Source: Candidatus Sulfopaludibacter sp. SbA3 (GTDB lineage: Bacteria > Acidobacteriota > Terriglobia > Bryobacterales > Bryobacteraceae). Taken from it: a stretch of DNA of 64,000 nt. How positions within the stretch are numbered: position 1 is the stretch's first letter; every line of letters starts with the position of its first letter. The translations under genes and the position numbers were made by a program. Below the pieces are notes generated by a model, which worked only from the letters and a program-made list of their open reading frames with translations, ran no database searches and had not been told where the DNA came from. The stretch is taken from contig CAMDED010000004.1 in assembly GCA_945893365.1 (NCBI GenBank), forward strand, positions 1 through 64,000, given 5' to 3'. Shown here piece by piece: positions 1 to 64,000 of the stretch.

Positions 1-2
1 GC

Positions 3-167
3 CGGCTGCTATGGAAGATCTTGCATGAGGGGGTGCGGTACGAGGAACGGGGTCCGGAGGTAAGTGCGAAGTCGAAGCGCACGCGCACGGCCCGAATGAT
101 CAAGGAACTCCGCAAGCTCGGCTATCAGGTTGCAGGCGAACCTCTTGCAGCGGGTAACCCGGCATGA
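3..167 (+). pseudogene. C-terminal end of an IS110-family-like transposase (cut by window edge)
   Basis: An open frame enters from the left edge and ends at a TGA at 165-167. It encodes about 54 residues with the pattern ILHEGVRYEERG, then a run of basic residues, then LRKLGYQV. The last 40-50 residues of IS110-type transposases have this form (short helix, Y-x-x-x-G, basic helix, LG-hydrophobic). Only the tail is visible, so it cannot be told whether the gene is intact outside the window. The family assignment rests on this short pattern and is moderate. Confidence 0.5.
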
Positions 168-309
168 GCGGGTGGTTTTTCGACCCAGCCTTCTGCCGCC
201 TGTGTAGCAGGCCGCAAACGATGATGGCCTGGCCCACCGGCGCCACAGTTCCATCGGCAAGTGTGGAACAGTTATTTCCTGACGAGCACTTAGAACCGGC
301 GCCATGTGG
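168..309. other. Non-coding stretch behind the transposase, with stem-loops
   Basis: No convincing gene lies between the transposase stop and the AtuA-like gene. An inverted repeat CAGGCC (208-213) / GGCCTG (226-231) with a 12-nt loop is visible, plus a shorter GGGT/ACCC stem near 171-188. If the upstream gene belongs to the IS1111 branch of IS110, this could include the right end of the element and its guide ('bridge') RNA. That is inference; the left end is outside the window. Confidence 0.25.
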
Positions 310-329
310 GACAGGCCGGGCGGCCTGTC
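310..329. repeat. REP-like hairpin
   Basis: GACAGGCC (310-317), loop GGGC, GGCCTGTC (322-329) form a perfect 8-bp stem with a tetraloop. It lies between the transposase tail and the AtuA-like gene. Short GC-rich palindromes of this kind are common interspersed repeats in acidobacterial genomes. It could also act as a terminator stem, but no T-tract follows. Confidence 0.45.
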
Positions 330-426
330 AACGGCCTCGTCAGAGGCCCTACAGGGCAACCGGTTCCGCGCCGTTCGCACGCCGATTCCGTGACCCGCCC
401 TTTCCCCTCACTTCGGAGGAAGCGCC

Positions 427-1761
427 ATGATCCGCATCGCCAACGGGCAGGGCTTCTGGGGCGACTGGCTCGAAGCGCCGGTCCGTCTTGTCGAGCAAGG
501 GCCCATCGATTACCTCGCTCTCGACTACCTGGCCGAAGTGACCATGTCGATCCTGCAAAAGCAGAAGCTGGCCGACCCGGTACTCGGTTACGCGCGCGAC
601 TTTCCGCCGCTCATCGGCCGGATCGCGGGCAAGCTGCGGGAGCGAAATATCAAGGTCATTGCAAACGCCGGCGGCGTCAACCCCGGAGCTTGCGCTCGTG
701 CCGTGCTCAAAGCGGCGCCCGGTCTGCGCGTCGCAGTCGTCACCGGCGACGACGTCTATCCACGGCTCGACTCTTTTGCCGCCAGCGGCTACCAGATGCG
801 CGACATGGACAGCGGCGAGCCGCTCGCCTCCATTCGCAGCCGCATCCTCAGCGCGAACGCTTACATCGGCGCCTTTCCGCTGGCCGAGGCCCTCGCCACG
901 GGAGCCAATGTCGTGATCGCCGGCCGCTCGACCGATACGGCCCTCGCGCTCGCGCCCATGGTGCACCGCTTCGGCTGGAAATGGGACGAATGGGACAAAC
1001 TAGCCGCGGGAACCATTGCCGGCCACATCATCGAATGCGGCGCGCAAGCGACCGGCGGCAACTGCCAGGTGGATTGGCAAAGCATTCCGGACATGAGCGA
1101 GATCGGGTACCCGATCGTTGAAGCCGAGCCCGACGGCTCTTTTGTCGTGACCAGGCACTCTTCCTCCGGCGGGCGCGTAAACAGGGACACCGTGAAGGAG
1201 CAACTGCTCTACGAGCTCGGCGATCCGAAGAACTACATCACGCCCGACTGTGTGGCGGACTTTACCTCGGTCCATCTGGAAGACATGGCCGCGGACCGCG
1301 TGCGCGTCTCGGGCATTCGCGGCGCGCCCCGGCCTCCCACGTTGAAACTTTCGATCGCATACGAATATGGCTGGAAGGCGACCGGGACGCTTGTGTATAC
1401 CCGTCCTCAGGCGATCGAGAAAGCCCGCGCGGCCGACCGCATTGTGCGCGCCCGCCTCGGCCGCCTGGGTCTGAAGTTCGAGCGGATCCACACGGAGATT
1501 CTCGGTCTCAACGCCTGCCACGGACCGGCGGCCGGCGAAACGGCCGATCCGCCCGAAGTGCAGCTACGCATCGGCGTCCGGGGCCAGGATCGCAAAGCCG
1601 TCGACCGTTTCACTCGCGAGCTGATTCCCCTCGTCCTCAGCGGGCCGCCTGGCGCAACGGGATTCGGCGAAGGCAAACCGCCGGTACGCGAGATTGTGGC
1701 TTATTGGAGCGCGCTCATCCCTCGCGATGAAATTCAGACTCGTGTCGAGGTGATAGAGTGA
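427..1761 (+). CDS. AtuA-like acyclic terpene utilisation family protein (DUF1446)
   Basis: The 444-residue product begins with the conserved IRIANGQGFWGD segment and continues through the DYLAEVTMSIL region typical of the AtuA/DUF1446 family. In Pseudomonas, AtuA takes part in citronellol/geraniol catabolism; its exact reaction is unclear. The start ATG has a clear GGAGGAA ribosome site 8 bases upstream. The stop overlaps the next gene's GTG start as GTGA, so the two are probably translationally coupled. The next gene supplies the small AtuA C-terminal domain, and an enoyl-CoA hydratase follows. The trio looks like a CoA-thioester catabolic operon, but the substrate cannot be read from sequence. 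Confidence 0.85.
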   Translation: MIRIANGQGFWGDWLEAPVRLVEQGPIDYLALDYLAEVTMSILQKQKLADPVLGYARDFPPLIGRIAGKLRERNIKVIANAGGVNPGACARAVLKAAPGLRVAVVTGDDVYPRLDSFAASGYQMRDMDSGEPLASIRSRILSANAYIGAFPLAEALATGANVVIAGRSTDTALALAPMVHRFGWKWDEWDKLAAGTIAGHIIECGAQATGGNCQVDWQSIPDMSEIGYPIVEAEPDGSFVVTRHSSSGGRVNRDTVKEQLLYELGDPKNYITPDCVADFTSVHLEDMAADRVRVSGIRGAPRPPTLKLSIAYEYGWKATGTLVYTRPQAIEKARAADRIVRARLGRLGLKFERIHTEILGLNACHGPAAGETADPPEVQLRIGVRGQDRKAVDRFTRELIPLVLSGPPGATGFGEGKPPVREIVAYWSALIPRDEIQTRVEVIE

Positions 1762-2090
1762 AATTCCCGCTTTCGCGCATTGCGCATACGCGTTCCGGCG
1801 ACAAGGGAGACACCGCGAACATCGGTGTCATCGCCCTCGAGGAAAAGCACTATCCCATCCTTGTTCGCGAGGTCACCGCGGAACGCGTCAAGCGCCATTT
1901 CGGAGAGTTCGTGCTGGGCGAAGTGGAGCGGTTTGAGCTTCCTAACCTGGGCGCACTCAACTTTCTATTGCACGGCGCGCTCGATGGCGGGGGAACGGTT
2001 TCTTTGCGGGTTGACGCGCAGGGAAAAACCCTGGGCGCTGCCTTGCTCGGACTGGAGATTGAAGCGGATGCCTCAGAGCTTGAAAACTAG
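1758..2090 (+). CDS. AtuA-related C-terminal domain protein
   Basis: This 110-residue protein begins with LSRIAHTRSGDKGDTANIGV, the hallmark of the small domain that is often fused to the C-terminus of AtuA/DUF1446 proteins. Here it is a separate gene. The GTG start at 1758 overlaps the upstream TGA. The 3' end overlaps the start of the enoyl-CoA hydratase gene by 23 bases. The domain probably works with the 427-1761 product as two halves of one enzyme. The specific reaction is unknown. Confidence 0.82.
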   Translation: MKFPLSRIAHTRSGDKGDTANIGVIALEEKHYPILVREVTAERVKRHFGEFVLGEVERFELPNLGALNFLLHGALDGGGTVSLRVDAQGKTLGAALLGLEIEADASELEN

Positions 2091-2817
2091 CCGCGACGGC
2101 CGCGTGCTGTACCTGAAGCTGAACCGGCCGGAGAAGCGTAACGCTCTCAGCTACGACTTGTGTGTCAACTTGGTGGAAGCCATGGAGAGTGCCGGGTCCG
2201 ACCCCTCGGTCGGAGCCATCCTGCTGTGCGCCGAGGGCCGCACTTTCTGCGCGGGAATGGACCTGGACGAGATCCTGACGCCCGCGGACGGCGCCATCGC
2301 CGCGATCCACGAGCGTCTATTCACCGTCGGCAGCCGCGTTTTCAAGCCGATCGTCGCGGCGGTTGACGGAGCGGCGCTCGCAGGCGGCGCAGGCCTTCTC
2401 GCGAACGCGCACATCGTCGTCGCAAGCGAAGTTTCCAGTTTCGGACTGACCGAGATTCGGATCGGTTTGTGGCCCTTCCTGATCTTCCGCGCGGTGTGCC
2501 TCGCGATCGGGGAGCGCCGCACGCTGGAACTGACGATCACGGGGCGTATTTTCGAAGCGGAAGAGGCTCTCGACATCGGGCTGATCCATCACATTGGGCC
2601 GGTCGAACTCGCGGAGGAGCTTGCGGCCGCGGCGGCGGCGATGAGCCCGGACGCGTTGCGGGCGGGACTTCAATTCGCGAATGAGATTCGCGGCCAATCA
2701 TGGGCGGAAGCCGGCGCGGCGTCCATTCGCTATCGCGGCGAATTGTTCCGCAGCGCCAGGTTTCAGGAAAGCGTTCTCGCGTTTCGGGAGAAACGACCGC
2801 CTCGAACCGGAGGATAG
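2068..2817 (+). CDS. Enoyl-CoA hydratase/isomerase family protein (crotonase fold)
   Basis: The 249-residue crotonase-fold protein shows LNRPEKRNALS near the N-terminus, the first oxyanion-hole segment GRTFCAGMDLDE, and the second oxyanion-hole segment AAVDGAALAGGAGLL. The usual catalytic Glu appears in the FGLTEIRIGL region. The ATG at 2068 lies inside the 3' end of the preceding gene and gives the normal family length. As the third gene of the AtuA-like operon, it probably acts on an acyl-CoA from that pathway. A degenerate copy of its last 60 codons follows immediately downstream. Confidence 0.9.
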   Translation: MPQSLKTSRDGRVLYLKLNRPEKRNALSYDLCVNLVEAMESAGSDPSVGAILLCAEGRTFCAGMDLDEILTPADGAIAAIHERLFTVGSRVFKPIVAAVDGAALAGGAGLLANAHIVVASEVSSFGLTEIRIGLWPFLIFRAVCLAIGERRTLELTITGRIFEAEEALDIGLIHHIGPVELAEELAAAAAAMSPDALRAGLQFANEIRGQSWAEAGAASIRYRGELFRSARFQESVLAFREKRPPRTGG

Positions 2818-2844
2818 ATACCGGCGCGGCGGCTGAACGTTCTT

Positions 2845-3024
2845 GGCGGCGATGAGCCCGGACGCCTTGCCGGGGAACTTCAGTTTCGTCGATGAAATTC
2901 GCGGCCAATCACGGGCGGAAGCTGGCGCGGCGTCAACTCGCTACCGGAGCGAATTGTTCCGCAGCGCCAGGTTTCAGGAAGGCGTTCTCCCCTTCCCGGA
3001 CAGACGGTCACCTCGAACGGGCGG
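2845..3024 (+). pseudogene. Partial tandem duplicate of the enoyl-CoA hydratase 3' end
   Basis: From about 2845 to 3024 the DNA is a diverged copy of the last 180 bases of the hydratase gene (about 2635-2815). The shared landmarks are MSPDAL, EIRGQS, AEAGAAS, RSARFQE and PRTGG. Differences are scattered substitutions, so the duplication is not recent. The copy has no start of its own, and its end overlaps the 3' end of the opposing PEP-CTERM gene. It is probably non-functional. Confidence 0.8.
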
Positions 3025-3427
3025 GTTGATACTTCCTGCGGCCGTAAAAGAGCATTCCACCGAGCAGTCCGGCAAAGAGCAAGCTGCCGGAGCCCGGCTC
3101 CGGTGCATCTAGGGGACCGAAGTCCATCTCGAGCGGAGCGAAGTCCATATCGAGAGACGCCAGGCCTGGAGACGGAATTGCCCCCAGCTCCGCGGCGAAA
3201 TCCTGGGGAATTAGCATGAAAACAGAATCGACCGAGGGCAGTTGAGGCACCCCCAGAGGATCGGGAATCGGGAAAAATTGGAAATCCGCGGCGTCGAAAT
3301 CACTTGAGTTTAGGAAAATCGGAGGCGGCCCGAAATTCCCGTTGTCAAGCGACAGCGTTGCAGCGTGGCTGCAGAACAGGCAAGTAGCGCCCAGCACGAC
3401 CCCGCGAAGGTACATTCCGAGGGTCAT
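3008..3427 (-). CDS. PEP-CTERM sorting domain protein
   Basis: The 139-residue protein has an N-terminal hydrophobic signal segment (about residues 5-22) and a C-terminal tripartite sorting signal: a Pro-Glu-Pro motif, a hydrophobic stretch LLFAGLLGGMLF, and a basic tail beginning GRRK. Such proteins are exported and processed by exosortase, often in exopolysaccharide-producing bacteria. The middle is low in complexity, rich in Asp, Phe and Pro, and matches no family known to me. The ATG at 3427 overlaps the stop of a 16-codon leader frame. No strong ribosome site is visible directly before it. Confidence 0.8.
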   Translation of the reverse strand: MTLGMYLRGVVLGATCLFCSHAATLSLDNGNFGPPPIFLNSSDFDAADFQFFPIPDPLGVPQLPSVDSVFMLIPQDFAAELGAIPSPGLASLDMDFAPLEMDFGPLDAPEPGSGSLLFAGLLGGMLFYGRRKYQPARSR

Positions 3428-3474
3428 AATATTCTCGCAATATTCTCACAAATATTCTCATAAATATTATTCAT
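3424..3474 (-). CDS. Possible 16-residue leader peptide before the PEP-CTERM gene
   Basis: A short frame starts at ATG 3474 and encodes MNNIYENICENIARIL. Its TGA overlaps the ATG of the PEP-CTERM gene, so translation of the leader could couple to the main gene. Its codons are made of the GAGAATATT repeat described separately. The ATG lies about 7 bases after a TATAAT box, which would give a leaderless transcript. It may be chance, but the exact TGA/ATG overlap is suggestive. Confidence 0.35.
   Translation of the reverse strand: MNNIYENICENIARIL
3428..3468. repeat. Short tandem AATATTCTC repeats upstream of the PEP-CTERM gene
   Basis: AATATTCTC occurs at 3428-3436, 3439-3447 and 3451-3459. 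A fourth partial AATATT is at 3463-3468. Spacing is 11-12 bases, about one helical turn. The AT-rich block stands out in GC-rich surroundings. It could be a repeated operator or a post-transcriptional control element. Confidence 0.7.
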
Positions 3475-3480
3475 GGTTTT

Positions 3481-3486
3481 ATTATA
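3481..3486 (-). promoter_or_regulatory. Predicted -10 box (TATAAT) of the PEP-CTERM transcript
   Basis: A perfect TATAAT on the minus strand lies 7 bases before the leader-peptide ATG at 3474. No good -35 hexamer was found at 16-18 bp, so the promoter may need an activator. Confidence 0.4.
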
Positions 3487-3557
3487 CTCCCTTGGAATTA
3501 TCGGCGGGATACCTCAAAAACTTTAGATCGCTCCGCTGCGAATCCGCGACCCGGCGT

Positions 3558-4044
3558 TTAGCCCAGGGATTCGAGGAACCTTAGAGTGTCCCCGGCTGCC
3601 GCGCCACCTTTGCGTGCGTGGGCCACAAGCGGAATCTTGTGAGGCCCGGGCACGTTCTGAAGGCCGGGAAACGCCGCGCAGGCCGCCTTCACGATATCGA
3701 GCTTTCCCAGCATGGCCGCGGCGAAAATATCCATGCGCGCGCCCTTTTCGAGGAGAAAAAGCGCGATCTCCCGCCTGCCCATGTGAGAGGCCCCACCGAA
3801 GGGCCGTCTCAAAATCGCCGCCACCCCAGTCCCAAGTTGCGTTGATGAGTCCGGGCTGGGACGCGAGCAACGTCTTCGTCTTGTCCAGGTCGCCGTGAGC
3901 CGCCCTCACGAAATCTTTCACCAGACCGGGTTCGAGCGCCGGACCGCGATCGGGTTCCTTCGGGAGTTGCGCCGAGAGAGGCAGAGCGAAACCGGCGAAA
4001 AGCAACTGCCGTTTCGTAAACGAAGCCGGTTTAGCGAGGTACAT
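3558..4044 (-). pseudogene. Ankyrin-repeat exported protein, frameshifted
   Basis: The 5' part encodes a KRQLLFAGFALPLSAQ signal-like segment and the start of ankyrin-type helices (VKDFVRAAHGDLDKTKTLL ... GDFETAL). In the expected continuation the frame shifts: GGASHMGRREIALFLLEKGA to the end (DTLRFLESLG) is read one base out. One extra base near 3798, in the run GGCCCTTCGGTGGGG, explains it. Restoring the frame gives a roughly 160-residue ankyrin protein. The ATG at 4044 is preferred over a TTG at 4065. It is either a real pseudogene or a sequencing or assembly error. Confidence 0.75.
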
Positions 4045-4287
4045 ATGGGTAGTCGGACGCGGCAAATCGTCTTACGTTAGCACGCCGGCCGCCCTCACCC
4101 ACCGCGTCGCCGCCAGTCCCCGCGGCATCCGCCGTACGCCGGGAGAGGTTGTGGAGAGCCTGGCGACCACAAGGACAAGGAAGGGTCCGCCGGCCGGCTA
4201 TCCGGGGCTGCGAATGGCGGCAACTCGGTCACCCTTCCATGTCGCACACGCACCTGGATAATTCCAGAGGCCATCCGGGACTTCCGG

Positions 4288-4296
4288 TGATATAAT
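4288..4296 (+). promoter_or_regulatory. Extended -10 promoter (TGATATAAT), apparently leaderless
   Basis: TG-A-TATAAT is a consensus extended -10 element. It ends 6 bases before the ATG at 4303 of the LarA-like gene, so transcription should begin at or within a base or two of the start codon. No Shine-Dalgarno sequence can fit. Confidence 0.55.
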
Positions 4297-4302
4297 TCTG
4301 GG

Positions 4303-5589
4303 ATGCGGTTTTCACGCCTATTGCCCGTCACACAGCACTTTCCCGACCGTAGCGTCAAGGATATTCCAGGAGAAGTCCATAAGCAGCTTGCCTCGGCGAG
4401 CTTCGCCGCGCGGTTAAAGCCAGGCTCCCGTGTCGCGATCGGCATCGGCAGCCGGGGAATCACCAACATCGCAACTATCGCCCGTTCGGCGGTCGAATTT
4501 TGGAAGTCCGCCGGATTGAAGCCGTTTATTTTCCCGGCGATGGGTAGTCATGGAGCGGCCACGGCGCAGGGGCAGGCCGACGTTTTGGCGCACTACGGCA
4601 TCATCGAAGAGACCATGGGCTGTCCCATCGTGAGCTCGCTCGATGTGGTGGGCGTCGGCCGGACGCCGCAGGGCATCGAAACTTTCATGGACCGTAACGC
4701 CTTCGAAAGCGACGGAGTCATGCTGTGCGGCCGGGTGAAGTGGCATACGGATTTCGCGGGTAAGATCGAGAGCGGCTTGTTCAAGATGATGGCCATCGGT
4801 CTGGGCAAGTTCGCCGGGGCTCAGCACTACCACACCTACGCGTACAAACTGGGCATGGAGCCGGTGATTCGCGCCATTGGCCGGCAGGTTCTCGCAACCG
4901 GAAAGATACTCGGCGGCTTGGCGATTCTCGAAGACGCCCATCACAGCACCGGCCAACTGACGGCGGTACCGGTCGAGGACATGGAGCGCCGTGAGGAGGA
5001 ACTCCTGGCGCTCGTGAAATCATGGATGGGCAGGATTCCCATGAACCTCGATGTCCTGATCCTCGATGAGATCGGAAAGAACATCAGCGGCGCCGGTATG
5101 GATACGAAAGTGGTTAACCGCGGTGTGCACGGCCAGTACAACCCATGGCCGGACGCGCCGATTATCGAACGCGTGATGGTTCGCGACATCAGTACCTTGA
5201 GCTACGGTAATGCCGTTGGCCTCGGGATGGCGGACGTGGTGACGGATCGCTTCCTGGCGAAGATCGACTGGCTTCCGACGCGCATCAATTCCCTGACGGC
5301 CTCGAGTCCCGCCGCTATCCGCACGCCCGTCCATTTCGCCACGGATCGCGAGTGTCTCGAGCGCTTCGCGCCGACCGTCGGCAAGCTCGATTCCACGGAC
5401 GTTACCATCGGCTGGATCCGCAACACCATGGAACTCGACAATCTCATTCTGAGCGAGAATCTGCGGTCCGAGATCGAGGCCAACCCGGCGCTCGAGATTA
5501 CCGGACCGGCGATCGACATCCCATTCGACTCCGAAGGCAACCTTGAGAATCTGCTCGCGCCCGAAGGCGAGCTCGCCGCGGCGCATTAG
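4303..5589 (+). CDS. LarA-like (DUF2088-type) protein
   Basis: The 428-residue protein contains a nucleotide-fold-like segment VAIGIGSRGITNI, then IFPAMGSHGAATAQGQ, and a later GRVKWHTDFAGKIESGL. This pattern is that of proteins annotated as DUF2088/LarA N-terminal-like or 'lactate racemase-domain' proteins. The His residues around HYHTYAYKLG could bind metal. Whether it binds the nickel-pincer cofactor cannot be judged from sequence, and the substrate is unknown. It ends tail to tail with the deacetylase gene, the two stop codons overlapping by 3 bases. Confidence 0.6.
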   Translation: MRFSRLLPVTQHFPDRSVKDIPGEVHKQLASASFAARLKPGSRVAIGIGSRGITNIATIARSAVEFWKSAGLKPFIFPAMGSHGAATAQGQADVLAHYGIIEETMGCPIVSSLDVVGVGRTPQGIETFMDRNAFESDGVMLCGRVKWHTDFAGKIESGLFKMMAIGLGKFAGAQHYHTYAYKLGMEPVIRAIGRQVLATGKILGGLAILEDAHHSTGQLTAVPVEDMERREEELLALVKSWMGRIPMNLDVLILDEIGKNISGAGMDTKVVNRGVHGQYNPWPDAPIIERVMVRDISTLSYGNAVGLGMADVVTDRFLAKIDWLPTRINSLTASSPAAIRTPVHFATDRECLERFAPTVGKLDSTDVTIGWIRNTMELDNLILSENLRSEIEANPALEITGPAIDIPFDSEGNLENLLAPEGELAAAH

Positions 5590-6419
5590 ACGGACAGGTC
5601 GCGGTAGTTGACAATCTGAACGCCGTAATTCCGCGCCGCCAGGCGTACCTCGGGAGCCGTGAGGGCTTCGAGTTCCCGCGCCCTCGATTCCTTGAGCCGC
5701 GTGGGGGCGCGGCGCAGCTCTTCGCCGCAATGGCCCGGATGGCACATGAATTCGGTCACACCGTCCGGCAGACTCCCGATTAAGCGTACAAGCTCCGCGG
5801 TGTGGTAGCGTCCGGTAATCTGGAAGCCGGCGAAATGATCGGTCGACCGGCATCCTCGCGCGTCGAGGACGCGCCCGGCGTGGCGCCGCAGCAGACGCAG
5901 TGCGAAGTTGATGGCGCGTTTGCCACCCGGAATCCCGTACCCTCCGCTCATCGGAATGTCGAACGGGCGCCGCACCCAGCGGATACCGGACTCGGCGGAT
6001 ATCCGCGCCACGGCCCTGAGTACGGGCGGCGCGATATGCGTGTGTTTGTGCGTATCCAAGTGCGTGGGCCGGACGCCCGCTTCCTGAATCCGCCGCACCT
6101 GCGAAGCCAGTTCGTCGTACACGCGAATCGAACCGCGCAGCAGGCGCTTCAATAAATCGGCAACGCTCGCGGGCAGCGGCTCGCCGTCAAGCAGGGATCG
6201 CCCGCCCACCAGCACAAGATGGCACCCCACGTCGAGCGAAGGGTTCTCGCGGGATAACCGCGCCGCGTGGTCGAACGCATCGCCGTTCGCCATGAGCGTC
6301 GTAGCCGTGAGGATGCCGTTGCGATGAGCGTCGAGGATACCCTGGTTGACGTCCGTTGTATAGCCGAAATCGTCCGCATTGACCACGAGCCGCTTCGACG
6401 CGACAAGCCCAGCGCGCAT
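5586..6419 (-). CDS. ChbG/HpnK (YdjC-like) family carbohydrate deacetylase
   Basis: The N-terminal LVVNADDFG motif supplies the metal-binding Asp pair. HLDTHKHTHIAP and CHPGH provide the further metal and catalytic residues of the YdjC/ChbG/HpnK deacetylase family. The length of about 277 residues is normal. The ATG at 6419 overlaps the mlaD stop as TGATG and is preferred over a TTG one codon upstream. As the last gene of the mla operon it may deacetylate a lipid-linked sugar, such as a hopanoid glycoside, since HpnK acts in hopanoid biosynthesis. That link is inference from position. Confidence 0.8.
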   Translation of the reverse strand: MRAGLVASKRLVVNADDFGYTTDVNQGILDAHRNGILTATTLMANGDAFDHAARLSRENPSLDVGCHLVLVGGRSLLDGEPLPASVADLLKRLLRGSIRVYDELASQVRRIQEAGVRPTHLDTHKHTHIAPPVLRAVARISAESGIRWVRRPFDIPMSGGYGIPGGKRAINFALRLLRRHAGRVLDARGCRSTDHFAGFQITGRYHTAELVRLIGSLPDGVTEFMCHPGHCGEELRRAPTRLKESRARELEALTAPEVRLAARNYGVQIVNYRDLSV

Positions 6420-7492
6420 CAAAACAGGGCGAGCTTGATCCGCAGGAACTTTTTCGGATTGGCCCGGATGTCCTTCGCCAGCGACTGAAATTCCGCCATT
6501 GCGCCGTTCAAGGACTCGTACATCTGCGGGTTCACCAGCAACTGGCCAAGCGTGCCTTGACCGGAGTTTAACTTGTCAAGCGTCAGGTCGACCTTGGCGA
6601 TGGTCTGATTCACCTGCTTGTAGAGCTGGTCGTCCTTAAGCATCTTGCCGACCGTGCCCTTGCCGGCGTTGACGTCCTCCAGCATTTTCCGCGCCTCCAG
6701 GAGGGTCTTACGCGCCTCGTCGAAGACGGCAGGGTCCTTCAGGAATTTGCCCGCGGTTCCCTGGCCCGCCTGAAGCTCGTCCACCACGCCGTTAACTTTC
6801 TTGATCGTGCCGCGAACGTCCATGTACAACGAATCGTCGTAAATCAGCTTCGCCAGGGTGCCGTTGCCCGTGCGGACGGCGACGATGGTCTTCTGCGCCT
6901 CGCCGACAAGGGAGTTCATCTTGTTGTACAGCTCTTCGTCGCGAATCAGTTTGCCCACATTACCCTTGCCCGCTTCGATATCGGCGAACAGAAGATCGAC
7001 CCGCTTTATCATCTTCTGAAGATCGGCCAGAATATTGGCGCTTTGGTTCATCAACTCCGGAATGTCGCGGGATTCCAGGCTTTTCAGCTCCGCGCCGTTC
7101 TTCACCACCACGGCGGCTTTGCCCTTTTCGATGTTGATAAATTTGTCGCCGAGCAGATTCGAAGCGCTAATGCCGGCAACGGAGTCCTCCGGAATTTGAG
7201 CCAGCAGATCCCGCGTTACCGTCATCTCGATTCTGACGAATCGCTTCGGATCCTTGTCTCCCGAAAGGACAACGTCCTGAATCGTTCCGATCAGGATCCC
7301 GTTGAGCCTCACGGTCGACCCGGTCGCGATGCCGCCGGAGTCGTTCATGAAGGTCAGCAAGGTGGCGGTACGAGTGAACAAACCCGTACTGCCGGTCAGC
7401 AGGAAAATGAGCACGCCGAGGATGATCATGGCCACGATCGCCATGACCCCGACCCTCAACTTCGCCCACGAAACTGTTTTTGCGGCAGGCAT
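6419..7492 (-). CDS. mlaD: MlaD-family (MCE domain) lipid-transport substrate-binding protein
   Basis: The 357-residue protein has one N-terminal transmembrane helix (about residues 12-33) and an MCE domain (about 38-120, with TGSTVRLNGILIGTI). A long C-terminal part carries about four diverged copies of a G-x-G-T/N-x-G-K/Q-hydrophobic-hydrophobic unit followed by a D/N-x-hydrophobic-Y element. In Mla systems MCE proteins form a periplasmic ring that passes phospholipids between the membranes. The extended repetitive tail is unlike the short E. coli MlaD and resembles the longer helical tails of PqiB/YebT or Mce proteins. It starts 6 bases after the mlaF stop. Confidence 0.87.
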   Translation of the reverse strand: MPAAKTVSWAKLRVGVMAIVAMIILGVLIFLLTGSTGLFTRTATLLTFMNDSGGIATGSTVRLNGILIGTIQDVVLSGDKDPKRFVRIEMTVTRDLLAQIPEDSVAGISASNLLGDKFINIEKGKAAVVVKNGAELKSLESRDIPELMNQSANILADLQKMIKRVDLLFADIEAGKGNVGKLIRDEELYNKMNSLVGEAQKTIVAVRTGNGTLAKLIYDDSLYMDVRGTIKKVNGVVDELQAGQGTAGKFLKDPAVFDEARKTLLEARKMLEDVNAGKGTVGKMLKDDQLYKQVNQTIAKVDLTLDKLNSGQGTLGQLLVNPQMYESLNGAMAEFQSLAKDIRANPKKFLRIKLALF

Positions 7493-7498
7493 AGACTT

Positions 7499-8338
7499 TC
7501 AGTCGCGCTTCAAGACGAACTTCGAAATATACGGGTCGCTCGATTCCTCAAGCTCCCCTTGCGGGCCGTCGAAAATCAGGCGGCCCTCCTTAAAAACCAT
7601 GAACCTCGTACTGGCGTCGAAACCAGGATCGCGGCCAGCCACGGGCTCCAGCCGTCCATCTTCAAGATTGTAGCGGAATTTCGCCACCAGGTTTCCATCC
7701 TGGTAGCGATGGGTCACCATCAAAGTAGTGGTGCGGCTGGCGTCGCGAGCTTTGACGATCAGGGCGATAATGTTGTTCGCGGTGATGGGGTCGAGACCGG
7801 CCGTCGGCGAATCGTAGAGGAGCAACGGCGGTGCGGTAACGACCGCCCGGGCGATGGCCGCCCTGCGCCGCATTCCACCGGAAAGCTCGCTCGGGAACTT
7901 CGCCAGCGTGTTCTCCAGCTCGACGAATCGCAGCGCGTCCACCACTTTCCGGTGGCCTTCCTCAGCCTCGCAGTGAATCGCTTTCTGGTTGAAAAGCGGA
8001 TATGCGACGTTCTCCTCAATGGTCATCGAATCGAAAAGCGCGCTCTCCTGAAACAACATCCCCACCTTGCTGCGGATGTCCGACAACTGCGATTCCTTGA
8101 GCAAAGTGATGTCCCGGCCGAACACGAAGATATGCCCGCGGTCCGGTCTCGCGAGGCCAAGCGCGGCCTTGAGCAATACGGTCTTCCCGCTTCCGGCGGC
8201 CCCAAACAGGATACGGGTATCGCCTTCCCTCACCTCGAAAGAAACGTCGTCGAGCGCGGTCTGCCCGTCGAAGGATACGGACACATTCTCGAATTTCAGG
8301 ACCGGCGGCGGCAAGTCCGGCGTCACGTTAGGCGTCAT
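7499..8338 (-). CDS. mlaF: MlaF-type ABC transporter ATPase
   Basis: The 279-residue ATPase has Walker A GAAGSGKT, a Q-loop segment (GMLFQESALFD), the signature LSGGMRRR, Walker B LLLYDSPTAGLDP and the switch His in MVTHRYQD. It energises phospholipid transport together with the permease encoded just upstream. Walker B ends in Asp-Ser, where most ABC ATPases have the catalytic Glu after the Asp. The family MlaF has YDEP at this place, so this Glu-to-Ser change is notable. Spacing to mlaE is 10 bases. Confidence 0.87.
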   Translation of the reverse strand: MTPNVTPDLPPPVLKFENVSVSFDGQTALDDVSFEVREGDTRILFGAAGSGKTVLLKAALGLARPDRGHIFVFGRDITLLKESQLSDIRSKVGMLFQESALFDSMTIEENVAYPLFNQKAIHCEAEEGHRKVVDALRFVELENTLAKFPSELSGGMRRRAAIARAVVTAPPLLLYDSPTAGLDPITANNIIALIVKARDASRTTTLMVTHRYQDGNLVAKFRYNLEDGRLEPVAGRDPGFDASTRFMVFKEGRLIFDGPQGELEESSDPYISKFVLKRD

Positions 8339-8348
8339 GTGCCGGCCG

Positions 8349-9113
8349 TCATATGTTAACCACCCCGCTCACGAAGATCTTGGTAATGAAAAACGTCAGA
8401 ATAAAGACCAGCACCGAAGCGACCACTACAGCCTGCGTTGTGGCGCGGCCGACGCCCTGGGTTCCGCCCGACGTGCGCAATCCGTAGTAGCATCCCACCA
8501 GCGCAATCGCAAACGCAAAGCAGAAAGGTTTCATCAGACCTTGCACGACGTCGCTCCATTCGAGAGCCCGCCAAACACTGGTCCAGTATTGCTTCGACGG
8601 GATATTGATCATCGCCGCGACGACGGAGCCGCCGAACATGCCCACAAAATCCGCGATCACGGTAAGTAGCGGAAGCATGGCGCAGGTGGCGATCAGACGC
8701 GGCGTGACCAGCTTCTGAATAGGGTCGGTGCCAAGCGCCCGCATGGCGTCGATCTGCTCGGTAACTTTCATCGAACCCAATTCGCTCGCAATGCCCGAGC
8801 TATTGCGTCCCGCGACCATAAGCGCCGTCAGCACGGGTCCCAATTCGCGCACGAGGGTAATGGCGACTACCTGGCCGGTCCGCCCGACCTGCCCATATTC
8901 CGAAAGCGCGCGCGACATCTGAAGAGCAAGCACGGCGCCGCTGAAAAAACCGGTGAGGATCACGATCGGCAGGCTGCCCACGCCGATGATGTCCATCTGC
9001 AGAAAGATGTCCTGGGTATAGTGCGGAGTGCGGACGACGTTGCGAAGCGCCTGTCCCGCCAGAATAAAAAACTCCTGGACCGTCAGTATGGGTGCTTTCA
9101 GAAATTCGAACAC
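8349..9113 (-). CDS. mlaE: MlaE-type ABC transporter permease
   Basis: The 254-residue protein is highly hydrophobic with about five membrane segments. It carries the MlaE family core: LVRELGPVLTALMVAGRNSS and GSMKVTEQIDAMRALGTDP. It is the first gene of the minus-strand unit mlaE-mlaF-mlaD-deacetylase, and diverges from the P1 peptidase gene. The permease forms the inner-membrane channel of the lipid transporter. Confidence 0.9.
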   Translation of the reverse strand: MFEFLKAPILTVQEFFILAGQALRNVVRTPHYTQDIFLQMDIIGVGSLPIVILTGFFSGAVLALQMSRALSEYGQVGRTGQVVAITLVRELGPVLTALMVAGRNSSGIASELGSMKVTEQIDAMRALGTDPIQKLVTPRLIATCAMLPLLTVIADFVGMFGGSVVAAMINIPSKQYWTSVWRALEWSDVVQGLMKPFCFAFAIALVGCYYGLRTSGGTQGVGRATTQAVVVASVLVFILTFFITKIFVSGVVNI

Positions 9114-9157
9114 GGTCGCTGTCGCCTCTGTCTCTCGATGCTACCATACTAGTACTC

Positions 9158-10114
9158 GTGAACGGACTCACCGACATACCGGGAATTCGGGTGGGACACG
9201 CATCGGATTACTACGCGCTTACGGGCTGCACGGCGGTGCTGTGCGAATGCGGCGCGGTGGCGGGCGCGGATATCCGCGGATCGGCAACCGGCACCCAGGA
9301 ATTCGACACTCTCTCGCCGGGTCACGTGACGCCGCACGTCCACGCGGTGGTTTTTGCCGGCGGCAGCGCATTCGGTCTGGAGTCGGCGTCCGGCGTCCGC
9401 CGGTACCTCGCGGGACGCGGTCTCGGATTTCCCACGCCGGGGGGACCGGTGCCGATCGTCCCGTGCGCAATTCTTTACGATCTTGCGATTGGGAAGCCTC
9501 ACGTACGGCCGACTCGCGAGATGGGGGAAGCAGCCGCGGCCGCGGCAATTACGGGACCTGTGAAGGAAGGCGCGGTCGGCGCGGGGACGGGAGCGACGGT
9601 CGGCAAGATTTTCGGAATGGCTCGGGCAATGAAGGGCGGCGTCGGCTCGTACACGGTCCAGTTGGAGGAACGTTATGCCGCGGTGAAGGTGTCGGCTCTT
9701 GTAGTGGTGAACGCGCTGGGCGACGTGAGGGATCCGGAAACAGGGAAGTTGATCGCCGGCGCGCGCGCGGCTCCGGACAGCCGCGAATTTGCGAATACGG
9801 AGAAGGCGATGAAGCGCGGCGCGATGGGCGGGTTCAAGGGCGGTAATACAACCCTTACGGTCGTCGCGACCAACGCCAGGCTGACCAAGCTGCAAGCAAC
9901 CAAACTCGCTCAGTTGGCCCAATTGGGCATGGCGAGGACGATCTACCCGGTACATACCATGTCGGACGGGGATATCGTAGTCGCGCTGTCGGTTGGCGAG
10001 GAAAGGGCGGACGTCAATGCCTTGGGTGTCGCCGCGGCCGAAGCCGTGGCGGAGTCCGTGCTGCGCGCGGTACGGAAGGCCCCCACGATGGGCGGAGTGC
10101 CTGGACTGGCGTAA
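9158..10114 (+). CDS. P1-family (S58, DmpA-like) aminopeptidase
   Basis: The product of about 318 residues begins NGLTDIPGIRVGHASD, contains HAVVFAGGSAFGLESASGV, and carries the self-processing region GGNTTLTVVATNA. These are landmarks of the P1/DmpA family of N-terminal nucleophile hydrolases, in which autocleavage exposes a Ser or Thr nucleophile. The predicted cleavage is before a Thr of the NTT segment. GTG 9158 is preferred because the in-frame ATG at 9092 lies inside the divergent mlaE gene. The natural substrate, such as a beta-peptide or a D-amino-acid ester, is unknown. Confidence 0.82.
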   Translation: MNGLTDIPGIRVGHASDYYALTGCTAVLCECGAVAGADIRGSATGTQEFDTLSPGHVTPHVHAVVFAGGSAFGLESASGVRRYLAGRGLGFPTPGGPVPIVPCAILYDLAIGKPHVRPTREMGEAAAAAAITGPVKEGAVGAGTGATVGKIFGMARAMKGGVGSYTVQLEERYAAVKVSALVVVNALGDVRDPETGKLIAGARAAPDSREFANTEKAMKRGAMGGFKGGNTTLTVVATNARLTKLQATKLAQLAQLGMARTIYPVHTMSDGDIVVALSVGEERADVNALGVAAAEAVAESVLRAVRKAPTMGGVPGLA

Positions 10115-10262
10115 ACTCGGACTGACGCGGCTTTGGCGTTTTCGCGGTTGGCATAAGACGGCGTTCTCCTTTTCAGAAACGCCCGGCGGAACGGTGGCGG
10201 ACCTGTCGAGGCGAGAGAAATGAAGTGCCGGTTATCGCAATGCATTCGTTGTGGGACCGCAA

Positions 10263-10302
10263 GATTCTACCTTTCCCGATATGATTAATGAAAGGTAGAA
10301 TC
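10263..10302. promoter_or_regulatory. Inverted-repeat operator of vapBC
   Basis: GATTCTACCTTTC (10263-10275) and GAAAGGTAGAATC (10290-10302) are perfect 13-bp inverted repeats separated by 14 bases, 4 bases before the antitoxin ATG. The right arm also supplies the AAAGG ribosome-binding sequence. VapB-VapC complexes normally bind such repeats to repress their own operon. Confidence 0.75.
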
Positions 10303-10306
10303 GTCT

Positions 10307-10564
10307 ATGCCGATCAGCATCAAAAACGACCAAACCGAGTTCCTCGCCCGCAAGCTGGCGGAGCTTACAGGGGAAACGCCGACCGAAGCCGTTCGGGCCG
10401 CAGTCGCGGAAAGGTACGACCGGCTCCGCAATGCCCGCTTGGGAGGTTCCCTCGCCGACGAGCTCAATGCGATCGCTTTGCGCTGCGCGAAACGGCCCGT
10501 CGTGTCGCCACTCAGCGCGGATGAGATCCTCGGTTACGACGAATCCGGAGTAACCACACGATGA
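10307..10564 (+). CDS. vapB: VapB-type antitoxin (Rv0623/PSK family)
   Basis: The 85-residue protein begins PISIKNDQTEFLARKLAELT, the N-terminal DNA-binding segment of the Rv0623-like VapB antitoxin family. The rest is a charged helix and a C-terminal tail expected to occupy the toxin's active site. The ATG lies directly after the inverted-repeat operator. Its TGA overlaps the toxin ATG (ATGA), which couples the two genes. Confidence 0.87.
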   Translation: MPISIKNDQTEFLARKLAELTGETPTEAVRAAVAERYDRLRNARLGGSLADELNAIALRCAKRPVVSPLSADEILGYDESGVTTR

Positions 10565-10953
10565 CACTGGACACCTCCGCGGTTCTTGCCTTACTTCAAA
10601 ATGAGGCTGAGAGGACCGAGTTCGTGTCGCTGATCGCGCAATCGTCCCGCCGTCCGATTTCGGCGGTTTCAGTACTTGAAGCGGCAATGGTCCTGGAAGG
10701 GCGAAAGGGAGACGACGCCGGATCCGACCTGGACTTGTTTCCGCACAGGGCTTCGATTGAGACCGTGGCGTTCGATGAAGAGCAGCTCATCGTGGCTCGC
10801 ACGGCCTTCCGGCGCTTTGGCAAGGGCCGTCACGCCGCTGGCCTGAACTTTGGAGACTGCGCGGCATATGCTCTTGCGCGGTGGTCCGGCGAACCTTTGC
10901 TGTTCAAAGGGAGCGATTTCGCGGCAACCGATGTTGCCCGCGCAAAGGAGTAA
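10561..10953 (+). CDS. vapC: VapC-type PIN-domain ribonuclease toxin
   Basis: The 130-residue PIN domain has the expected acidic residues: Asp4 in LDTSAVLALL, Glu40 in SVLE, Asp99 in FGDCAAYALA, and Asp119 in KGSDF. These coordinate the metal ions that cut RNA, usually tRNA or rRNA. It is coupled to vapB by a 4-base overlap. All key residues are present, so the toxin is likely active. The RNA target cannot be inferred. Confidence 0.87.
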   Translation: MTLDTSAVLALLQNEAERTEFVSLIAQSSRRPISAVSVLEAAMVLEGRKGDDAGSDLDLFPHRASIETVAFDEEQLIVARTAFRRFGKGRHAAGLNFGDCAAYALARWSGEPLLFKGSDFAATDVARAKE

Positions 10954-11029
10954 CGCGGCGGTGACGGTAACGTCGCTTGAATCCGTCGCGGACAACGGGG
11001 GAAACACGGAGGTCAACCCGCGGCCATTC

Positions 11030-12370
11030 TTATACGCGACTGAATATCGAACCGCTGAGCGTGCCGGTGCTGTCGGCGAAGGATTCCTGCCCAATGTCCA
11101 GAGATCGCAGAATGCTGAGGTACACATTCGACATACGCGTCTCGCCATTTCGCCAATAAGCGCCGTGCTTGAGGCCCATGTTGGCTCCGCCGGCGATCAG
11201 CGTCGGCAGGTTGCGGGGAGTGTGCGTGGTACTCGCGCCGCTCCCGAATAGCACGATGGTGTTGTCGAGCACGCTGCCGTTGCGGTCCCGATAGCCGTTG
11301 AGCCTCTCGAAGAAGTGCGCCAACTGTTGGCTCAGGAACAAGTCGTACCTGGCAAATTGCAGTTGCCCGTCCTTGTCGACCGCATGCGAGAGATTGTGGT
11401 GCGTTTTCGAGAGTCCCAGCTTGAGCGGGAACGTATCGCTGATGCCCATGCCGTCTTCCCGGTTGAGCATGAACGCGACCGAGCGGGTGATGTCCGCATC
11501 GAATGCCAACGCGATCAGATCGAACATGTTGCGGTAGTACTCCGCCGGCTCGCCCTCGGACGTCGCATCGAGATTCAGATGCGAGTAATCCTGTTTTTTC
11601 AGAGGGATGTCGATCCAGCGCTCGGAGGCGACCAACCGCGATTCCATTTCGGTGAGCGAGGTCAGGTACTGATCCATCCGTTCCCGGTCGGACTTGCCGA
11701 GTTGCCGGTCGAGCGAACGCGCACTCTCAGACACGGCGTCCACCAACTTGATGCGCCGCTGCAGCTTCCCGTGTTCCGATTCGAGCGACCCGCGGTCCCC
11801 GCGAAACAAACGGTCGAACACGCGACGCGGGTTGTTTTCCGCCGGAAGCGGCCTTCCTTCCAGGCTGTAAGAGATCGTGCCCGTGCGCGAAAGAAAGCCC
11901 GTCCCAGCATCGATCGACAGCACCAACGAAGGCTGCCGGCAGTGCTGCTTGGTGTGCAGCGCCACCACTTGATCGAGTCCAACCGAGTTGTAGGCGCCCG
12001 GCTTCGGATTATGCAATGGGGCGCCGGTAAGCCACATATCGGAGCAGACATGCGGGTCCGCTTTGGGACCGCTTGGATGGTATAGTCCACCCATGAAGCT
12101 GAGCTGTTTTCGGAAGGGGCGGAGGGGTTCGGTCGACTTGCCAAAGGCGAATTCGCCGTTGTGTTCGGCGGTGGGAAACCAACTCCACTCGTCGAGGCCG
12201 TTCTCCGATTTCGGGAGCGACATGCCGTTGGCGGTGTAGATAGCGCAGAAGCGGCGAGGAATTTGCGCCGTCACCTCGGCGCCCATGACGTCGAGAACGG
12301 GCAGGGCCAGCGTAACGCCGCCCATACCCCTAAGGAAAGCCCGGCGATCGATTCGAAGCGAGATGCTCAT
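11030..12370 (-). CDS. DUF1552 protein (Tat-exported)
   Basis: The 446-residue protein starts with a Tat signal ([20 protein letters not shown]) and continues with the DUF1552 core: [20 protein letters not shown] and [13 protein letters not shown]1552 genes usually sit beside DUF1592 cytochrome genes, as here: the 1200-residue gene ends 33 bases upstream. The function of the pair is unknown. They are thought to act in the cell envelope of Planctomycetes, Acidobacteria and Verrucomicrobia. Confidence 0.85.
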
Positions 12371-12403
12371 CGGTGTCTCCGCGTAGTGATGTTCTGCATT
12401 CTA

Positions 12404-15400
12404 CTATTTCTCGAGGAACAATTTACTGTTGACCACGTACAGGACCATGTCTTTCATCCTGTAGCCGCCGGCCCTCAATTTCAATCCATCCCGTTTCAGG
12501 AAGCTCAGTTCATTGTACGTCAGGCTGCGGCCGGTGGCATAGGTAGCGAGATGCTTGAGAACACTGAAGGCCACCTGATCGATGCGATCCCGACCGAGAT
12601 ACCGTTTTAGATCGTTCACACCGGAAACCTCGGTCGTGTCAGGTAACTTCGAGTGTGCGTCCACGGGTTGTTGCTTCAGCCGCCCGCCTGCGTCGAACTC
12701 CTCGAAGGGTACTCCCCAAGGGTCGATTTTCGTATGACATTGGACGCAACCGGGTTGATTGCGATGGCGCTCGAGCCGTTCGCGAAGCGTGAGCGGCCCG
12801 GTTTCCTCCTTGAGGGCCGGGACATTGGGCGGAGGAGGATCCGGGGGTTCGGCGACGATCCGGCGCGCGAGCCAGGCCCCGCGCTTCACCGGATTCGATT
12901 CCCGGCCGTCCGACAAGCCAGCCATGATTGCCGCCTGCGTAAGCACGCCGCCGAGCTCGCGCCGGCCGTGCGCGATGGGAACAAACTGGAAGCCGCTCTC
13001 GGTCTTGCCGGCCAAATCGTAGTAATCGGCGACGACTTCGTTCGCGACCACGAAATCGGACGTAATCAAATTGCGCAGCGGCAGATTGTTGCGGATCAGG
13101 TACTGCAAAAACTGGACCGGCTCCTCCCACAGTTGGCCGCGAGTGTCGCGTGTGAGCTTGGGAAAGCGTTTGCGGTCCGGTTCGAGCACGCTGAACTTGT
13201 CGAGACTCAACCATTGGGAAGTGAATTCATGGGTGAACCGGGAGAAACGCGGATCTTCTATCATCCGCGCCGCTTCGGCATCCAACTGCCTCGGGAGCGC
13301 GCCGCTCGCGGCTAACCGAAGCGTCGTGCGATCCGGCGGCCCGTTCCACAGGAAGTACGACAGCTTTGAAGCCAGCTCGTAGTTGTCGAGCGGCTCCGGT
13401 TCGGGCGTGCGGCTGTTCTCGATCAGGAACAAGAACTGCGGCGACGTCAGGACGACTTGCAGCGCGTCCTTCACGCTCTCCTGAAAGTCGCCTCCGGCGC
13501 CGAAGGATTTCCGGAATACCGCCTGCAGCGCGGATTCCTCCGTAGGGGTGATGGGACGGCGGAACGCGCGGGCCGCGAAGGTGCGAATGATTTCTCGCGC
13601 ATAGGCCGGCTGATCCTGCTTGCGTTCAAAATTGATGAAGAGGTTTCGATGGGGCGGCGGGGGCCACGTCTCGTAAAACGGCCCTTCGAATTCCACGGAT
13701 CGGATCAGGAGCCGCGGCATGTCGCGTCCATCGGTGTACTCGCTGCGGACGCCGATTTCACGAACGCCCGCGAGATAATTGACGTTGTCCTTTTCGACAT
13801 CGGGACTGGGGAAATTGCGGATAGCCCCTTCAAACACAAAGCGCGCGAGCTTATCGCCGGCAACGGTTTGCGCCGCCCCGACTTGCGCGAACGTGCTGCC
13901 GCAATCGCGACGCAGCCCCAAATGCACACCGAGGCGCGGCGAACGCGTTTCAAACACGCGGAATCGCCGCGAAACTTCATTCCCGGCGGCGAGAGGAGTA
14001 AACACGATGCGGTCCAGACCCGTCACGCCGGCGTATTGTGCATGGAGTTGCAGCGCCCCAGCCTCGAGCCTTACCGCCAGGAATGCGGGTTGTTGCAACG
14101 CGCCTGAGAACTGCCTGTGGCCCAGAGTCAGCGTCACGTCTTGCGGTTTTTCGGGTGGCGGCGCCTGCACAAACCGCTGTCCAGGTTGCACCAACCCTTG
14201 AATCTCCGCTTCGCCGAGGGACCGGCGATAGAGGCGCACTTCATCCAACTCGCCCCGAAACGATTGGGCGTCCGGAATGCGGCCGAGATGGAGATTCACT
14301 TTCGGATTATCCAGGTTTGCCGGACCCACCTCCCCCTTTGCAACCGGATAGCCGTTTACGTAGATCCGCGCCTCCTTCTTTCCGCGTCGCACCACGGCCG
14401 CCACATGCTGCCAGGCATCGGCGCGAATGACGCCCGGAGGCGAAGACACGGTCCCATTCGGTTGATCGTCCGGTCCGGTCGTTTCGATCCGCAGGACGCC
14501 TTTGTCTCCGGGCATATCCAAGTGCCAGCCGTGCGCCCAGCCATGTGCTCCGAGACCCACAATACCCGCTCTTCGGAGCTGCCGCGGATGAATCCAAGCC
14601 GCCACAGTGAAGTCGCCGTCGCGGACGTCCATTGCACTTGAACGAGGGATCACCACCGAATCGCCCTCCCCGTCGAGCGATACAGCCTTGCCAAACGGGG
14701 AATCGACAAACTTTGCGCCGCCTGCCAGACGGCCGGCTGCCTCGTTGCGGCCCGGCGTGCTAGCTGCATCGCCATCGAGTTGCCATGATCCGGCAAGCCT
14801 GTCGTCGAGCCGCGACGAATCCGCAACCACCGGCAAGTCTCTTCGCGCGGCAGCGTAGACGTCGACCTGATAAATACCGGCCTTTCCGATCGTCACGGTT
14901 TGCGGCGTGATCGGATCGCGGGAAATGACGGTATCCGAACTATCGGGCGCCTGGGCTGGAGCGTCCGGATCGAGCAACAGACCGTCGTTGTATTTCGCCG
15001 CCGTGACGATAACTCGAAAGCGCCCGTTATCGGGCAGTTCGCGCAGGGAAATCTTAAAGTTCGCCTTTGGTCCGTATGTGCCATCGCCTTCGAACAGCTC
15101 ATCGCTGGGGATGGCTGGCCGCAGCAACAGCCCTCCGGAGACCGTGCTGTAGGCGTTCCCCTTGGGATAGCCCGTGTTGCCTCGCATGTCCGCGAAGACC
15201 GCGTGATAAATACTGTCGTACTCTCTCCAGCCGCGGACGGTATCGTTCCCGGCATAGCCCTCGATGAAACGATACTTGGTCCGCATGCGGAATGGTTCGA
15301 AGGCGAACGGTTTGGTGAGCGCCGGTTGTGTCACCAGCACGTCCTTATTGTTGAGGAGCAGGCTGTTCGCACCGAGGATGAGCTGTTCGGGGAACGGTTG

Positions 15401-16078
15401 GGGATTGATCGACGCTCCCAGGTCCACGCGGAAGTTCTGGATCGTGGGCTTCGACTTCGGATCGACGATGGATCGATTGAGCGCCTCCGCGGCAATCTCA
15501 AAGTAGGCCTCCAGCAGCATTGGCGACAGTTGCAGCGTATCCTTGTTATTCACAAATCCATCGATCGAGACGGCGTCGGGAGGAAGAGTTTCCGTCAGAT
15601 CGTCGTCCAACATCAACAACTCCCGCAGGGTGTTCCGATACTGCGAAATGGTAAGGCGCCTGACGAGGCCGTTCTTCGGCGCGGGACGGGATCGAGCCGC
15701 GTCGAGCGTGTGCGTGATCCACTCGACCATGCGCTGTCGCTCGGCGCCGGCCGGCTGCGGCTGGCCCTTCGGCGGCATGGTCTCATCGCCAATCCTTTTC
15801 CGTATGGCCTCCCAGAGTCGAAGGTGCCGATCCTCGGCGGCAGCGTCGAGTTGGTCGACGCGGACGCCCGACATCGACGTTTCCTCGTTGTGGCAGCGCG
15901 CGCAGTTTTGTTTCAGAAACGGTTTCACATGCCGCTCGAACGAAGGTTCGAGCGCCGTGGAGGCGCCGCTCGCCGACTGGGCCGGCAAGAACCGCGCGGT
16001 CCACGCAATTACTGCGACGGAAAACAGAGCGAGGGCGCACAGGATTCGCAGTCGCGGCCAACAATTCCTCGAGGTCAT
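12404..16078 (-). CDS. Planctomycete-type cytochrome protein with DUF1587/1592/1588/1585 and LamG domains
   Basis: From the ATG at 16078 (AGGA 9 bases before it) the product is about 1,224 residues. A hydrophobic signal is followed by a PSCyt-type heme motif CARCHNEE. The DUF1587/DUF1592-type N-terminal block comes next, then a LamG/concanavalin-like insertion near the middle ([12 protein letters not shown]). The C-terminal DUF1592-DUF1588-DUF1585 block includes [19 protein letters not shown]. Many reports place such proteins on the surface or in the periplasm, with LamG suggesting carbohydrate binding. A longer upstream extension exists but lacks a ribosome site. Confidence 0.83.
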
Positions 16079-16256
16079 ATGATCCTGTGCGCGAATGGCC
16101 ACCAGATGCCGCCCGGCGTCATGCGCGAAAATTATGTTAACACCAGCATACCCGATCTGCCGCGGAATCCTGAGGACAGGGTGGCGCCGCTGCCAAGGTA
16201 TTGGTATAAAGGACGCAAGGAAGATATCAAACCTCGATGAGAAAGCGCAGGTACGC

Positions 16257-19200
16257 ATGAGCCAAATGAGGCGAGCGGCGATGCTCGGTTGTCTCTTTGT
16301 TCTTGCCGGCAGCCCACAACAGCCGACGCCTGGCCCGAAGGCGCCAACGGCCGTGCCGGCTGTGGCTCCGCGAAAGGTTCCAACCGTCGACTTTCAACGA
16401 GAGATCCGGCCGATCCTCTCCGACAATTGCTTTTTCTGTCATGGACCCGACAAGGCGACTCGGCTGATGGATCTCCGCCTGGACACGAAGGAAGGCGCTT
16501 TCGCCGCTCGTAAGTCCGGCTCACCGGTGGTACCCGGCGATCCGGCCGCGAGCCTCCTCTATCAAAGGATCAACGCCGCCGACAAAGGGCGTCTGATGCC
16601 GCCCGTCCATTCCAAGAAAGTTCTAACGGATGCGCAAAAAGACCTGCTCAAGCGCTGGATCGAGCAAGGCGCCCCTTGGCAGGAGCAGTGGGCGTTCACG
16701 GCGCCGGTCCGGCGGCCCTTACCCGCCGTGCAGAACATCCGGTGGCCGCGCAACCCGATTGACCGGTTCGTGCTGGCGCGCCTCGAAGCCGCCGGATTGC
16801 AACCCGCCCCGGAAGCCAACCGCCGCGCGCTCGCCAGGCGTCTCTCCCTGGATCTGACCGGGCTGCCGCCTGAACCGGAGGCCGTCGAGGCCTTCGTAAA
16901 CAACAAATCCCCTCAGGCTTACGAGAATTACGTCGACCACCTGCTCGAATCAAGACAGTGGGGCGAGCATCGCGGGCGCTATTGGCTGGACGCGGCGCGA
17001 TACGCCGACACCCACGGAATTCATATCGACAACTATCGCGAAATGTGGCCGTATCGCGACTGGGTGATCAACGCATTCAACCGCAACCTCCCCTATGACC
17101 GGTTCGTCGTCGAGCAGATTGCGGGCGACCTGATCCCGAACCGGACCGCGGAACAGCAGATCGCTACCGGATTTCACCGCTGCAATGCGACGACGAATGA
17201 AGGCGGCGCGATCGTGGAAGAAATCGCGGCGATTTACGCGAAGGATCGCGTGGATACAACCGGCTCCGTTTTTCTGGGACTGACGGTCGGCTGCGCCACT
17301 TGTCACGACCACAAGTTCGATCCCATTTCTCAACGCGACTTTTATTCGATGGCTGCGTTCTTCCGCAACACGACGCAGAATCCGATGGACGGCAACATTC
17401 CAGACACGCCGCCCATCGTCGTCGTCCCAAACAAGGAAGACGTGGAGCGATGGAATGAGATTCCGGGCGAAGAGACGAGACTGAATGGACGGTTGAAAGA
17501 CACGCGAGCCGAGGCGGAGACCGAGTTCGTCAAGTGGCTGGATGGTAAGGATCGCGCCTCAGCCGAGTCTCCTCTGGAACCGGCCGATGAACTTCTGGCA
17601 GTCACGGTGAGCGGTGGTACGCCGCGATTCGCGGTGAAGGGGAGTCCCGCCGCGGTGACGCTGCCGGAAACGGTCGCGATCGGTGAGGGACACATCAAAG
17701 GGCGGAAGGCGCTACGGTTTTCCGGGAAGGGCTTGCTCGAACTGCCGTCCATCGATGCGATCGAAGCCGGCCGCCCGTTCTCCGTCGCCACCTGGTTCTA
17801 CATGCCCGAAGGCGAGGACAATTTCGTAGTCGCCGGCCAGACGGACCGGAACAGCAAGGGCCGGGGCTGGGTATTCGAGATCACCGCGCGTATTCCGATG
17901 CTGCGCATTACCGGGCTCGCCGGCCGCAGTCTGGTGCTGCGCGGAAATATCATCGACCGGCTCAAACCCGCCGCCTGGTATCACATCGCGTTCAGCTACG
18001 ATGGCAACCGGTCGTCGTCGGGCTTGCGGCTCTTTCTCAATGGAAAGGAAGCAGCCTCGGAAGGCGGAGGCGAATCGGGCCGGCTGAAGGGTGAAATTCG
18101 CAATTTCTCACCGCTTCTGATCGGTTCCCAAGGAAACCGCTACTTCGATGGAGGCGCTGTCGCCGACCTGCGAATTTACGGAAGAGTTCTTTCACCGGAA
18201 GATGCCGCGCTGCTCGCGCAATGGCCCGCGCTTGAGCTCGCGCGCCGCAAGAAGACCTCCGAGTTGACAAGCGAAGAACGCGAGGGGTTCCGCGGCTATT
18301 ATCTGAACCGCGAATCCTCCGAGTACATGGAACTGGCGGGGCAGATGCAGGCTTTGTACGCGGAAAAGCTGGCCATCGGCCGCCGCGGCGCGGTGACCCA
18401 CGTACAGCATGAGAAGAATGGCAGCGCGACCGCGAATGTGCTCTTCCGTGGAATGTACGATCAGCCGCGCGACAAAGTGGCGGCGAACACGCCTTCCGTT
18501 CTTCCGCCGATGTCCTCCTCTCTGCCGCGCAACCGCATGGGACTGGCCCAGTGGCTGGTCGATCCAAGCCATCCGCTTACCGCGCGCGTAGCCGTGAACC
18601 GTTTCTGGCAGGAGCTGTTCGGAACCGGGATTGTCAAGACCGCCGACGACTTCGGTTCCCAGGGAGAAGCGCCATCGCATCCCGAACTTCTCGATTGGCT
18701 CGCGGTCGAGTTTCGCGAGAGCGGCTGGGATATGAAGAAGTTCTACAAGCTGCTGGCGACCTCGGCCACATATCGGCAAGCCGCGGTGACGACTCCGCTG
18801 AAACTCGAGAAGGATCCCGAGAACCGGCTCCTCTCGCGCGGGCCGCGCTTCCGCATGGATGCGGAGATGGTCCGCGACTATGCGCTCGCGGCGAGCGGAT
18901 TGTTGACGCCCACCATCGGCGGGCCTTCCGTGAAACCTTATCAGCCGGACGGACTCTGGGAAACCGTCGCCATGCCCGGTTCGAACACCCGCTTTTATGC
19001 TCGCGATTCGGGCGGCAATTTGTACCGGCGCTCGCTCTACTCGTTCTGGAAGCGGAGCGCTCCACCGGCGTCGATGGATATCCTGAACGCGCCCACGCGT
19101 GAGAACTGCACGGTTCGCCGCGAACGCACCAACACGCCGCTGCAGGCTCTGGTGACGATGAACGACGTACAGTTCGTAGAGGCGGCCCGGCACTTGGCCG

Positions 19201-19478
19201 AACGGGCGTTACTCGCCGCTCCGGGCGATGCCGCGAAGCAGATGGAGTTCATTTCCGCGCACCTGGTGGCCCGGCCGCTCGATGAGCGCGAGCGGCTGAT
19301 CACCCGCAAGGCCTATCAGGACTATCTGCGTTTTTACGATACCAGGCCGGATGAAGCACGCAAACTGATCGCGCAAGGGGATTCGAAACCGGATTCTTCG
19401 CTATCCGCGCCTGAACTCGCGGCGATGACCATGGTCGCCAACCAGCTTATGAACCTCGATGAGGTTCTCGTCAAATAG
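16257..19478 (+). CDS. PSD1 protein: c-type cytochrome, DUF1549, LamG and DUF1553
   Basis: The product of about 1,073 residues has an N-terminal lipoprotein or Sec-type signal ([11 protein letters not shown]). A planctomycete-type cytochrome segment with CFFCHG follows, then DUF1549 ([20 protein letters not shown]), a second heme-like CATCH, and a LamG-like domain in the middle ([13 protein letters not shown]). The C-terminal DUF1553 contains [20 protein letters not shown]. The start at 16257 was chosen because the upstream extension overlaps the divergent gene. The DUF1501 gene begins 11 bases downstream, the standard partner. Confidence 0.87.
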
Positions 19479-19489
19479 GAGCAGCCCTC

Positions 19490-20971
19490 ATGCAACCATT
19501 CAGCCTCGATCCCATTGCCGACTCGATCTTAGCCGAGACCCGCCGCCAGTTCTTTTCACGAGGCGCCCGCGGGCTCGGAATCGGGGCGCTGGCTAGCCTG
19601 ATCGGCGATGACCTGAAGGCCTCCCCTGCGAGGATTGAAGGCACTGGCGGCTTACCCGGCTTGCCCCACTTTGCCCCCACCGCCAAGAGCGCCATCTATC
19701 TGCACCTGGTCGGTGCGCCGCCGCAGATGGACCTGTTCGACTACAAGCCGGGGATGAAGGATTGGTACGACAAGGATCTTCCCGAATCGATCCGCCGCGG
19801 CCAGCGCCTCACAACAATGACCTCGGGCCAGAGCCGCTTCCCGATTGCGCCTTCCATTTTCAAGTTCAACCAGTACGGACAATCCGGCGCGTGGCTATCG
19901 GAACTGCTGCCGTGGACCGCAAAGATGGCGGACGACATCGCCATCATCCGCACGATGAACACGGAGGCGATCAATCACGAGCCGGCCATTACCTTCATTC
20001 AAACCGGTCAGCAGGTCGCCGGCCGGCCGTGCGTCGGATCGTGGATAGCGTATGGTTTGGGCTCGATGAATCAGGATCTGCCGTCGTTCGTGGTACTCAA
20101 CGCCTCTCACTCCCATCCTAAAGCCGGTGTGCAGGCGATCTCGGCCAAGTTATGGAGCTCCGGTTTCCTTTCGGCGAAGTACGCCGGTGTGGCGCTCCGC
20201 TCCGGCAAGGATCCGGTACTGTTCATCAAGAATCCGGAGGGGGTTCCGCCAGAGATGCGGCGTCGCATGCTCGATGCGCTCGGCGAGCTGAATCAGGTGC
20301 AGCACGAAAAGTCGGGTGATCCCGAGACTCGGGCGCGCATCGCGCAGTATGAAATGGCGTTCCGCATGCAGTCGTCAGTCCCGGAGTTAACCGATCTCTC
20401 GAAGGAGCCTGAAAGCGTATTCAATAGTTACGGGGAAGATTCGCGCAAAGGCGGGACCTTCGCGAACTCCTGCCTGATGGCGCGGCGGCTGGTCGAACGC
20501 GGGGTGCGTTTTGTACAGCTCTACCAGCGCGGCTGGGACGTGCACAGAGACCTTCCCGACGTGCTGCCGTCGCAGTGCAAAGACGTCGATCAGGCCTGCT
20601 ACGCTCTGGTTCAGGATTTGAAATCCCGCGGCATGCTGAAGGACACGCTCGTCATTTTCGGCGGCGAGTTCGGCCGCACAATCTATTCGCAGGGCAAGCT
20701 GACTCCCACCGACTACGGCCGCGATCATCACCCCAGGTGCTTCTCGGTGTGGGCCGCGGGCGGCGGCGTCAAAGGTGGCGTCGTGCATGGCGAGACCGAC
20801 GAGTTCTCGTATAACATCGTGCGCGACCCTGTCCACGTCCGCGATTTCCAGGCCACGATCATGCACTGCTTCGGTATCGATCACGAGCGCTTCGTGTATA
20901 AGCATCAAGGCCTCGCCGCACGCCTGACGGGAGTCGAGCAGGCTAATGCGGTGAAGGCGATTCTGGCTTAG
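19490..20971 (+). CDS. DUF1501 protein (Tat-exported)
   Basis: The 493-residue protein has a Tat-like [20 protein letters not shown] signal, then the DUF1501 sulfatase-like fold: [65 protein letters not shown] and [13 protein letters not shown]. The His and Asp residues in these motifs match the metal-binding layout of the alkaline phosphatase superfamily, though the catalytic nucleophile is uncertain. It follows the PSD1 gene by 11 bases, so the two are probably co-transcribed. Confidence 0.88.
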
Positions 20972-20980
20972 CAGGTTGGC

Positions 20981-20994
20981 GGCGCGATCGCGCC
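20981..20994. repeat. Perfect palindrome between convergent genes
   Basis: GGCGCGATCGCGCC is fully self-complementary and lies between the DUF1501 stop and the stop of the opposing nucleotidyltransferase gene. It has no loop and no T-tract, so terminator function is uncertain. Confidence 0.4.
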
Positions 20995-21008
20995 CAGGCT
21001 CGAGTGGT

Positions 21009-21626
21009 TCACTCCGTCTCCCTTGTGTGCTTCAGTCGCGACGACAATTCAGGTGTCAGCGTCCTCGCGACATCGGGCGTGATGAGGCCGGCGGCGTCCA
21101 TATTGCGAACATGAACCCGATCCTTGTCCCGATACGAAGTGAGTTTCATCCGAATCAGATCCACAACGGGAATCACCATCACTTCCTTGCCCTGGATAAG
21201 TTTTCTTTCAGGATCGATAGGCGGAGCAGGGGCCGGATAGTGCGGGAGAGCCTTCTCGTCGCTGAAGATCAAGTGGACTGCATTCCTGGTGGACTCGGTA
21301 TCGCCGTAGATCAACATATCGACTCCGCCGGCATGGCGAAACCGGAATCCATGTTTTACGGCGTTCCGCCTGATCCGCTCGAAATCTGAACGGCGCACCA
21401 TGATGTTAACGTCTCGCGTCAGGATGGAGTGTTCGGGATTCGCTTCTTCCACGTGAATCAATACTGCAAGTCCACTAATCACTTGATAGGGAATGAGTTC
21501 GGCTGTCAGGGTATCCGCAATCTTATGCAAAATCCCAACCATGTCGAATAAGCGTTCTTCGAACAATGTGTTTACCGCTTCCCCTCGATTCGCCGCATCC
21601 ACGAGGAACTGCTCAAAAGTAAACAT
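21009..21626 (-). CDS. Nucleotidyltransferase-fold protein (AbiEii-like), active site altered
   Basis: The 205-residue protein resembles AbiEii/MNT-type nucleotidyltransferase-fold proteins: ISGLAVLIHVEE followed by LTRDVNIMVRRSDFERI. The usual metal-binding Asp-x-Asp appears as Asp-Val-Asn, so catalysis may be lost. There is no AbiEi antitoxin or similar partner beside it. It lies 51 bases after the PPC-protein gene on the same strand and may be the last gene of that operon or independent. No ribosome site is evident. Confidence 0.5.
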   Translation of the reverse strand: MFTFEQFLVDAANRGEAVNTLFEERLFDMVGILHKIADTLTAELIPYQVISGLAVLIHVEEANPEHSILTRDVNIMVRRSDFERIRRNAVKHGFRFRHAGGVDMLIYGDTESTRNAVHLIFSDEKALPHYPAPAPPIDPERKLIQGKEVMVIPVVDLIRMKLTSYRDKDRVHVRNMDAAGLITPDVARTLTPELSSRLKHTRETE

Positions 21627-21677
21627 TAGCGCGCCGCTTCGACCGCTTCGGTTTGATTCGCGCGACTAATGGCGCCG

Positions 21678-23786
21678 CTAAGGCTTGAGCCCCGCACTCA
21701 GATCCTGAGGCTTGATCGTCAAGCGAAACGGCGCCGCCGATCGCGTCACGAACACGCGGTTGTAGGCAATCTGCCCGATTACCGTCATCAGATAGTTCTC
21801 GAGCGGCGGCGCGTCGGGCTGCGCGCGCAAGGTCACCCGTCCCTGCGTCTCGTCCTTGCCAAGCGCAGTCTTGCTCTGCTTCTCGTCGAACACAATACCC
21901 TTCGGCAGCTTGCTGAACTCCTGCGTCAGAATCCACGAAATCACGTTGAGATCGAGCGGTCCCGTGTATTGATTCCGCGTCACGTTTACGTCTATCGTCA
22001 CCGATTCGCCGGGACGCAGCGTGATCGTCTTCGGAGTCGCTTCGACGATGATGTCGGCCCCATCGGTCACCGCGGCCACCACGGAATTTACTGGCAAAAG
22101 GGTCTTTCCATTAACGGACCCCATGGGGGCGTGCGGCCTCGCGATTCGTTCAAGCCCGCCCGACACGCCGCCAATCGAAATCGCTCTCGCATCCGGCTTC
22201 GCGTTGGGCGATGCCGTGAGCACGATGTTGCCTTGGTCCAGGTGCGGCGGGATGAAGCTTTCCATTACGGTTACGCCGTTCGGCAGCCCGCGCGCAAACA
22301 GCTTCACCGCGCCCGTGAATCCGTTTCTGCGATCCACCGTGACCACCGCCGTGGCCGATTCTCCCGGCCCCATGGGCAGCCGGTCGTCATCGACTATCAA
22401 AGTGAAATCGGGTTGCTGCGGCTTGGCGGAGAGATGATAGACGTGGTCCGCCGAGCCGAAGAGATTCGCGTCACGGATGCGGACTTCGTAGTCGCCATCG
22501 GCGGGCGCGGTCCACTCCAGGCGCGAGTCTTTGTTCGGCGGGATGGCAAGGTTCGCGGCGAAACGGCCGTCATAGCCAACCGTGTTCGCTTGGTCGTCGT
22601 TCGCCTCGATCAGCCGTCCGGTCGAATCGTGAATCTCGAGCAATGCATCGAGAGCCGATCCAAATTCCCGCGCCCGCACTTCGAACTCCAGCCGTTCGCC
22701 CTGCTTCGCGTGGAAGCGGTAGCGGTCGATTTTGCCGTCCGCATCGATGCGCCCACTGATGCCTACGGGCATCGCGATCGACGCCGGCGTCGCCCGTGCA
22801 GGCTCGACCAACTGCGGCAGGTCACTGATTCCCAGCGTCACCAGGTTCGATGCCCCGCTGGGCGACTTGACCTGGAACTCCAGCTTGCCGCGCGCCCCGG
22901 CGGGAACGTCGATTTCATACGGATCGAGACCTTCCAAATGAAAGCCGTGAAGCTGCAGTTTGGCTTTCGATCCGGCGCGGACAACCGGAGGAAACACGGA
23001 GGTCACCTGCGGTCCGGAGAGCACCGACAACGCGTACCACCAGCGGTCTTTGCCCTGCATGTAGCGCGCTTCCCAGAGGTGCAAGTAATACGTGCCGTCC
23101 TTTTCGAAAGCATGGAAAAGCCGCGGATCTTCTCCCATCCAATCGTCGGCGGCAGCCAGCTCGCGGCCATTCTCATCGCGCAGACTGATGGTAATGTCCG
23201 AGAAGGCCCGCTCGAGAAACGGCACAGCCGCTTGCAGGCGCGCTGCATGGACGACGAAGGTGAGCCGGTCGCCGGCGCGGGCGTGAAACTTGTACACGTC
23301 GGCGTCCGCGTCCTCGTCGATGAGGCCGTTGACGGTCTGCGGAATTTCGATGGTTTGTGCTTGCGCCGCTGCGTTATTCGGCTCAGACTCGTTCACTGAC
23401 GGCGCGTCCGAGATCAGCAGACGGCCCTCGGTCGAAAGGCTGCTCTTGGTGACGATGCGAAACGGCCGAATCCCTGGGATGGCGTCTTCGGCCACAGTGA
23501 TCTTTAGCGTGACGCCTTCTCGCGGGAAGCGGTTTACGCGGGCGTTCTTCGGGACCGGCATCTCCTTCCAGCCGGCGATCGTTCCGGTGACGCCTTCTCC
23601 TTCGAACACGACACCGACCGGGTCGCGAAAGTTGTAGTGGCCGGCGACCAGCACTTCGGTGGTCTTACCGCGGCTAACCGCGCCGGGGTAGACCATTTCG
23701 ATTTGCGGATATCCGCGCTCGGCAAACGCGGGCAGGGCGTTGAGAAAGCCGATCACGATCAAGAGTTCAAGGGTTGTTCGTCGCAT
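21678..23786 (-). CDS. Secreted protein with pre-peptidase C-terminal (PPC-like) domains
   Basis: The 702-residue protein has a signal peptide (LLIVIGFLNALPAFAE). An IPT-like N-terminal beta domain follows (YPQIEMVYPGAVSRGKTTEV). Several PPC-like beta-sandwich domains come next, including NESEPNNAAAQAQTIEIP with an AGDRLTFVVHA strand. The ATG at 23786 has an AGGTGG ribosome site and lies 20 bases inside the WD40 gene, so it is coupled to it. Proteins of this form occur in planctomycete-type PSD1/DUF1501 clusters. The exact role is unknown, probably binding or scaffolding in the envelope. Confidence 0.78.
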   Translation of the reverse strand: MRRTTLELLIVIGFLNALPAFAERGYPQIEMVYPGAVSRGKTTEVLVAGHYNFRDPVGVVFEGEGVTGTIAGWKEMPVPKNARVNRFPREGVTLKITVAEDAIPGIRPFRIVTKSSLSTEGRLLISDAPSVNESEPNNAAAQAQTIEIPQTVNGLIDEDADADVYKFHARAGDRLTFVVHAARLQAAVPFLERAFSDITISLRDENGRELAAADDWMGEDPRLFHAFEKDGTYYLHLWEARYMQGKDRWWYALSVLSGPQVTSVFPPVVRAGSKAKLQLHGFHLEGLDPYEIDVPAGARGKLEFQVKSPSGASNLVTLGISDLPQLVEPARATPASIAMPVGISGRIDADGKIDRYRFHAKQGERLEFEVRAREFGSALDALLEIHDSTGRLIEANDDQANTVGYDGRFAANLAIPPNKDSRLEWTAPADGDYEVRIRDANLFGSADHVYHLSAKPQQPDFTLIVDDDRLPMGPGESATAVVTVDRRNGFTGAVKLFARGLPNGVTVMESFIPPHLDQGNIVLTASPNAKPDARAISIGGVSGGLERIARPHAPMGSVNGKTLLPVNSVVAAVTDGADIIVEATPKTITLRPGESVTIDVNVTRNQYTGPLDLNVISWILTQEFSKLPKGIVFDEKQSKTALGKDETQGRVTLRAQPDAPPLENYLMTVIGQIAYNRVFVTRSAAPFRLTIKPQDLSAGLKP

Positions 23787-25440
23787 GTTCCACCTTCGAC
23801 GCGCTTCGGGGCTGTCCCATGTTTAGTAAAATTGCGTTCAATCCGCTCGATGCGGCATACCGGCCGCCCGGTTCCACCGCCAACCACTCGCTCGATTTTT
23901 TCGGTTCGAGTGGATTCCGCGCCATCTGTTTCTGGATCAGCACCAGCCGAAGCGCGCCCGTCTTCGCGTCCCACACGCGAGTCAAGCCATCGCCGCCAGC
24001 CGCCGCGATCTGCTTCGAATCCGGCGCGAACGCTACGCCATACTGCAGATCGTCCGCGTCGATCAAGGTGCGCAGAGGCCGCCCCGTCGAGCCGTCCCAC
24101 AAACGCACGGAGTGGTCCGCTCCCGCGGTCGCGAGCATGGTTCCGTCGGGACTGAAACGCAGGTCGTAAACCGGAGCGGTGTGGCCCGGCAACTTGCGCA
24201 TCGGAATCCAGCCGCGCTCGCTGACGCTGTCGCCGATACTGGTCACGTCCCACCAGCGGATCTCGGGCGACTCCCCGGACGTTACGAGAAATTTGCCATC
24301 GGGACTGAAGGCCAGCGTCAGTATGGCTCTTAGCTCGGGGTTGATGGTTAGAAAGCCCTTGCCGCTCACGGCGTCGGATAGCTTTACGATTCGGTCCATG
24401 CCGCCGGTGGCGAGCGTCTTGCCCTGCCTGTCGAACGCCACGCACTGCACGGTGTCGGAGTGGTCCTGAATGGACGCGATCCGCTTGCGGTCGGCGATAT
24501 CCCAGATCTCGACCGTCTTATCGAAGCTCACCGTGGCCAGGCGCTTCGAGTCCGGGCTGAACGCCTGGTTGAGGATCACCTCTTTGTGCGCCGCGAGTGT
24601 GGCCACCGGTTTCAAGCCCGCGTGCGCGTCGTAGAGACGAATCTCGCCTGGGGAGAAGGGCTTTCCGCCAGCCACGGAAAGCAGCTTTCCGTCGGGACTG
24701 AATAAAAGGCTGTTTACGCCGCCCGCCATGTCGTCCAATTCGCGAACCACGCTCTTCCGCGCCAGATCCCATTCGACCACGCGGCCGAACGCTCCCACGA
24801 GCAGCGAGCCGCCGTCCGGAGTGAACGCCACGGCAGTGACCGGAGCGAGCGGGCCAATCTTCAACGTTAGCCCTTGCGAGTACTTTTGCACGGCGATTTT
24901 TTCCGTGCGCGCGTCCTCATCGACGACGATGGCGCCGGGGATGTCGAGGATCGTGGTCTTCTCCTTGCGGTCGAGCGCTGGAGTGGATTCAATGGGTTTT
25001 CGGCTGCCGAACGGGATGAAGACATTGGTGGGCTTCACGGCGATGCGGACGCCAGGCGCGGCGGGCGCATCGGGCAGCAATGGCCGATCGCCTTCCTTCG
25101 CGCCCTCGCTGATCCACTGCCGCACCGTCGCAACGGTCTCCGGCGAAAGAGGGGTCCCGCCTCTCGGCATGCGGATCGCGGGATCGGAGGATTCCAAGCG
25201 CCGCGCCAGTTCGCTTTCGCCCGGATTACCCGGCGCCACCACGGGTTTCTTCGAGCCACGCACTACAGCATCGTAGGAGTCGAGAGCCAATCCGCCCGAG
25301 ACCGCGGGTTTATCGGTGACGCCGTGGTTGTGGCAGCCGGTACAGTGCTGCTCGAGGATGGGGCGGATGTGTTTAACGAATTGCAACGGCTCGGCAGCCG
25401 CGAGGAGCGGCCAGGCAACGAGGATGAGCCTCCGGCTCAT
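23767..25440 (-). CDS. Planctomycete-type cytochrome plus seven-bladed WD40 protein
   Basis: The 557-residue protein has a short signal, then a PSCyt1-type segment with HCTGCHNHG (CxxCH heme site) and a capping motif around IRMPRGGTPLSP. About seven WD40 blades follow, recognisable by SPDGK-type turns and WD-type endings (VEIWD, VRLWDG, TRVWDA). Its ATG overlaps the DUF1501 stop as ATGA. The architecture suggests an exported electron-transfer or redox protein on a beta-propeller scaffold; this is inference. Confidence 0.85.
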   Translation of the reverse strand: MSRRLILVAWPLLAAAEPLQFVKHIRPILEQHCTGCHNHGVTDKPAVSGGLALDSYDAVVRGSKKPVVAPGNPGESELARRLESSDPAIRMPRGGTPLSPETVATVRQWISEGAKEGDRPLLPDAPAAPGVRIAVKPTNVFIPFGSRKPIESTPALDRKEKTTILDIPGAIVVDEDARTEKIAVQKYSQGLTLKIGPLAPVTAVAFTPDGGSLLVGAFGRVVEWDLARKSVVRELDDMAGGVNSLLFSPDGKLLSVAGGKPFSPGEIRLYDAHAGLKPVATLAAHKEVILNQAFSPDSKRLATVSFDKTVEIWDIADRKRIASIQDHSDTVQCVAFDRQGKTLATGGMDRIVKLSDAVSGKGFLTINPELRAILTLAFSPDGKFLVTSGESPEIRWWDVTSIGDSVSERGWIPMRKLPGHTAPVYDLRFSPDGTMLATAGADHSVRLWDGSTGRPLRTLIDADDLQYGVAFAPDSKQIAAAGGDGLTRVWDAKTGALRLVLIQKQMARNPLEPKKSSEWLAVEPGGRYAASSGLNAILLNMGQPRSASKVEHATNNP

Positions 25441-26765
25441 GCCAGCAACTCGGCAATCGGCTCGCCCCCCTTCACAACCGTGATCGGGCGATTCTCCGGG
25501 GTCCGGTACTCCTCGACCAAAGGGATGCCCAACGCTTGCAGCGTCGTCGCGCAGAGGTCCTGCACGGACACCGGACGCTCGGTCGGATACTCAGACCGCT
25601 GATTTGTTTCGCCGATCACGAGGCCGGTCTTGATGCCGCCGCCGCCGATCCCGAACGCCTGGGTCGCGGGCCAGTGATCGCGGCCGGCTTCCGAATTGAT
25701 CTTCGGCGTACGGCCGAATTCGCCGATGCAGATCACCATGGTCGAGTCCATCATGCCGCGGTCGGCGAGATCCGTCAGCAGCGCCGAGTAGGCCATGTCC
25801 AGAACCGGCAGCAGCTTGTCCTTCAAGTCGTTAAAGTTGTCGCGATGCGTGTCCCATCCAGGCATGCCAACGGTTACATAGCGCACTCCCGCTTCAACCA
25901 GGCGACGCGCCATCAGACAGCTCTGGCCGAACATGGTGCGCCCGTAGGCGTCTCTCAGCTTATCCGGCTCTCCGCCCAGATCGAAGGCCTTCTTCGCCAC
26001 AGGCGAGGTCACAAGCGCATAGGCCTTTTCGTAATAGGCATCCACCTCCGCCACGCGTTCCGCTTTCGCATCGACGTTCCGCTGCCACGTGTCAAGCATG
26101 GACAGCATATGCCGGCGATTGTTCAGGCGTTCGAGATCCACCTCTTTGGCGAGCGTGACGTCCTTGACGCTGAAGCCCGGATCGTTCGCTTTGTCGCCGA
26201 TCTCGAGCGGATTGTGCTCCGCGCCGAGCACTCCCGCATTCAACGCGTCGCGCTTGCGGGCGAAGCTCGGGCCCTGCACGTCGCCGATGAACACGTAGGG
26301 AGGGACGCCGTTGCGATAGCCGGTCTTCCAGCTCACGATCGAACCCTGCGACGGGTAGCGGACGCCCGCGCCCGAAGGCGAAGGTGGATAGCCGGTGTTC
26401 ACCAGTTGGTCGGCGAGCCCGTGCGATCCCTGATTGTGGGTCATCGAGCGGACCAGCGTAAACTTCGAAGTCATGCGGGCGAGCCGCGGCAGATGCTCGA
26501 CGAAGTGGATGCCCGGCGTGGTGGTGGGGATGGTTTTGAACTCGCCGCGCACCTCGGCGGGAGCGTCCGGCTTCGGATCGAAGCTGTCCATCTGGCTGAG
26601 CCCACCGCTTAGCCATAAGAGGATGCAAGAGGTTTCCTTTTTTTGGCCGGCGCGCAGCAGGTGCGGCAGGTTCAGTCCGAACAGCCCGAGCGAGCCGATG
26701 CGGAGGTATTCGCGGCGGCTGACGCCGTCGCATTTGCGATGGGTAATGGTGGGGATATCGATCAT
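25437..26765 (-). CDS. DUF1501 protein (Tat-exported)
   Basis: The 442-residue protein has a Tat-like SRREYLRIGSLGLFGLNL segment followed by [49 protein letters not shown] and GRDHWPATQAFGIGGGGIK, the standard DUF1501 landmarks. It starts 9 bases after the PSD1 stop and overlaps the WD40 gene by 4 bases, so it sits in the middle of one transcription unit. Confidence 0.88.
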   Translation of the reverse strand: MIDIPTITHRKCDGVSRREYLRIGSLGLFGLNLPHLLRAGQKKETSCILLWLSGGLSQMDSFDPKPDAPAEVRGEFKTIPTTTPGIHFVEHLPRLARMTSKFTLVRSMTHNQGSHGLADQLVNTGYPPSPSGAGVRYPSQGSIVSWKTGYRNGVPPYVFIGDVQGPSFARKRDALNAGVLGAEHNPLEIGDKANDPGFSVKDVTLAKEVDLERLNNRRHMLSMLDTWQRNVDAKAERVAEVDAYYEKAYALVTSPVAKKAFDLGGEPDKLRDAYGRTMFGQSCLMARRLVEAGVRYVTVGMPGWDTHRDNFNDLKDKLLPVLDMAYSALLTDLADRGMMDSTMVICIGEFGRTPKINSEAGRDHWPATQAFGIGGGGIKTGLVIGETNQRSEYPTERPVSVQDLCATTLQALGIPLVEEYRTPENRPITVVKGGEPIAELLA

Positions 26766-26774
26766 ATTGCGTAC

Positions 26775-28907
26775 TCAGTGATTAAAAATAAACTCCCGCG
26801 AGTTGAGCAGGACCCACATCAAGTCTTCTAAAACCTTCTTTCTCGACACTTCCGATTCACGGGCGTTCACGAAGTTCATGGCTTTTTGAAGCTCGGCATC
26901 GGAAGGAGCGCGGCTTAAGGTCGCATAGTAGAGGTTCGATACGATCTGCGGCGGCGGCACCAGAGGAAGCAGCGTGGCAATCCGGCCCGCCGGTGACGAG
27001 AGCTTCTCCTGCAAATAATCTCCGTTAATCAAGTGTAGCGCCTGCGTAATGTTACTCTCGTCGCTGCGCGAGCATTCGCAGGGTACCTGGCGCTTCGAGC
27101 GGCCGAATGTATCCAGGAAGTAAGACGGCACTTCGGGGTCGGGAAGCTCCATGGCGCGGGTGCCCTTGGGGAGGCCGCCGAACTTGTCCGGCACGTTGGT
27201 GGCGACGGCAATGGCTTCGAGCAACTGCTCGGCGGTCAGGCGGCGGGGACTGTAGTAGGCGTAAAAAGTGCTGTCCCGCGGACCTCCCGGCGGAGGTTCG
27301 GAATCCAGTTGATAGACGCGCGAGCTGAAGATGCGGCGCAACAGATGCTTCTGATCGAAACCGTGATCGCGGAAGTCGCGGACGAGTGCGTCGAGCAGAT
27401 CGGGTATCGACGGCGGATTGGTGTCGCGGATGTCGTCGAGCGGTTCGATTAAACCGCGTCCCATCGAATATCCCCAAAAGCGGTTCACGAAGTTGCGCGC
27501 GAGCCAGGGGTTGTCCTTGGACGTGAGCCAATCGGCCAGCTTGACGCGCGGATCGCCATCGTAATCGTAACTGCCGCCATCGGGAACGGAGGGCTGCACC
27601 ACCTGCATGGTCTTGGGATGGCGCACGAACCCTGTGGGGCGGATGCGCAGGGTGTTCGCGCCATAGTCGGAGTCCGGCTTCGAATCGATGCGGGCGAAGA
27701 AGGCCGCCAAGCCGTAGTAGTCCGACTGTCCCCATTTTTCAAACGGATGCTGATGGCATTTGGCGCAGCCGATGCGGAGCCCCATGAACGTGACGCTCAC
27801 GGTTTCGGCGGCATCCTCGGGAGTGCGCGACATGCGGAAGAAGGCCGACACTTCCTGGTTATTCGGCTGACCGCGTCCGAGGAGCACTTCGTGCGTCATC
27901 CGGTCGACCGGGCGATTCTGCTCCAGATTGCGCCGCAGCCAGCGCTGGAAGTTCCACATCGCCTTGTCGCCCATGCCGGCGCGGGTGACGCGCAGCAGGT
28001 CGCCCCAGCGGATGGTCCAGAAGTCGGCGTACTCCGGACGTTCGAGGAGGCGGTCGATGAGACGCGCCCGCTTGTCCTTGGAGGGGTCGGCGGCGAATTC
28101 CCGGATCTCCTGTTCCTTCGGAAGAACGCCGATCAAATCCAGATGAACGCGCCGCAAAAACTGCGTGTCGGTCGAGAGCTTTGCCGGACGCAAGCCGAGC
28201 TGCTTCCACTTGGCGGCGACCAGTTCATCGATATAGTTGTTGGGGGTAAATTCCGGGAAACTGGTGGCCTTCGCGTACGGCACGAGCAGGTTCACGACAG
28301 CCGTCTTTCCCATGTACCGGGCGAGCACCGCGCCTGCGCCTCCGGACTTGGCCGTCACAAGGCCGTCACCTGAAACCTCGGCGACGGAGTCATTCAGAAC
28401 TTCCATCCGCGAGAGCGCGGTGACGTCGCGGGTGCTGCCGTCATTGAAGCGCGCCACGACCTTCATCTGCAGCTTCCCATTCGTTTGCATCACGGTCGAG
28501 CCGGGCGACGCTTCGACGGCGGCGAGCAGCGGATCCTGCAACGTAGGAGGAGGCGCGCCGGCGGCTATCCACGATAGCAGCAGATTGTAAGTTGGTGAAT
28601 CGGCCGCGAAGCGCCGGCCGCCGCCATGTGGAATGGAGAGCGAGGGCTTGCGTAAGATCAGGCTTTGGGTAAGGTCGTCAAGATTGAGACGCCTCCCCTT
28701 CAAGTCTTTGGCAATCGCCTCGTAGTCGGCGTCCACATCGAAGCCCAGCAAGGATAGTTTGAAGCCGCCCTTGCCGAATTGGGAGCCATGACACGCCCCG
28801 GAATTACACCCCAGCTTGGTCAGCGCCGGAATGACGCCGTTGCGAAAGCCGGGCGCTTCCTCCGCCGAGGCCACGGCCGCGGCGAGCACGATCCAGATAA
28901 GCAGCAT
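26775..28907 (-). CDS. PSD1-type protein with DUF1549 and DUF1553 and a bacterial Ig-like domain
   Basis: The 710-residue protein has a signal peptide and the GCNSGACHGS segment typical of this subfamily. An Ig-like (BIG2-type) region follows (RFNDGSTRDVTALSRMEVL). DUF1549 comes next (FTPNNYIDELVAAKWKQLGL), then a second CAKCHQHPFEKW heme-like site and DUF1553 (ITQALHLINGDYLQEKL). It begins 6 bases after the Oar-receptor stop, which strongly suggests co-transcription with it. It is a standard partner of DUF1501. Confidence 0.87.
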   Translation of the reverse strand: MLLIWIVLAAAVASAEEAPGFRNGVIPALTKLGCNSGACHGSQFGKGGFKLSLLGFDVDADYEAIAKDLKGRRLNLDDLTQSLILRKPSLSIPHGGGRRFAADSPTYNLLLSWIAAGAPPPTLQDPLLAAVEASPGSTVMQTNGKLQMKVVARFNDGSTRDVTALSRMEVLNDSVAEVSGDGLVTAKSGGAGAVLARYMGKTAVVNLLVPYAKATSFPEFTPNNYIDELVAAKWKQLGLRPAKLSTDTQFLRRVHLDLIGVLPKEQEIREFAADPSKDKRARLIDRLLERPEYADFWTIRWGDLLRVTRAGMGDKAMWNFQRWLRRNLEQNRPVDRMTHEVLLGRGQPNNQEVSAFFRMSRTPEDAAETVSVTFMGLRIGCAKCHQHPFEKWGQSDYYGLAAFFARIDSKPDSDYGANTLRIRPTGFVRHPKTMQVVQPSVPDGGSYDYDGDPRVKLADWLTSKDNPWLARNFVNRFWGYSMGRGLIEPLDDIRDTNPPSIPDLLDALVRDFRDHGFDQKHLLRRIFSSRVYQLDSEPPPGGPRDSTFYAYYSPRRLTAEQLLEAIAVATNVPDKFGGLPKGTRAMELPDPEVPSYFLDTFGRSKRQVPCECSRSDESNITQALHLINGDYLQEKLSSPAGRIATLLPLVPPPQIVSNLYYATLSRAPSDAELQKAMNFVNARESEVSRKKVLEDLMWVLLNSREFIFNH

Positions 28908-28913
28908 GCCACC

Positions 28914-31900
28914 TCAGAATTCGATTTTCAGCGCCGCCTGCACGTTCCTCGGTGGATTTATCGTACCACTTACCGACCCAAAACTTCCGCTCGCGAGATT
29001 CGTATCGGCCCGCCCGAATTGCGGGGTGTTGGTCACGTTGAAGAACTCCCCGCGGAACTGTATTCGCAACCTCTCGCGATAACGGAAGTTCTTCATCAGC
29101 GCGAAGTCCGAATACCGCGCGGTATCGAAGCGCAGGTTCGGAATCCAGCGGGGCGCGCCGCCGATAGTGAAGGGCGCCGGCTGGGTTAGAGCCGTCGTGT
29201 TGAACCACCGTTCCGGCGTTCGAGTGGAGATGTCCAGATCCTTGAGATTGGCGATATTCGGACGCTGCACGTTGAATCCGTACGCAGCGAGTGTGTTTCC
29301 GGTTGTGACTTGAAGCGGTAGCCCAACGTTAAACCTGGTGATGGCGGAGAATTGCCAGCCGCCCAGGACGGCGTCGGCGACGCCCGACATACCGGCGCCG
29401 AATTTCCGCCCCTTGCCTACAGGCAACTCGTAAACCAAGGCCGTGACCCAACTGTGCGGGACATCGTGACCGCTGATGGAACGGTCGGCGCTCAGGTTGT
29501 AGGCGTCGCGGATGGCTTCACTGAGCTCCCAGCCCTGTGTCTCCGATGCATTGTCGATGGCCTTCGACCACTGGTAGCTCGAGAGCAGGCTGAGACCCCC
29601 GGTGAACTGCTTGGTGACCTTTGCCACCAAGGCGTTATAGGAGGCGGAAGCGCCAGGTGTGTCTTCCGGCAGATTCACGGCCACGAATTGCGGATAAGGC
29701 CGCAAGAGGCGGTGCGCGGGAATCGTGGCGCTGGAGAGGACACCCGTCGTGATGACGCCGGCGAACGGGTTCGTCACGGGACGGTCGAGCGCCGCTCCCT
29801 GGCTCAACAACTGCGTAGGCAATTGATTGACGTTGCGGATCGACCCCATGAGCAGTTTGCGGCTCTGGTTGCCCGCATAGCCCACCTCGAGAACGGTGCC
29901 GCGGTTGATCTCGTACTGGATATCGAGGCTGTAGTTCTGGATGTAACCGGTGGGGTGCGCCCGCTGCCAGCCCGTGATGGTCTCCCCGATCAGCGTCTCG
30001 AGACCTCTGGTCCGGCCGACCGGCTGCGTGATGCCCCGTGGGAATGGGTTGCTCAGGCGGTCCTGCGGATTGATGCCGTCGCCGCCGGTGGTGCTCACAA
30101 ACTGCGTAACTGTGGAGAATCCGTCGGCTCCGATGTTAGGACCGCGTCCTACGGTCTGCGGATAAAAGATGCCGTAGCCTGCGCGAGCCACTATTTTATC
30201 GGTGAGCTTCAGGGAGAGGCCGACGCGCGGAGCAAGGTCGGACTTGTCTGTGTCCCAAACACCACGATTATCCGGAGTGACGAAAACCAGCCCGCCTGTG
30301 AGAGGAAGTCCGACTCTCGCGCCAAGCGGATTGGTGGCGCCGAAATCGAAGCTGTTGTAACGGTCGAAACGCTCGGTGCGGCCCTTTTGCACTTCGTAGC
30401 GGATTCCGGCGTTGACAGTGAGCCGTGGGTTGATGCGCCAGGCATCCTGCACGTAGCCGGCGTAGTACATCTGGTTCGAGGCCCCGCGCATGGTGATCGG
30501 CGCGATGCCGCCGGGCGCTCCGGTGCCGAGCAGGAGCGATGCGATCGAATTACCCGACGTGGAGCTATTGGCGGCGGCAACCGGCCCGGACGTCATGCCG
30601 CGGTTGAAGGGGAAATCCGCCGAGCGGGAGTCGGTGGAATTCAGGTGGGCGGACTCGGCGGCGAACCCGAATTTGATGCTATGGGCTCCTCTTTCCTTGG
30701 TCACGTTGACCTGAAGGTTATGCGTGTCGCGAGGAAAGTCGAGGACGCGGGAATTGCTTATGATGGCGAATCCATCGACGTTGAACTGGGGGATCGTGTT
30801 CGCGTCGAGCTGGCCGACCAGGGAAGAGGCGAAACCGAGCTTGGTCCCGTCCAGGCCAAGGCTGGGCGAGATCTGCACTTCGCGGAAGCGGCCCGTGCCG
30901 ACCAACAGGTTAATGACCCAGGTGGGGGTGGGCAGGAAGGTGTTGCCGATGGTGACATGGTGACGGGGAATCACCGAGCCCGCGCCGTTATCGGCGCCGC
31001 CGCCGAAGTATTTTGGTGAAATCGACTCGAAACGCGTCTTCGTGATGCGCGCATAGATCGAGTGCTTTTCATTACGCGCCCAGTCGACGCGGATGTCCGT
31101 ACGATTCTGTTTCGTCACGGACTTGCCGCTTCCAAAGTAGTTCAATGCGCCGGTGACGGAATTACCCGCCGTGTTGGCGGCCGGATAGAAGTTGGCTGTC
31201 TTCAGACCCACTGGATCGAACAGGTTGTCCGGAATGCGGTTGCCGGGGAAGGGGTCGCGGATGAAGCCCGCACCGCTCGGGTTGGGACGCGTGGTGAACG
31301 GGTTAAATATGGTCGAGAGGCTGCCGTTGGCGTTGAACGTCTGGGAAAAGTCGCCGCGACGCTGCAGTTCCGTGGGCACAGAGTTCAAGTACGGAGCAGG
31401 ACTGCCCTCGCGCACGCCGTCGTAGCCGCCGAAGATGTATAGATTCTTCCTTTTCCAGATCGGTCCCGAGAAGTTTCCGCCAAACTGGCTGCGCTGGAAG
31501 GTGGTCCTCGCCCGGCCGGCGCGATTTTGCGCCCAGGGGTTCGCGTCCAGGTGGTCGTTGCGGAGGAACTCGAAACCCATGCCATGGTATTCGTTTGTGC
31601 CGCCCTTGCTAACCATGCTGACCACGCCGCCGCCGGATTTTCCGAACTGCACGTCGTAGGAGTTGCGCACCACTTGCACTTCGCGAATGGAATCGGTGTT
31701 GGGAACAGCCAGCAGCGCGCTCCAGTCGCCGCTGGTGGCCGGCACGCCGTCGATCAGCATGGCGGCGCTTTCATCGCGGCCGCCGTTGAGGGCGAATCGT
31801 CCGTGACTCGAGTCCTGTACAGACGTCGAGATGCCCGTCCGCACAGATACGGTTCCCGCCATGAGGTGTACCATCACGAACGGGTTGCGGGCGCTGACCG

Positions 31901-32339
31901 GCAGCTCCAGGAACTGTTTCGCCGGCAGGGTCACGGATTGATTGGCCGTTTGGGTGTCGAGGGCTACGGAAGACTCCGCGACCTCGACGGTCTGGGTGAC
32001 TTCGCCCAACTGCATCGCGATGTTCAACTCGGCCGACTGGTTCGAGGCGAGCGCGACACCACGCAGAGCGGTTATCTTAAAGCCGGTGAATTCTCCGGTG
32101 ACGTCGTAGGTGCCAGGCAACAGTTGCGAAAACGTGTAGCGGCCTTCGCTTCCACTCGTCGTCTGGCGGCTGTCGTTGGTTGCGATATTTTTGATTCTTA
32201 CGGTGACTCCAGGCATCACCGCTTGATTCGGGTCGGTCACGAGTCCGGTAAGATTTGCCGTGAATGACTGCCCGAAGCAGGTTCCAGAGCCGGCCAGCAA
32301 GACCATGGCAGCCCACAGGTACGGTCGAGTCGTTTTCAT
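28914..32339 (-). CDS. Oar-like TonB-dependent receptor with carboxypeptidase-regulatory domain
   Basis: The product of about 1,141 residues has a signal peptide and an N-terminal carboxypeptidase-regulatory-like domain (NLTGLVTDPNQAVMPGVTV). A plug domain follows (IREVQVVRNSYDVQFGKSGG) and a long beta-barrel ends in NPPRNVQAALKIEF. Such Oar-like receptors are expanded in acidobacteria and presumably import glycans or peptides across the outer membrane. The ATG at 32339 has a strong GGAGGTG site and is preferred over an ATG 36 bases upstream. It is the first gene of the minus-strand unit. Confidence 0.88.
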   Translation of the reverse strand: MKTTRPYLWAAMVLLAGSGTCFGQSFTANLTGLVTDPNQAVMPGVTVRIKNIATNDSRQTTSGSEGRYTFSQLLPGTYDVTGEFTGFKITALRGVALASNQSAELNIAMQLGEVTQTVEVAESSVALDTQTANQSVTLPAKQFLELPVSARNPFVMVHLMAGTVSVRTGISTSVQDSSHGRFALNGGRDESAAMLIDGVPATSGDWSALLAVPNTDSIREVQVVRNSYDVQFGKSGGGVVSMVSKGGTNEYHGMGFEFLRNDHLDANPWAQNRAGRARTTFQRSQFGGNFSGPIWKRKNLYIFGGYDGVREGSPAPYLNSVPTELQRRGDFSQTFNANGSLSTIFNPFTTRPNPSGAGFIRDPFPGNRIPDNLFDPVGLKTANFYPAANTAGNSVTGALNYFGSGKSVTKQNRTDIRVDWARNEKHSIYARITKTRFESISPKYFGGGADNGAGSVIPRHHVTIGNTFLPTPTWVINLLVGTGRFREVQISPSLGLDGTKLGFASSLVGQLDANTIPQFNVDGFAIISNSRVLDFPRDTHNLQVNVTKERGAHSIKFGFAAESAHLNSTDSRSADFPFNRGMTSGPVAAANSSTSGNSIASLLLGTGAPGGIAPITMRGASNQMYYAGYVQDAWRINPRLTVNAGIRYEVQKGRTERFDRYNSFDFGATNPLGARVGLPLTGGLVFVTPDNRGVWDTDKSDLAPRVGLSLKLTDKIVARAGYGIFYPQTVGRGPNIGADGFSTVTQFVSTTGGDGINPQDRLSNPFPRGITQPVGRTRGLETLIGETITGWQRAHPTGYIQNYSLDIQYEINRGTVLEVGYAGNQSRKLLMGSIRNVNQLPTQLLSQGAALDRPVTNPFAGVITTGVLSSATIPAHRLLRPYPQFVAVNLPEDTPGASASYNALVAKVTKQFTGGLSLLSSYQWSKAIDNASETQGWELSEAIRDAYNLSADRSISGHDVPHSWVTALVYELPVGKGRKFGAGMSGVADAVLGGWQFSAITRFNVGLPLQVTTGNTLAAYGFNVQRPNIANLKDLDISTRTPERWFNTTALTQPAPFTIGGAPRWIPNLRFDTARYSDFALMKNFRYRERLRIQFRGEFFNVTNTPQFGRADTNLASGSFGSVSGTINPPRNVQAALKIEF

Positions 32340-32367
32340 TACCCACCTCCCATCCATTTTGGCGTCA

Positions 32368-32381
32368 CTACCCAAGGGTAG
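32368..32381. promoter_or_regulatory. Palindrome in the receptor leader
   Basis: CTACCC-AA-GGGTAG is a perfect 6-bp dyad between the predicted transcription start and the ribosome site of the receptor gene. It could be a regulator site or an mRNA hairpin. Confidence 0.4.
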
Positions 32382-32407
32382 GCATCGCCATGGATGCGCA
32401 TAACAGG

Positions 32408-32437
32408 ACTATACGGCCCCTCCCGTTGACAAGTCAA
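32408..32437 (-). promoter_or_regulatory. Predicted sigma-70 promoter of the Oar-receptor operon
   Basis: On the minus strand TTGACT (32432-32437) and TATAGT (32408-32413) are separated by 18 bases, close to the housekeeping consensus. It lies about 70 bases before the receptor ATG. Confidence 0.6.
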
Positions 32438-32688
32438 GCGAAAAAACCGGATTCTTCCGCAATTCCGGATCGCCGGCGGCAACGCGCTGCCATTCGCCTT
32501 GTTGCTGTTTTACGGAAGCGTCGCTAGAGACGGCTTGCTCGGCCCCGGAAGCTCAGTGACGAATTGAAGTCCGTCCTCCCCCAGCTACCATGCCTCAGTA
32601 GCCTGCCGGCGGACAGTCGAGAACCCTCGCGGCTCACCTTCATCCGGCTCAAGAGCATGCAGCGCAGTTCGCGCTGGCTCCTCCTGGT

Positions 32689-33081
32689 TCATAGGCGTTG
32701 AAATCGGCCGGCTGGCAGGACGTCATGGATCGCTGCCTTCAACCGGGATTCCGGAGCGCGCGCGCCCAGCCCGACTCCGGGGTACACGGACCAAGCCTCC
32801 GGATGCTTCGGAATCGGAAACTGAGGATCTGCAGACGCCGGAGCGAAATCGGTCTTGCCAACGATAGCCCGATCGGCCAGCATGTCTGCGGCGTTCGTTG
32901 CCTGCAGTCGAGACGCCGGCGCGATCGGACCGCCGCCACATCGATACTATTCGTTTTACTGGACTACCTGCCGTATTGCTGCGGGTTCTCTTCGGGCCGT
33001 TAGGTCTTTCAGCGGAATGGCGACACCGTTTTCGCGCAGGTAATCGGGGAGGCGACGCCTGGCTGCGTTTTCGACGGCCAC
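32689..33081 (-). pseudogene. Decayed gene of unknown family with two nonsense codons
   Basis: One reading frame directly behind the kinase encodes protein-like sequence (VENAARRRLPDYLRENG ... AIPLKDLTARREP), then TAA (32956-32958) and TAG (32947-32949) three codons apart. It then continues in the same frame for 86 codons (NAADMLADRAIVGKTDF, FPIPKHPEAWSVYPGVG). A GTG at 33081 follows the kinase stop by one base. Two in-frame stops inside otherwise coherent sequence point to a decayed gene. The two parts match no family I recognise. The rest of 32440-32688 shows nothing convincing. Confidence 0.35.
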
Positions 33082-33082
33082 C

Positions 33083-36000
33083 TTATCGAGATACCGATAC
33101 CAATTGAATCCGGTTCAAGTAGCTCTCGAGCTGCGACAGCCCATCCCGGAGCAGTTGGATATCAGCCACAGTGGCCGATTGCTCGAGCGTTGCCCCGATT
33201 TGGGACAAGCCGGGGAATCCGTAGGTTCCGCCGCTACCCTTCAGATTGTGCGCGAGAATTCTCAGGCGTTCGAAATCCGAAACGGCGAGCAGATGGAGCA
33301 TGTCCGGCAGGTCTTGCTTCCGCTCTGCCAAATACTCCGGGAGCAAATCCTCCAGGTCCTCCGGTACGTCGATTACGATTGGATCGATGGCGCCCGGTGG
33401 AGGGCCGGCCCACTCGCAGTAAAGCTGGCCGTGTTCTTCGATCGCAGCCAGGAGCCGTTGTTTGGTAATGGGCTTCGTCAGATGGCCATCGCATCCCGCC
33501 GCGAGGCTCTTCGCGATATCCCCGGAACGCGCGTTGGCTGTGAGCGCAACAATCGGAGTCGCCGGCAGACCGAGTTCCCGTTCCCTCGCCCGTATCATTG
33601 CCGTCGCCGTCAGTCCATCCATCACGGGCATCTGAACATCCATGAGGATCAGATCGAAACGCGCCGCGGCGAACTCGTCTACGGCTTTCTGTCCGTCCTC
33701 GGCAAAAGTGACGGCATGAGGGCTATTTTTCAAAAACGCCTGGACCACGAGCCGGTTGTTCGGTGAATCCTCCGCCACAAGTATCCGCAACGGCTTCTGT
33801 TCCCGTAGCGGCGCAATATTGAAGCGCCGGGAATCCGGAATAGGCGCCGCGCCGGCACTGAGCTGCCCATTCAAGGCGCAGGAAACCAGCCGAAATAGTT
33901 CAGTTCGCTTCACCGGTTTCAAGGCGTAACCGGCGAGAGACAATTCCTGCCGCCGCACGAGATCTTCCGGCCGTGAGTCCGACGTCAGCATGATAACGGG
34001 CAGGTCCGGGGAGATTTCCCGGATTCGGGACGCCACCGTGAAACCGTCCATGCCCGGCATGCATTTGTCGACGATAACGAGTGAATAGGGCCGCTCATCG
34101 CGAATCGATTCGGAGATTTCGGAAAGGCAAGCGGCGGGCGCGGCGCTTTCCCGCGTCTCCAGTCCCCACGCGCCGAGAGCCTCGCACACGATAAGACGGT
34201 TGGTTGCGTTATCGTCAAGCACCAACACGCGCCGTCCTTCAAAGTCTTGAACTTCGCCAGCGGGCAACGAAACGCTTTTCGGCGGCGCCAAGTCGAACAG
34301 GGGAGCGAAGGTGAAGATACTGCCCTGCCCCACCGTACTGGTAACTGTCAGTGCGCCTCCCATCAACTCTACGATCCGGCGGCTAATGCTGAGTCCCAGA
34401 CCCGACCCCCCGTACTGCCTTGTCGTCGATGAATCGGCCTGTGTAAAGTTGTCGAAGATTGAATCGACCTTCTCGGCCGGGATACCAATGCCGGTGTCGC
34501 TAATAGAGAACTCGATCCGCCGGGGGTCGCCGGACACGTGGTTCCGAACCGTAAGCACGATCTCGCCGGTGTCCGTGAACTTGACTGCGTTGCCCAGGAG
34601 ATTGATGAGGACCTGCCGGAGCCGTGTAGGGTCGCCAGCGACCGCCGTCCCGATCCCCGGCGAGATCCGGGACATCAGGAGGATCCCTTTTTCCCTCGCC
34701 TTCGCGCTGGCGAGCTCGACGGCTTGATCCACCACTTCTTCGATATTGAACCCGACCTGTTCAAGTTCGAAGTGGCCGGCCTCGATTTTCGACAGATCCA
34801 GAATGTCGTTGATGAGCGATAGGAGGTTGGACCCGGCCCGGCGGAATACATCGACATAATGTTGCTGTTCGGCATTGAGGTCCGACTCCCACAGCAATTC
34901 CGCCATCCCAAGGATCGCGTTCATAGGTGTCCGGATTTCATGGCTCATCGTCGCCAGAAAATCGCTTTTTGCCCGGCTGGCTTCCTCTGCCCGCCGGGTC
35001 TGCTCGGCCAATCTGTCGTTATTCAGGCGCAACTCCCGCTCGAGGGTCTTGCGAGCCGTGATATCGGTGGCAATGCCGAGAAATCCCTCGATCGCCCCAT
35101 CCGGACTGCGAACCGCGGTGACAATGAGCGTGACGTCCAGCGCGCTGCCGTCCTTCCGGATGTAGGTCCATGGCCTTTCGTCGAACCTTCTATGGCGGGC
35201 ATGTTCCGTGAAAACGTCGAAGCCCTCGACCAGGCGCCCGAACTCGAGCGAAAGCTCCTCGGAACGCCGACGGCATTCCGCCGGATCGTGAAGGATCTCC
35301 GGCGTCCGTCGCGCCACCATTTCGTCCGCCCGATACAGCAGCATCCTTTCAGCGCCGGCGTTGAATACTTCGATCGTACCCTGCGTATCCGTGGCTATGA
35401 TGGATACCTGCGTGGCGGCATCCAATATGCTCTGAAGTTTACTCTGGGTGTGCGCCAGCTCCTGATTGGCGTCCGCCAGCTCAGCCGTGCGCTGCCGGAC
35501 ACGCTCTTCCAAGGTTTCATTCAGGCCCTTTACGGCTGCTTCCGCCTGCTTGTAGTCCTCGATATCGGTTCCCGTTCCGAACCATCGGACAATCTCGCCC
35601 GTGGCGCCGCGAATAGGTACCGCCCTTCCCAGGTGCCAACGATAGGACCCGTCGGAAGCCCGCTTGAACCGGTATTCGATCTCGTACGGCTCGCCGCTGG
35701 TAACCGCTTTCGTCCATCGCTGAATGCAGTTTTCCACATCGTCCGGGTGCAACACGGGCTGCCATCCCGAGTCCTGTATTTGCTTAAACGTCCGGCCTGT
35801 ATAGTCATACCAGCGCTGGTTGTAGTAATCCCGGTTGCCGTCGGGCGTTGCGGTCCAAACGAACTGCGGAAGCGCATCGGCAAGGTGGAGAATCTGTTTC
35901 TCGCTTTGATGTAACGCGAGCTCGGCTTCCTTGCGGCCGGTGATGTCCAGATTAATGCCTTCGAGCCGCAGCGGGCCGCCGTCCTCGTTGCGGGTGATGC

Positions 36001-37819
36001 TGCCCTGCGCGGCTAGCCAGCGCACCGTATCATCCGGCCAGATGACACGAAACTCCGAACTGTATTCCTTCCGCCCGGCGATAGCATCCGCCAGGGCGAG
36101 GTGAATCACCTCCCGGTCGTCGGGATGGACCATCCGCATGAAATCGTCGATCGTGCCGGGAGTCTCGTCCGGCGGAAGGCCGTAGAGTTCCTTGAGCTTG
36201 CCGTTCCAAACGACCTCGCCCGAGACCAGATCGCAGCTCCAACTGCCGATCTTGCCAGCGCGGAAAGCGGTCTCCAGTTGGCTCTCCCGGTCGCGGAGAA
36301 GGCTTCCGACGCGACGCTCTTCCTCGATGGCTGCCCGAAGAGTTTCGTTCATCCCGACGAGGTCGCCCGTCCGGTCCGCAACCTTTGTCTCCAGCTCGGC
36401 ATTCAGCGACTCGATCTCCCGCATCCGTTCGCGGACCACCTGCCAGAGAAACGCGAGGAGAGCCGCGAAGCAGGCGCCCGACATCCCTGCCAGCAGAATC
36501 CAATTGGCAATGTGCGACGCACTGCTCCGGCCTGGCGCCGGCGCAACGGTGAACGTCCAGTTTCCGTATAGCCACGTTACGGACGTTTCGGCCGAGAGGA
36601 TCGCCTGTAATGGTTCCTGCCCGGCCAGCACGTCCTCCGAGTCAACCGTGACTCTGAGCATCCACTCAGCGCCGAGGGCGGAGGTCGCGCTCAATAAAAC
36701 GACGGACGGATCGAGGCTTGCGGCTAGGAAGTAGGGTGACCCGGGTCGGCCGAGCGCGAGCACCAGCCGAGGACTGTCGACCGCCGGATGAATCAATTCC
36801 GAATATGGCAATCTACCCGTGGAGGGGCGCCATATTTCGAGCGGATCGCGACCGATGAGGCCCGGAGAGACCCTGCGCCCCACAATGGCGCCCGTGGCGC
36901 GTTCGACCCACTCAAGCGAGGTCAGTGCCGGGAAGTCTCGAAAATAATTCGCGAGATCACGGTCACAGCTGGCCGGCATTCCCCGGCATTCGGGCGCCCA
37001 TCGCTCCGCAAATCGGGTCAGGGCGGCCAAGGTTTCCGTAAGCGAGCCTGTGGTGAGTCGGGCCGCGCTGGCTGCAACTGTCTGGGAACGGGTCAGCATC
37101 CCTTTGCGATGATCGCTGACCGCGCCAGCCCATATGAGCAGGGTGATGCAGGCGACGCTTGCTCCAACCGCCGCCGACAGCCACTCCCGGTCATGGAATC
37201 GGAGAGCCCGCCAGCCGCAGGTTCCAATACCCAGACCCAGCACAAGAAACCCTACCGTCGAATTCGCAGCCATGCTGGTCGTTGCCTGACCCCACCGGTA
37301 GACCGATTCCATGCCGCTCAAATACCCGATTATCGAGGCGATAGCCACACTGATGACGCCTACGCTACCCGTTAGCGCGATGAGGGGCGACTTGCGTGGA
37401 AACAGCCGGCTTACGCCCCAAATGAGGCCCACCGTGGTGAAACACGCCGCCGTATTGACTCCCATCCGCCCCGGGTCTTTGCTTGCGGCGAGCCATGACC
37501 GGAACAGAGCCTGATCGATGCCGAGGTCCAAACCCGTAGCGTACTGAACAAGCGTCGTCGCACCGAGAATAAAAAGCGCGGCGCTGGTGACCAATTTCAA
37601 CTTCGGTAATCGACCTGAGCATGTTAAGCCGATTCCCGCCAAGACGAACCCGGCGGCCGTGTTGAACATCATCGGCGTCCCAGCCCACATGTTTACTAGG
37701 GTGGGCACGTGAAAAAGCCAGCCCGCGATTACCAGAGCGCCCAGTAGGAGCACCGCCAATCCGCATGTCGCGGGAATATCGCGGCGAGGGCGAGCCGGTA
37801 TTTGACAATTGCCGTTCAT
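33083..37819 (-). CDS. Hybrid sensor histidine kinase with multi-TM sensor, three PAS, HisKA, HATPase, two receivers and Hpt
   Basis: The 1,578-residue protein has 7-8 N-terminal membrane helices (about residues 15-220) and an extracytoplasmic CHASE-like part (about 230-425). A further helix and a coiled coil follow, then three PAS domains. HisKA contains the phospho-accepting His in SHEIRTPMNAIL, and HATPase contains GGSGLGLSISRR. The two receivers have Asp in VDKCMPGMDGF and LMDVQMPVMDGL. A C-terminal Hpt has its His in AHNLKGSGGTYG. All phosphorelay residues are present. A receiver-only gene follows upstream in the opposite reading order and could be its output. Confidence 0.87.
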   Translation of the reverse strand: MNGNCQIPARPRRDIPATCGLAVLLLGALVIAGWLFHVPTLVNMWAGTPMMFNTAAGFVLAGIGLTCSGRLPKLKLVTSAALFILGATTLVQYATGLDLGIDQALFRSWLAASKDPGRMGVNTAACFTTVGLIWGVSRLFPRKSPLIALTGSVGVISVAIASIIGYLSGMESVYRWGQATTSMAANSTVGFLVLGLGIGTCGWRALRFHDREWLSAAVGASVACITLLIWAGAVSDHRKGMLTRSQTVAASAARLTTGSLTETLAALTRFAERWAPECRGMPASCDRDLANYFRDFPALTSLEWVERATGAIVGRRVSPGLIGRDPLEIWRPSTGRLPYSELIHPAVDSPRLVLALGRPGSPYFLAASLDPSVVLLSATSALGAEWMLRVTVDSEDVLAGQEPLQAILSAETSVTWLYGNWTFTVAPAPGRSSASHIANWILLAGMSGACFAALLAFLWQVVRERMREIESLNAELETKVADRTGDLVGMNETLRAAIEEERRVGSLLRDRESQLETAFRAGKIGSWSCDLVSGEVVWNGKLKELYGLPPDETPGTIDDFMRMVHPDDREVIHLALADAIAGRKEYSSEFRVIWPDDTVRWLAAQGSITRNEDGGPLRLEGINLDITGRKEAELALHQSEKQILHLADALPQFVWTATPDGNRDYYNQRWYDYTGRTFKQIQDSGWQPVLHPDDVENCIQRWTKAVTSGEPYEIEYRFKRASDGSYRWHLGRAVPIRGATGEIVRWFGTGTDIEDYKQAEAAVKGLNETLEERVRQRTAELADANQELAHTQSKLQSILDAATQVSIIATDTQGTIEVFNAGAERMLLYRADEMVARRTPEILHDPAECRRRSEELSLEFGRLVEGFDVFTEHARHRRFDERPWTYIRKDGSALDVTLIVTAVRSPDGAIEGFLGIATDITARKTLERELRLNNDRLAEQTRRAEEASRAKSDFLATMSHEIRTPMNAILGMAELLWESDLNAEQQHYVDVFRRAGSNLLSLINDILDLSKIEAGHFELEQVGFNIEEVVDQAVELASAKAREKGILLMSRISPGIGTAVAGDPTRLRQVLINLLGNAVKFTDTGEIVLTVRNHVSGDPRRIEFSISDTGIGIPAEKVDSIFDNFTQADSSTTRQYGGSGLGLSISRRIVELMGGALTVTSTVGQGSIFTFAPLFDLAPPKSVSLPAGEVQDFEGRRVLVLDDNATNRLIVCEALGAWGLETRESAAPAACLSEISESIRDERPYSLVIVDKCMPGMDGFTVASRIREISPDLPVIMLTSDSRPEDLVRRQELSLAGYALKPVKRTELFRLVSCALNGQLSAGAAPIPDSRRFNIAPLREQKPLRILVAEDSPNNRLVVQAFLKNSPHAVTFAEDGQKAVDEFAAARFDLILMDVQMPVMDGLTATAMIRARERELGLPATPIVALTANARSGDIAKSLAAGCDGHLTKPITKQRLLAAIEEHGQLYCEWAGPPPGAIDPIVIDVPEDLEDLLPEYLAERKQDLPDMLHLLAVSDFERLRILAHNLKGSGGTYGFPGLSQIGATLEQSATVADIQLLRDGLSQLESYLNRIQLVSVSR

Positions 37820-37925
37820 AAGGGCGGGTTCAGTTCGGGTACCAGGGTTTGAGAGGACCGCTCCATGTATCGGTCAAGCTTGTACTTCTCCAACGGGCGC
37901 GTCCCGAATGAAACTGAATCGCCCA

Positions 37926-38399
37926 TTAAAGGCCAGGAGTGGTTTCGACGGTTTCCGGTCGGCCTTGACGGGTATTGAGGCTGGCGGCGGTTTCAAGCGC
38001 CTGCGGTGAGCGCCCGGCTCGCCGGCTGAGATGCGAACGTACATTGTCGACGAATGTTCGCGGATCGATGGGTTTCGTGATGAATCCCGAACATCCGGAT
38101 GCCAAAGCGCGTTCGATATCCGAGGCCATGGTGCAGCCTGAGAGCGCTACGATCGTCGCCTCTGCGGTGCCCGCACTGGACCTGAGCTTTCGAGCGAGGC
38201 TCAATCCGTCCAATCCGGGAAGCAGGATGTCCATCAAGATGAGACCGGGACAAAAGTCCTTTAGAATGTCCATCACTTCGCCGGCGTTTGCCGCACCCTT
38301 GACGTTGTAGCCGGCTTTGCTCAGCAGATGGCAGAACATCTTGCGGCTGGCGAGGCTGTCTTCAACGACAAGAATCGATTCCATTCCCATAATCTGCAT
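37926..38399 (-). CDS. Receiver-only response regulator (CheY-like)
   Basis: The protein of about 157 residues is one receiver domain: ILVVEDSLASRK with acidic residues, the phospho-acceptor Asp in LILMDILLPGLDGL, and Lys in ITKPIDP. About 30 Arg/Thr-rich residues follow without an output domain. ATG 38399 has an AGGAAG site 5 bases before it, so it is preferred over the ATG at 38423, which lacks one. It is transcribed toward the hybrid kinase gene, 107 bases upstream of it, and is probably a partner in the same relay. Confidence 0.82.
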   Translation of the reverse strand: MQIMGMESILVVEDSLASRKMFCHLLSKAGYNVKGAANAGEVMDILKDFCPGLILMDILLPGLDGLSLARKLRSSAGTAEATIVALSGCTMASDIERALASGCSGFITKPIDPRTFVDNVRSHLSRRAGRSPQALETAASLNTRQGRPETVETTPGL

Positions 38400-38707
38400 A
38401 TCGGCTTCCTGTCGAAATCCCATTAGGGCGGAACCAAACAGGAAGTTCGGTTACGATGCTGGAATGGCGGCGAACTGCCGTGGATCCGGCTTTCCACGGC
38501 AGCCTGCCGCGCTGCGGATGTGCGAGGGAACATCAGCCGCCGCTTCGTGAAGGCAGGATGCTGGTTCATCCGCGGCCGCTCCACTAGATGAACCGGCACC
38601 CCAATCATCCGCCGGGAGATGGATTGACGTACCCGGCGCTCAATCGGCGGAACGACAGACTCCTCCACCGGATGACCGTTCCAGTACGGCTGAAAGGGCC
38701 GGGACGG

Positions 38708-38908
38708 TTAAGAGCGAAGCCGCCGGGACCGAGGAGGCGCCGCGCGACGCGACGCCTCCGGCCCGTCCCACTCCCGCAGGGCCAACCGCAACTGCCCGGT
38801 CTCGCGATCGCGCCGCAGGCGGTGCGTTGCGCGATGGTGCGGGCCATCCGGCGGGGAGAACTCAACGATCGCATGTGCTCCGCCCTGCCAAAGAACGGCA
38901 ACGTCCAC
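38708..38908 (-). pseudogene. Possible fragment of an unidentified protein
   Basis: A GTG-started frame of about 66 codons encodes VDVAVLWQGGAHAIVEF and an Arg-rich tail. The V-x-V-x-W-x-GG core vaguely recalls the C-terminal part of some recombinase-type proteins, but this is too weak to name. Upstream there is no continuation in frame. The rest of 38400-39040 holds only GC-rich sequence with no convincing gene. Confidence 0.2.
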
Positions 38909-39040
38909 GCACGGGCCGCGGCGCCATGTTCTGCTGCGTGGCGGCTTTCCCGGAAATGGACAACGGGAAGAATCGTCAGGCCGCCCGGTAGATCGGGTCG
39001 AGACCGGCGAGCGGTTCAGGCAGGGTTGAGGCCGTATCCA

Positions 39041-42000
39041 TCAGAAGTACAGCTTGACCGCAAGCTGGATAATGCGCATGTCGCGCGCGCCGTTGAACTC
39101 GCCAAAATAGGTTCCCAGCACGGAAGGGTTGCCGGCAGGCCGAATGCTGTTCGTTACGGCCAGATTCGTAAAGTTGTTGAAGATGGCCCCTCCGGTCTGG
39201 CCGGCGCCGTTAACCACGTTAGTGGTCAAATTGCGGCCTGAGAACTGTGGAAGATTAAAGACATTGAAAGCCTCCGCGCGAAGCTGCAGGTAGCGCTTTC
39301 CGTCGCCGCCGAGCGGGATGCTCTTGAAAACCGAAAGGTCCTGATTCCCGATCCCCGGGTTACGCAAATAGTTCCGCGGATAGGAACCGGCGTTTCCGAT
39401 TCCCGGGACTTGGAAGGCGGCCGGATTGATGGTGGCGCCCGTCTGTGGGCTGCCTGTCGTCAAGAAGCGCGGCTGCTGGCCTGCCAGGTTGCCGGCGGTG
39501 GGAGTTCCCAATAAGCGGACACCCGCATCCACCCCCGCGATGGTGAGCGCGAGCTCCGTGGGGCTCCCCGTTGAAATCGTCGTGATCCCTGAAAGCGTCC
39601 AATTGTCGAAAACCAGGCGCGCAAGCTTTCCGCCACCTAGCAGCTTTCCGCCGCCTGGGAGATCCCACACCGCCGTTCCCACAAAGTAATGCGTGCGATC
39701 GAATGCCGCGAGAGTGTAGTCCTGGCCGGCATCCTGGAGCCGCGTATAAGTGCCATCGTCGGACACGGTTGTTTCCGTTCTCGACAGGGTATAAGCGATG
39801 CCGAACGTGGCGCCCTTCGAAAACCGGCGGTGGGCGCTGATCTGCAGCGAATTGTAATCGGCGTCCGCGTCGAAGAGGGTGGTTGTAATATCGCCGTATC
39901 CCTGGTACGGGCGCAGAAAATCGATCGGCAAGATGTTCGCTCCGCTGAAGGCCGCGCCCGCCGCGGAGTAGATAGCCGGCAGGTTCGCCTCCGTGGCCGG
40001 TATCGCGCCATTGGCGAACTTTGTCGGATCCTGCGCCGCAGCCTTGAATGCCGCCCCATAGGCGGGAGCGTTCAGGTTGGTGCGCCGCGCCAGCTTCCGC
40101 GACTTCGTGCCCACGTAGGCGACGTCGACGACGGTACCGGCGCCGATGTTCCGCTGCACACCGAGACTGAAGCTATAGATGGCCGGGAAATCGGAATTTC
40201 TTTCCACCGTCCTGATGGCTGAGGGCGAAAGCGCTCCGCCGCCCCCCGGCTGAATATCCCGCAGGTAGCCGAACTGCAAAGTCGGACTCTCGACGAATGG
40301 CGGATTCGATGGTGCATTCCCGGTGATATCGCTCTGATACCGGTCGTATGTGGTCCCAAAGCCACCGCGCACGATGGTCGAGTGGCTGCCGGTAAGATCC
40401 CAGGCAAAGCCGAGGCGCGGCTGCCAAAGGAGCAGCGGAGCGTCGAGGCCTCCAGAAGGATAACCCTTCGAGACAAGGCCGAGCCCGTTAGCCGGGTTGC
40501 CGGACCCCGAAACCAGTTTTCCCGCATACAATCCCGGCAGCGTGTTGGTTAACGTGGGAGCGCCCTGCACGGCGGGATCGATCGCTCTGTATGTGGCCGC
40601 GCCGGCGGAACAGGTGGCCGCACCCACGCACACCGGCCGGTAGATTCGCTGGGCATCGGCCGCTTTGAACAGGGCCGCGTCGAAGAAGCTTGCATCGCCC
40701 GCGGTATTGTACAGCGGCTGATACCAGGAGAGCCGGACGCCGAGATCGAGCGTCAGCCGCGGCGAGATTTTCCAGGTGTCCTGCGCAAACCAGGAGGCGT
40801 CGTGATACAGGTTGTTCTGGTTGATCTTCGTACTGGCTTGCGAATAGTTGGTGTAGACGCCGAGGAGAGCGTTCGAGAACGGGTAGCCCGTGTTGAGCGG
40901 ATTCTGTGCGTTGGCCGTGAAGTCGAGATCGCTCTGCACGCGATTCTGCGAATTGCTGGCGTTTGAGGCGCTTTGGAAATAGAAACCCACCTTGAAGACG
41001 TGTTTTCCGGCGACCTTGGTGAAGTTGTTCATCGTCTGCCAGATGAGAAACCGCTGGTCGAAGGTCCCGAAAACGTTGGTGTTGACTACCGTTCCGACGC
41101 TCCCGATGCCGCCGAAAGTCAGGCTGGGGATCAGGTTCGCCGTGTTGGCCTGCGGATAGAGAAGAGGCGTGTCGATTCCCGCGGCCGCTCTCGTGGCTTT
41201 GTCGTCCTTCGGCGCGATGGTCACGCCGCCGCGGCCGACGCCGAACATGAACTCGCCTACCCATCTGCTCCCGAAGTTCTTTGTCATTGAGATTGTCGGC
41301 ACACTGCCCGGTCCATTCCTGCGTTCGGTAATGGTAAGGGGCCAGTTCCAGGATGCGGTGGTCGTGCCGTATGCGAACTGCTGCGCGTCGCGATTGTATA
41401 CCCAGCGGACGCTGACCCGCGTGGAATCGTTGATGTTCCAGTCGCCACGCATGATGGTCTCGCTGCGGGGATACGAGCTTGGCGTCTGAGAGGTGTAGTT
41501 GTAGACGTTGCCGCCGGCCGCCGTGTTCGGCGCGGGCAGGAAGTTCAGAATAGCGCGGCCCGGCGTGTAGAAACGGTTCGAAGGGATAATGTTCCCGGGA
41601 AAAGGCGCCCCCGTGGTTGGATCCACGATTGGAATCCCCCGACCCGCGCCATCCACGGTGCGGGAGAAGTCGCCGCCACGCTCGGCCTCGGTGGGAACTC
41701 GAATGTTCATCGACGCGGCCTGCGGCACCAGTTGCCGGTAGTACTCCTGACTGACGAAGAAAAACAGCTTGTTCCGTCCGTTCACGACGCGCGGTATGTA
41801 GACGGGGCCGCCCAAGTCCCAGCCGTAGAAATTGTAGCGGTAGAGAGGACGCGAGAAGCCGGCCGGTGAACCGCCCCGAAGGTTATTAAAGTAGGTGTCG
41901 GCGTTGAGACTGTCATGGCGCCGGAAGTAGCGGACGCCGCCATGCAGCTGGTTCGTGCCTCCGCGCGTGGTGAGCGCGATGAATCCGCCGCCGGCGCGTC

Positions 42001-42703
42001 CGTACTCCGCCTGATAGTTGGACGTGAGCACCTTGACTTCCTGCAGCGCGTCCGGATTGACCGACACAAGGGCGCCGGTATTGTTTCCCAAATTCAGGTT
42101 GGTGACGCCGTCAATCGTGTACTCGTGCTGCGCCCCGCGGGTTCCGTTGATGTTAAAGCCTCCGGCAATATTCGTTACCGTCGAAGCGGCGTTTGCCGTG
42201 ACGCCGCCCGAGATCACACCGGGAATCGTCCGCATCAAATCCACCACGTTGCGGCCGTTAAGCTGAATATCCCGGAGTTGCCGGTTGGTCACGATGTTCG
42301 AGCGCTCGCCCGATTCGGATTGAAGCTGAATCGTGCCTGCGTCCGCCTCCACGGTCACCGTTTCAGTGAGACTCCCGACGGCCAGCACCACGTCGCCAAC
42401 GTTCACCTTCGAGGCCACTGGCAGCACAACGTTGTTGTTTTCCTTCTTCTTGAATCCCGACGCTTCCACGGTGAGCGTATACACGCCCGGGGGAAGCTGG
42501 GAGAAGACGAAGCTGCCCTCGACACTGGTGGTCGCCGACTGCCTTAGCCCCTGCGCCTGGTTCACGACCACCACGGCGGCTCCGGGAACGACGCCGCCAT
42601 TCGGGTCCTTGACAGTCCCGCCGATAGACCCATTACTTTGGGCGAAAGCAAGTCCCGCAAACGTGGCGAGCGTTGCCAGTCGAATAGATTGCCGAGTGAA
42701 CAT
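39041..42703 (-). CDS. Oar-like TonB-dependent receptor with carboxypeptidase-regulatory domain
   Basis: The 1,220-residue protein has a signal peptide and a regulatory-like domain (SIGGTVKDPNGGVVPGAAVV). A plug follows (LQEVKVLTSNYQAEYGRAGG) and a beta-barrel ends MRIIQLAVKLYF. It diverges from the propeller-type hybrid kinase at 43105, an arrangement in which the kinase often controls the receptor. The paralogues at 28914-32339 and 49281-52700 have the same layout. The imported substrate is unknown. Confidence 0.88.
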   Translation of the reverse strand: MFTRQSIRLATLATFAGLAFAQSNGSIGGTVKDPNGGVVPGAAVVVVNQAQGLRQSATTSVEGSFVFSQLPPGVYTLTVEASGFKKKENNNVVLPVASKVNVGDVVLAVGSLTETVTVEADAGTIQLQSESGERSNIVTNRQLRDIQLNGRNVVDLMRTIPGVISGGVTANAASTVTNIAGGFNINGTRGAQHEYTIDGVTNLNLGNNTGALVSVNPDALQEVKVLTSNYQAEYGRAGGGFIALTTRGGTNQLHGGVRYFRRHDSLNADTYFNNLRGGSPAGFSRPLYRYNFYGWDLGGPVYIPRVVNGRNKLFFFVSQEYYRQLVPQAASMNIRVPTEAERGGDFSRTVDGAGRGIPIVDPTTGAPFPGNIIPSNRFYTPGRAILNFLPAPNTAAGGNVYNYTSQTPSSYPRSETIMRGDWNINDSTRVSVRWVYNRDAQQFAYGTTTASWNWPLTITERRNGPGSVPTISMTKNFGSRWVGEFMFGVGRGGVTIAPKDDKATRAAAGIDTPLLYPQANTANLIPSLTFGGIGSVGTVVNTNVFGTFDQRFLIWQTMNNFTKVAGKHVFKVGFYFQSASNASNSQNRVQSDLDFTANAQNPLNTGYPFSNALLGVYTNYSQASTKINQNNLYHDASWFAQDTWKISPRLTLDLGVRLSWYQPLYNTAGDASFFDAALFKAADAQRIYRPVCVGAATCSAGAATYRAIDPAVQGAPTLTNTLPGLYAGKLVSGSGNPANGLGLVSKGYPSGGLDAPLLLWQPRLGFAWDLTGSHSTIVRGGFGTTYDRYQSDITGNAPSNPPFVESPTLQFGYLRDIQPGGGGALSPSAIRTVERNSDFPAIYSFSLGVQRNIGAGTVVDVAYVGTKSRKLARRTNLNAPAYGAAFKAAAQDPTKFANGAIPATEANLPAIYSAAGAAFSGANILPIDFLRPYQGYGDITTTLFDADADYNSLQISAHRRFSKGATFGIAYTLSRTETTVSDDGTYTRLQDAGQDYTLAAFDRTHYFVGTAVWDLPGGGKLLGGGKLARLVFDNWTLSGITTISTGSPTELALTIAGVDAGVRLLGTPTAGNLAGQQPRFLTTGSPQTGATINPAAFQVPGIGNAGSYPRNYLRNPGIGNQDLSVFKSIPLGGDGKRYLQLRAEAFNVFNLPQFSGRNLTTNVVNGAGQTGGAIFNNFTNLAVTNSIRPAGNPSVLGTYFGEFNGARDMRIIQLAVKLYF

Positions 42704-42793
42704 GAACGACCCCCTGTTTTTTCAACGAATGTATCCGTTGTTCCGTAGCCCTCTGGTATGAACCGAGACCGCTCAGGGAACGGCGTGCTGCAC

Positions 42794-42823
42794 ACTATAT
42801 CAAAAATGTCCGCCCAGCGCCAA
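42794..42823 (-). promoter_or_regulatory. Predicted sigma-70 promoter of the second Oar receptor
   Basis: TTGGCG (42818-42823) and TATAGT (42794-42799) are separated by 18 bases, about 90 bases before the receptor ATG. The -10 and the spacer length match the promoter of the first Oar receptor. The remaining 42824-43104 contains direct AATTAGGAA repeats and two TTCGAA palindromes (42881-42886, 42890-42895) that could be regulator sites for this gene or the divergent kinase. Confidence 0.5.
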
Positions 42824-43104
42824 CTCGCCGGAATTAGGAAAAATTAGGAACTTTTACTTGGCCGCTACAGTGGCCGGGAGTTCGAAGAGTTCGAATGTAA
42901 CGAAACCCCCTAACCCCTTGATACGGACCGTCTTCGAAACGGCCCGGAGCGGCATATGGCGCGCGCCGGAGCGCGGCGAAGCGAGCCCCATGCCCGGCCG
43001 AACCTTGGGTCGCGCCCATTGGGGGACCTAAAAACAGCCGTTTCGCGAAGATATCTCTCTGCCGGCGTGAAGAGTCCGCCTCGTTCAGCCGATAGGTATT
43101 CAGA

Positions 43105-46100
43105 ATGCCACGGCTGTCTCTATTTCGATGCGTGTCCCGCACTATCCTCGTCCTGACGGGAACGCTCGGGTCAACGGGCCTCGCGCCGGCGCTGGACACG
43201 GCCAAGTTGTTGTCACAGTACCGTGTTGATGTCTGGCACGTGCGCGACGGTCTGCCGCAGGAATCGATCAGAGCCATCACGGAGACGTCCGACGGGTATC
43301 TTTGGTTAGGCACCCAGGCCGGGCTTGTGCGGTTCGATGGCGACCATTTCCATGTCTTCACAGCTCAGAACACACCGGCGTTCCAAAAGGGAGATCACAT
43401 TCTGGCACTCAGCGCCGATCCCGATGGCGGTCTATGGATCGGAACCCGTGAAGGCGGACTGGTGTATGCAAAAAACGGCCGATTCCGGGCGTATTCCTCC
43501 GCCGACGGGCTTGCGGGCGAGCCTATCCGCAGCATCCTCACCACTCGCGGCGGCACACTCTGGGTCGGGGCGGAGCACGGCGGTTTGCACCGCTTCGACG
43601 GCCGGCGTTTCGTTCGTGTGCCACTGGGAACAGGCGAGGGTGAATCCACCGTGCGTTGCCTGCTGGAGAATTCCGACGGGAGCATTTGGGCCGGCACCGA
43701 TGGCGGCCTGAAACTGATCTCGCATGACGCGGTCAAAACGTTCACCCGAAAGGATGGCCTGTTCACCGATCGAGTCTGGGCGCTGGCCAAGTCTCCAAAT
43801 GGCGACCTGTGGATCGGAACCCGCTGGGGCGGGCTCAGCCGCATGTCGGGAGGAGTAATTGAGAACTTCGGCCTCAAACAGGGGTTGCCCGATCCGTCCG
43901 TCCTTACCATCCTCGCGGACAAGGACGGGAGCCTGTGGATCGGCACGGACGGCGGCGGCCTGGTCCGGTTGAAAGACAACCGTTTCGAGCCCCTGCCCGC
44001 GGGCAGCGGCTTTCTGAACGATATCGTGCGCTGCGTTTTCGAAGACCGCGAGGGCAGTCTCTGGGTGGGCACGGCCGGGGGCGGACTGGCGCGCCTTTCC
44101 GATCAGCCCTTCACCGTTTTCAGCAAGCGCGAAGGGATGACGTCGAATCTGGTTTGGTCGGTGGCCGGGAGCCGCTCCGGAGGAGTATGGGTAGGCACGG
44201 CGGACGGCATCAGCCGGATAGAAGGAGTTGGGCGGGCCGCCGCGCGAGTCTCGTCCGAATTGGACGGAATGCAGGCATGGCCGCTCTTTGAGGACAGCCG
44301 CGGCGACCTGTGGGCCTGTACCCAGCCCAAGAGCCTTCATCGTTTTCCGAGTGGCAATCCGCGCTCGCCACAGCGCCGGTCGTGGGATCTCGCGGTGCGA
44401 TGCCGCACGATTGCGGAGACGCGCGACGGCGCAATCTGGATCGGCACCGACAAAGGCCTTTACACCATCAGGAACAACGCACCCGTGCAGTTCACCAAGG
44501 CCGAGGGCCTCGCTTCGGACTACGTGAACGCGGTCCAGGCGTCTCCCGATGGGGCCTTGTGGATCGGAACCTCTAACGGTTTGAGCCGTTACCGGGACGG
44601 CCGCTTCGAGACTTGGCGGAAGCAGGAAGGACTGTCGAGTAACAATGTGATTTCGTTGCACGTGTCGGAGGATGGCGCGGTTTGGATCGGGACTTACGGG
44701 GGAGGCCTGAACCGCTTTTTCGAGGGGCGCTTCACAAATTGCACCACCGGCCGGGGTTTGCCGGACAATTTCATCTATTCCATCGCGGAGGACGCCCAAG
44801 GTTCATTCTGGATGACCTCGCGCACGGGGTTGATCCGCATCCGGAAGGACGACCTTCTCTCGGCGATGAGCGGCGCGCGTCTGTCGCTTCCGCCTTCGCA
44901 ATACGCTCCGCACGAACTTCTCAAGAGTACGGAATTCAATTTCGGCGCACAGCCCGCGGTGTGCCGGACGGGGGATGGGCGCCTTTGGTTCCCCGCATAT
45001 GGCGGCGTGGTCGCGATCGATCCAAAAGTCCGGAGCTCGAGCGCGCTCGCTTTGCCCGTGTACCTCGAGTCGGTAACGGCGGACTCTTCGCCGGTGGAGT
45101 TGGGAACCGGAGCCAGGCTGAATCCGGCCGTTCGCGCGCTCGAGTTCCGTTATGCCTCTCCGAGCCTGCTTCGCCCGGAACTGCTGCGCTTCCGATATCG
45201 TTTGGACGGGTTCGACAACGATTGGGTCGATGCCCAGAACAGGCGCATCGCGTATTACACCAGCCTCAGGCCCGGCGCCTACTCGTTCCACGTAACCGTG
45301 AGCGACAACGGGATCGCATGGACGGAACCGGGCGCCCGTTTCGACTTCGTGATTCTCAGTCCCTGGTATCAGACTTCGTGGTTCGCGCTGGTACTGCTTG
45401 CAGGGCTGGGGCTCGCTTTCCGTGAAGCTCACCGCTGGCGCTTTCGCGCCCTCAAGCAGCGGCAAGCCCTTCTGGAATCGCGGGTGGAGGAGCGAACCAA
45501 CGAACTACAGCGGGAAATCGAGGTTCGGCGTGGGGCGGAGGCTGAGATGCGGGCGGCCAAACAGGCCGCGGAGCGGGCGGATCGCGCCAAATCGGAATTT
45601 CTGGCGAACATGAGCCACGAGATTCGAACCCCGCTGAACGGCGTCATCGGCATGACTAGCCTGCTGCTCAAGTCCGAATTGACAACGGATCAAAGCGCGT
45701 GTGCCGAGGTCGTTCGCCGGTCCGGCGAGAGCCTCCTTGCGGTAATCAACGACATCCTGGATTTCTCGAAGATGGAAGCGGGAAAGCTGCGAATCGAGTC
45801 CTGCCCATTCGACCTGCTGCAAATCATCGAAGACGTGGACGAGATGCTGGCGCCCAAGGCAAGGGACGCCGGAGTGGACCTGATTCTGCGATACCCTTCC
45901 ACTGTTCCGCGGAACTTCGACGGAGACGCCGGCCGCATCCGGCAGGTGCTGACGAATCTCGTCGGAAACGCCGTCAAGTTTACCAGCCGAGGCCATGTCC
46001 TCATTTCCGTGGAACTGGAGTCGCCCGATGAGAAACGGCCCACGATCAGGATCTCGGTTCGCGATACCGGCATAGGAATTCCTCCGGATAAGATCGATCT

Positions 46101-47175
46101 CCTCTTCGAAAAGTTCAGCCAGGTGGATAGCTCGCCAAGCCGGAAATTCGGCGGCACGGGCCTTGGTTTGGCAATAAGCAAGCAACTTGTGGAACTGATG
46201 GGGGGATCGATCGGGGCCGAGAGCGTTGCGGGCCAGGGGGCGGCGTTCTGGTTCACGCTGACGCTACCGCTCGACATCGAGCCTCGTGCAGCCGCCGAGC
46301 CGCCGCCGTTTCTGAAGGATCTGCGTGTTCTGATCGTCGATGACGACGAGGTTTGCCGGCGTGCGCTCGGCGAGCGGATCACAGCCTGGGGCATGCGGAA
46401 CGACGGCGCCGCTTCCGGCGAAGAGGCCCTCAAGGTCATGCGCGCCGCGCATGAGGCGGCCGCGCCGTATCATATTGCGATTCTCGATCGCCAGATGCCC
46501 GGCATGGACGGGGCAAAACTCGCGGCGCTGGTCAAGGCGGACCCGAGGCTCCGGGACTCGCTGCTGGTCATGCTGAGTTCGGCCGGCCGCGAGGCGGAGA
46601 TGCCGGCAACGGAAAGCTTGGGCCTTGAGGCTTGGTTACTCAAACCGGCCCGAGAGTCGCAAATGATGAATGCACTTGCGGCCGCCTGGGCCATGAGATC
46701 GGGCGCCGGCGCCCTGCCGCCAGTTGTGGATCGAGATCCAGGCAACGCCGAGTTCGCGGATAGCTTTGACGGGGCGGGGATTCGAGTGCTCATCGCTGAC
46801 GATAATGTGGTTAACCAGACGGTCGCGGGGCTGATGCTGCGGAAATTAGGCCTGCGCTCGGACGTGGCGGGGAACGGATTGGAGGCCATCCAGATGTTCG
46901 CCATGGCGCCTTACGACCTCATCCTGATGGACTGTCAGATGCCGGGGATGGACGGCTACGAGGCGGCCCGGGAGATCCGGGAGGGGGAAAGAGGGAACCG
47001 GCGTGTCAACATTATCGCGATGACCGCGGATGCGGCGGCCGGCGCGCGCGAACTTTGCCTGGCGTCCGGGATGAACGACTACGTTACCAAGCCTCTCAGG
47101 CTGGAGGATCTGTCCGCGGTATTGCGGAAGTGGATCGCGAAGCGGACGCCGGCCGCCGATCCGGTCCCGGTCTAG
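43105..47175 (+). CDS. Hybrid histidine kinase with two-component propeller sensor and two receivers
   Basis: The 1,356-residue protein has a signal segment, then about 14 two-component propeller (Reg_prop) blades (GYLWLGTQAGLVRFDG style, residues about 40-620). A Y_Y_Y-like domain follows (FRYRLDGFDNDWVDAQ), a membrane helix near residue 760, and HisKA with NMSHEIRTPLNGVIG. HATPase contains GGTGLGLAISKQ. The receivers have Asp in AILDRQMPGMDGA and LMDCQMPGMDGY. Unlike Bacteroides hybrid regulators it has no AraC DNA-binding domain and no Hpt. It diverges from an Oar receptor and probably senses a polymer taken up by it. Confidence 0.87.
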   Translation: MPRLSLFRCVSRTILVLTGTLGSTGLAPALDTAKLLSQYRVDVWHVRDGLPQESIRAITETSDGYLWLGTQAGLVRFDGDHFHVFTAQNTPAFQKGDHILALSADPDGGLWIGTREGGLVYAKNGRFRAYSSADGLAGEPIRSILTTRGGTLWVGAEHGGLHRFDGRRFVRVPLGTGEGESTVRCLLENSDGSIWAGTDGGLKLISHDAVKTFTRKDGLFTDRVWALAKSPNGDLWIGTRWGGLSRMSGGVIENFGLKQGLPDPSVLTILADKDGSLWIGTDGGGLVRLKDNRFEPLPAGSGFLNDIVRCVFEDREGSLWVGTAGGGLARLSDQPFTVFSKREGMTSNLVWSVAGSRSGGVWVGTADGISRIEGVGRAAARVSSELDGMQAWPLFEDSRGDLWACTQPKSLHRFPSGNPRSPQRRSWDLAVRCRTIAETRDGAIWIGTDKGLYTIRNNAPVQFTKAEGLASDYVNAVQASPDGALWIGTSNGLSRYRDGRFETWRKQEGLSSNNVISLHVSEDGAVWIGTYGGGLNRFFEGRFTNCTTGRGLPDNFIYSIAEDAQGSFWMTSRTGLIRIRKDDLLSAMSGARLSLPPSQYAPHELLKSTEFNFGAQPAVCRTGDGRLWFPAYGGVVAIDPKVRSSSALALPVYLESVTADSSPVELGTGARLNPAVRALEFRYASPSLLRPELLRFRYRLDGFDNDWVDAQNRRIAYYTSLRPGAYSFHVTVSDNGIAWTEPGARFDFVILSPWYQTSWFALVLLAGLGLAFREAHRWRFRALKQRQALLESRVEERTNELQREIEVRRGAEAEMRAAKQAAERADRAKSEFLANMSHEIRTPLNGVIGMTSLLLKSELTTDQSACAEVVRRSGESLLAVINDILDFSKMEAGKLRIESCPFDLLQIIEDVDEMLAPKARDAGVDLILRYPSTVPRNFDGDAGRIRQVLTNLVGNAVKFTSRGHVLISVELESPDEKRPTIRISVRDTGIGIPPDKIDLLFEKFSQVDSSPSRKFGGTGLGLAISKQLVELMGGSIGAESVAGQGAAFWFTLTLPLDIEPRAAAEPPPFLKDLRVLIVDDDEVCRRALGERITAWGMRNDGAASGEEALKVMRAAHEAAAPYHIAILDRQMPGMDGAKLAALVKADPRLRDSLLVMLSSAGREAEMPATESLGLEAWLLKPARESQMMNALAAAWAMRSGAGALPPVVDRDPGNAEFADSFDGAGIRVLIADDNVVNQTVAGLMLRKLGLRSDVAGNGLEAIQMFAMAPYDLILMDCQMPGMDGYEAAREIREGERGNRRVNIIAMTADAAAGARELCLASGMNDYVTKPLRLEDLSAVLRKWIAKRTPAADPVPV

Positions 47176-47256
47176 GTGGCGGACGCTTCCTGCTGCTCGC
47201 CGTCGAGCCGGATGTCCCTCCCCGGGTAGGGCAGGGCGCGCGACCACTCACCCGCA

Positions 47257-47640
47257 TTACGCGAATAGCGCCTTCACTGCTTCGCCATGCACGCCGGTGA
47301 GCCGTACCTGGCGGCCGCCGGATGGAAATGTCAGCCGTTTACGGTCGAGGCCCAGCAGATGCAGCGCAGTCGCGTGCAGATCGTGCACCGTCACCTTGCT
47401 CTCGACCGCATGGTAGCCGTACTCATCGGTTGCGCCGTAGACCGTGCCGCCCTTGACGCCGCTACCGGCAAGCCACATCGAGAAACCGTAAGGATGATGA
47501 TCGCGCCCCGGCTCCCGGCCTCGCCTTCAAGTCTTTCAACAGCCCTGCAATCGGCTTGTCCGTCGCTTTCGCGGTCGCCGCGTGCCCGCCCTTCAGCTTC
47601 GCGTGCCGGTCCCAGCGATCGTGCTTAGTCCGCGGAGGGG
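47257..47640 (-). pseudogene. Truncated DUF1501 remnant with internal deletion
   Basis: The minus strand encodes the DUF1501 C-terminus: [15 protein letters not shown] with [17 protein letters not shown], then [20 protein letters not shown]. Upstream there is [18 protein letters not shown] and [15 protein letters not shown], but the intervening segment (usually about 20 residues including FGGEFGRTP) is missing and the frame shifts. The 5' two-thirds is gone. It lies between the propeller kinase and the sulfatase. The 5' boundary is approximate. Confidence 0.75.
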
Positions 47641-47705
47641 AAAGGATGTTCAGGCAGGTGAATGAGTCTTTCCAGTGCTACAATTCGTTTTCGAGCGGAG
47701 GACGC

Positions 47706-49145
47706 ATGAACTATTCGAGACGGGATTTCCTCGCACAGACGGCAGTCGCGTCGCTGGCGGCCGCGGCCGGATCGAGACCCAACGTGCTTTTCGTCGTCTC
47801 CGACGATCTGGACTGCCGCATCCGCTGCTACGGCGATCCGGTGGCGGTCACGCCCAACATCGACCGGCTCGCCGGGCGCGGCGTCCGATTCGACCGAGCC
47901 TATTGCCAGTATCCGCTATGTAATCCGACGCGCTCCTCCGTGCTCTCCGGGATGTATCCGGTCACAACCGGGGTGCTCGACAACAACACCTACCTGACGC
48001 TCGACGAAGGGCGGAAGACCATGCCCGAATACTTCGAACAGCAAGGCTACGCGGTAACGCAGCTAGGCAAGATATTCCACGGGCCGAATCGCGGCATGCG
48101 GCGCGGCGCCGCCAAACCGCCTGAAACCAATCAGGCCTGGTTCACGCCCGAAGAGCGCGCGCGGCAACAGGCCGAGGACCCTTCGCTCTGGAGCCGGACG
48201 CACGGCCCTTACCGTAATCTCGTGATTCCGAATCCGGGCCAGTACGCGTGGGCGAACGTCTATGGACCGCTGCCGGCCGGGGACCGCGGCCCCGACGCGC
48301 CTCTCGCGGATAAGGCGATCGACATCCTGGCGAAGGCTTCCGGAGGTGAAAAGCCCTTCTTCCTTGCAGTCGGATTCGCGCGGCCGCACGTTCCACTAAC
48401 CGCACCCAAAGAGTTTTTCGATCTCTACCGCGCCGAGGCAATGCCCTTGCCGCCGGACTTCGATACCGAGCCTCGCAGCATCGAAGGCTTCCCCAAGGAT
48501 GAGTTTCGGCAGAACGCCGACCTGTTTGCCGGCCGGCCCTTCACGGTAGTCGAGGCCAGGGAGGCCATGCGCGCCTACTACGCATGCACCAGTTACATGG
48601 ACGCTCAGCTAGGGCGTCTGCTGGACAAGCTCGACCAGACGGGGTTGAGCCGTAACACGATCGTGGTGCTGTGGGGCGATCACGGGTGGCATCTCAGCGA
48701 GAAGGGCATGTGGGCCAAGGGCACGCTCTTCGAGGTCTCCGCGCGCGGCCCCGTGATCATTGCCGACCCGCGGCGAAAAACGGCCGGGCAGGCGTCCCGC
48801 CGGGTGGTGCAGTATCTCGATCTGTATCCCACGCTGCTCGACTTGTGCGGACTCCCAGCCGCTTCATGGCTCGAAGGAACCACGCTTTCTCCTTTGCTAG
48901 CCAACCCGAAAGCCGCATGGAACCGCCCCGCCTACACCTTCCAGGTGCGCGACTGGTATCTCGGGCGGTCCGTCCGCAACGAACGCTGGCGCTATACGGA
49001 ATGGGAGGAGGGACGCCGCGGCGCCGCACTCTTCGACCACGAGACGGATCCGCACGAGATGCGCAATCTCGCTCAGAGTGCCGCGCATGCGAACGCGGTC
49101 CGGGAGATGAGCGCACTGCTGCGGAAAGGGCCGAAGATGAGATGA
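47706..49145 (+). CDS. Type I sulfatase, iduronate-2-sulfatase-like (Tat-exported)
   Basis: The product of about 479 residues begins MNYSRRDFLAQTAVASLAAAA, a Tat signal. It carries LFVVSDDLDCRI (metal Asp residues) and the formylglycine motif CNPTR in LCNPTRSSVLSGMYP. The third position is Thr rather than the more usual Ser. GDHGWHLSEKGMWAK supplies the catalytic and metal residues of the sulfatase fold. The ATG has a GGAGGACGC site before it. It probably removes sulfate from glycans or mucopolysaccharides after periplasmic export. An oxidising maturase would be needed and is not in this window. Confidence 0.86.
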   Translation: MNYSRRDFLAQTAVASLAAAAGSRPNVLFVVSDDLDCRIRCYGDPVAVTPNIDRLAGRGVRFDRAYCQYPLCNPTRSSVLSGMYPVTTGVLDNNTYLTLDEGRKTMPEYFEQQGYAVTQLGKIFHGPNRGMRRGAAKPPETNQAWFTPEERARQQAEDPSLWSRTHGPYRNLVIPNPGQYAWANVYGPLPAGDRGPDAPLADKAIDILAKASGGEKPFFLAVGFARPHVPLTAPKEFFDLYRAEAMPLPPDFDTEPRSIEGFPKDEFRQNADLFAGRPFTVVEAREAMRAYYACTSYMDAQLGRLLDKLDQTGLSRNTIVVLWGDHGWHLSEKGMWAKGTLFEVSARGPVIIADPRRKTAGQASRRVVQYLDLYPTLLDLCGLPAASWLEGTTLSPLLANPKAAWNRPAYTFQVRDWYLGRSVRNERWRYTEWEEGRRGAALFDHETDPHEMRNLAQSAAHANAVREMSALLRKGPKMR

Positions 49146-49280
49146 TTTCCCATCGCCGCACCGGCCTGCCGATTTAGTCCGTCCTCTCCAGAAAACGTCG
49201 CCAAGTTATTGATTCTTCGTTGATGCCGGTCGATGTTCTCTGGTTCAATGAATCGCGCCTCCGGGCTGCGGCAAGCGTGC

Positions 49281-52200
49281 TCAGAACATGAACTTCAGCG
49301 CAAGCTGCATTCGCCGCGGAGTTCGGGCCGAGATGATTTGTCCGAAACGGGCGTTCACCTGATTGCCGGCGGGATCGAAGCGGGCCGTCAGATCCAAACC
49401 GTCGAACTGGGCATGATTGAACGTGTTGTACGTTTCCCACCGAAGTTGGAACCGGTAGCGCTCGCGAAAGATCACGTTCTTGTACAGACCCATGTCCCAA
49501 TTGGCGATGCCGGGTCCGCGCAAATTGTTCCTCGCCGCGTTGCCGAGAGTTCCCCGGGCGGGCCGGGCGAACGCGGCGGTGTTGAAGAACTTGAACTGGT
49601 TCCGCTCACCCTTGGGAATCTCCGCTTTGGCCACCAGATCCGGGCGAATGGGCTCGTTCGGCGAGCCGCTAATATCCGCCCCATCCGTCGTAGTCACGAC
49701 AACCGCGAGCGGCGCCCCGCTCACGAAACTCGACATTCCGGTGAACTGCCAATTGTCCAGAACCTGCCGCGCGAAACCGTTCGACCAATACTGGCTGAGC
49801 TTGGGGATATCGTAAACCCAGTTCATGTTCACAATGTGAGTGCGATCGAACGCCGCACGTTCGTAATTTCTGGACTTGAAATCGAGATAGGGGCTAACCG
49901 CGCCGCCATCGCCGGTGCTCATCGTCTTCGACCAGGTCCACACCCCGCTGATTTGCAGTCCCTTCTGAAAACGCCTGTGTGCCTGAACCTGCAGTGAGTT
50001 GTAATTGGTATTGGCGTTGTAGGTGACGTAGTTGATGTTGCCGAAGCCTGGATAAGGCCGAATGAAATCGGGCGCGAGCGGACGGCCCGGATTCGTGGGG
50101 TCCTGATTCTGCGGCAGGAAATTCGCGCCCGGCCTCAGGCCGTTCAAATTTACGCTTTGCCGCAGATGCCGGCCGAGCGAACCGGCGTAGGCGACGTCCA
50201 GCAGCGTTCCGAAACCCAGGTCCCTTTGGACGCCAAGGCTGAAGCTCATGACGGTGGGCACTTCACCCGAGCGGGCGATCGCGTTCATGTTGCCCGGAAA
50301 GCGCGCGGCCCCCGCGGTCAACAGGTCTGCCGCGTATCCGTTAAAGCTCGTGGGAGTGAAAACGAACGGCGGATTCTCCGTGAATGGCAGAACGATGCTC
50401 GAGTCGTCGCGGTTATACGAAACGCCGAAGCCGCCGCGAACGGCGGTCTTGCCGTTCCCGAATGGATCGTAAGCAAAGCCGAACCGGGGTCCGTACTGCA
50501 CGCCGCGGTTTTCATAAAGGGCGCGCGGGTAGCTCTTGTTCTCGTTCGCGGCCACTACGCCGTTCAGGGGGTTGCCCCCCACAATCGAGCCGATAAGCGG
50601 CGCCGCCACCGTTTGACCTGTGACGGGGTTGCGTCCCACACGCTGTCCGCTGGCGTCGCGAATGGGTTGGACGAGGATCGCAGCTTTCGAAAAATCGTAG
50701 AAATCGGGATCGAACGAAGAAGCGCGGCCGTTCTTGTCGTACTGCGGCTCCACAATGGCAAAGCGCATTCCGTAATCGAACGTAAGCCTCCGTGCGACCT
50801 TCCACGTGTCCTGGCCATACCACTCGATATTCCAGAACCGCATATTGCCCTGCGGCCGGTTGTCGGATTCCGAGTAGGAACGGTAGACGCCGAGCAGTGC
50901 GTTCGAGTACGCCCAATTCGTATCCAAGGGATTGTTGACGTCGCGGCTGAAATCGAACGATCCATTAAAGACGGAAGCGCGCTTGGCAAACCGCTGCGTG
51001 CGATCCAGGTAAATGCCGGCCTTGATGTTGTGGGACCCCTGTATCTTCGTGACGCTGTCGCTGAGCTCCCACGTATTGTCCACGCCTCCGAACGGGTAGC
51101 GAGCCTCAAAAGCGATATTGGCGGCATTCGGCACGCCTCCGAAGCTGGATTGCGGAACCAGATTCAGCGGGTTGATTTCGGGGTTCCGTTGAGGCAGGTC
51201 GATTCCCAATTTGTTGCGAGCCACCTTGTCGACGTCTTCCTGCGACAGGGGCACTACGTTTTCGACGCTCCGAGTCAGACTGAAAGAGAATTCGTGGATC
51301 AGGCTGGGGCTAAGCGTATTCGTCATCGAGATCAACGCGCCTTTGGTCGGGTTCTTGTAGACGCTCGGCAGTAGCGCCCAGTTCCCGCCCTGGGCAGGGA
51401 CCCCATATCCGGCAGTTTGGTCTTGATTGTCGGTGATTCCCCGGAAATATACGCTGTGTTTCTCGTTGAACCGGTAGTCGATGCGAAACAGGGTTTCGTA
51501 TCGAGGCTGCTTGTACGTGCCGCCGGTCAAATAGTTCGCCGATCCGGTCGGATCCACGTAGTTGGGCTGTGGAAAGACGCCCAAGAGCTTTTGCGCGCCG
51601 GCGTTGATGCGGTTGGGCGGAATGACATTCCCGGGAAACGGCCCCGCGGCCACGGGGTCTCTGATCACGATCAGCCGCCTGTTCTGGTCGAGAGTTTGCG
51701 AGAAGTCGCCGGCGCGTTCGAGCGCGGTCGGCATCGTGAGGAGATTCTGGGCGTTCGGAAAGCTCTGCGGCAGGATCTCCTGCGAGACGAAGAAGAAAAG
51801 CTTGTCTTTGCCGGTATTGAATTTGCCGGGCGCCCACACCGGCCCGCCGACGTTGAACCCACTGAAGTCGTAACGGTAGCGCGGACGCGGCTGCCCGCGC
51901 TGATTGAAGAAATAGTTGTTCGCGTTCAACGCTTCGTTGCGCTTGAAGTAATAGCCAGATCCATGAAATTCGCGCGAACCGCCTTTGGTGATCAGATTCA
52001 CGGACGCGCCCGAGTTGCGGCCGTACTCGGCTTGATAATTGTTCAGCAGCACTTTCACTTCGGCGATGGAATCGACGCTCGGCGAAAGCTTGGTTGCCGT
52101 GCCCGATCCGCTGTTGAGATTGCTCGCGCCGTCGATGGCGAGGTTGTTCGTGCCCGGGCGATTGCCCTGAATCGCCATGTTGAAATTGAATCCGGCGGGC

Positions 52201-52700
52201 GATTCGTGCGAACTGAAGTCGGCCACCCCCGGCAGCGTTTGCAGGAGACCCAGGTAATCGCGCCCTATCAGCATCAAGTCGGTAACCTGTTTGTTCGTGA
52301 TCAGGCCTGAACGCTCCGCGCTGACCGTTTGCACGCTGGCCGAGACCCCCGTAACCGTGACGGTTTCACTCACCGCCCCGACCTGCAACGTCAGGCCTCC
52401 CACCGATCGCCGCTCGCCGGCCGTCAAAACGAGATCGGACTGTTCGAACTGTTTGAAGCCTTCTTTCGAGATGAGTAAACTGTAGGTCCCCGGCTGAAGA
52501 CCATTCGCGGTGAAATCGCCGCGGTCGTCCGTCTGGAGTTTGACCGAAGCGACCGTTGCTTTGTTTGAAATCGTGACGGAGGCGCCGGAAACAAGCTGGC
52601 CGCTTGTATCCCGCACCGCGCCGCTGATGGATCCAGTGACGTTCTGGGCCGCGCAAGGCAGCGCCAAGATCATCGCAAACGAGATCGCGCATGGCTTCAT
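49281..52700 (-). CDS. Oar-like TonB-dependent receptor with carboxypeptidase-regulatory domain
   Basis: The 1,139-residue protein has a signal peptide and a regulatory-like domain (SISGAVRDTSGQLVSGASVT). A plug follows (IAEVKVLLNNYQAEYGRNSG) and a beta-barrel ends TPRRMQLALKFMF. A GGGAGGACC ribosome site lies just upstream of the ATG. Its promoter must lie within the 3' end of the broken DUF1501 gene, whose stop is only 37 bases away. Substrate is unknown. Confidence 0.87.
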   Translation of the reverse strand: MKPCAISFAMILALPCAAQNVTGSISGAVRDTSGQLVSGASVTISNKATVASVKLQTDDRGDFTANGLQPGTYSLLISKEGFKQFEQSDLVLTAGERRSVGGLTLQVGAVSETVTVTGVSASVQTVSAERSGLITNKQVTDLMLIGRDYLGLLQTLPGVADFSSHESPAGFNFNMAIQGNRPGTNNLAIDGASNLNSGSGTATKLSPSVDSIAEVKVLLNNYQAEYGRNSGASVNLITKGGSREFHGSGYYFKRNEALNANNYFFNQRGQPRPRYRYDFSGFNVGGPVWAPGKFNTGKDKLFFFVSQEILPQSFPNAQNLLTMPTALERAGDFSQTLDQNRRLIVIRDPVAAGPFPGNVIPPNRINAGAQKLLGVFPQPNYVDPTGSANYLTGGTYKQPRYETLFRIDYRFNEKHSVYFRGITDNQDQTAGYGVPAQGGNWALLPSVYKNPTKGALISMTNTLSPSLIHEFSFSLTRSVENVVPLSQEDVDKVARNKLGIDLPQRNPEINPLNLVPQSSFGGVPNAANIAFEARYPFGGVDNTWELSDSVTKIQGSHNIKAGIYLDRTQRFAKRASVFNGSFDFSRDVNNPLDTNWAYSNALLGVYRSYSESDNRPQGNMRFWNIEWYGQDTWKVARRLTFDYGMRFAIVEPQYDKNGRASSFDPDFYDFSKAAILVQPIRDASGQRVGRNPVTGQTVAAPLIGSIVGGNPLNGVVAANENKSYPRALYENRGVQYGPRFGFAYDPFGNGKTAVRGGFGVSYNRDDSSIVLPFTENPPFVFTPTSFNGYAADLLTAGAARFPGNMNAIARSGEVPTVMSFSLGVQRDLGFGTLLDVAYAGSLGRHLRQSVNLNGLRPGANFLPQNQDPTNPGRPLAPDFIRPYPGFGNINYVTYNANTNYNSLQVQAHRRFQKGLQISGVWTWSKTMSTGDGGAVSPYLDFKSRNYERAAFDRTHIVNMNWVYDIPKLSQYWSNGFARQVLDNWQFTGMSSFVSGAPLAVVVTTTDGADISGSPNEPIRPDLVAKAEIPKGERNQFKFFNTAAFARPARGTLGNAARNNLRGPGIANWDMGLYKNVIFRERYRFQLRWETYNTFNHAQFDGLDLTARFDPAGNQVNARFGQIISARTPRRMQLALKFMF

Positions 52701-52737
52701 GGAAAGGTCCTCCCGAGTTGCCGTGCTTTATAATACA

Positions 52738-53983
52738 TCAAGTCAACAGTTCCCGAACGACTTCGCCGTGCACGCCGGTGAGGCGGCGGTCGATGCCATT
52801 GTGACGGAATGCCAGGCGGGTGTGATCGATGCCCAACAGGTGCAGAATTGTCGCATGCACGTCGTAGCAGTATGTGGGCTTTTGAACCGCTTTGTAAGAC
52901 CAGTCGTCCGTCGCGCCGTAGGCCACACCGCCCTTGATTCCACCTCCCGCAAGCCACGTCGTGAAGGCGAACGGATTGTGGTCGCAGCCCTTGGAGCCCT
53001 GACTGCACGGCATGCGGCCGAACTCGGTGGTCCAATGCACGATGGTGTCTTCGAGCAGTCCCCGCGCCTTTAGGTTTCTAATGAGCGCGGCGACGGGTTG
53101 ATCCATGCTCGTGCCCATATCGCCGTGATCCCTGGCGATGTCTTCGTGGCTGTCCCAATTGCGGCGCGGGAAGCCGTTGTCGGCACCGCTCCAGATTTGC
53201 ACGAAGCGCACGGCGCGCTCGAGCAAGCGCCGCGCCGTGAGGCATCGCCGGCCCATGTCGGCCGTGCGAGCGATTCAATTTCGCGAGCAAGTCCAGACCG
53301 TCCGCTTCGCTCTCCCGGGTGATGAACTTTGCGCTCTCCGGTGGAAACAAATCGTAGATCGGGTGCGGTGTCCCGACCCGGATCATCGTGCCCTGGTGCG
53401 CTGCGGGTAGAAATCCGGGCGACCAGTTGGCGGGTCCGTTGGGCGCGAAACCGCGAGGATCCGGCAAGACGACGAAGACCGGCAAGCTTCTGGTCGAGGG
53501 TGCGAGCGCGTATGAAATCCAAGCGCCTGCGCTGGGGTAACCGGGCAGGATGAAGCCCGTGTTCTGCATGAATGTGGCAGGGCCATGCACGTTCGATTTC
53601 GCGATCATGGCGTGAACGAACGCGATGTCGTCGGCGCAAGAGGCGATGTGCGGGATCAGGCCGCTCATCCAGCGGCCGCTTTGGCCGTGCTGCTTCCACT
53701 CCCAGGGGCTCTTCATCACGAGGCCGGGGATTGCTTTGAAACAGTTCAACCTTTTCGCCGGGGTCCCATGCTTCACCGCTCTTCTTTGAGGAGCAGGGGC
53801 TTGTAGTCGAACGTGTCGCATTGGCTGGCTGCGCCCGACATGAAGAGCTGGACGACGCGCTTGGCCTTGGCTGGATGGGTGCTTTCCCGCTTGCGCGAGC
53901 AGGCCCTCTTCGCTCATGCGCTGAGCCAACGTTATCCCGCCTAAACCTCCACCCGCTCTCCAGAGAAAGTTGCGCCGATCCAT
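52738..53983 (-). pseudogene. Broken DUF1501 gene (several frameshifts and an internal deletion)
   Basis: The 5' part encodes DRRNFLWRAGGGLGGITLAQ (a Tat signal), then shifts frame: the expected [20 protein letters not shown] is found one frame out at about 53775-53870. After ESPKSPWEWKQHG-like sequence the middle part is in frame up to LLAKLNRSH. The segment normally between there and MGRRCLTARRLLERAVRFVQ is missing, again with a frame change. The last 170 codons (TTEFGRMPCSQG, GGGIKGGVAYGA, YDVHATILHLLGIDH) are intact. The gene cannot make a full DUF1501 protein. Confidence 0.8.
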
Positions 53984-53995
53984 CTTAGGGCATCC

Positions 53996-54166
53996 TCAAT
54001 CGATAAACAGGAATTCGTTGCTGTTGAAAATCAGCCGGCACACATTCTCCAATCCATGCTTCTCCGCATGGGCGACGAGCATTCGCAATTCCTGTTCCCC
54101 CGGCTCGGCTTGGGGTGAAAGCGCGAGAGTGTGGCGTGGGAACGTCGGTCTGTCTTTGGCATGAGG
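53996..54166 (-). pseudogene. 3' remnant of a PSD1 (DUF1553) gene
   Basis: The last 56 codons of a DUF1553-type gene remain. They contain AHAEKHGLENVCRLIFNSNE and FLFID before the TGA at 53996-53998. The broken DUF1501 gene begins 12 bases downstream, the usual PSD1-DUF1501 order. The rest of the PSD1 gene is absent; the unrelated gene at 54199 comes next. Confidence 0.7.
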
Positions 54167-54198
54167 TCAACGTGGCCCCCGTGAGAGGCCCGAAACTG

Positions 54199-54987
54199 TC
54201 AAAAACGTCCGCCTCGGGGCGTCTTCGGCCTCTTTCGGGACCGAACAACCTGTGCTTTGCCGATCTGAACGGTCTCAGAGGGGTCTCCGGAGCTGCGATT
54301 AGCTTCGCTCGGTAATTTTTGTTCCGACTGCACGGGGCGGTTGGGCAGAACCGGCTTCAAGAGGGTGGGCGCTACGCTTAAGTCATTACTGGTCAAAGGG
54401 TTGTCGATTGTCTCCGGACTCGGTTCCGGCGGGATCGGCGTCGCGACAGGCTGTTCGGAAACAGGGTCCGGCGCTTCTCTGACCTCCTGTAACGGCTGGT
54501 TTTCTTCCGTCCAAGCTTCCTCCCGGCGGTCGTCGTCGCGCAGACGCATGAGGTTGTCCATGGCGCGCTGAAACATCCGCTGGAGACGGGCCTCGTAGCG
54601 ATGAAGGAGGTTGAAATCCGGCGTGGCCGAGAGTTGGGTAAAAGCATTGGCGGGGCGCATGGCGCGGTCATTGTCGCCTTGTTCTTGAATGTTGTATGTC
54701 AGGAGGTTGGTCTCCATGGCGCAAGCGCGGCGCATACGCCAAAAAGAGGAGACCATTTCTTCGATGAGGCCGTCTTCGACACCGTCGACGGGGAGGAAGC
54801 GGTCGCGGAACTGGCGATGGAGCTCTTCGAAGTCTTCGCGCATTTCATCGGGGAGCAGGACGCAACTGGCGAGGAGTCCATGGCGGTAGGCGTTTTGAGC
54901 GGAACGCGCGAGACCGGCGGGAGTTTTGCGGCCGCGGCCAAGAGCCCCGTTGGCACGGGCGGCTTCAAGTTTACGTAGAGAACTCAT
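54199..54987 (-). CDS. 'HGLLA' family protein of unknown function, partner of the terminase cassette
   Basis: The product of about 262 residues begins MSSLRKLEAARANGALGRGR and KTPAGLARSAQNAYRHGLLA. The N-terminal block of Lys/Arg/Asn-rich sequence ending in HGLLA is a recurrent acidobacterial and planctomycete family that lacks an assigned function. A central helical part carries ELHRQFRDRFLP and LIEEMVSSFWRMRR. The C-terminal third is Pro/Ser-rich and looks disordered. The ATG at 54987 has an AAGGTAC site and sits just after a TTGACA at 55022-55027. It diverges from a terminase-like gene pair; such proteins often occur beside those genes. Confidence 0.65.
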   Translation of the reverse strand: MSSLRKLEAARANGALGRGRKTPAGLARSAQNAYRHGLLASCVLLPDEMREDFEELHRQFRDRFLPVDGVEDGLIEEMVSSFWRMRRACAMETNLLTYNIQEQGDNDRAMRPANAFTQLSATPDFNLLHRYEARLQRMFQRAMDNLMRLRDDDRREEAWTEENQPLQEVREAPDPVSEQPVATPIPPEPSPETIDNPLTSNDLSVAPTLLKPVLPNRPVQSEQKLPSEANRSSGDPSETVQIGKAQVVRSRKRPKTPRGGRF

Positions 54988-55021
54988 GGTAAGTACCTTC
55001 TTAAGACCAGCGTACACCACG

Positions 55022-55027
55022 ATGTCA
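55022..55027 (-). promoter_or_regulatory. Possible -35 box before the HGLLA gene
   Basis: TTGACA on the minus strand lies 18 bases from TTAAGA, a weak -10, with the start codon a few bases further. The rest of 55028-55281 shows a 9-bp inverted repeat CTTGTGATC (55068-55076) / GATCACAAG (55177-55185), spaced about 100 bases apart, and no gene. Confidence 0.3.
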
Positions 55028-55281
55028 AGTGTTTATTTGTTAAGTATCTTTTTATCAGCTAGATAGACCTTGTGATCGGGTTTGATGGATTCCCCACGGC
55101 GTGGATGGCCGCGGTGAGTCCGATGGACTGATGGAAACGGCGGTCCGGCGAGGATCCGGAGTCGCCAGAAAATCTTGATCACAAGTTTTCAAAAGTATTT
55201 TGAGGCCGGTTATTCAACGAGATGGGAGGTTTTTGAGAGAACAAGGCGAATGGCCGCGTGTTAGGTTTCCAATGGGGGTTC

Positions 55282-56073
55282 ATGATCAGGAATTGGATCG
55301 TACAGGCCAGCAGAAAGGACTCCGCAAGAGACATCGGGGAAGCGGAACTGGGGCCTGCGGAGTGGGTGAGGACGAAGTTGGGATTCATTCCCGATCCGAT
55401 CCAGGCGCGTCTGTTGGAATCGTCGAGCAAGCGGGTGATTCTGAACTGCACGCGGCAATGGGGGAAATCCACGGTCACGGCGGCGAAGGCGGTACATCTG
55501 GCGGCAACGCGGCGCGACAGCCTGATTCTGGTGGTGAGCCCCGGCGAGCGTCAAAGCGGAGAGTTCCTGAGAAAGGCGGCGGGGTTCATGCGGCGGCTGG
55601 GCATGAAGGTGAAAGGGGACGGGGACAACGCGATGTCGCTGGCGTTTCGGAACGGGTCGCGGATCGTGGGGCTGCCAGGGAAGGAGGCGACGATCCGCGG
55701 ATTCTCGGCAGTGTCGCTGCTGGTTGTGGACGAAGCGGCGCGGGTGCCGGACGACATGTATATGGCGATCCGTCCGATGCTGGCGGTAAGCAACGGGACG
55801 CTGTGGCTGATGAGCACGCCGCACGGGAAGACAGGGTTCTTCCATGAGACCTGGATGAATGGGGGCGAGGCGTGGGAGCGGGTGAAAGTGACGGCGGAGG
55901 AGTGTCCGCGGATCTCGAAGGAGCATTTGAAAGAGGAGACGCGGGCGTTGGGGGCGCGGTGGTACCGGCAGGAATACATGTGCGAGTTCGAGGACACGGA
56001 GAGCGGGGTGTTCGACATGGCGAGTGTGCGAGCGGCGTTCAAGGACGACATCAAGCCGCTGGTGATCCCGTAG
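55282..56073 (+). CDS. Terminase-like large-subunit ATPase domain protein
   Basis: The product of about 263 residues is a stand-alone terminase ATPase: a Walker A-type TRQWGKST, a Walker B LLVVDEAA, the motif GLPGKEATIRGFSA and STPHGKTGFFHETW. In phage terminases this domain drives DNA packaging and is normally fused to a nuclease domain. Here it stops before it, and the next gene supplies that domain. No other phage head, portal or small-terminase gene is nearby, so this is a domesticated or orphan unit. ATG 55282 is chosen over a GTG at 55258. Confidence 0.8.
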   Translation: MIRNWIVQASRKDSARDIGEAELGPAEWVRTKLGFIPDPIQARLLESSSKRVILNCTRQWGKSTVTAAKAVHLAATRRDSLILVVSPGERQSGEFLRKAAGFMRRLGMKVKGDGDNAMSLAFRNGSRIVGLPGKEATIRGFSAVSLLVVDEAARVPDDMYMAIRPMLAVSNGTLWLMSTPHGKTGFFHETWMNGGEAWERVKVTAEECPRISKEHLKEETRALGARWYRQEYMCEFEDTESGVFDMASVRAAFKDDIKPLVIP

Positions 56074-56083
56074 GAGGTTGGGA

Positions 56084-56740
56084 ATGAGATCGGAATTTTT
56101 CACGGGTTTGGATCTGGGACAGAGCTGCGACTACACGGCGATGGCGGTGGTGGAGCGGACGGAAGAACCAGGGGAGTGGGATCACGTGGCGTTCGCGGCG
56201 AGGAAGATCGCGAGGTTGAAGCTGCGTCACTTGGAGCGGGTACCGTTGGGGACGCCGTATCCGGAAGTCGTGTCGCGGGTGGCGACGGTGATGGAGGCGT
56301 TGGAGAGGCTGGGGCGGCGTCATTTGCTGGCGGACGCGACGGGCGTGGGGCGTCCGGTGGTGGACCTTCTGAAACTCGCGAGGATGAAGTGCCAGTTGTG
56401 GCCGGTGACGATCACGGGCGGGGACACGGAACGGCAGGAGGGCGGGAGTTTCCGCGTGCCGAAGCGGGATCTGATTATCGGGTTGCAGGTGAATTTATCG
56501 GCGGGGGAGTTAGAGATCGCGAACGGGACGGAATGGGGCGGAGCGCTGTTGAAGGAGATGGCGGCGATGAAGGTGAGGATGAGGCGGTCGCGGGAGCAGT
56601 TCGGGGCCTACGAGGAAGGGGAGCATGACGATTTGGTGCTGGCGGTGTCGCTCGCGTGCTGGGGCGTGAGGAAGATGCATCGGCAAGTGGCTGGGGTTGT
56701 TGGGCACTGGATACGGGACGGCGGCGGGGCGGGGCTATAG
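56084..56740 (+). CDS. Terminase-like nuclease domain protein
   Basis: The product of about 218 residues has RNase H-like features: FFTGLDLGQSCDYTAMAVVE with Asp residues, LLADATGVGRPVVDLL, and YEEGEHDDLVLAVSLACWG with the acidic cluster. The same layout is found in terminase large-subunit nuclease domains. The ATG at 56084 has a GGAGG 6 bases before it and lies 10 bases after the ATPase gene stop. The two would together form a complete terminase motor as separate chains. Confidence 0.78.
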   Translation: MRSEFFTGLDLGQSCDYTAMAVVERTEEPGEWDHVAFAARKIARLKLRHLERVPLGTPYPEVVSRVATVMEALERLGRRHLLADATGVGRPVVDLLKLARMKCQLWPVTITGGDTERQEGGSFRVPKRDLIIGLQVNLSAGELEIANGTEWGGALLKEMAAMKVRMRRSREQFGAYEEGEHDDLVLAVSLACWGVRKMHRQVAGVVGHWIRDGGGAGL

Positions 56741-56897
56741 GATCGGAGAGCCAAGGAAACGGGTGCAAGCGTTCAGAAGTAATCCGACAATCTCAGGCAA
56801 CACGGAAAACAGGCGTCTGTCGGGAGTAATCTGTCAGCTTCCCACAACGGAACTTCTGGCCCTCGGTCTCGAAATGTATTCGGCGATCTTTAAAGAG

Positions 56898-57590
56898 TTA
56901 GGGAACGAGCGTGCCGGCGCTCCCGGCACTGCCTTGAGAGCGGCCGTATTGGTCGTCAATGGCTTTGATGGCCTCTACGATTCGCTCGGCGCGGTCCCCA
57001 TACTCCCGAAAGCCTTGCTCCAGATTTGCTATTACGGCATCTCGGTTCTCTGGGGTCAAATCTGAGAAGGTCTTGTCGTGCAGGGCCTGAGAGTGGGGAA
57101 CAAATTGATTACAGAGGTCCAGATGAAATTGTACGTGGAGCACCGCCCGTTGAAAAGCGATTGAGCAAATGGTCAAATCCGAGATCTGCGTTGCAATAAG
57201 AGGCAATGAGTATTGGCGAAGTGCTAGGCTGACGTTGGGTCTACTCATGGCCTTATCAATCGCAGCTCGTTGATCCTCGGGCAGGTTGCGAGCCCCCTTG
57301 ATTGCCTCAATCAATGCCTCTATTCGATCTGGTCCTTTGTATTTGTCGACCGTGGGAATGATTGCGTCGAGAAATTCATTGGTCACGGCCATTCTCCGAG
57401 CGCGGATTCTGTAAGCCACTATTGCCATGACATGCTGGAGGCCAAAAAGTTCGTCGAGGACGGCTCGCTCAAGGTCGCGGCGCCGATATCCCCGCCTGAT
57501 TCTGTCCGCAATTCCGGGCGAGACCAGCCCCATCAACCAGCCCAAAAGCAACAGGAGGAGTGGTCCGATGCTATTTAGGAACTCGATCAT
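56898..57590 (-). CDS. Membrane-anchored protein of unknown function
   Basis: The 230-residue protein has one N-terminal hydrophobic helix (PLLLLLLGWLMGLV) followed by a basic stretch (DRIRRGYRRRD). The remainder is predicted helical and cytoplasmic, ending in a Ser/Gly-rich tail. No family is recognised. It is convergent with the terminase nuclease gene, and the CBASS effector gene ends about 270 bases further on. Its position between a terminase cassette and a defence operon makes a role in a mobile or defence island possible, but nothing in the sequence proves it. Confidence 0.6.
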   Translation of the reverse strand: MIEFLNSIGPLLLLLLGWLMGLVSPGIADRIRRGYRRRDLERAVLDELFGLQHVMAIVAYRIRARRMAVTNEFLDAIIPTVDKYKGPDRIEALIEAIKGARNLPEDQRAAIDKAMSRPNVSLALRQYSLPLIATQISDLTICSIAFQRAVLHVQFHLDLCNQFVPHSQALHDKTFSDLTPENRDAVIANLEQGFREYGDRAERIVEAIKAIDDQYGRSQGSAGSAGTLVP

Positions 57591-57599
57591 GATGTCGGA

Positions 57600-57857
57600 T
57601 GCATTCTAGCACTGGACAGAATTGCGGAGCAGTGAAAAGGTGTACGAATGGCCCGCAAAACCGGCCGGATTCCGGGGTACGCACACGGAGCGCGCTTCCG
57701 CGCGCGACGCAAGCCGCAATGCGGCAACAAAGCCGTCCGACCCTGTCAGGGCGACGGTCTCCGACGGGCCGGCCGCACTACGGACAGCAAGGCCGACCGC
57801 AAAAACTCCGAGCCATCCGCACATTGACCAGTAATCGCCAGGGCCAGGAATTCCGGA
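57600..57857. repeat. Possible interspersed repeat (open in three frames)
   Basis: This GC-rich stretch lies between the membrane protein and the CBASS effector. It is free of stops for about 70-90 codons in two forward frames and one reverse frame, all of low-complexity composition. It includes a CCCTG-T-CAGGG stem near 57745. Such behaviour is typical of repeated non-coding DNA rather than genes. No single coding frame looks genuine. Confidence 0.3.
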
Positions 57858-59363
57858 TCATGAAAGCATGAACGTTGGTGCGTAGCCTGATTGCTGATCC
57901 TCCATAACCTGCACTTCGCGGCAAACTGCATTTAGCTGATGGCCGATGAAGCAAGCACCGCTCAACGGACCGAAGTAATACAACAACAGTCGGGTGGCAC
58001 TCCATCTCTTTACGAACGGCTGCAACAACGCTTTGACCCCACGCGCAACAGCGACTGCATCACTAGCACTGTCCAAACACCCGCGCCCAAGCTCGCGATC
58101 GGGCCGAATCAACAAGAGCGCCGAGACGGCACAGTCCCCGTAGTCAGCTACGTGGCGTCGAACGTCATTGTCCAAGGATCCCGTGACGCTGATGCCGCAG
58201 GCAACCGCAGGCCCACCGGGCGTGATGACTTCACCTTCGGCCCCGTTAACAGAGATCGCTCGAAACCCGCCGGTGGGTTGCGCATCAGTTCGCCATAGCT
58301 CCTGTTGCTGTTGAACTTCGATCGTGTATCCGGCAACTTCACTGAACGTGTGTCCAAATGCAAGCCATGCAGACAGCCGTGCTAAACCCCGCGCCCGAAT
58401 CACCCGGCAATTTGTCGTTTTGCGAACGTCAGCAAGTACCGTGCGCAACTCAGGAAGGAGTTTCTTGTTCCAGTAATCCGGGCGTTTCAGCTGATGGCCT
58501 TTGAGACACGGTCGTCCTTCGAAGTACCGTTGCCAATCCAGGACAAAGTCCGGAGTCAGGTCGAACGCGCCCTCGGTTATCGTGTTGATGTAAACTGTCA
58601 CACATCGTTCGCCATCTGCCGGCAGATACAGGCTCCGTTCCTTCAGGACCTGTTCCAGGAGATCGACCGTAATGTCCGCTTGCTTCGTCCGAATCCAAAT
58701 GCGAATGATGTCTACGGCAACCGCCAGTGCGTTCTGGTCATACTGAAGCCCTACATGCTCCATTCGGTCGGAGACCATCTGCTGCAACTGTCGAAAAGAT
58801 CCTTCGCCCAACTGTAAGTGCAGTGTTTCGATGAATGCCCGAAATTCCTGGGGAGTGGCAGCCAGATGCCTGCGCCATTCATCACGTATCTTTCCAATAT
58901 CGCTTTTCGTGCCACTCTCGAAGAATTCTTCGCTGAGCTTTCCGTCTTGGTTGTTGAGGCATTGGCCGAGTTTGTCGCTCTCCCGAGTCCATGACCAGTT
59001 GCTCACCAGATACAGCTTGATCTGTTTTCCGGGGTGTTCTGAGCCCAAACGCTTCCACGTGGAGAAGAATTTCTCAAGTAGGCTGGTCCCGTTCCCCTTG
59101 CGCTCCTGGAGCTTTTCCGACGAATAGTGCTGGGCTTGATTTTCGTGGTATTTAACCTGGAAGAAATAGTGATAAAACTCTTCGGCCTTTCCGCTTCCCG
59201 GTTCGTAGTGTACCGTTACGTCGTCAACAGAACCACCGTCAGCATCTTCGACCCGAACTCTGGTGACGTGCTCCCGTCGACGCAAGAGTGAGAGAACATG
59301 CCACCAGGAATAGAGATGCTGGTATTCGTCGCCGTTCAACCGCGGTATTACTTGGTTCGCCAT
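57858..59363 (-). CDS. cap4: CBASS effector Cap4: DUF4297 endonuclease with SAVED domain
   Basis: The 501-residue protein begins with a DUF4297-type nuclease: Glu in GDEYQHLYSW, an Asp pair in GSVDDVTVHY, and QVKY (Gln69, Lys71) as the PD-(D/E)xK-like core. The C-terminal half carries a SAVED domain (VALRPDRELG-type strand, then LLLYYFGPLSGACFIGHQLN) that binds a cyclic oligonucleotide. In Cap4 proteins, ligand binding activates DNA degradation and kills the infected cell. It is the last gene of the operon, 2 bases after the CD-NTase stop. A SAVED ligand cannot be predicted from sequence. Confidence 0.92.
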   Translation of the reverse strand: MANQVIPRLNGDEYQHLYSWWHVLSLLRRREHVTRVRVEDADGGSVDDVTVHYEPGSGKAEEFYHYFFQVKYHENQAQHYSSEKLQERKGNGTSLLEKFFSTWKRLGSEHPGKQIKLYLVSNWSWTRESDKLGQCLNNQDGKLSEEFFESGTKSDIGKIRDEWRRHLAATPQEFRAFIETLHLQLGEGSFRQLQQMVSDRMEHVGLQYDQNALAVAVDIIRIWIRTKQADITVDLLEQVLKERSLYLPADGERCVTVYINTITEGAFDLTPDFVLDWQRYFEGRPCLKGHQLKRPDYWNKKLLPELRTVLADVRKTTNCRVIRARGLARLSAWLAFGHTFSEVAGYTIEVQQQQELWRTDAQPTGGFRAISVNGAEGEVITPGGPAVACGISVTGSLDNDVRRHVADYGDCAVSALLLIRPDRELGRGCLDSASDAVAVARGVKALLQPFVKRWSATRLLLYYFGPLSGACFIGHQLNAVCREVQVMEDQQSGYAPTFMLS

Positions 59364-59365
59364 AT

Positions 59366-60244
59366 CTAGGAGAGCGGAAACAGGTCGCCGAACAGACGAC
59401 GGTAGGCCTTCAGCGCCTCACCATTTTGACCTTGGCGGCCTAAGTTGATGGCCTCACGCGCTGAGTCGCTTGCCTGCTGTAGGGCAGATTTTGCCTGGTC
59501 CTTGTCGGCCGTGGCCATGATGTCGCTCACCGGCGGACCGAGCCTTGCCGGTTCTGGCCACTCCTCGTGGATTCGAGCGGCCGCGGACGAAAGGAATGAT
59601 TCGAACTCGTAAGGGTAATCTCCACCGAACGGAGGCCGCAAAAGATCGAGAGCCATTACCTCCAGCAGGAATGACGGGCGTACCGGCTTTCCCTTCTCGA
59701 CATTCCAGCGTTTGATCATCCGCACCATGCCCTTCCACTCCCCACCGAAGGCCTTGTTCGCAGCCGTTGCCTTTTCAGCATGGATTTCTGGATCGGTATC
59801 GGTCCATCCAGTCTTCGAGTTGGTATCCGGTATCTCATAGTGGTGATCTTTGTCGTACGCGGGCACCACATCAAAGCTCAGAACACGTTCATCCTCACCG
59901 GCGACGCCGAACTCCACCGAGACTGAGCGGCGCTGACATTTGACGCAGTCCCGCCCATACTTCTCGACCAGCTTGCCTTCGACCCTGCTCAGCAAGACCG
60001 AAGGATGTTTGGCGCGATAAGGACGTTCATCTTCGCCCAGAACGAAAAAGATATCAACGTCCTTAAGTGGTTTTGTCTTGGTCCAGCGCTTATAAGATCC
60101 GGTCAGGAAATCACGCTGAACATGGAAACACTCGTCCATGTAGCCACGAATGTCTTTTTGCCGGCGCGAGGCGTCGTTCTGCTCGCGCTCGGTCAGCTCC
60201 AGACCGCTACGGAACTTCTGGAAGGCTTCTTTCACACTGATCAT
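59366..60244 (-). CDS. CBASS CD-NTase (cyclic oligonucleotide synthase)
   Basis: The 292-residue nucleotidyltransferase has the GSYKRWTKTKPLKDVDIFF segment with Asp62 and Asp64, and a third acidic residue at Asp125 in LSFDVVPAY, the complete metal-binding triad. Clade D enzymes are commonly paired with HORMA/TRIP13 and Cap4 effectors, so clade D is the leading guess, but the clade needs phylogeny. It makes the second messenger that activates Cap4. Its ATG abuts the HORMA stop with no gap. Confidence 0.9.
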   Translation of the reverse strand: MISVKEAFQKFRSGLELTEREQNDASRRQKDIRGYMDECFHVQRDFLTGSYKRWTKTKPLKDVDIFFVLGEDERPYRAKHPSVLLSRVEGKLVEKYGRDCVKCQRRSVSVEFGVAGEDERVLSFDVVPAYDKDHHYEIPDTNSKTGWTDTDPEIHAEKATAANKAFGGEWKGMVRMIKRWNVEKGKPVRPSFLLEVMALDLLRPPFGGDYPYEFESFLSSAAARIHEEWPEPARLGPPVSDIMATADKDQAKSALQQASDSAREAINLGRQGQNGEALKAYRRLFGDLFPLS

Positions 60245-60742
60245 TTATTTACCCCAGTAAGCAACATTGGCACCTAATCCGCTACCGCCGATCGTGGTTC
60301 CTATGCAGTACCGCGAAAAGCCAACAGTGGAACGGAGTTCGCAGGTCGACCACCCCTCAACTGAGCGCGCGTTTGGTTTCCTTGTGACTACAAATCGATA
60401 GTCACACCCTCTTGGGGCCAGTCCCGCCTTACGGATGCTATACTTGATCGCATCCGTGTCTACCCAGAGCGATCCGTCTCCAATATAGCCGTATGCGATT
60501 TCTATGTCCCACCGCCCGACTAACGCACCTGATTTGGCATCAAAGATCTCGAGGATCACGTTCTCAAGATGTTTCGATCCAATCCAAGCCGAGACTCCGC
60601 GCTCCAGCGTCGGCCATTCACGCGACATCTTCGTCACATCCAGCCCGGTTTCGCGAATTATCTCCTTAAATGAAAGCAGGAGCTTGTTGGTGACATGGGT
60701 TACGGTATGCGCGGAGGTATTGACGAACGCGTATGTGCTCAT
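60245..60742 (-). CDS. cap7: CBASS HORMA-domain protein (bacterial HORMA 1)
   Basis: The 165-residue protein matches the bacterial HORMA-1 pattern: TVTHVTNKLLLSFKEIIRET, then LVGRWDIEIAYGY, and a C-terminal GGSGLGANVAYW segment that forms the safety belt. In type III CBASS, HORMA proteins switch conformation on sensing a phage peptide and activate the CD-NTase. TRIP13 resets them. It overlaps the next HORMA gene by 4 bases (ATGA) and abuts the CD-NTase gene. Confidence 0.87.
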   Translation of the reverse strand: MSTYAFVNTSAHTVTHVTNKLLLSFKEIIRETGLDVTKMSREWPTLERGVSAWIGSKHLENVILEIFDAKSGALVGRWDIEIAYGYIGDGSLWVDTDAIKYSIRKAGLAPRGCDYRFVVTRKPNARSVEGWSTCELRSTVGFSRYCIGTTIGGSGLGANVAYWGK

Positions 60743-61206
60743 GATCGGAAGAAAGCTGCCTCGCTTACAGCGTTGCCGGTCTTCGATTCGGATGCGGGTT
60801 CGTCACCAGGCACGGCCTCGCCGAGTTTCCGGGCCGTGATCCGTTTCGATTGAAGGGCGAGCTCTGTCTGTACCCAGGCCAAATCCTCTTCCGGACACGG
60901 AAGGGACATCGACCAGTCGCCATTGGTAGGGTAAGTAGCCAGCGATGATTCAGCTTTGTCATCGCCACTGATGGCGTCCTCCCCGAAGAGACAATAGACC
61001 CGCACGCGCGGGCCATTGCTCCGGACGACGATTGCGTCTGCGGCGGGCGCTTCGGACGAGATCAGAGAGCAGGCAACTCCTGCGACGCGTTCCAGTTCGC
61101 GTCTACCATCACCGTGGGCGGATGCCAGAAGATTTGTGATAACGGTCCACGTCTCCGCCGCGCCGCGTACCGGCGTAGAGACGATGCGACGTGCAACGAC
61201 TGTCAT
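60739..61206 (-). CDS. cap8: Second CBASS HORMA-like protein (bacterial HORMA 2 type)
   Basis: The 155-residue protein has AAETWTVITNLLASAHGD, LERVAGVACSLISSEAP and RVRVYCLFGEDAISGDD, which fit the second, more divergent bacterial HORMA class. It has no obvious catalytic residues. The C-terminal 30 residues are Ser/Glu-rich and probably flexible; they could carry a closure motif for the partner HORMA. It overlaps the TRIP13 gene by 4 bases. Assignment to class 2 is from overall pattern, not from a search. Confidence 0.75.
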   Translation of the reverse strand: MTVVARRIVSTPVRGAAETWTVITNLLASAHGDGRRELERVAGVACSLISSEAPAADAIVVRSNGPRVRVYCLFGEDAISGDDKAESSLATYPTNGDWSMSLPCPEEDLAWVQTELALQSKRITARKLGEAVPGDEPASESKTGNAVSEAAFFRS

Positions 61207-62159
61207 CGACGCACCCCGTAGGAAGTTCGGCTGGCCTGCTCAACCGACGCCAGGATATCCGCAGCTGTAAGGCGCCCTGGGTCGAGAGCTGTGCGTTTGT
61301 CGCGTGCACAGGCCGCGAGCACTGACTTGCGGATACGGCGCGCATCGAGCCCAACGCTGTGCTGGATAGCTTGCTGAAACTCCCGATCCTCAACAATGTT
61401 TTTGATGCGGGGGAACACGGCTGCAAGAGCCATGACCGTGTCAGTCAGAATCCGCTCGCAGGCCCCTGCAGTCGGGAGACCGATGTCCTCGACCAGGTCC
61501 GCCCGCGAAACAAAGGCGGCATCAATGGCGTTCTCGAAGTTGCTGGTTGCAATGAAGAGGAGTTGCGGATACTGGGCCGCAAGTTGATCCAGTTGCGCGA
61601 GAACCGCATCAGTCGCGCGATGTACATCGACTGGATTGGCTTCCAGGCTAAGCTTGGCCCGGTCGGCTGCTAGAGTCTCGACCTCGTCCAGTACCACGAT
61701 AAGAGGCCCCAAGCTGGCTTGCTCAGCAACCACTTCCGCGAGCAAATGCCTAACCGCCTGTTGGCTTTTTCCCAGCGCCGCACTCGCAAGGGCGTGAGGC
61801 TCTACCTCGATATAACGGAACTTCCCTTGATCTCTTATGGTCTCAGCGGTTCGGGAGGCCAAGCCACGCGCAAGCGATGTCTTGCCGGTTCCGGGCGGTC
61901 CGACAAGCAGGATAATTCCATGGAAAGGTGCGGCTGATCGCTTCAGTTTCGGTCGAAGCGTAAAGTTGAGAACTGCCTGTGCAAGTAGCCGATCCTTCAC
62001 CGGCTGATCGACAATGATCGCATCCCACAGCTCCAAAAAGGACTGGTCGGGAAGTTTCCTGCTGTCGAGAACACCCTTGGCATCAACAACATAATCGGGA
62101 TCGCGGTCTGGAAAGTGAAGAGGTTTCAAATGGAGCCTCGCATAGTTTTTGGTTCGCAA
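61203..62159 (-). CDS. cap6: TRIP13-like AAA+ ATPase (CBASS Cap6)
   Basis: The 318-residue AAA+ protein has Walker A GPPGTGKTS (residues 87-95), Walker B IVVLDEVE (Asp158-Glu159), a sensor-1 Asn in IATSNFENAID and an Arg finger near FVSRAD. Pch2/TRIP13-type ATPases remodel closed HORMA proteins and here keep the CBASS inactive until needed. It is the first gene of the operon. No ATG exists in frame near the beginning; TTG at 62159 is the best start, about 8 bases after the predicted transcription start. Confidence 0.9.
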   Translation of the reverse strand: MRTKNYARLHLKPLHFPDRDPDYVVDAKGVLDSRKLPDQSFLELWDAIIVDQPVKDRLLAQAVLNFTLRPKLKRSAAPFHGIILLVGPPGTGKTSLARGLASRTAETIRDQGKFRYIEVEPHALASAALGKSQQAVRHLLAEVVAEQASLGPLIVVLDEVETLAADRAKLSLEANPVDVHRATDAVLAQLDQLAAQYPQLLFIATSNFENAIDAAFVSRADLVEDIGLPTAGACERILTDTVMALAAVFPRIKNIVEDREFQQAIQHSVGLDARRIRKSVLAACARDKRTALDPGRLTAADILASVEQASRTSYGVRR

Positions 62160-62173
62160 TACAGTATTTATTT

Positions 62174-62203
62174 AAAATAACGTAACTAAGTTCGCTGAGT
62201 CAA
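62174..62203 (-). promoter_or_regulatory. Predicted promoter of the CBASS operon
   Basis: On the minus strand TTGACT (62198-62203) and TATTTT (62174-62179) are separated by 18 bases. The predicted start is about 8 bases before the TTG of cap6. The -35 is embedded in the 18-bp dyad. Confidence 0.55.
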
Positions 62204-62208
62204 GCGAA
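62191..62208. promoter_or_regulatory. Candidate CapH operator (18-bp dyad over the CBASS -35)
   Basis: TTCGCT (62191-62196) and AGCGAA (62203-62208) are perfect 6-bp half-sites with a GAGTCA spacer. The predicted CBASS -35 TTGACT lies inside this dyad, so a bound XRE repressor would block RNA polymerase. A CapH-type repressor is encoded immediately on the other side. Confidence 0.55.
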
Positions 62209-62217
62209 AAGTAGGCC

Positions 62218-62247
62218 TTGGCAAGAAAGGGAGTTCCAGTATACGAT
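62218..62247 (+). promoter_or_regulatory. Predicted promoter of the capH-capP pair
   Basis: TTGGCA (62218-62223) and TACGAT (62242-62247) are separated by 18 bases, about 40 bases before the capH start. It points away from the CBASS promoter across the shared control region. Confidence 0.4.
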
Positions 62248-62285
62248 GAAGGGGTGAAAATCAGAATGAGTCACCGGTGGAGCTT

Positions 62286-62693
62286 ATGCCGTCCGTAGGT
62301 GACCGTATTCGCGAGATTCGGGAAGAGATGCGAATGAACCAGGATGTTCTGGCAGAACGGGCAGGTCTGAGCAAGGGCTTCCTGAGCGATGTCGAAAACA
62401 ACAAGCGGAATATTGGATCTCAGAACTTGCTGAAGATCGCAAACGTTCTGGGCGCGTCCATTGACTATTTGCTGCGCGGTGAGGTCAGCGATTCTGGTGT
62501 GTCCGAACCGATTGTGATCCCACCGGAACTTTCCCAAGCTGCCGAAGAACTGGAGCTTTCATACTCCGCGACGATTGAACTGCTGGAAGCGCACCGATCA
62601 GTGATCGCACGGCGAAATAATCGGGGCCTCCGAAAGTTCGCTGTGGAGGATTGGAAAAAACTGCACGAGGCCATCAAGCGGGTATTTGGCTAA
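62286..62693 (+). CDS. capH: XRE-family repressor (CapH-like)
   Basis: The 135-residue protein has an N-terminal helix-turn-helix (VGDRIREIREEMRMNQDVLA, GLSKGFLSDVENNKR) and a C-terminal helical part (YSATIELLEAHRSVIARR) suited to dimerisation. It is divergent from a CBASS operon and followed by a HExxH peptidase, exactly as in CapH/CapP regulatory pairs, where cleavage of CapH by CapP derepresses CBASS. ATG 62286 is near a GGTGGAG site; a GTG at 62277 is possible. The stop overlaps the capP start as TAATG. Confidence 0.85.
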   Translation: MPSVGDRIREIREEMRMNQDVLAERAGLSKGFLSDVENNKRNIGSQNLLKIANVLGASIDYLLRGEVSDSGVSEPIVIPPELSQAAEELELSYSATIELLEAHRSVIARRNNRGLRKFAVEDWKKLHEAIKRVFG

Positions 62694-63715
62694 TGGCTAC
62701 GACCGCCCTGAAGCGCAGCATCAAAATCCATGCACTAGCCGGCGATCTGGGGATTAGGGCTTCCAGCGATCCGGTTCGTGAGATCGTCCGTTTCTGCGAA
62801 AAGCGGATTCGGCGTTTTTTGCGAGACTTCCCAGACTGCGCGACCTTATCCGACCTCTTGCAGATCGCCGCGTCGAAACTTGGGACCCGATTTGAAGAGA
62901 TCCACTCGGACGAGGATTTGGAGGAAGTGCGCGCGAGATACTTGAGACAGGGAGAGAAGGCCTTCGCCGAACTCCACGAGGAGCTTTCACCTCAGGTTTT
63001 CGGCGTGACGTTCAGGCGGATCAACAAGAAGAGTTGGGAGCTACCGTTTGTCTCCGTGATCGACTGCCGAGGAGAGAAGTCCTTCCGCTCCTACTACACA
63101 AAGTGGCACGAACTCGGCCATCTGCTGATCCTGACCGATCAGATGCGCCTTACATTCAGGCGAACTCATTTCGAACTTGAGGACAAAGATCCTGAGGAAG
63201 CACTGGTCGACGTAATCGCCGGTACATTCGGCTTTTTGCCGGATTTGGTTCGGCCTCAGGCCACAGGGCAGCTGACATTTGACCGAATTGAAGAGATCCG
63301 GATGAACCTCTGCCCGGAAGCGAGTCAGCAAGCCTCGCTTATCGGAATCGCGAAAGCCTGGCCAACACCGTGCATTCTGCTCCAGGCGCAGATGGCACTC
63401 AAGCGTGGCGAGAAGAGGGATCTTATCCAGAGTGGTTTCGACTTTCGGGAAGCACCGAAAGAAGTGCTTCGGGCGGTCCAGGTGACGCCGAATGATGCCG
63501 CTCGCACCGTGAACTTCGTCATCTTTCCGAATATGCGGATTCCGACGCGCTCGGTGATTAGCGAGGTGTTCTCGGGGAACAATGTTGATGCCCAGGCAAT
63601 TGAAAACTTGTCCTGGTGGGAATCGAGTGACGGCAGCCAACTACCTGATGTCAGTGTCCTGGTACAGGCTCGCTCCGCGTGGGATGGGGTTCAGGCCATT
63701 ATTTTGCTGCAATAA
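62693..63715 (+). CDS. capP: CapP-like ImmA/IrrE-family metallopeptidase
   Basis: The 340-residue protein contains the zinc motif WHELGH (His139, Glu140, His143) and an acidic third-ligand candidate in DPEEALVDVIAG. A Cys at 125 lies 14 residues before the motif and is a candidate for the inhibitory cysteine switch known from CapP. The remainder is helical with a C-terminal domain. By analogy it would cut CapH after DNA damage or phage infection and switch the operon on. It starts on the last base of the capH stop codon. Confidence 0.82.
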   Translation: MATTALKRSIKIHALAGDLGIRASSDPVREIVRFCEKRIRRFLRDFPDCATLSDLLQIAASKLGTRFEEIHSDEDLEEVRARYLRQGEKAFAELHEELSPQVFGVTFRRINKKSWELPFVSVIDCRGEKSFRSYYTKWHELGHLLILTDQMRLTFRRTHFELEDKDPEEALVDVIAGTFGFLPDLVRPQATGQLTFDRIEEIRMNLCPEASQQASLIGIAKAWPTPCILLQAQMALKRGEKRDLIQSGFDFREAPKEVLRAVQVTPNDAARTVNFVIFPNMRIPTRSVISEVFSGNNVDAQAIENLSWWESSDGSQLPDVSVLVQARSAWDGVQAIILLQ

Positions 63716-63777
63716 ACAGCGCCATCAATTGCTTGTCGCTGTCACGACAGACTGAAGGATGGCACAGTAGTATGGCT

Positions 63778-63951
63778 CTATCGCGCCCACACTACCTCCC
63801 GAAAACGCTCCTGTAGCAAGTCGCGGTAGCTCGCCTCCTCCGGCCGTATCATTGCCCACTCGGAAGAGGATCTGAGCGTGCCGGACCATGTCGGCGATAT
63901 CCCTACCGTGAAGTCGGCCAGCGCCCGGAAGAAGTCGCGAGGGTGATTCAC
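63778..63951 (-). CDS. Small protein or C-terminal remnant of unknown family
   Basis: A GTG-started frame of 57 codons encodes protein-like sequence (HPRDFFRALADFTVGIS, WSGTLRSSSEWAMIRPEE, SYRDLLQERFREVVWAR). No family is recognised. It may be a complete small protein or the tail of a gene whose start was lost. It lies after capP on the opposite strand, at the edge of the window. A second, less convincing frame overlaps it. Confidence 0.3.
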   Translation of the reverse strand: MNHPRDFFRALADFTVGISPTWSGTLRSSSEWAMIRPEEASYRDLLQERFREVVWAR

Positions 63952-64000
63952 TCATGCGGATTGAACGTTAGACGACGAAGCGGCGGGGTGCTCGCACGTC

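Follow-up and report, generated by a model that had tools for sequence, protein, structure and literature searches.

A TonB-type receptor gene heads a tightly packed row of genes for exported proteins within a 64,000-nucleotide stretch of DNA (the window), which raises the question of whether receptor and exported proteins work as one nutrient-processing system, as a preliminary description held. The explanation favoured here, which we regard as probable, is a mosaic operon in which a conserved four-gene exported haem redox cassette lies behind an exchangeable Oar receptor.

Organization of the five-gene unit

The unit is composed of five open reading frames (ORFs) in the order Oar, PSCyt2-PSD1, DUF1501, PSCyt1-WD40 and PPC, all on the minus strand, as are the other features whose coordinates are given below. 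At its head is an Oar-type TonB-dependent receptor (28914–32339; the mechanical ORF extends to 32375), the exchangeable module, with CarboxypepD_reg (66.5 bits, cut-off 32.3) and OMP_b-brl_4 (693.1 bits, cut-off 30) domains and a Plug domain match just below the Pfam cut-off (23.1 against 23.9 bits). Following it are an exported PSCyt2-PSD1 protein of the CX4CH class with a Big_2-like domain (26775–28907; PF07583, 176.6 bits, cut-off 29.8; PF07587, 150.2 bits, cut-off 28.5; model pLDDT 87), a DUF1501 protein with a twin-arginine N-terminus (25437–26765; PF07394, 335.4 bits, cut-off 27), a PSCyt1 cytochrome domain fused to WD40 repeats (23767–25440; PF07635, 36.2 bits, cut-off 22, and Pfam WD40) and a PPC-domain protein (21678–23786; 35.1 bits, cut-off 25.9). 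Each family name is backed by Pfam, that of PSCyt1 in the WD40 protein by a separate scan.

Gaps of 6 bases (Oar/PSD1) and 9 bases (PSD1/DUF1501) are followed by overlaps of 4 bases (DUF1501/WD40) and 20 bases (WD40/PPC). ORF coordinates and Pfam assignments agree with the layout originally described, including the joining of a receptor, exported haem-type proteins and a sulfatase-fold protein in one unit. Nor is the gene order confined to the window, as the same five genes recur in the same order at locus L061 of this genome and at locus L103 (= L101).

The single good promoter claimed for the unit did not hold up. A sigma-70-like match lies before Oar (32408–32437; 10 of 12 positions), but sites of this quality are as frequent in shuffled sequence (3 in 13.5 kb, against 3.3 expected), and the match is no better than chance. 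Terminator-like sites numbered 7 in the same analysis, against 12.2 expected; the one at the end of the PSD1 gene (26818–26794) says little for an internal stop, because it lies inside codons of a conserved protein motif. On the spacing and the conserved overlap, the five genes are best read as a putative operon.

Haem-type motifs of the PSD1 and WD40 proteins

Three haem-type motifs are present in two proteins with signal-like N-termini. In the PSD1 protein these are a CX4CH motif (residues 34–40; 28788–28808) and, within PSCyt2, a CXXCHxHP motif (residues 381–388; 27744–27767); the third is the CXXCH motif of the PSCyt1-WD40 protein (residues 33–37; 25330–25344), which together with the PF07635 match places that protein in PSCyt1. 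Both PSD1 motifs are invariant in all 38 aligned rows, an invariance partly imposed on CX4CH, as it was one of the two patterns used to collect the wider loci (CXXCHxHP being the other); CX4CH is also present in CX4CH-class proteins from a separate listing. A candidate second haem ligand is His94 (28626–28628), a histidine in 38 of 38 rows; at residue 92, the position that Met usually takes, a single row of the 38 has it. These rows, although divergent, also agree without exception at many charged positions of PSCyt2-PSD1.

The N-terminus of the PSD1 protein has no Pfam PF07635 match and carries CX4CH, not CXXCH. Compared with PSCyt1 profiles it scores probabilities of 98.0 and 98.2% (20 column shuffles gave no more than 1.2%), and by this measure it is a diverged relative of PSCyt1, not counted here as a member. 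The fold-search matches listed fall on the Big_2-like domain (residues 125–211 of the model) and concern that domain, the helical PSCyt2 and PSD1 parts having been barely probed; the clear matches of the PSD1 profile to solved relatives are likewise Ig/Big_2-type domains. An NCBIfam scan gave nothing above cut-off. For the PPC protein, a match to domain III of quinohaemoprotein amine dehydrogenase (23.2 bits, cut-off 22) was too weak to use.

Fold and catalytic positions of the DUF1501 protein

The DUF1501 model adopts the fold of the alkaline-phosphatase/sulfatase superfamily (Z-score of 20.5 and r.m.s.d. of 2.9 with ENPP6, 247 aligned), and sulfatases top its Foldseek list; a sequence-based search for solved relatives of the DUF1501 and PPC proteins gave nothing below E 0.04. 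The catalytic positions are unlike those of the superfamily. In a global profile alignment with sulfatases, His115 (26421–26423; His in 33 of 33 rows) occupies the nucleophile position, Gly54-Gly55 the columns of the Asp-Asp metal pair, and Glu-Phe the place of Asp-His. Assignment of the nucleophile position uses this global alignment together with the Thr/Ser-Gly that follows at the same distance, local comparisons with two and then nine sulfatases having reached only the C-terminal third of the protein. Of the earlier term 'sulfatase-fold', the fold thus stands, but the catalytic residues of an active sulfatase, a Cys/Ser nucleophile and an Asp-Asp pair, are not conserved.

Conservation and spread of the cassette

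The order PSD1-DUF1501-WD40-PPC is kept at all six loci at which PSD1 is at least 65% identical (the window, L061–L064 and L103). The 4-base DUF1501/WD40 overlap is also found at all six, that of L061 being read from the translation, as the mechanical ORF there is over-long.

Genome-wide matches number 73 for PSD1 and 87 for DUF1501. In this genome, PPC genes adjoin 9 of 10 PSD1 genes of the CX4CH class and 0 of 61 others (Fisher p = 1.3e-10), and WD40-cytochrome genes adjoin 4 of 10 and 0 of 61, respectively (p = 2e-4), a contrast favoured by the PPC and WD40 profiles having been built from CX4CH-class loci. One of the ten, C5, has neither neighbour. The cassette PSD1 thus belongs to a distinct class, marked by its invariant CX4CH, CXXCHxHP and His94, to which PPC and WD40-cytochrome genes are linked in this genome.

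Clusters related to the cassette, with permuted gene orders, were recovered from Planctomycetota, Acidobacteriota, Verrucomicrobia and Hydrogenedentota. Over 80 wider loci, all three partners stand in the PSD1 run at at least 14 and none was found at 19, these partner counts being lower bounds. The flanks gave no sign of a shared pathway, with no Pfam family in more than 3 of the 52 ORFs scanned (from 75 unassigned neighbours at the 80 loci).

Exchange of the Oar receptor

The window Oar is 63% identical to a copy on another contig (C79) and about 24% identical to the Oars of L061 and L103, which share 87% identity across two genomes; the other four proteins of the window are 53–73% identical to those of L061 and L103. 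The Oar module meets the cassette at a mosaic junction (28856–28966): at the DNA level, resemblance to the Oar locus of C79 stops at 28966 and resemblance to the L061 and L103 cassettes starts at 28856. Because only half of the six closest loci of the cassette have an Oar in front, and these three Oars fall into two types unrelated to each other, the receptor is not fixed to the cassette. Sequence comparison indicates that the receptor is exchanged while the cassette stays, and that the exchange takes place at the Oar/PSD1 gap. Among the relatives retrieved, the four closest to the window Oar have TPR genes behind them.

A model for the unit and its alternatives

In the mosaic operon proposed here, the Oar receptor would take in, or sense, a compound at the outer membrane, and the periplasmic PSD1 protein would oxidise or otherwise redox-process it, with DUF1501 and PPC as possible binding or scaffold partners. 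Electrons would pass via the CX4CH haem, likely to be His-ligated, and the WD40-linked cytochrome to the respiratory chain, and a swapped receptor would change the input and leave the redox core unchanged. A nutrient role for the unit is possible. A more far-reaching version, in which PSD1 (CX4CH/His), DUF1501 (His at the nucleophile position), WD40-cytochrome and PPC would make up a new kind of haem-enzyme complex in the periplasm, serving several phyla as a module for oxidative utilisation with its input set by receptor swap, is doubtful.

In SusC/SusD-type polysaccharide utilisation loci, a TonB-type receptor heads an operon of exported proteins, an arrangement that the window unit shares. 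The unit could accordingly be a single uptake system of this type, with Oar importing an oligosaccharide, DUF1501 stripping sulfate or phosphate and the cytochromes carrying out oxidation; receptor, sulfatase-fold protein and cytochromes do stand together, the window contains a sulfatase gene at a distance of about 15 kb, and passages of PMC5615132 report PSCyt genes elsewhere near sulfatases and with carbohydrate-binding modules. This reading is unlikely, as the five proteins contain no SusD-like or carbohydrate-active enzyme domain by Pfam and so do not make up such a locus, DUF1501 is without the sulfatase nucleophile and Asp pair, and the receptor varies between cassette loci. An inconstant receptor also tells against the 'single nutrient-processing system' first suggested, of which the tight, co-oriented unit and an above-chance association of Oar with PSD1 remain.

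This association makes it quite unlikely that Oar came to lie in front of the cassette by chance and is transcribed with it only by read-through, the two sharing no function. A same-strand Oar lies within 300 bases upstream of 9 of 71 PSD1 genes in this genome, whereas rates of 1.5 to 3%, which are assumptions, would give 1.1 to 2.1 (binomial chance 2.7e-4 at 3%). Two genomes retain the 87%-identical Oar in front of the cassette, and at L256 a 56% relative of the window Oar, divergently oriented, adjoins a PPC-PSD1-DUF1501 cluster. Arguing for a chance neighbour are the very large sizes of the Oar and PSD1 families in this genome (Oar listings scored 65 of 193, 150 of 258 and 11 of 217 candidates, 'about 150 or more' being an estimate), the 0 of 16 loci of the window Oar's closest relatives with a PSD1 gene directly downstream, and the presence of an Oar in the same run at only 2 of 80 wider PSD1 loci. 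A structural or surface-assembly cassette, in which an envelope complex is built from PPC, Big_2 and WD40 domains and the role of the haem motifs lies in folding or sensing, not catalysis, would suit the predominance of Ig-like, PPC and propeller domains and a DUF1501 active site that looks dead by sulfatase standards. It is improbable given how much of PSCyt2-PSD1 is unvarying over 38 divergent rows: both haem-type motifs, the candidate ligand His94 and numerous charged residues.

Relation to described gene clusters

Planctomycete-specific cytochrome gene pairs, as set out in passages of PMC5615132 and PMC2754498, combine PSCyt1-PSCyt2-PSD1 with DUF1501 in Planctomycetota and Verrucomicrobia. 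Like the pairs in those passages, the cassette has PSCyt2-PSD1 beside DUF1501, exported and in many copies per genome; unlike them, its PSD1 has CX4CH and His94 in place of CXXCH and Met, and is tied to the PPC and WD40-cytochrome genes absent beside the 61 other PSD1 genes here. The DUF1501 module of PVC bacteria (Kamneva et al. 2012, via passages of PMC4452313 and PMC4960237) is also a DUF1501-centred cluster with signal peptides, a likeness taken from the citing papers' description. Nothing was known of PSCyt gene functions according to the relevant passage of He et al. 2017, main-text passages of Challacombe et al. 2011 (PMC3174227) make no mention of these families, and searches of an open-licence library gave no earlier report of parts of the cassette system.

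Dividing PSD1 genes into classes, one of which has defined partners and a haem variant open to testing, provides a point of departure for experiments, and receptor exchange at one junction supplies naturally occurring pairs by which the receptor's contribution can be probed. Together with the cassette this exchange suggests a reusable oxidation module with a swappable receptor. Beyond the cassette, and not a member of it, is a same-strand ORF 51 bases downstream of PPC (21009–21626; no Pfam match), which is perhaps co-transcribed with the PPC gene.

Layout of the putative operon and conservation of the cassette

On the minus strand of the window is a compact putative operon of five genes, identified as open reading frames (ORFs) with Pfam matches: an Oar receptor (28914–32339), a PSCyt2-PSD1 protein (26775–28907), a DUF1501 protein (25437–26765), a PSCyt1-WD40 protein (the WD40-cytochrome, 23767–25440) and a PPC protein (21678–23786). 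The layout is as the preliminary description had it: two gaps (6 and 9 bases), then two overlaps (4 and 20 bases), with family names backed by Pfam. For the one good promoter proposed, a 10/12 match is present, but the frequency of such sites is not above that in shuffled sequences. Terminator-like sites are rarer than in shuffled sequence. Following PPC by 51 bases on the same strand is a sixth ORF (21009–21626), which has no Pfam match at E 0.001 and which, by eye, looks like a nucleotidyltransferase. About 700 bases upstream of Oar is a gene for a large hybrid histidine kinase (33083–37819, minus strand) with PAS, two receiver and Hpt domains.

PSD1 proteins at least 65% identical to that of the window occur at six loci (the window, L061 of the same genome, L062, L063, L064 and L103, identical with L101). 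No other locus in 257 genomes of the order reaches E 1e-200, and the six fall in 5/257 genomes, with two of them in the genome of the window. Gene order is conserved beyond the window, as PSD1–DUF1501–WD40-cytochrome–PPC in all six, and the 4-base DUF1501/WD40 overlap is readable in each (from coordinates; for L061 from the translation). The four cassette proteins of the window are 53–73% identical to those of L061 and L103.

Exchange of the Oar receptor

The five-gene unit extends to only some of these loci: in three of the six (window, L061 and L103) the cassette has an Oar in front, whereas L062–L064 have a divergent gene there. The Oars of L061 and L103 share 87% identity; that of the window is 24–25% identical to either and is a member of another Oar family. 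Its identity is 63% both to an Oar elsewhere in its own genome (contig C79) and to one in a same-genus genome. Among 16 examined loci of its relatives (43–63% identity), none has PSD1 directly downstream of the Oar, and directly after the closest relatives (L253, L254, L255 and L267, from its own genome, the same genus and genome G005) is a TPR gene. DNA similarity of the window to the C79 Oar locus stops at 28966, similarity to the L061 and L103 cassettes starts at 28856, and the Oar differs while the cassette is kept; as judged from sequence comparison, the operon is therefore a mosaic with its joint at the Oar/PSD1 gap. At one of the 16 loci (L256, 1–8990, from another genome of the family), an Oar 56% identical to the window's is divergent from a PPC–PSD1–DUF1501 cluster.

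Owing to the abundance of these families in the window's genome, a 7.9-Mb draft with 73 PSD1 matches, 87 DUF1501 matches and an estimated minimum of about 150 Oar genes, claims about neighbourhood require controls. Serving as the control set are the surroundings of every PSD1 gene found in this genome (71 distinct genes). A same-strand Oar lies within 300 bases upstream of nine (3/10 of the class with a CX4CH motif near the N terminus, 6/61 others), against 1.1, 1.4 and 2.1 genes expected at assumed Oar rates of 1.5, 2 and 3% (binomial probabilities of 1e-6, 1e-5 and 3e-4); one more PSD1 gene, on contig C173, has the order Oar–PPC–PSD1. Among loci from other genomes, an Oar is part of the PSD1 run in only 2/80 (the best 80 of 581 candidates), so the pairing is above chance in the window's genome, yet loose. 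The Oar preceding the PSD1 gene on contig C58 is split over two ORFs. At L082 (2527–5782) and L206 (2–3255), Oar genes ahead of PSD1 are broken into two or more ORFs, through either decay or assembly errors.

The cassette in other genomes

In this wider survey, loci were found by the PSD1 profile alone, and the best 80 of 581 confirmed candidates were taken. Their runs contain DUF1501 (37/80), PPC (40/80) and WD40-cytochrome (34/80), with at least one partner in 61, all three in 14 and none in 19; these counts are lower bounds, because contigs break off early and ORFs that overlap were left out (for L103 only DUF1501 was counted, although all three are present). The loci include representatives of Planctomycetota, Acidobacteriota, Verrucomicrobia, Hydrogenedentota and Armatimonadetes, the last represented by L177, whose sole partner is DUF1501.

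The CX4CH class of PSD1 proteins

The cassette PSD1 protein has a CXXCHxHP motif within PSCyt2 in addition to CX4CH, which lies in an N-terminal part where Pfam recognises no domain. A profile of 107 N termini of this class matches PSCyt1-type profiles with 98.0% and 98.2% probability (20 column shuffles gave no more than 1.2%), aligning CX4CH onto their CXXCH. The column that usually holds Met does so in 1/38 aligned sequences; two residues past it is the invariant His94, a candidate sixth haem ligand.

In the window's genome, the class is set apart by its neighbours, PPC adjoining 9/10 CX4CH-class genes versus 0/61 others and WD40-cytochrome 4/10 versus 0/61, a contrast favoured by PPC and WD40 profiles built from CX4CH-class loci. 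DUF1501 neighbours all classes (9/10 and 57/61).

An apparently altered site in the DUF1501 protein

The DUF1501 protein had been called sulfatase-fold. Its structure model (33 aligned sequences, pLDDT 82) indeed adopts the alkaline-phosphatase/sulfatase fold (ENPP6, Z 20.5, r.m.s.d. of 2.9, 247 residues aligned), but the catalytic columns are replaced: when it is compared with nine sulfatases by global profile alignment, the column of the catalytic Cys holds His115, that of the Asp-Asp pair Gly54-Gly55 and that of Asp-His Glu349-Phe350. The protein looks like a changed sulfatase fold. Gly54, His115, Asp305, His307 and His364 are invariant in 33/33 sequences, and the protein may therefore have another kind of metal or acid-base site. 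The two Arg residues of the twin-Arg N terminus are likewise invariant.

Proposed role and comparison with other systems

The cassette has predicted export-type (signal-like) N termini, putative haem motifs and partner genes. We propose that the PSD1 protein would act as the redox enzyme, with DUF1501 and PPC binding or presenting the substrate, electrons exiting via the WD40-cytochrome and Oar supplying or sensing the substrate; the neighbouring genes of the loci indicate no substrate.

According to He et al. 2017 (PMC5615132), PSCyt/PSD genes of Verrucomicrobia have constant neighbours and a suggested role on sugars. In R. baltica each of the domains is present 41 times, according to a paper that also cites a redox suggestion (PMC2754498). 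Other papers describe DUF1501 genes adjoining WD40 genes in Planctomycetes (PMC5587647) and cite a study of a DUF1501 module (PMC4452313). In the open-licence literature searched, no description turned up of the CX4CH class, of its linkage with PPC or of the swapping of receptors.

Other genes of the window

Convergent with the cassette is a canonical pair of a PSCyt1-PSCyt2-PSD1 gene (with Laminin_G_3) and DUF1501 (16095–20971, plus strand), which has neither PPC nor WD40-cytochrome. Broken DUF1501 remnants lie on the minus strand, one in two frames (52738–53983) just upstream of another Oar (49281–52700) and a second (47263–47626) near the window's sulfatase gene. A Reg_prop/Y_Y_Y two-component system in one protein, followed by a sulfatase, occupies 43105–49145 (plus strand), a layout of the kind seen in polysaccharide use.

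What the first reader, a model, noticed from the sequence alone, without database searches (positions are those of the whole stretch)
62174..62208. 18-bp dyad overlapping the CBASS -35: probable CapH operator
TTCGCT-N6-AGCGAA is centred on the TTGACT -35 of the minus-strand promoter, and the divergent gene encodes an XRE repressor. The arrangement would give tight repression released by CapP cleavage.
Basis: partly seen in the sequence, partly recalled or inferred. Interest (0 to 1): 0.6.

Follow-up and report, generated by a model that had tools for sequence, protein, structure and literature searches.

The report
CapH repressor operator before CBASS operon
The short mirror-image DNA sequence is very probably part of the site where a repressor protein (CapH) sits to keep a bacterial anti-phage suicide system switched off; the same half-site recurs in front of related repressor genes whatever defence system they guard, so this is a solid new example of a known kind of switch.

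Summary
Observation confirmed: TTCGCT-GAGTCA-AGCGAA lies exactly at 62191-62208, around a TTGACT -35-like hexamer. Alone it is unremarkable (6-bp arms or better in 17% of shuffles). Comparison rescues it. The conserved unit is the half-site GTTCGC: 28 of 29 non-redundant loci with relatives of this CapH carry it within 200 bp upstream of capH (shuffles 2.9), at 7.0/kb against 0.96/kb in the rest of the loci. The window's dyad is GTTCGC-N8-GCGAA(A), 62190-62209. Two of its three closest relatives keep both arms and the 8-bp spacing although spacer and flanks have diverged; the third has 7 bp. A second GTTCGC lies at 62152-62157, just downstream of a conserved -10-like element. The box stays with capH while the payload changes (type III CBASS, other CBASS, Pycsar-like, ubiquitin-like operons), and it covaries with the recognition helix: GTTCGC with SKGFLSDVEN-type helices, GTTCGG with SKSYLWELEN, the type of the E. 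coli CapH of known structure. Best reading: a composite CapH operator between back-to-back promoters, released when CapP cleaves CapH. The -35 at the dyad's centre is not conserved, so the exact CBASS promoter is open. No binding data exist. New member of a known kind.

The parts
62190..62209 (.).
   Evidence: Half-sites 6/6 and 5/6 identical to L033 and L032 at the same N8 spacing while the spacer is 1/8 or 2/8 and flanks 4-12/30 identical; GTTCGC in 28 of 29 capH upstreams
62152..62157 (+). Second, single GTTCGC half-site, promoter-proximal for the CBASS operon
   Evidence: Box and neighbouring ATAC/GTAT-like element conserved in window, L032, L033, L074; 32 bp from the dyad's left arm here, 34 bp in the other three
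62198..62203 (-).
   Evidence: Consensus match; not conserved in L032, L033, L074
62174..62179 (-). TATTTT, -10-like hexamer paired with it (18-bp spacer)
   Evidence: Consensus match; position not supported by relatives
62163..62168 (-). AATACT, alternative CBASS -10, aligned with TATACT/TATAAT of relatives, 5 bp upstream of the proximal box
   Evidence: Alignment with L032, L033, L074; no good -35 at 15-18 bp upstream
62218..62247 (+). Predicted capH promoter TTGGCA-18-TACGAT, starting 8 bp beyond the dyad
   Evidence: Scan; TTGACA lies 6-7 bp beyond the dyad in L032, L033, L074
62286..62693 (+). capH, XRE/HTH repressor (ATG 62286 with GGTGGAG upstream; GTG 62277 less likely)
   Evidence: PADLOC capH E=1e-10, Pfam HTH_3; E. 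coli CapH N-terminal domain 7t5u is the best PDB profile hit; DdrO fold
62693..63715 (+). capP, IrrE/PprI-like metallopeptidase with HELGH
   Evidence: PADLOC capP E=2.4e-4, no Pfam hit; HExxH invariant in 20 relatives; fold matches PprI 8slm/8sln and Thauera CapP 7t5t
61203..62129 (-). cap6 (TRIP13 ATPase), first CBASS gene; TTG 62129 preceded by GAGG is the likelier start than TTG 62159
   Evidence: PADLOC TRIP13 E=1.8e-129; start codons
60739..61206 (-). HORMA gene 1
   Evidence: PADLOC HORMA E=4.3e-53
60245..60742 (-). HORMA gene 2
   Evidence: PADLOC HORMA 4e-65, Pfam bacHORMA_2
59366..60244 (-). CD-NTase (oligonucleotide cyclase)
   Evidence: PADLOC Cyclase 4.3e-125, Pfam SMODS
57858..59363 (-). 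Cap4-like SAVED effector nuclease
   Evidence: PADLOC SAVED_PDDEXK 1.3e-89, Pfam SAVED and Cap4_nuclease

Best explanation
The dyad is the central element of a composite operator for the adjacent CapH repressor. CapH reads the half-site GTTCGC with its conserved recognition helix. It occupies the inverted pair GTTCGC-N8-GCGAAA (62190-62209), which lies between the divergent capH and CBASS promoters, and the single half-site at 62152-62157 near the CBASS transcription start. By covering or flanking both promoters it keeps the CBASS operon off and limits its own synthesis. When DNA damage or phage replication yields single-stranded DNA, CapP is activated, cleaves CapH, and both promoters are released. 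Shown by computation: the sequence, its conservation, its linkage to capH, its covariation with the recognition helix, and the identity of the proteins. Inferred from homology: binding, repression, autoregulation, cleavage and the ssDNA trigger. Not settled: which -10/-35 pair drives CBASS, and how a dimer fits the 8-bp spacing.
For: GTTCGC occurs upstream of capH in 28 of 29 non-redundant loci, shuffles 2.9; it is the top hexamer, and the commonest hexamer in any of 200 shuffles reached 16. Density 7.0/kb there against 0.96/kb in the rest of the loci. Arms and N8 spacing are kept in L033 and L032 while spacer and flanks diverge. The N8 layout is confined to the window's CapH clade. Payloads change behind the box: TRIP13/HORMA CBASS (window, L048), CD-NTase first (L050, L053), Pycsar cyclases (L033), ThiF/E2 operons (L046, L043, L058, L051). 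In relatives the box abuts well-formed promoters of the divergent operon, e.g. TTGACA-17-TATACT with GTTCGC directly before the -10 in L031, and the same offset in L036, L043, L045, L047, L049, L058. Type III CBASS loci without capH (L038, L039) have no box in 500 bp upstream. E. coli-type CapH genes (SKSYLWELEN helix) carry GTTCGG instead, 12 of 17 against shuffles 1.6; window-type carry GTTCGC in 27 of 28. Protein identities.
Against: No binding or expression data. The dyad by itself is not significant, and GTTCGC is not rare in this G+C-rich DNA (1.3/kb in the window; 45 of 174 coding blocks of 200 bp). N8 is seen in only three loci, two of them close relatives, and L074 has N7; elsewhere N5 or N24 are the enriched layouts, so one dimer geometry does not explain all. 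The -35 inside the dyad is not conserved. Overlap of boxes with the best-scoring promoter over all loci is only modest, 14 of 28 against 8.3 expected.
Confidence: 0.85

Rival explanations
1. The dyad serves mainly autoregulation of capH, while the single proximal half-site or another site controls CBASS.
For: In L032, L033 and L074 the dyad lies 6-7 bp upstream of the capH -35; in the window 8 bp from TTGGCA. XRE regulators are often autoregulatory (PMC12565409).
Against: In the same loci the dyad also abuts the CBASS-side -35 region, and in other clades boxes sit at the -10 of the divergent immune operon. The two roles are compatible.
Confidence: 0.2
2. The dyad is a chance palindrome without function.
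For: Shuffles give equal or longer arms in 17%.
Against: Conservation of arms and spacing with diverged spacer, recurrence in 28 of 29 loci, linkage to capH and covariation with its recognition helix.
Confidence: 0.04
3. The site belongs to another regulator (LexA or a host factor) that controls defence promoters.
For: CapHP and SOS respond to the same stress; LexA boxes of some bacteria contain GTTC (own knowledge).
Against: The own genome has no clear excess of GTTCGC-N8-GCGAAC (962 against 788 for the reversed control at up to 2 mismatches); the box follows capH across Acidobacteriota, Thermodesulfobacteriota, Myxococcota, Bacillota and Planctomycetota; it is absent from CBASS loci without capH (only two informative loci).
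Confidence: 0.04
4. The CBASS promoter is not TTGACT-18-TATTTT; its -10 is AATACT (62168-62163), so the dyad lies upstream of the promoter and the proximal half-site at its start point. This is a variant of the best explanation, not an alternative to CapH binding.
For: AATACTGTATTGCGAACC aligns with TATACTGTATTGCGAACC (L032), TATACTGCATAGCGAACC (L033) and TATAATGTATTGCGAACC (L074).
Against: The window is 2 bp shorter there and no good -35 lies 16-18 bp upstream; TTGACT-18-TATTTT scores higher (10.6).
Confidence: 0.4

Closest known systems
CapH-CapP control of CBASS (Lau et al. 2022, as cited in PMC13373217 and PMC10904395; original not readable here)
   Same: XRE repressor plus IrrE-like peptidase divergent from an immune operon; E. 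coli-type loci carry GTTCGG half-sites in the same gap, e.g. AAGTTCG-GTATAG-CGAACTT in L095
   Different: Half-site GTTCGC instead of GTTCGG, recognition helix SKGFLSDVEN instead of SKSYLWELEN, CapH 135 residues against 107 in L095, N8 dyad
DdrO-PprI/IrrE of Deinococcus and its RDRM operator
   Same: CapH and CapP models match DdrO and PprI; repressor removed by ssDNA-activated cleavage (PMC10904395); RDRM is a 17-bp palindrome (PMC8533742), the same length as the GTTCGC-N5-GCGAAC layout of some relatives
   Different: DdrO controls a genome-wide regulon; here no clear genome-wide excess of N8 sites
CapS/CapK operators (PMC13373217)
   Same: Repressor of an adjacent immune operon using one half-site at more than one spacing
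   Different: Half-site TTAA, phosphorylation instead of proteolysis

Membership tests
CapH operator | Lies in the gap between capH and the divergent immune operon | tested here: met
CapH operator | Half-site recurs upstream of related capH genes | tested here: met
   28 of 29 loci
CapH operator | Dyad layout conserved in orthologues | tested here: met
   N8 in window, L033, L032; N7 in L074; other clades use N5 or N24
CapH operator | Overlaps or flanks the regulated promoter | tested here: inconclusive
   Predicted promoters only; two candidates in the window
CapH operator | Bound by CapH | not testable with these tools
   Needs EMSA or footprinting; helix/half-site covariation is indirect support
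CapH-CapP pair | XRE HTH repressor with DdrO-like C-terminal domain | tested here: met
   full-length profile match to DdrO; C-terminal part of the model is of lower confidence
CapH-CapP pair | IrrE/PprI-like zinc peptidase with HExxH | tested here: met
   PADLOC capP match weak (2.4e-4)
CapH-CapP pair | ssDNA-activated cleavage of CapH and derepression | not testable with these tools
   By homology only (PMC10904395, PMC13373217)
Type III CBASS | CD-NTase, HORMA and TRIP13 with an effector | tested here: met
   cyclase, two HORMA, TRIP13, Cap4/SAVED

The most novel reading that the evidence does not exclude
CapH proteins follow a readable recognition code (GTTCGC for SKGFLSDVEN-type helices, GTTCGG for SKSYLWELEN-type), and capH, capP and their operator form a portable switch behind which different defence operons are exchanged, so that boxes can be used to find CapHP-controlled operons of unknown function.
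Probability: 0.6. Interest if true: 0.5.

Novelty: new member of a known kind. Interest (0 to 1): 0.42.

Why it matters
It turns a single palindrome into a defined, testable operator for a whole branch of CapH repressors, shows that the switch is independent of the immune payload, and gives a half-site and helix pair with which specificity can be tested by exchange. It could help to recognise stress-controlled defence operons from sequence alone.

Tried and rejected
Uniqueness of the dyad in the genome as evidence: rejected, the control pattern is as rare. Genome-wide regulon of the dyad: no clear excess over control for N8 (962 against 788 at up to 2 mismatches); N5 77 against 41 at up to 1 mismatch, hits not examined further, composition may explain it. 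TGAGTCA repeats (62196, 62267) as the true site: a 7-bp two-copy repeat, expected by chance in a gap of this size, not pursued. CapP searches of plasmids and viral contigs found nothing. A single-protein scan of genome contigs found nothing; the profile scan found 22 loci. N5 as the universal layout: the window dyad does not fit it. Lau et al. 2022 could not be read, so whether they reported GTTCGG is unknown to me. CapP cleavage site in CapH: not mapped (the literature look-up gave no passage).

Full report
OBSERVATION. The stated dyad is in the sequence exactly as described: TTCGCT 62191-62196, GAGTCA, AGCGAA 62203-62208. The minus-strand TTGACT-18-TATTTT match is also real. As a bare palindrome it is not significant: dinucleotide shuffles of the 126-bp gap give 6-bp or longer arms in 17%. 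The exact pattern is found once in the 7.88-Mb genome, but so is its reversed control.

CONTEXT. The minus-strand genes are a type III CBASS: TRIP13 ATPase, two HORMA proteins, CD-NTase and a Cap4/SAVED nuclease. The divergent plus-strand genes are capH and capP. CapH matches PADLOC capH; its best PDB profile hit is the E. coli MS115-1 CapH N-terminal domain (7t5u), and its model matches DdrO. CapP matches PADLOC capP weakly, has HExxH invariant in 20 relatives, and its model matches PprI/IrrE and Thauera CapP. The host is an acidobacterium: a genome of the same order (G062) carries a CapP on a 24343-base contig that matches a record titled Bryobacterales bacterium.

COMPARISON. Relatives of CapP were found in genomes of the phylum and by a profile scan of genome contigs. 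After removing duplicates, 29 loci with a capH were aligned on the capH start. The hexamer GTTCGC/GCGAAC is present within 200 bp upstream in 28 of 29, against 2.9 in shuffles; the most frequent hexamer in any of 200 shuffles reached 16. Its density is 7.0/kb there and 0.96/kb elsewhere in the loci. The loci are not fully independent (several close pairs), but they span Acidobacteriota, Thermodesulfobacteriota, Myxococcota, Bacillota and Planctomycetota.

THE WINDOW'S LAYOUT. The conserved unit is GTTCGC-N8-GCGAAA at 62190-62209. L033 has GTTCGC-N8-GCGAAC and L032 GTTCGC-N8-GCGAAT at the same distance from capH. Against L033 the arms are 6/6 and 5/6 identical, the spacer 1/8, the flanks 9/30 and 4/30. 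L074 (CapH 82% identical) has ATTCGC-N7-GCGAAC. A second GTTCGC at 62152-62157 is shared by all four, 34 bp from the dyad in the relatives and 32 bp in the window. Other clades use other layouts: GTTCGC-N24-GCGAAC in seven loci and N5 in six, both above the random-placement maximum of 5. The N8 layout is confined to the window's CapH clade. How one dimer serves N5, N8 and N24 is unexplained; N24 could be two adjacent 17-bp sites with weak inner halves (inference).

PROMOTERS. In L031, L036, L043, L045, L047, L049 and L058 GTTCGC sits directly before the -10 of a good divergent promoter (for example TTGACA-17-TATACT in L031). In L032, L033 and L074 the dyad lies between the predicted -35s of the two promoters and the second box 5 bp after the immune-operon -10. 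In the window two readings remain: TTGACT-18-TATTTT, with the -35 inside the dyad, or the -10 AATACT aligned with relatives. The TTGACT at the centre is in the diverged spacer and is not conserved. The upstream TTG of cap6 (62159) overlaps the second box and has no ribosome-binding sequence; TTG 62129 preceded by GAGG is the likelier start, leaving the box in the leader.

WHO READS THE BOX. It stays with capH while the payload differs: TRIP13/HORMA CBASS (window, L048), CD-NTase first (L050, L053), Pycsar cyclases (L033), ThiF/E2 ubiquitin-like operons (L043, L046, L051, L058). Two type III CBASS loci without capH lack it (L038, L039). CapH of the E. coli MS115-1 type, found on plasmids with its CBASS (L095), has GTTCGG in place of GTTCGC: 7 of 7 in the first set, 12 of 17 in the wider set, where four of the five without it have a different helix and the fifth (L104) has ACGAAC. 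Window-type loci have GTTCGC in 27 of 28 and GTTCGG in 3, the latter as expected by chance.

MECHANISM. By homology to CapHP and DdrO-PprI, where ssDNA activates the peptidase, the repressor is cleaved and transcription released (PMC10904395, PMC13373217), CapH bound here should block the CBASS and its own promoter until CapP is activated. Binding, repression and cleavage were not tested. The original CapH paper could not be read, and the held papers that were searched gave no CapH consensus, so the novelty of the half-site itself is uncertain.

VERDICT. It is a well-supported new member of a known kind, with a specificity difference of moderate interest.

Noticed in passing
L095-L107 compared with window, L031-L058: E. 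coli-type CapH loci carry GTTCGG half-sites, window-type carry GTTCGC: a one-base difference that follows the recognition helix.
   Followed up: partly
L032, L033, L074: The CapH proteins closest to the window's (76-82% identical) sit next to cyclase operons (Pycsar-like cyclases in L033) instead of CBASS: payload swap behind the same regulator and operator.
   Followed up: partly
window 62129 and 62159: cap6 probably starts at TTG 62129 (GAGG upstream), not at TTG 62159, which overlaps an operator half-site.
   Followed up: partly
L059-L064: Planctomycetota CapH-CapP-like pairs have a GTTCGC box upstream of capH, but the divergent gene in L059, L060, L061 and L063 is not an obvious defence gene (looks YSC84-like by eye, not searched).
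   Followed up: no
L037: A type III CBASS-like locus with a distant CapH (about 30% identical) has the repeat TCAACTATA[AG]CGAAC flanking TTGACA-17-TATGTT, with a 1236-aa P-loop-like gene (by eye) nearby.
   Followed up: no
window 62196-62202 and 62267-62273: TGAGTCA occurs twice, once inside the dyad and once just before capH; chance-level.
   Followed up: no
L097, L100, L102, L103, L105, L108: Small DUF2188 or DUF3892 genes stand first or near first in the operon divergent from E. coli-type capH on many plasmids.
   Followed up: no
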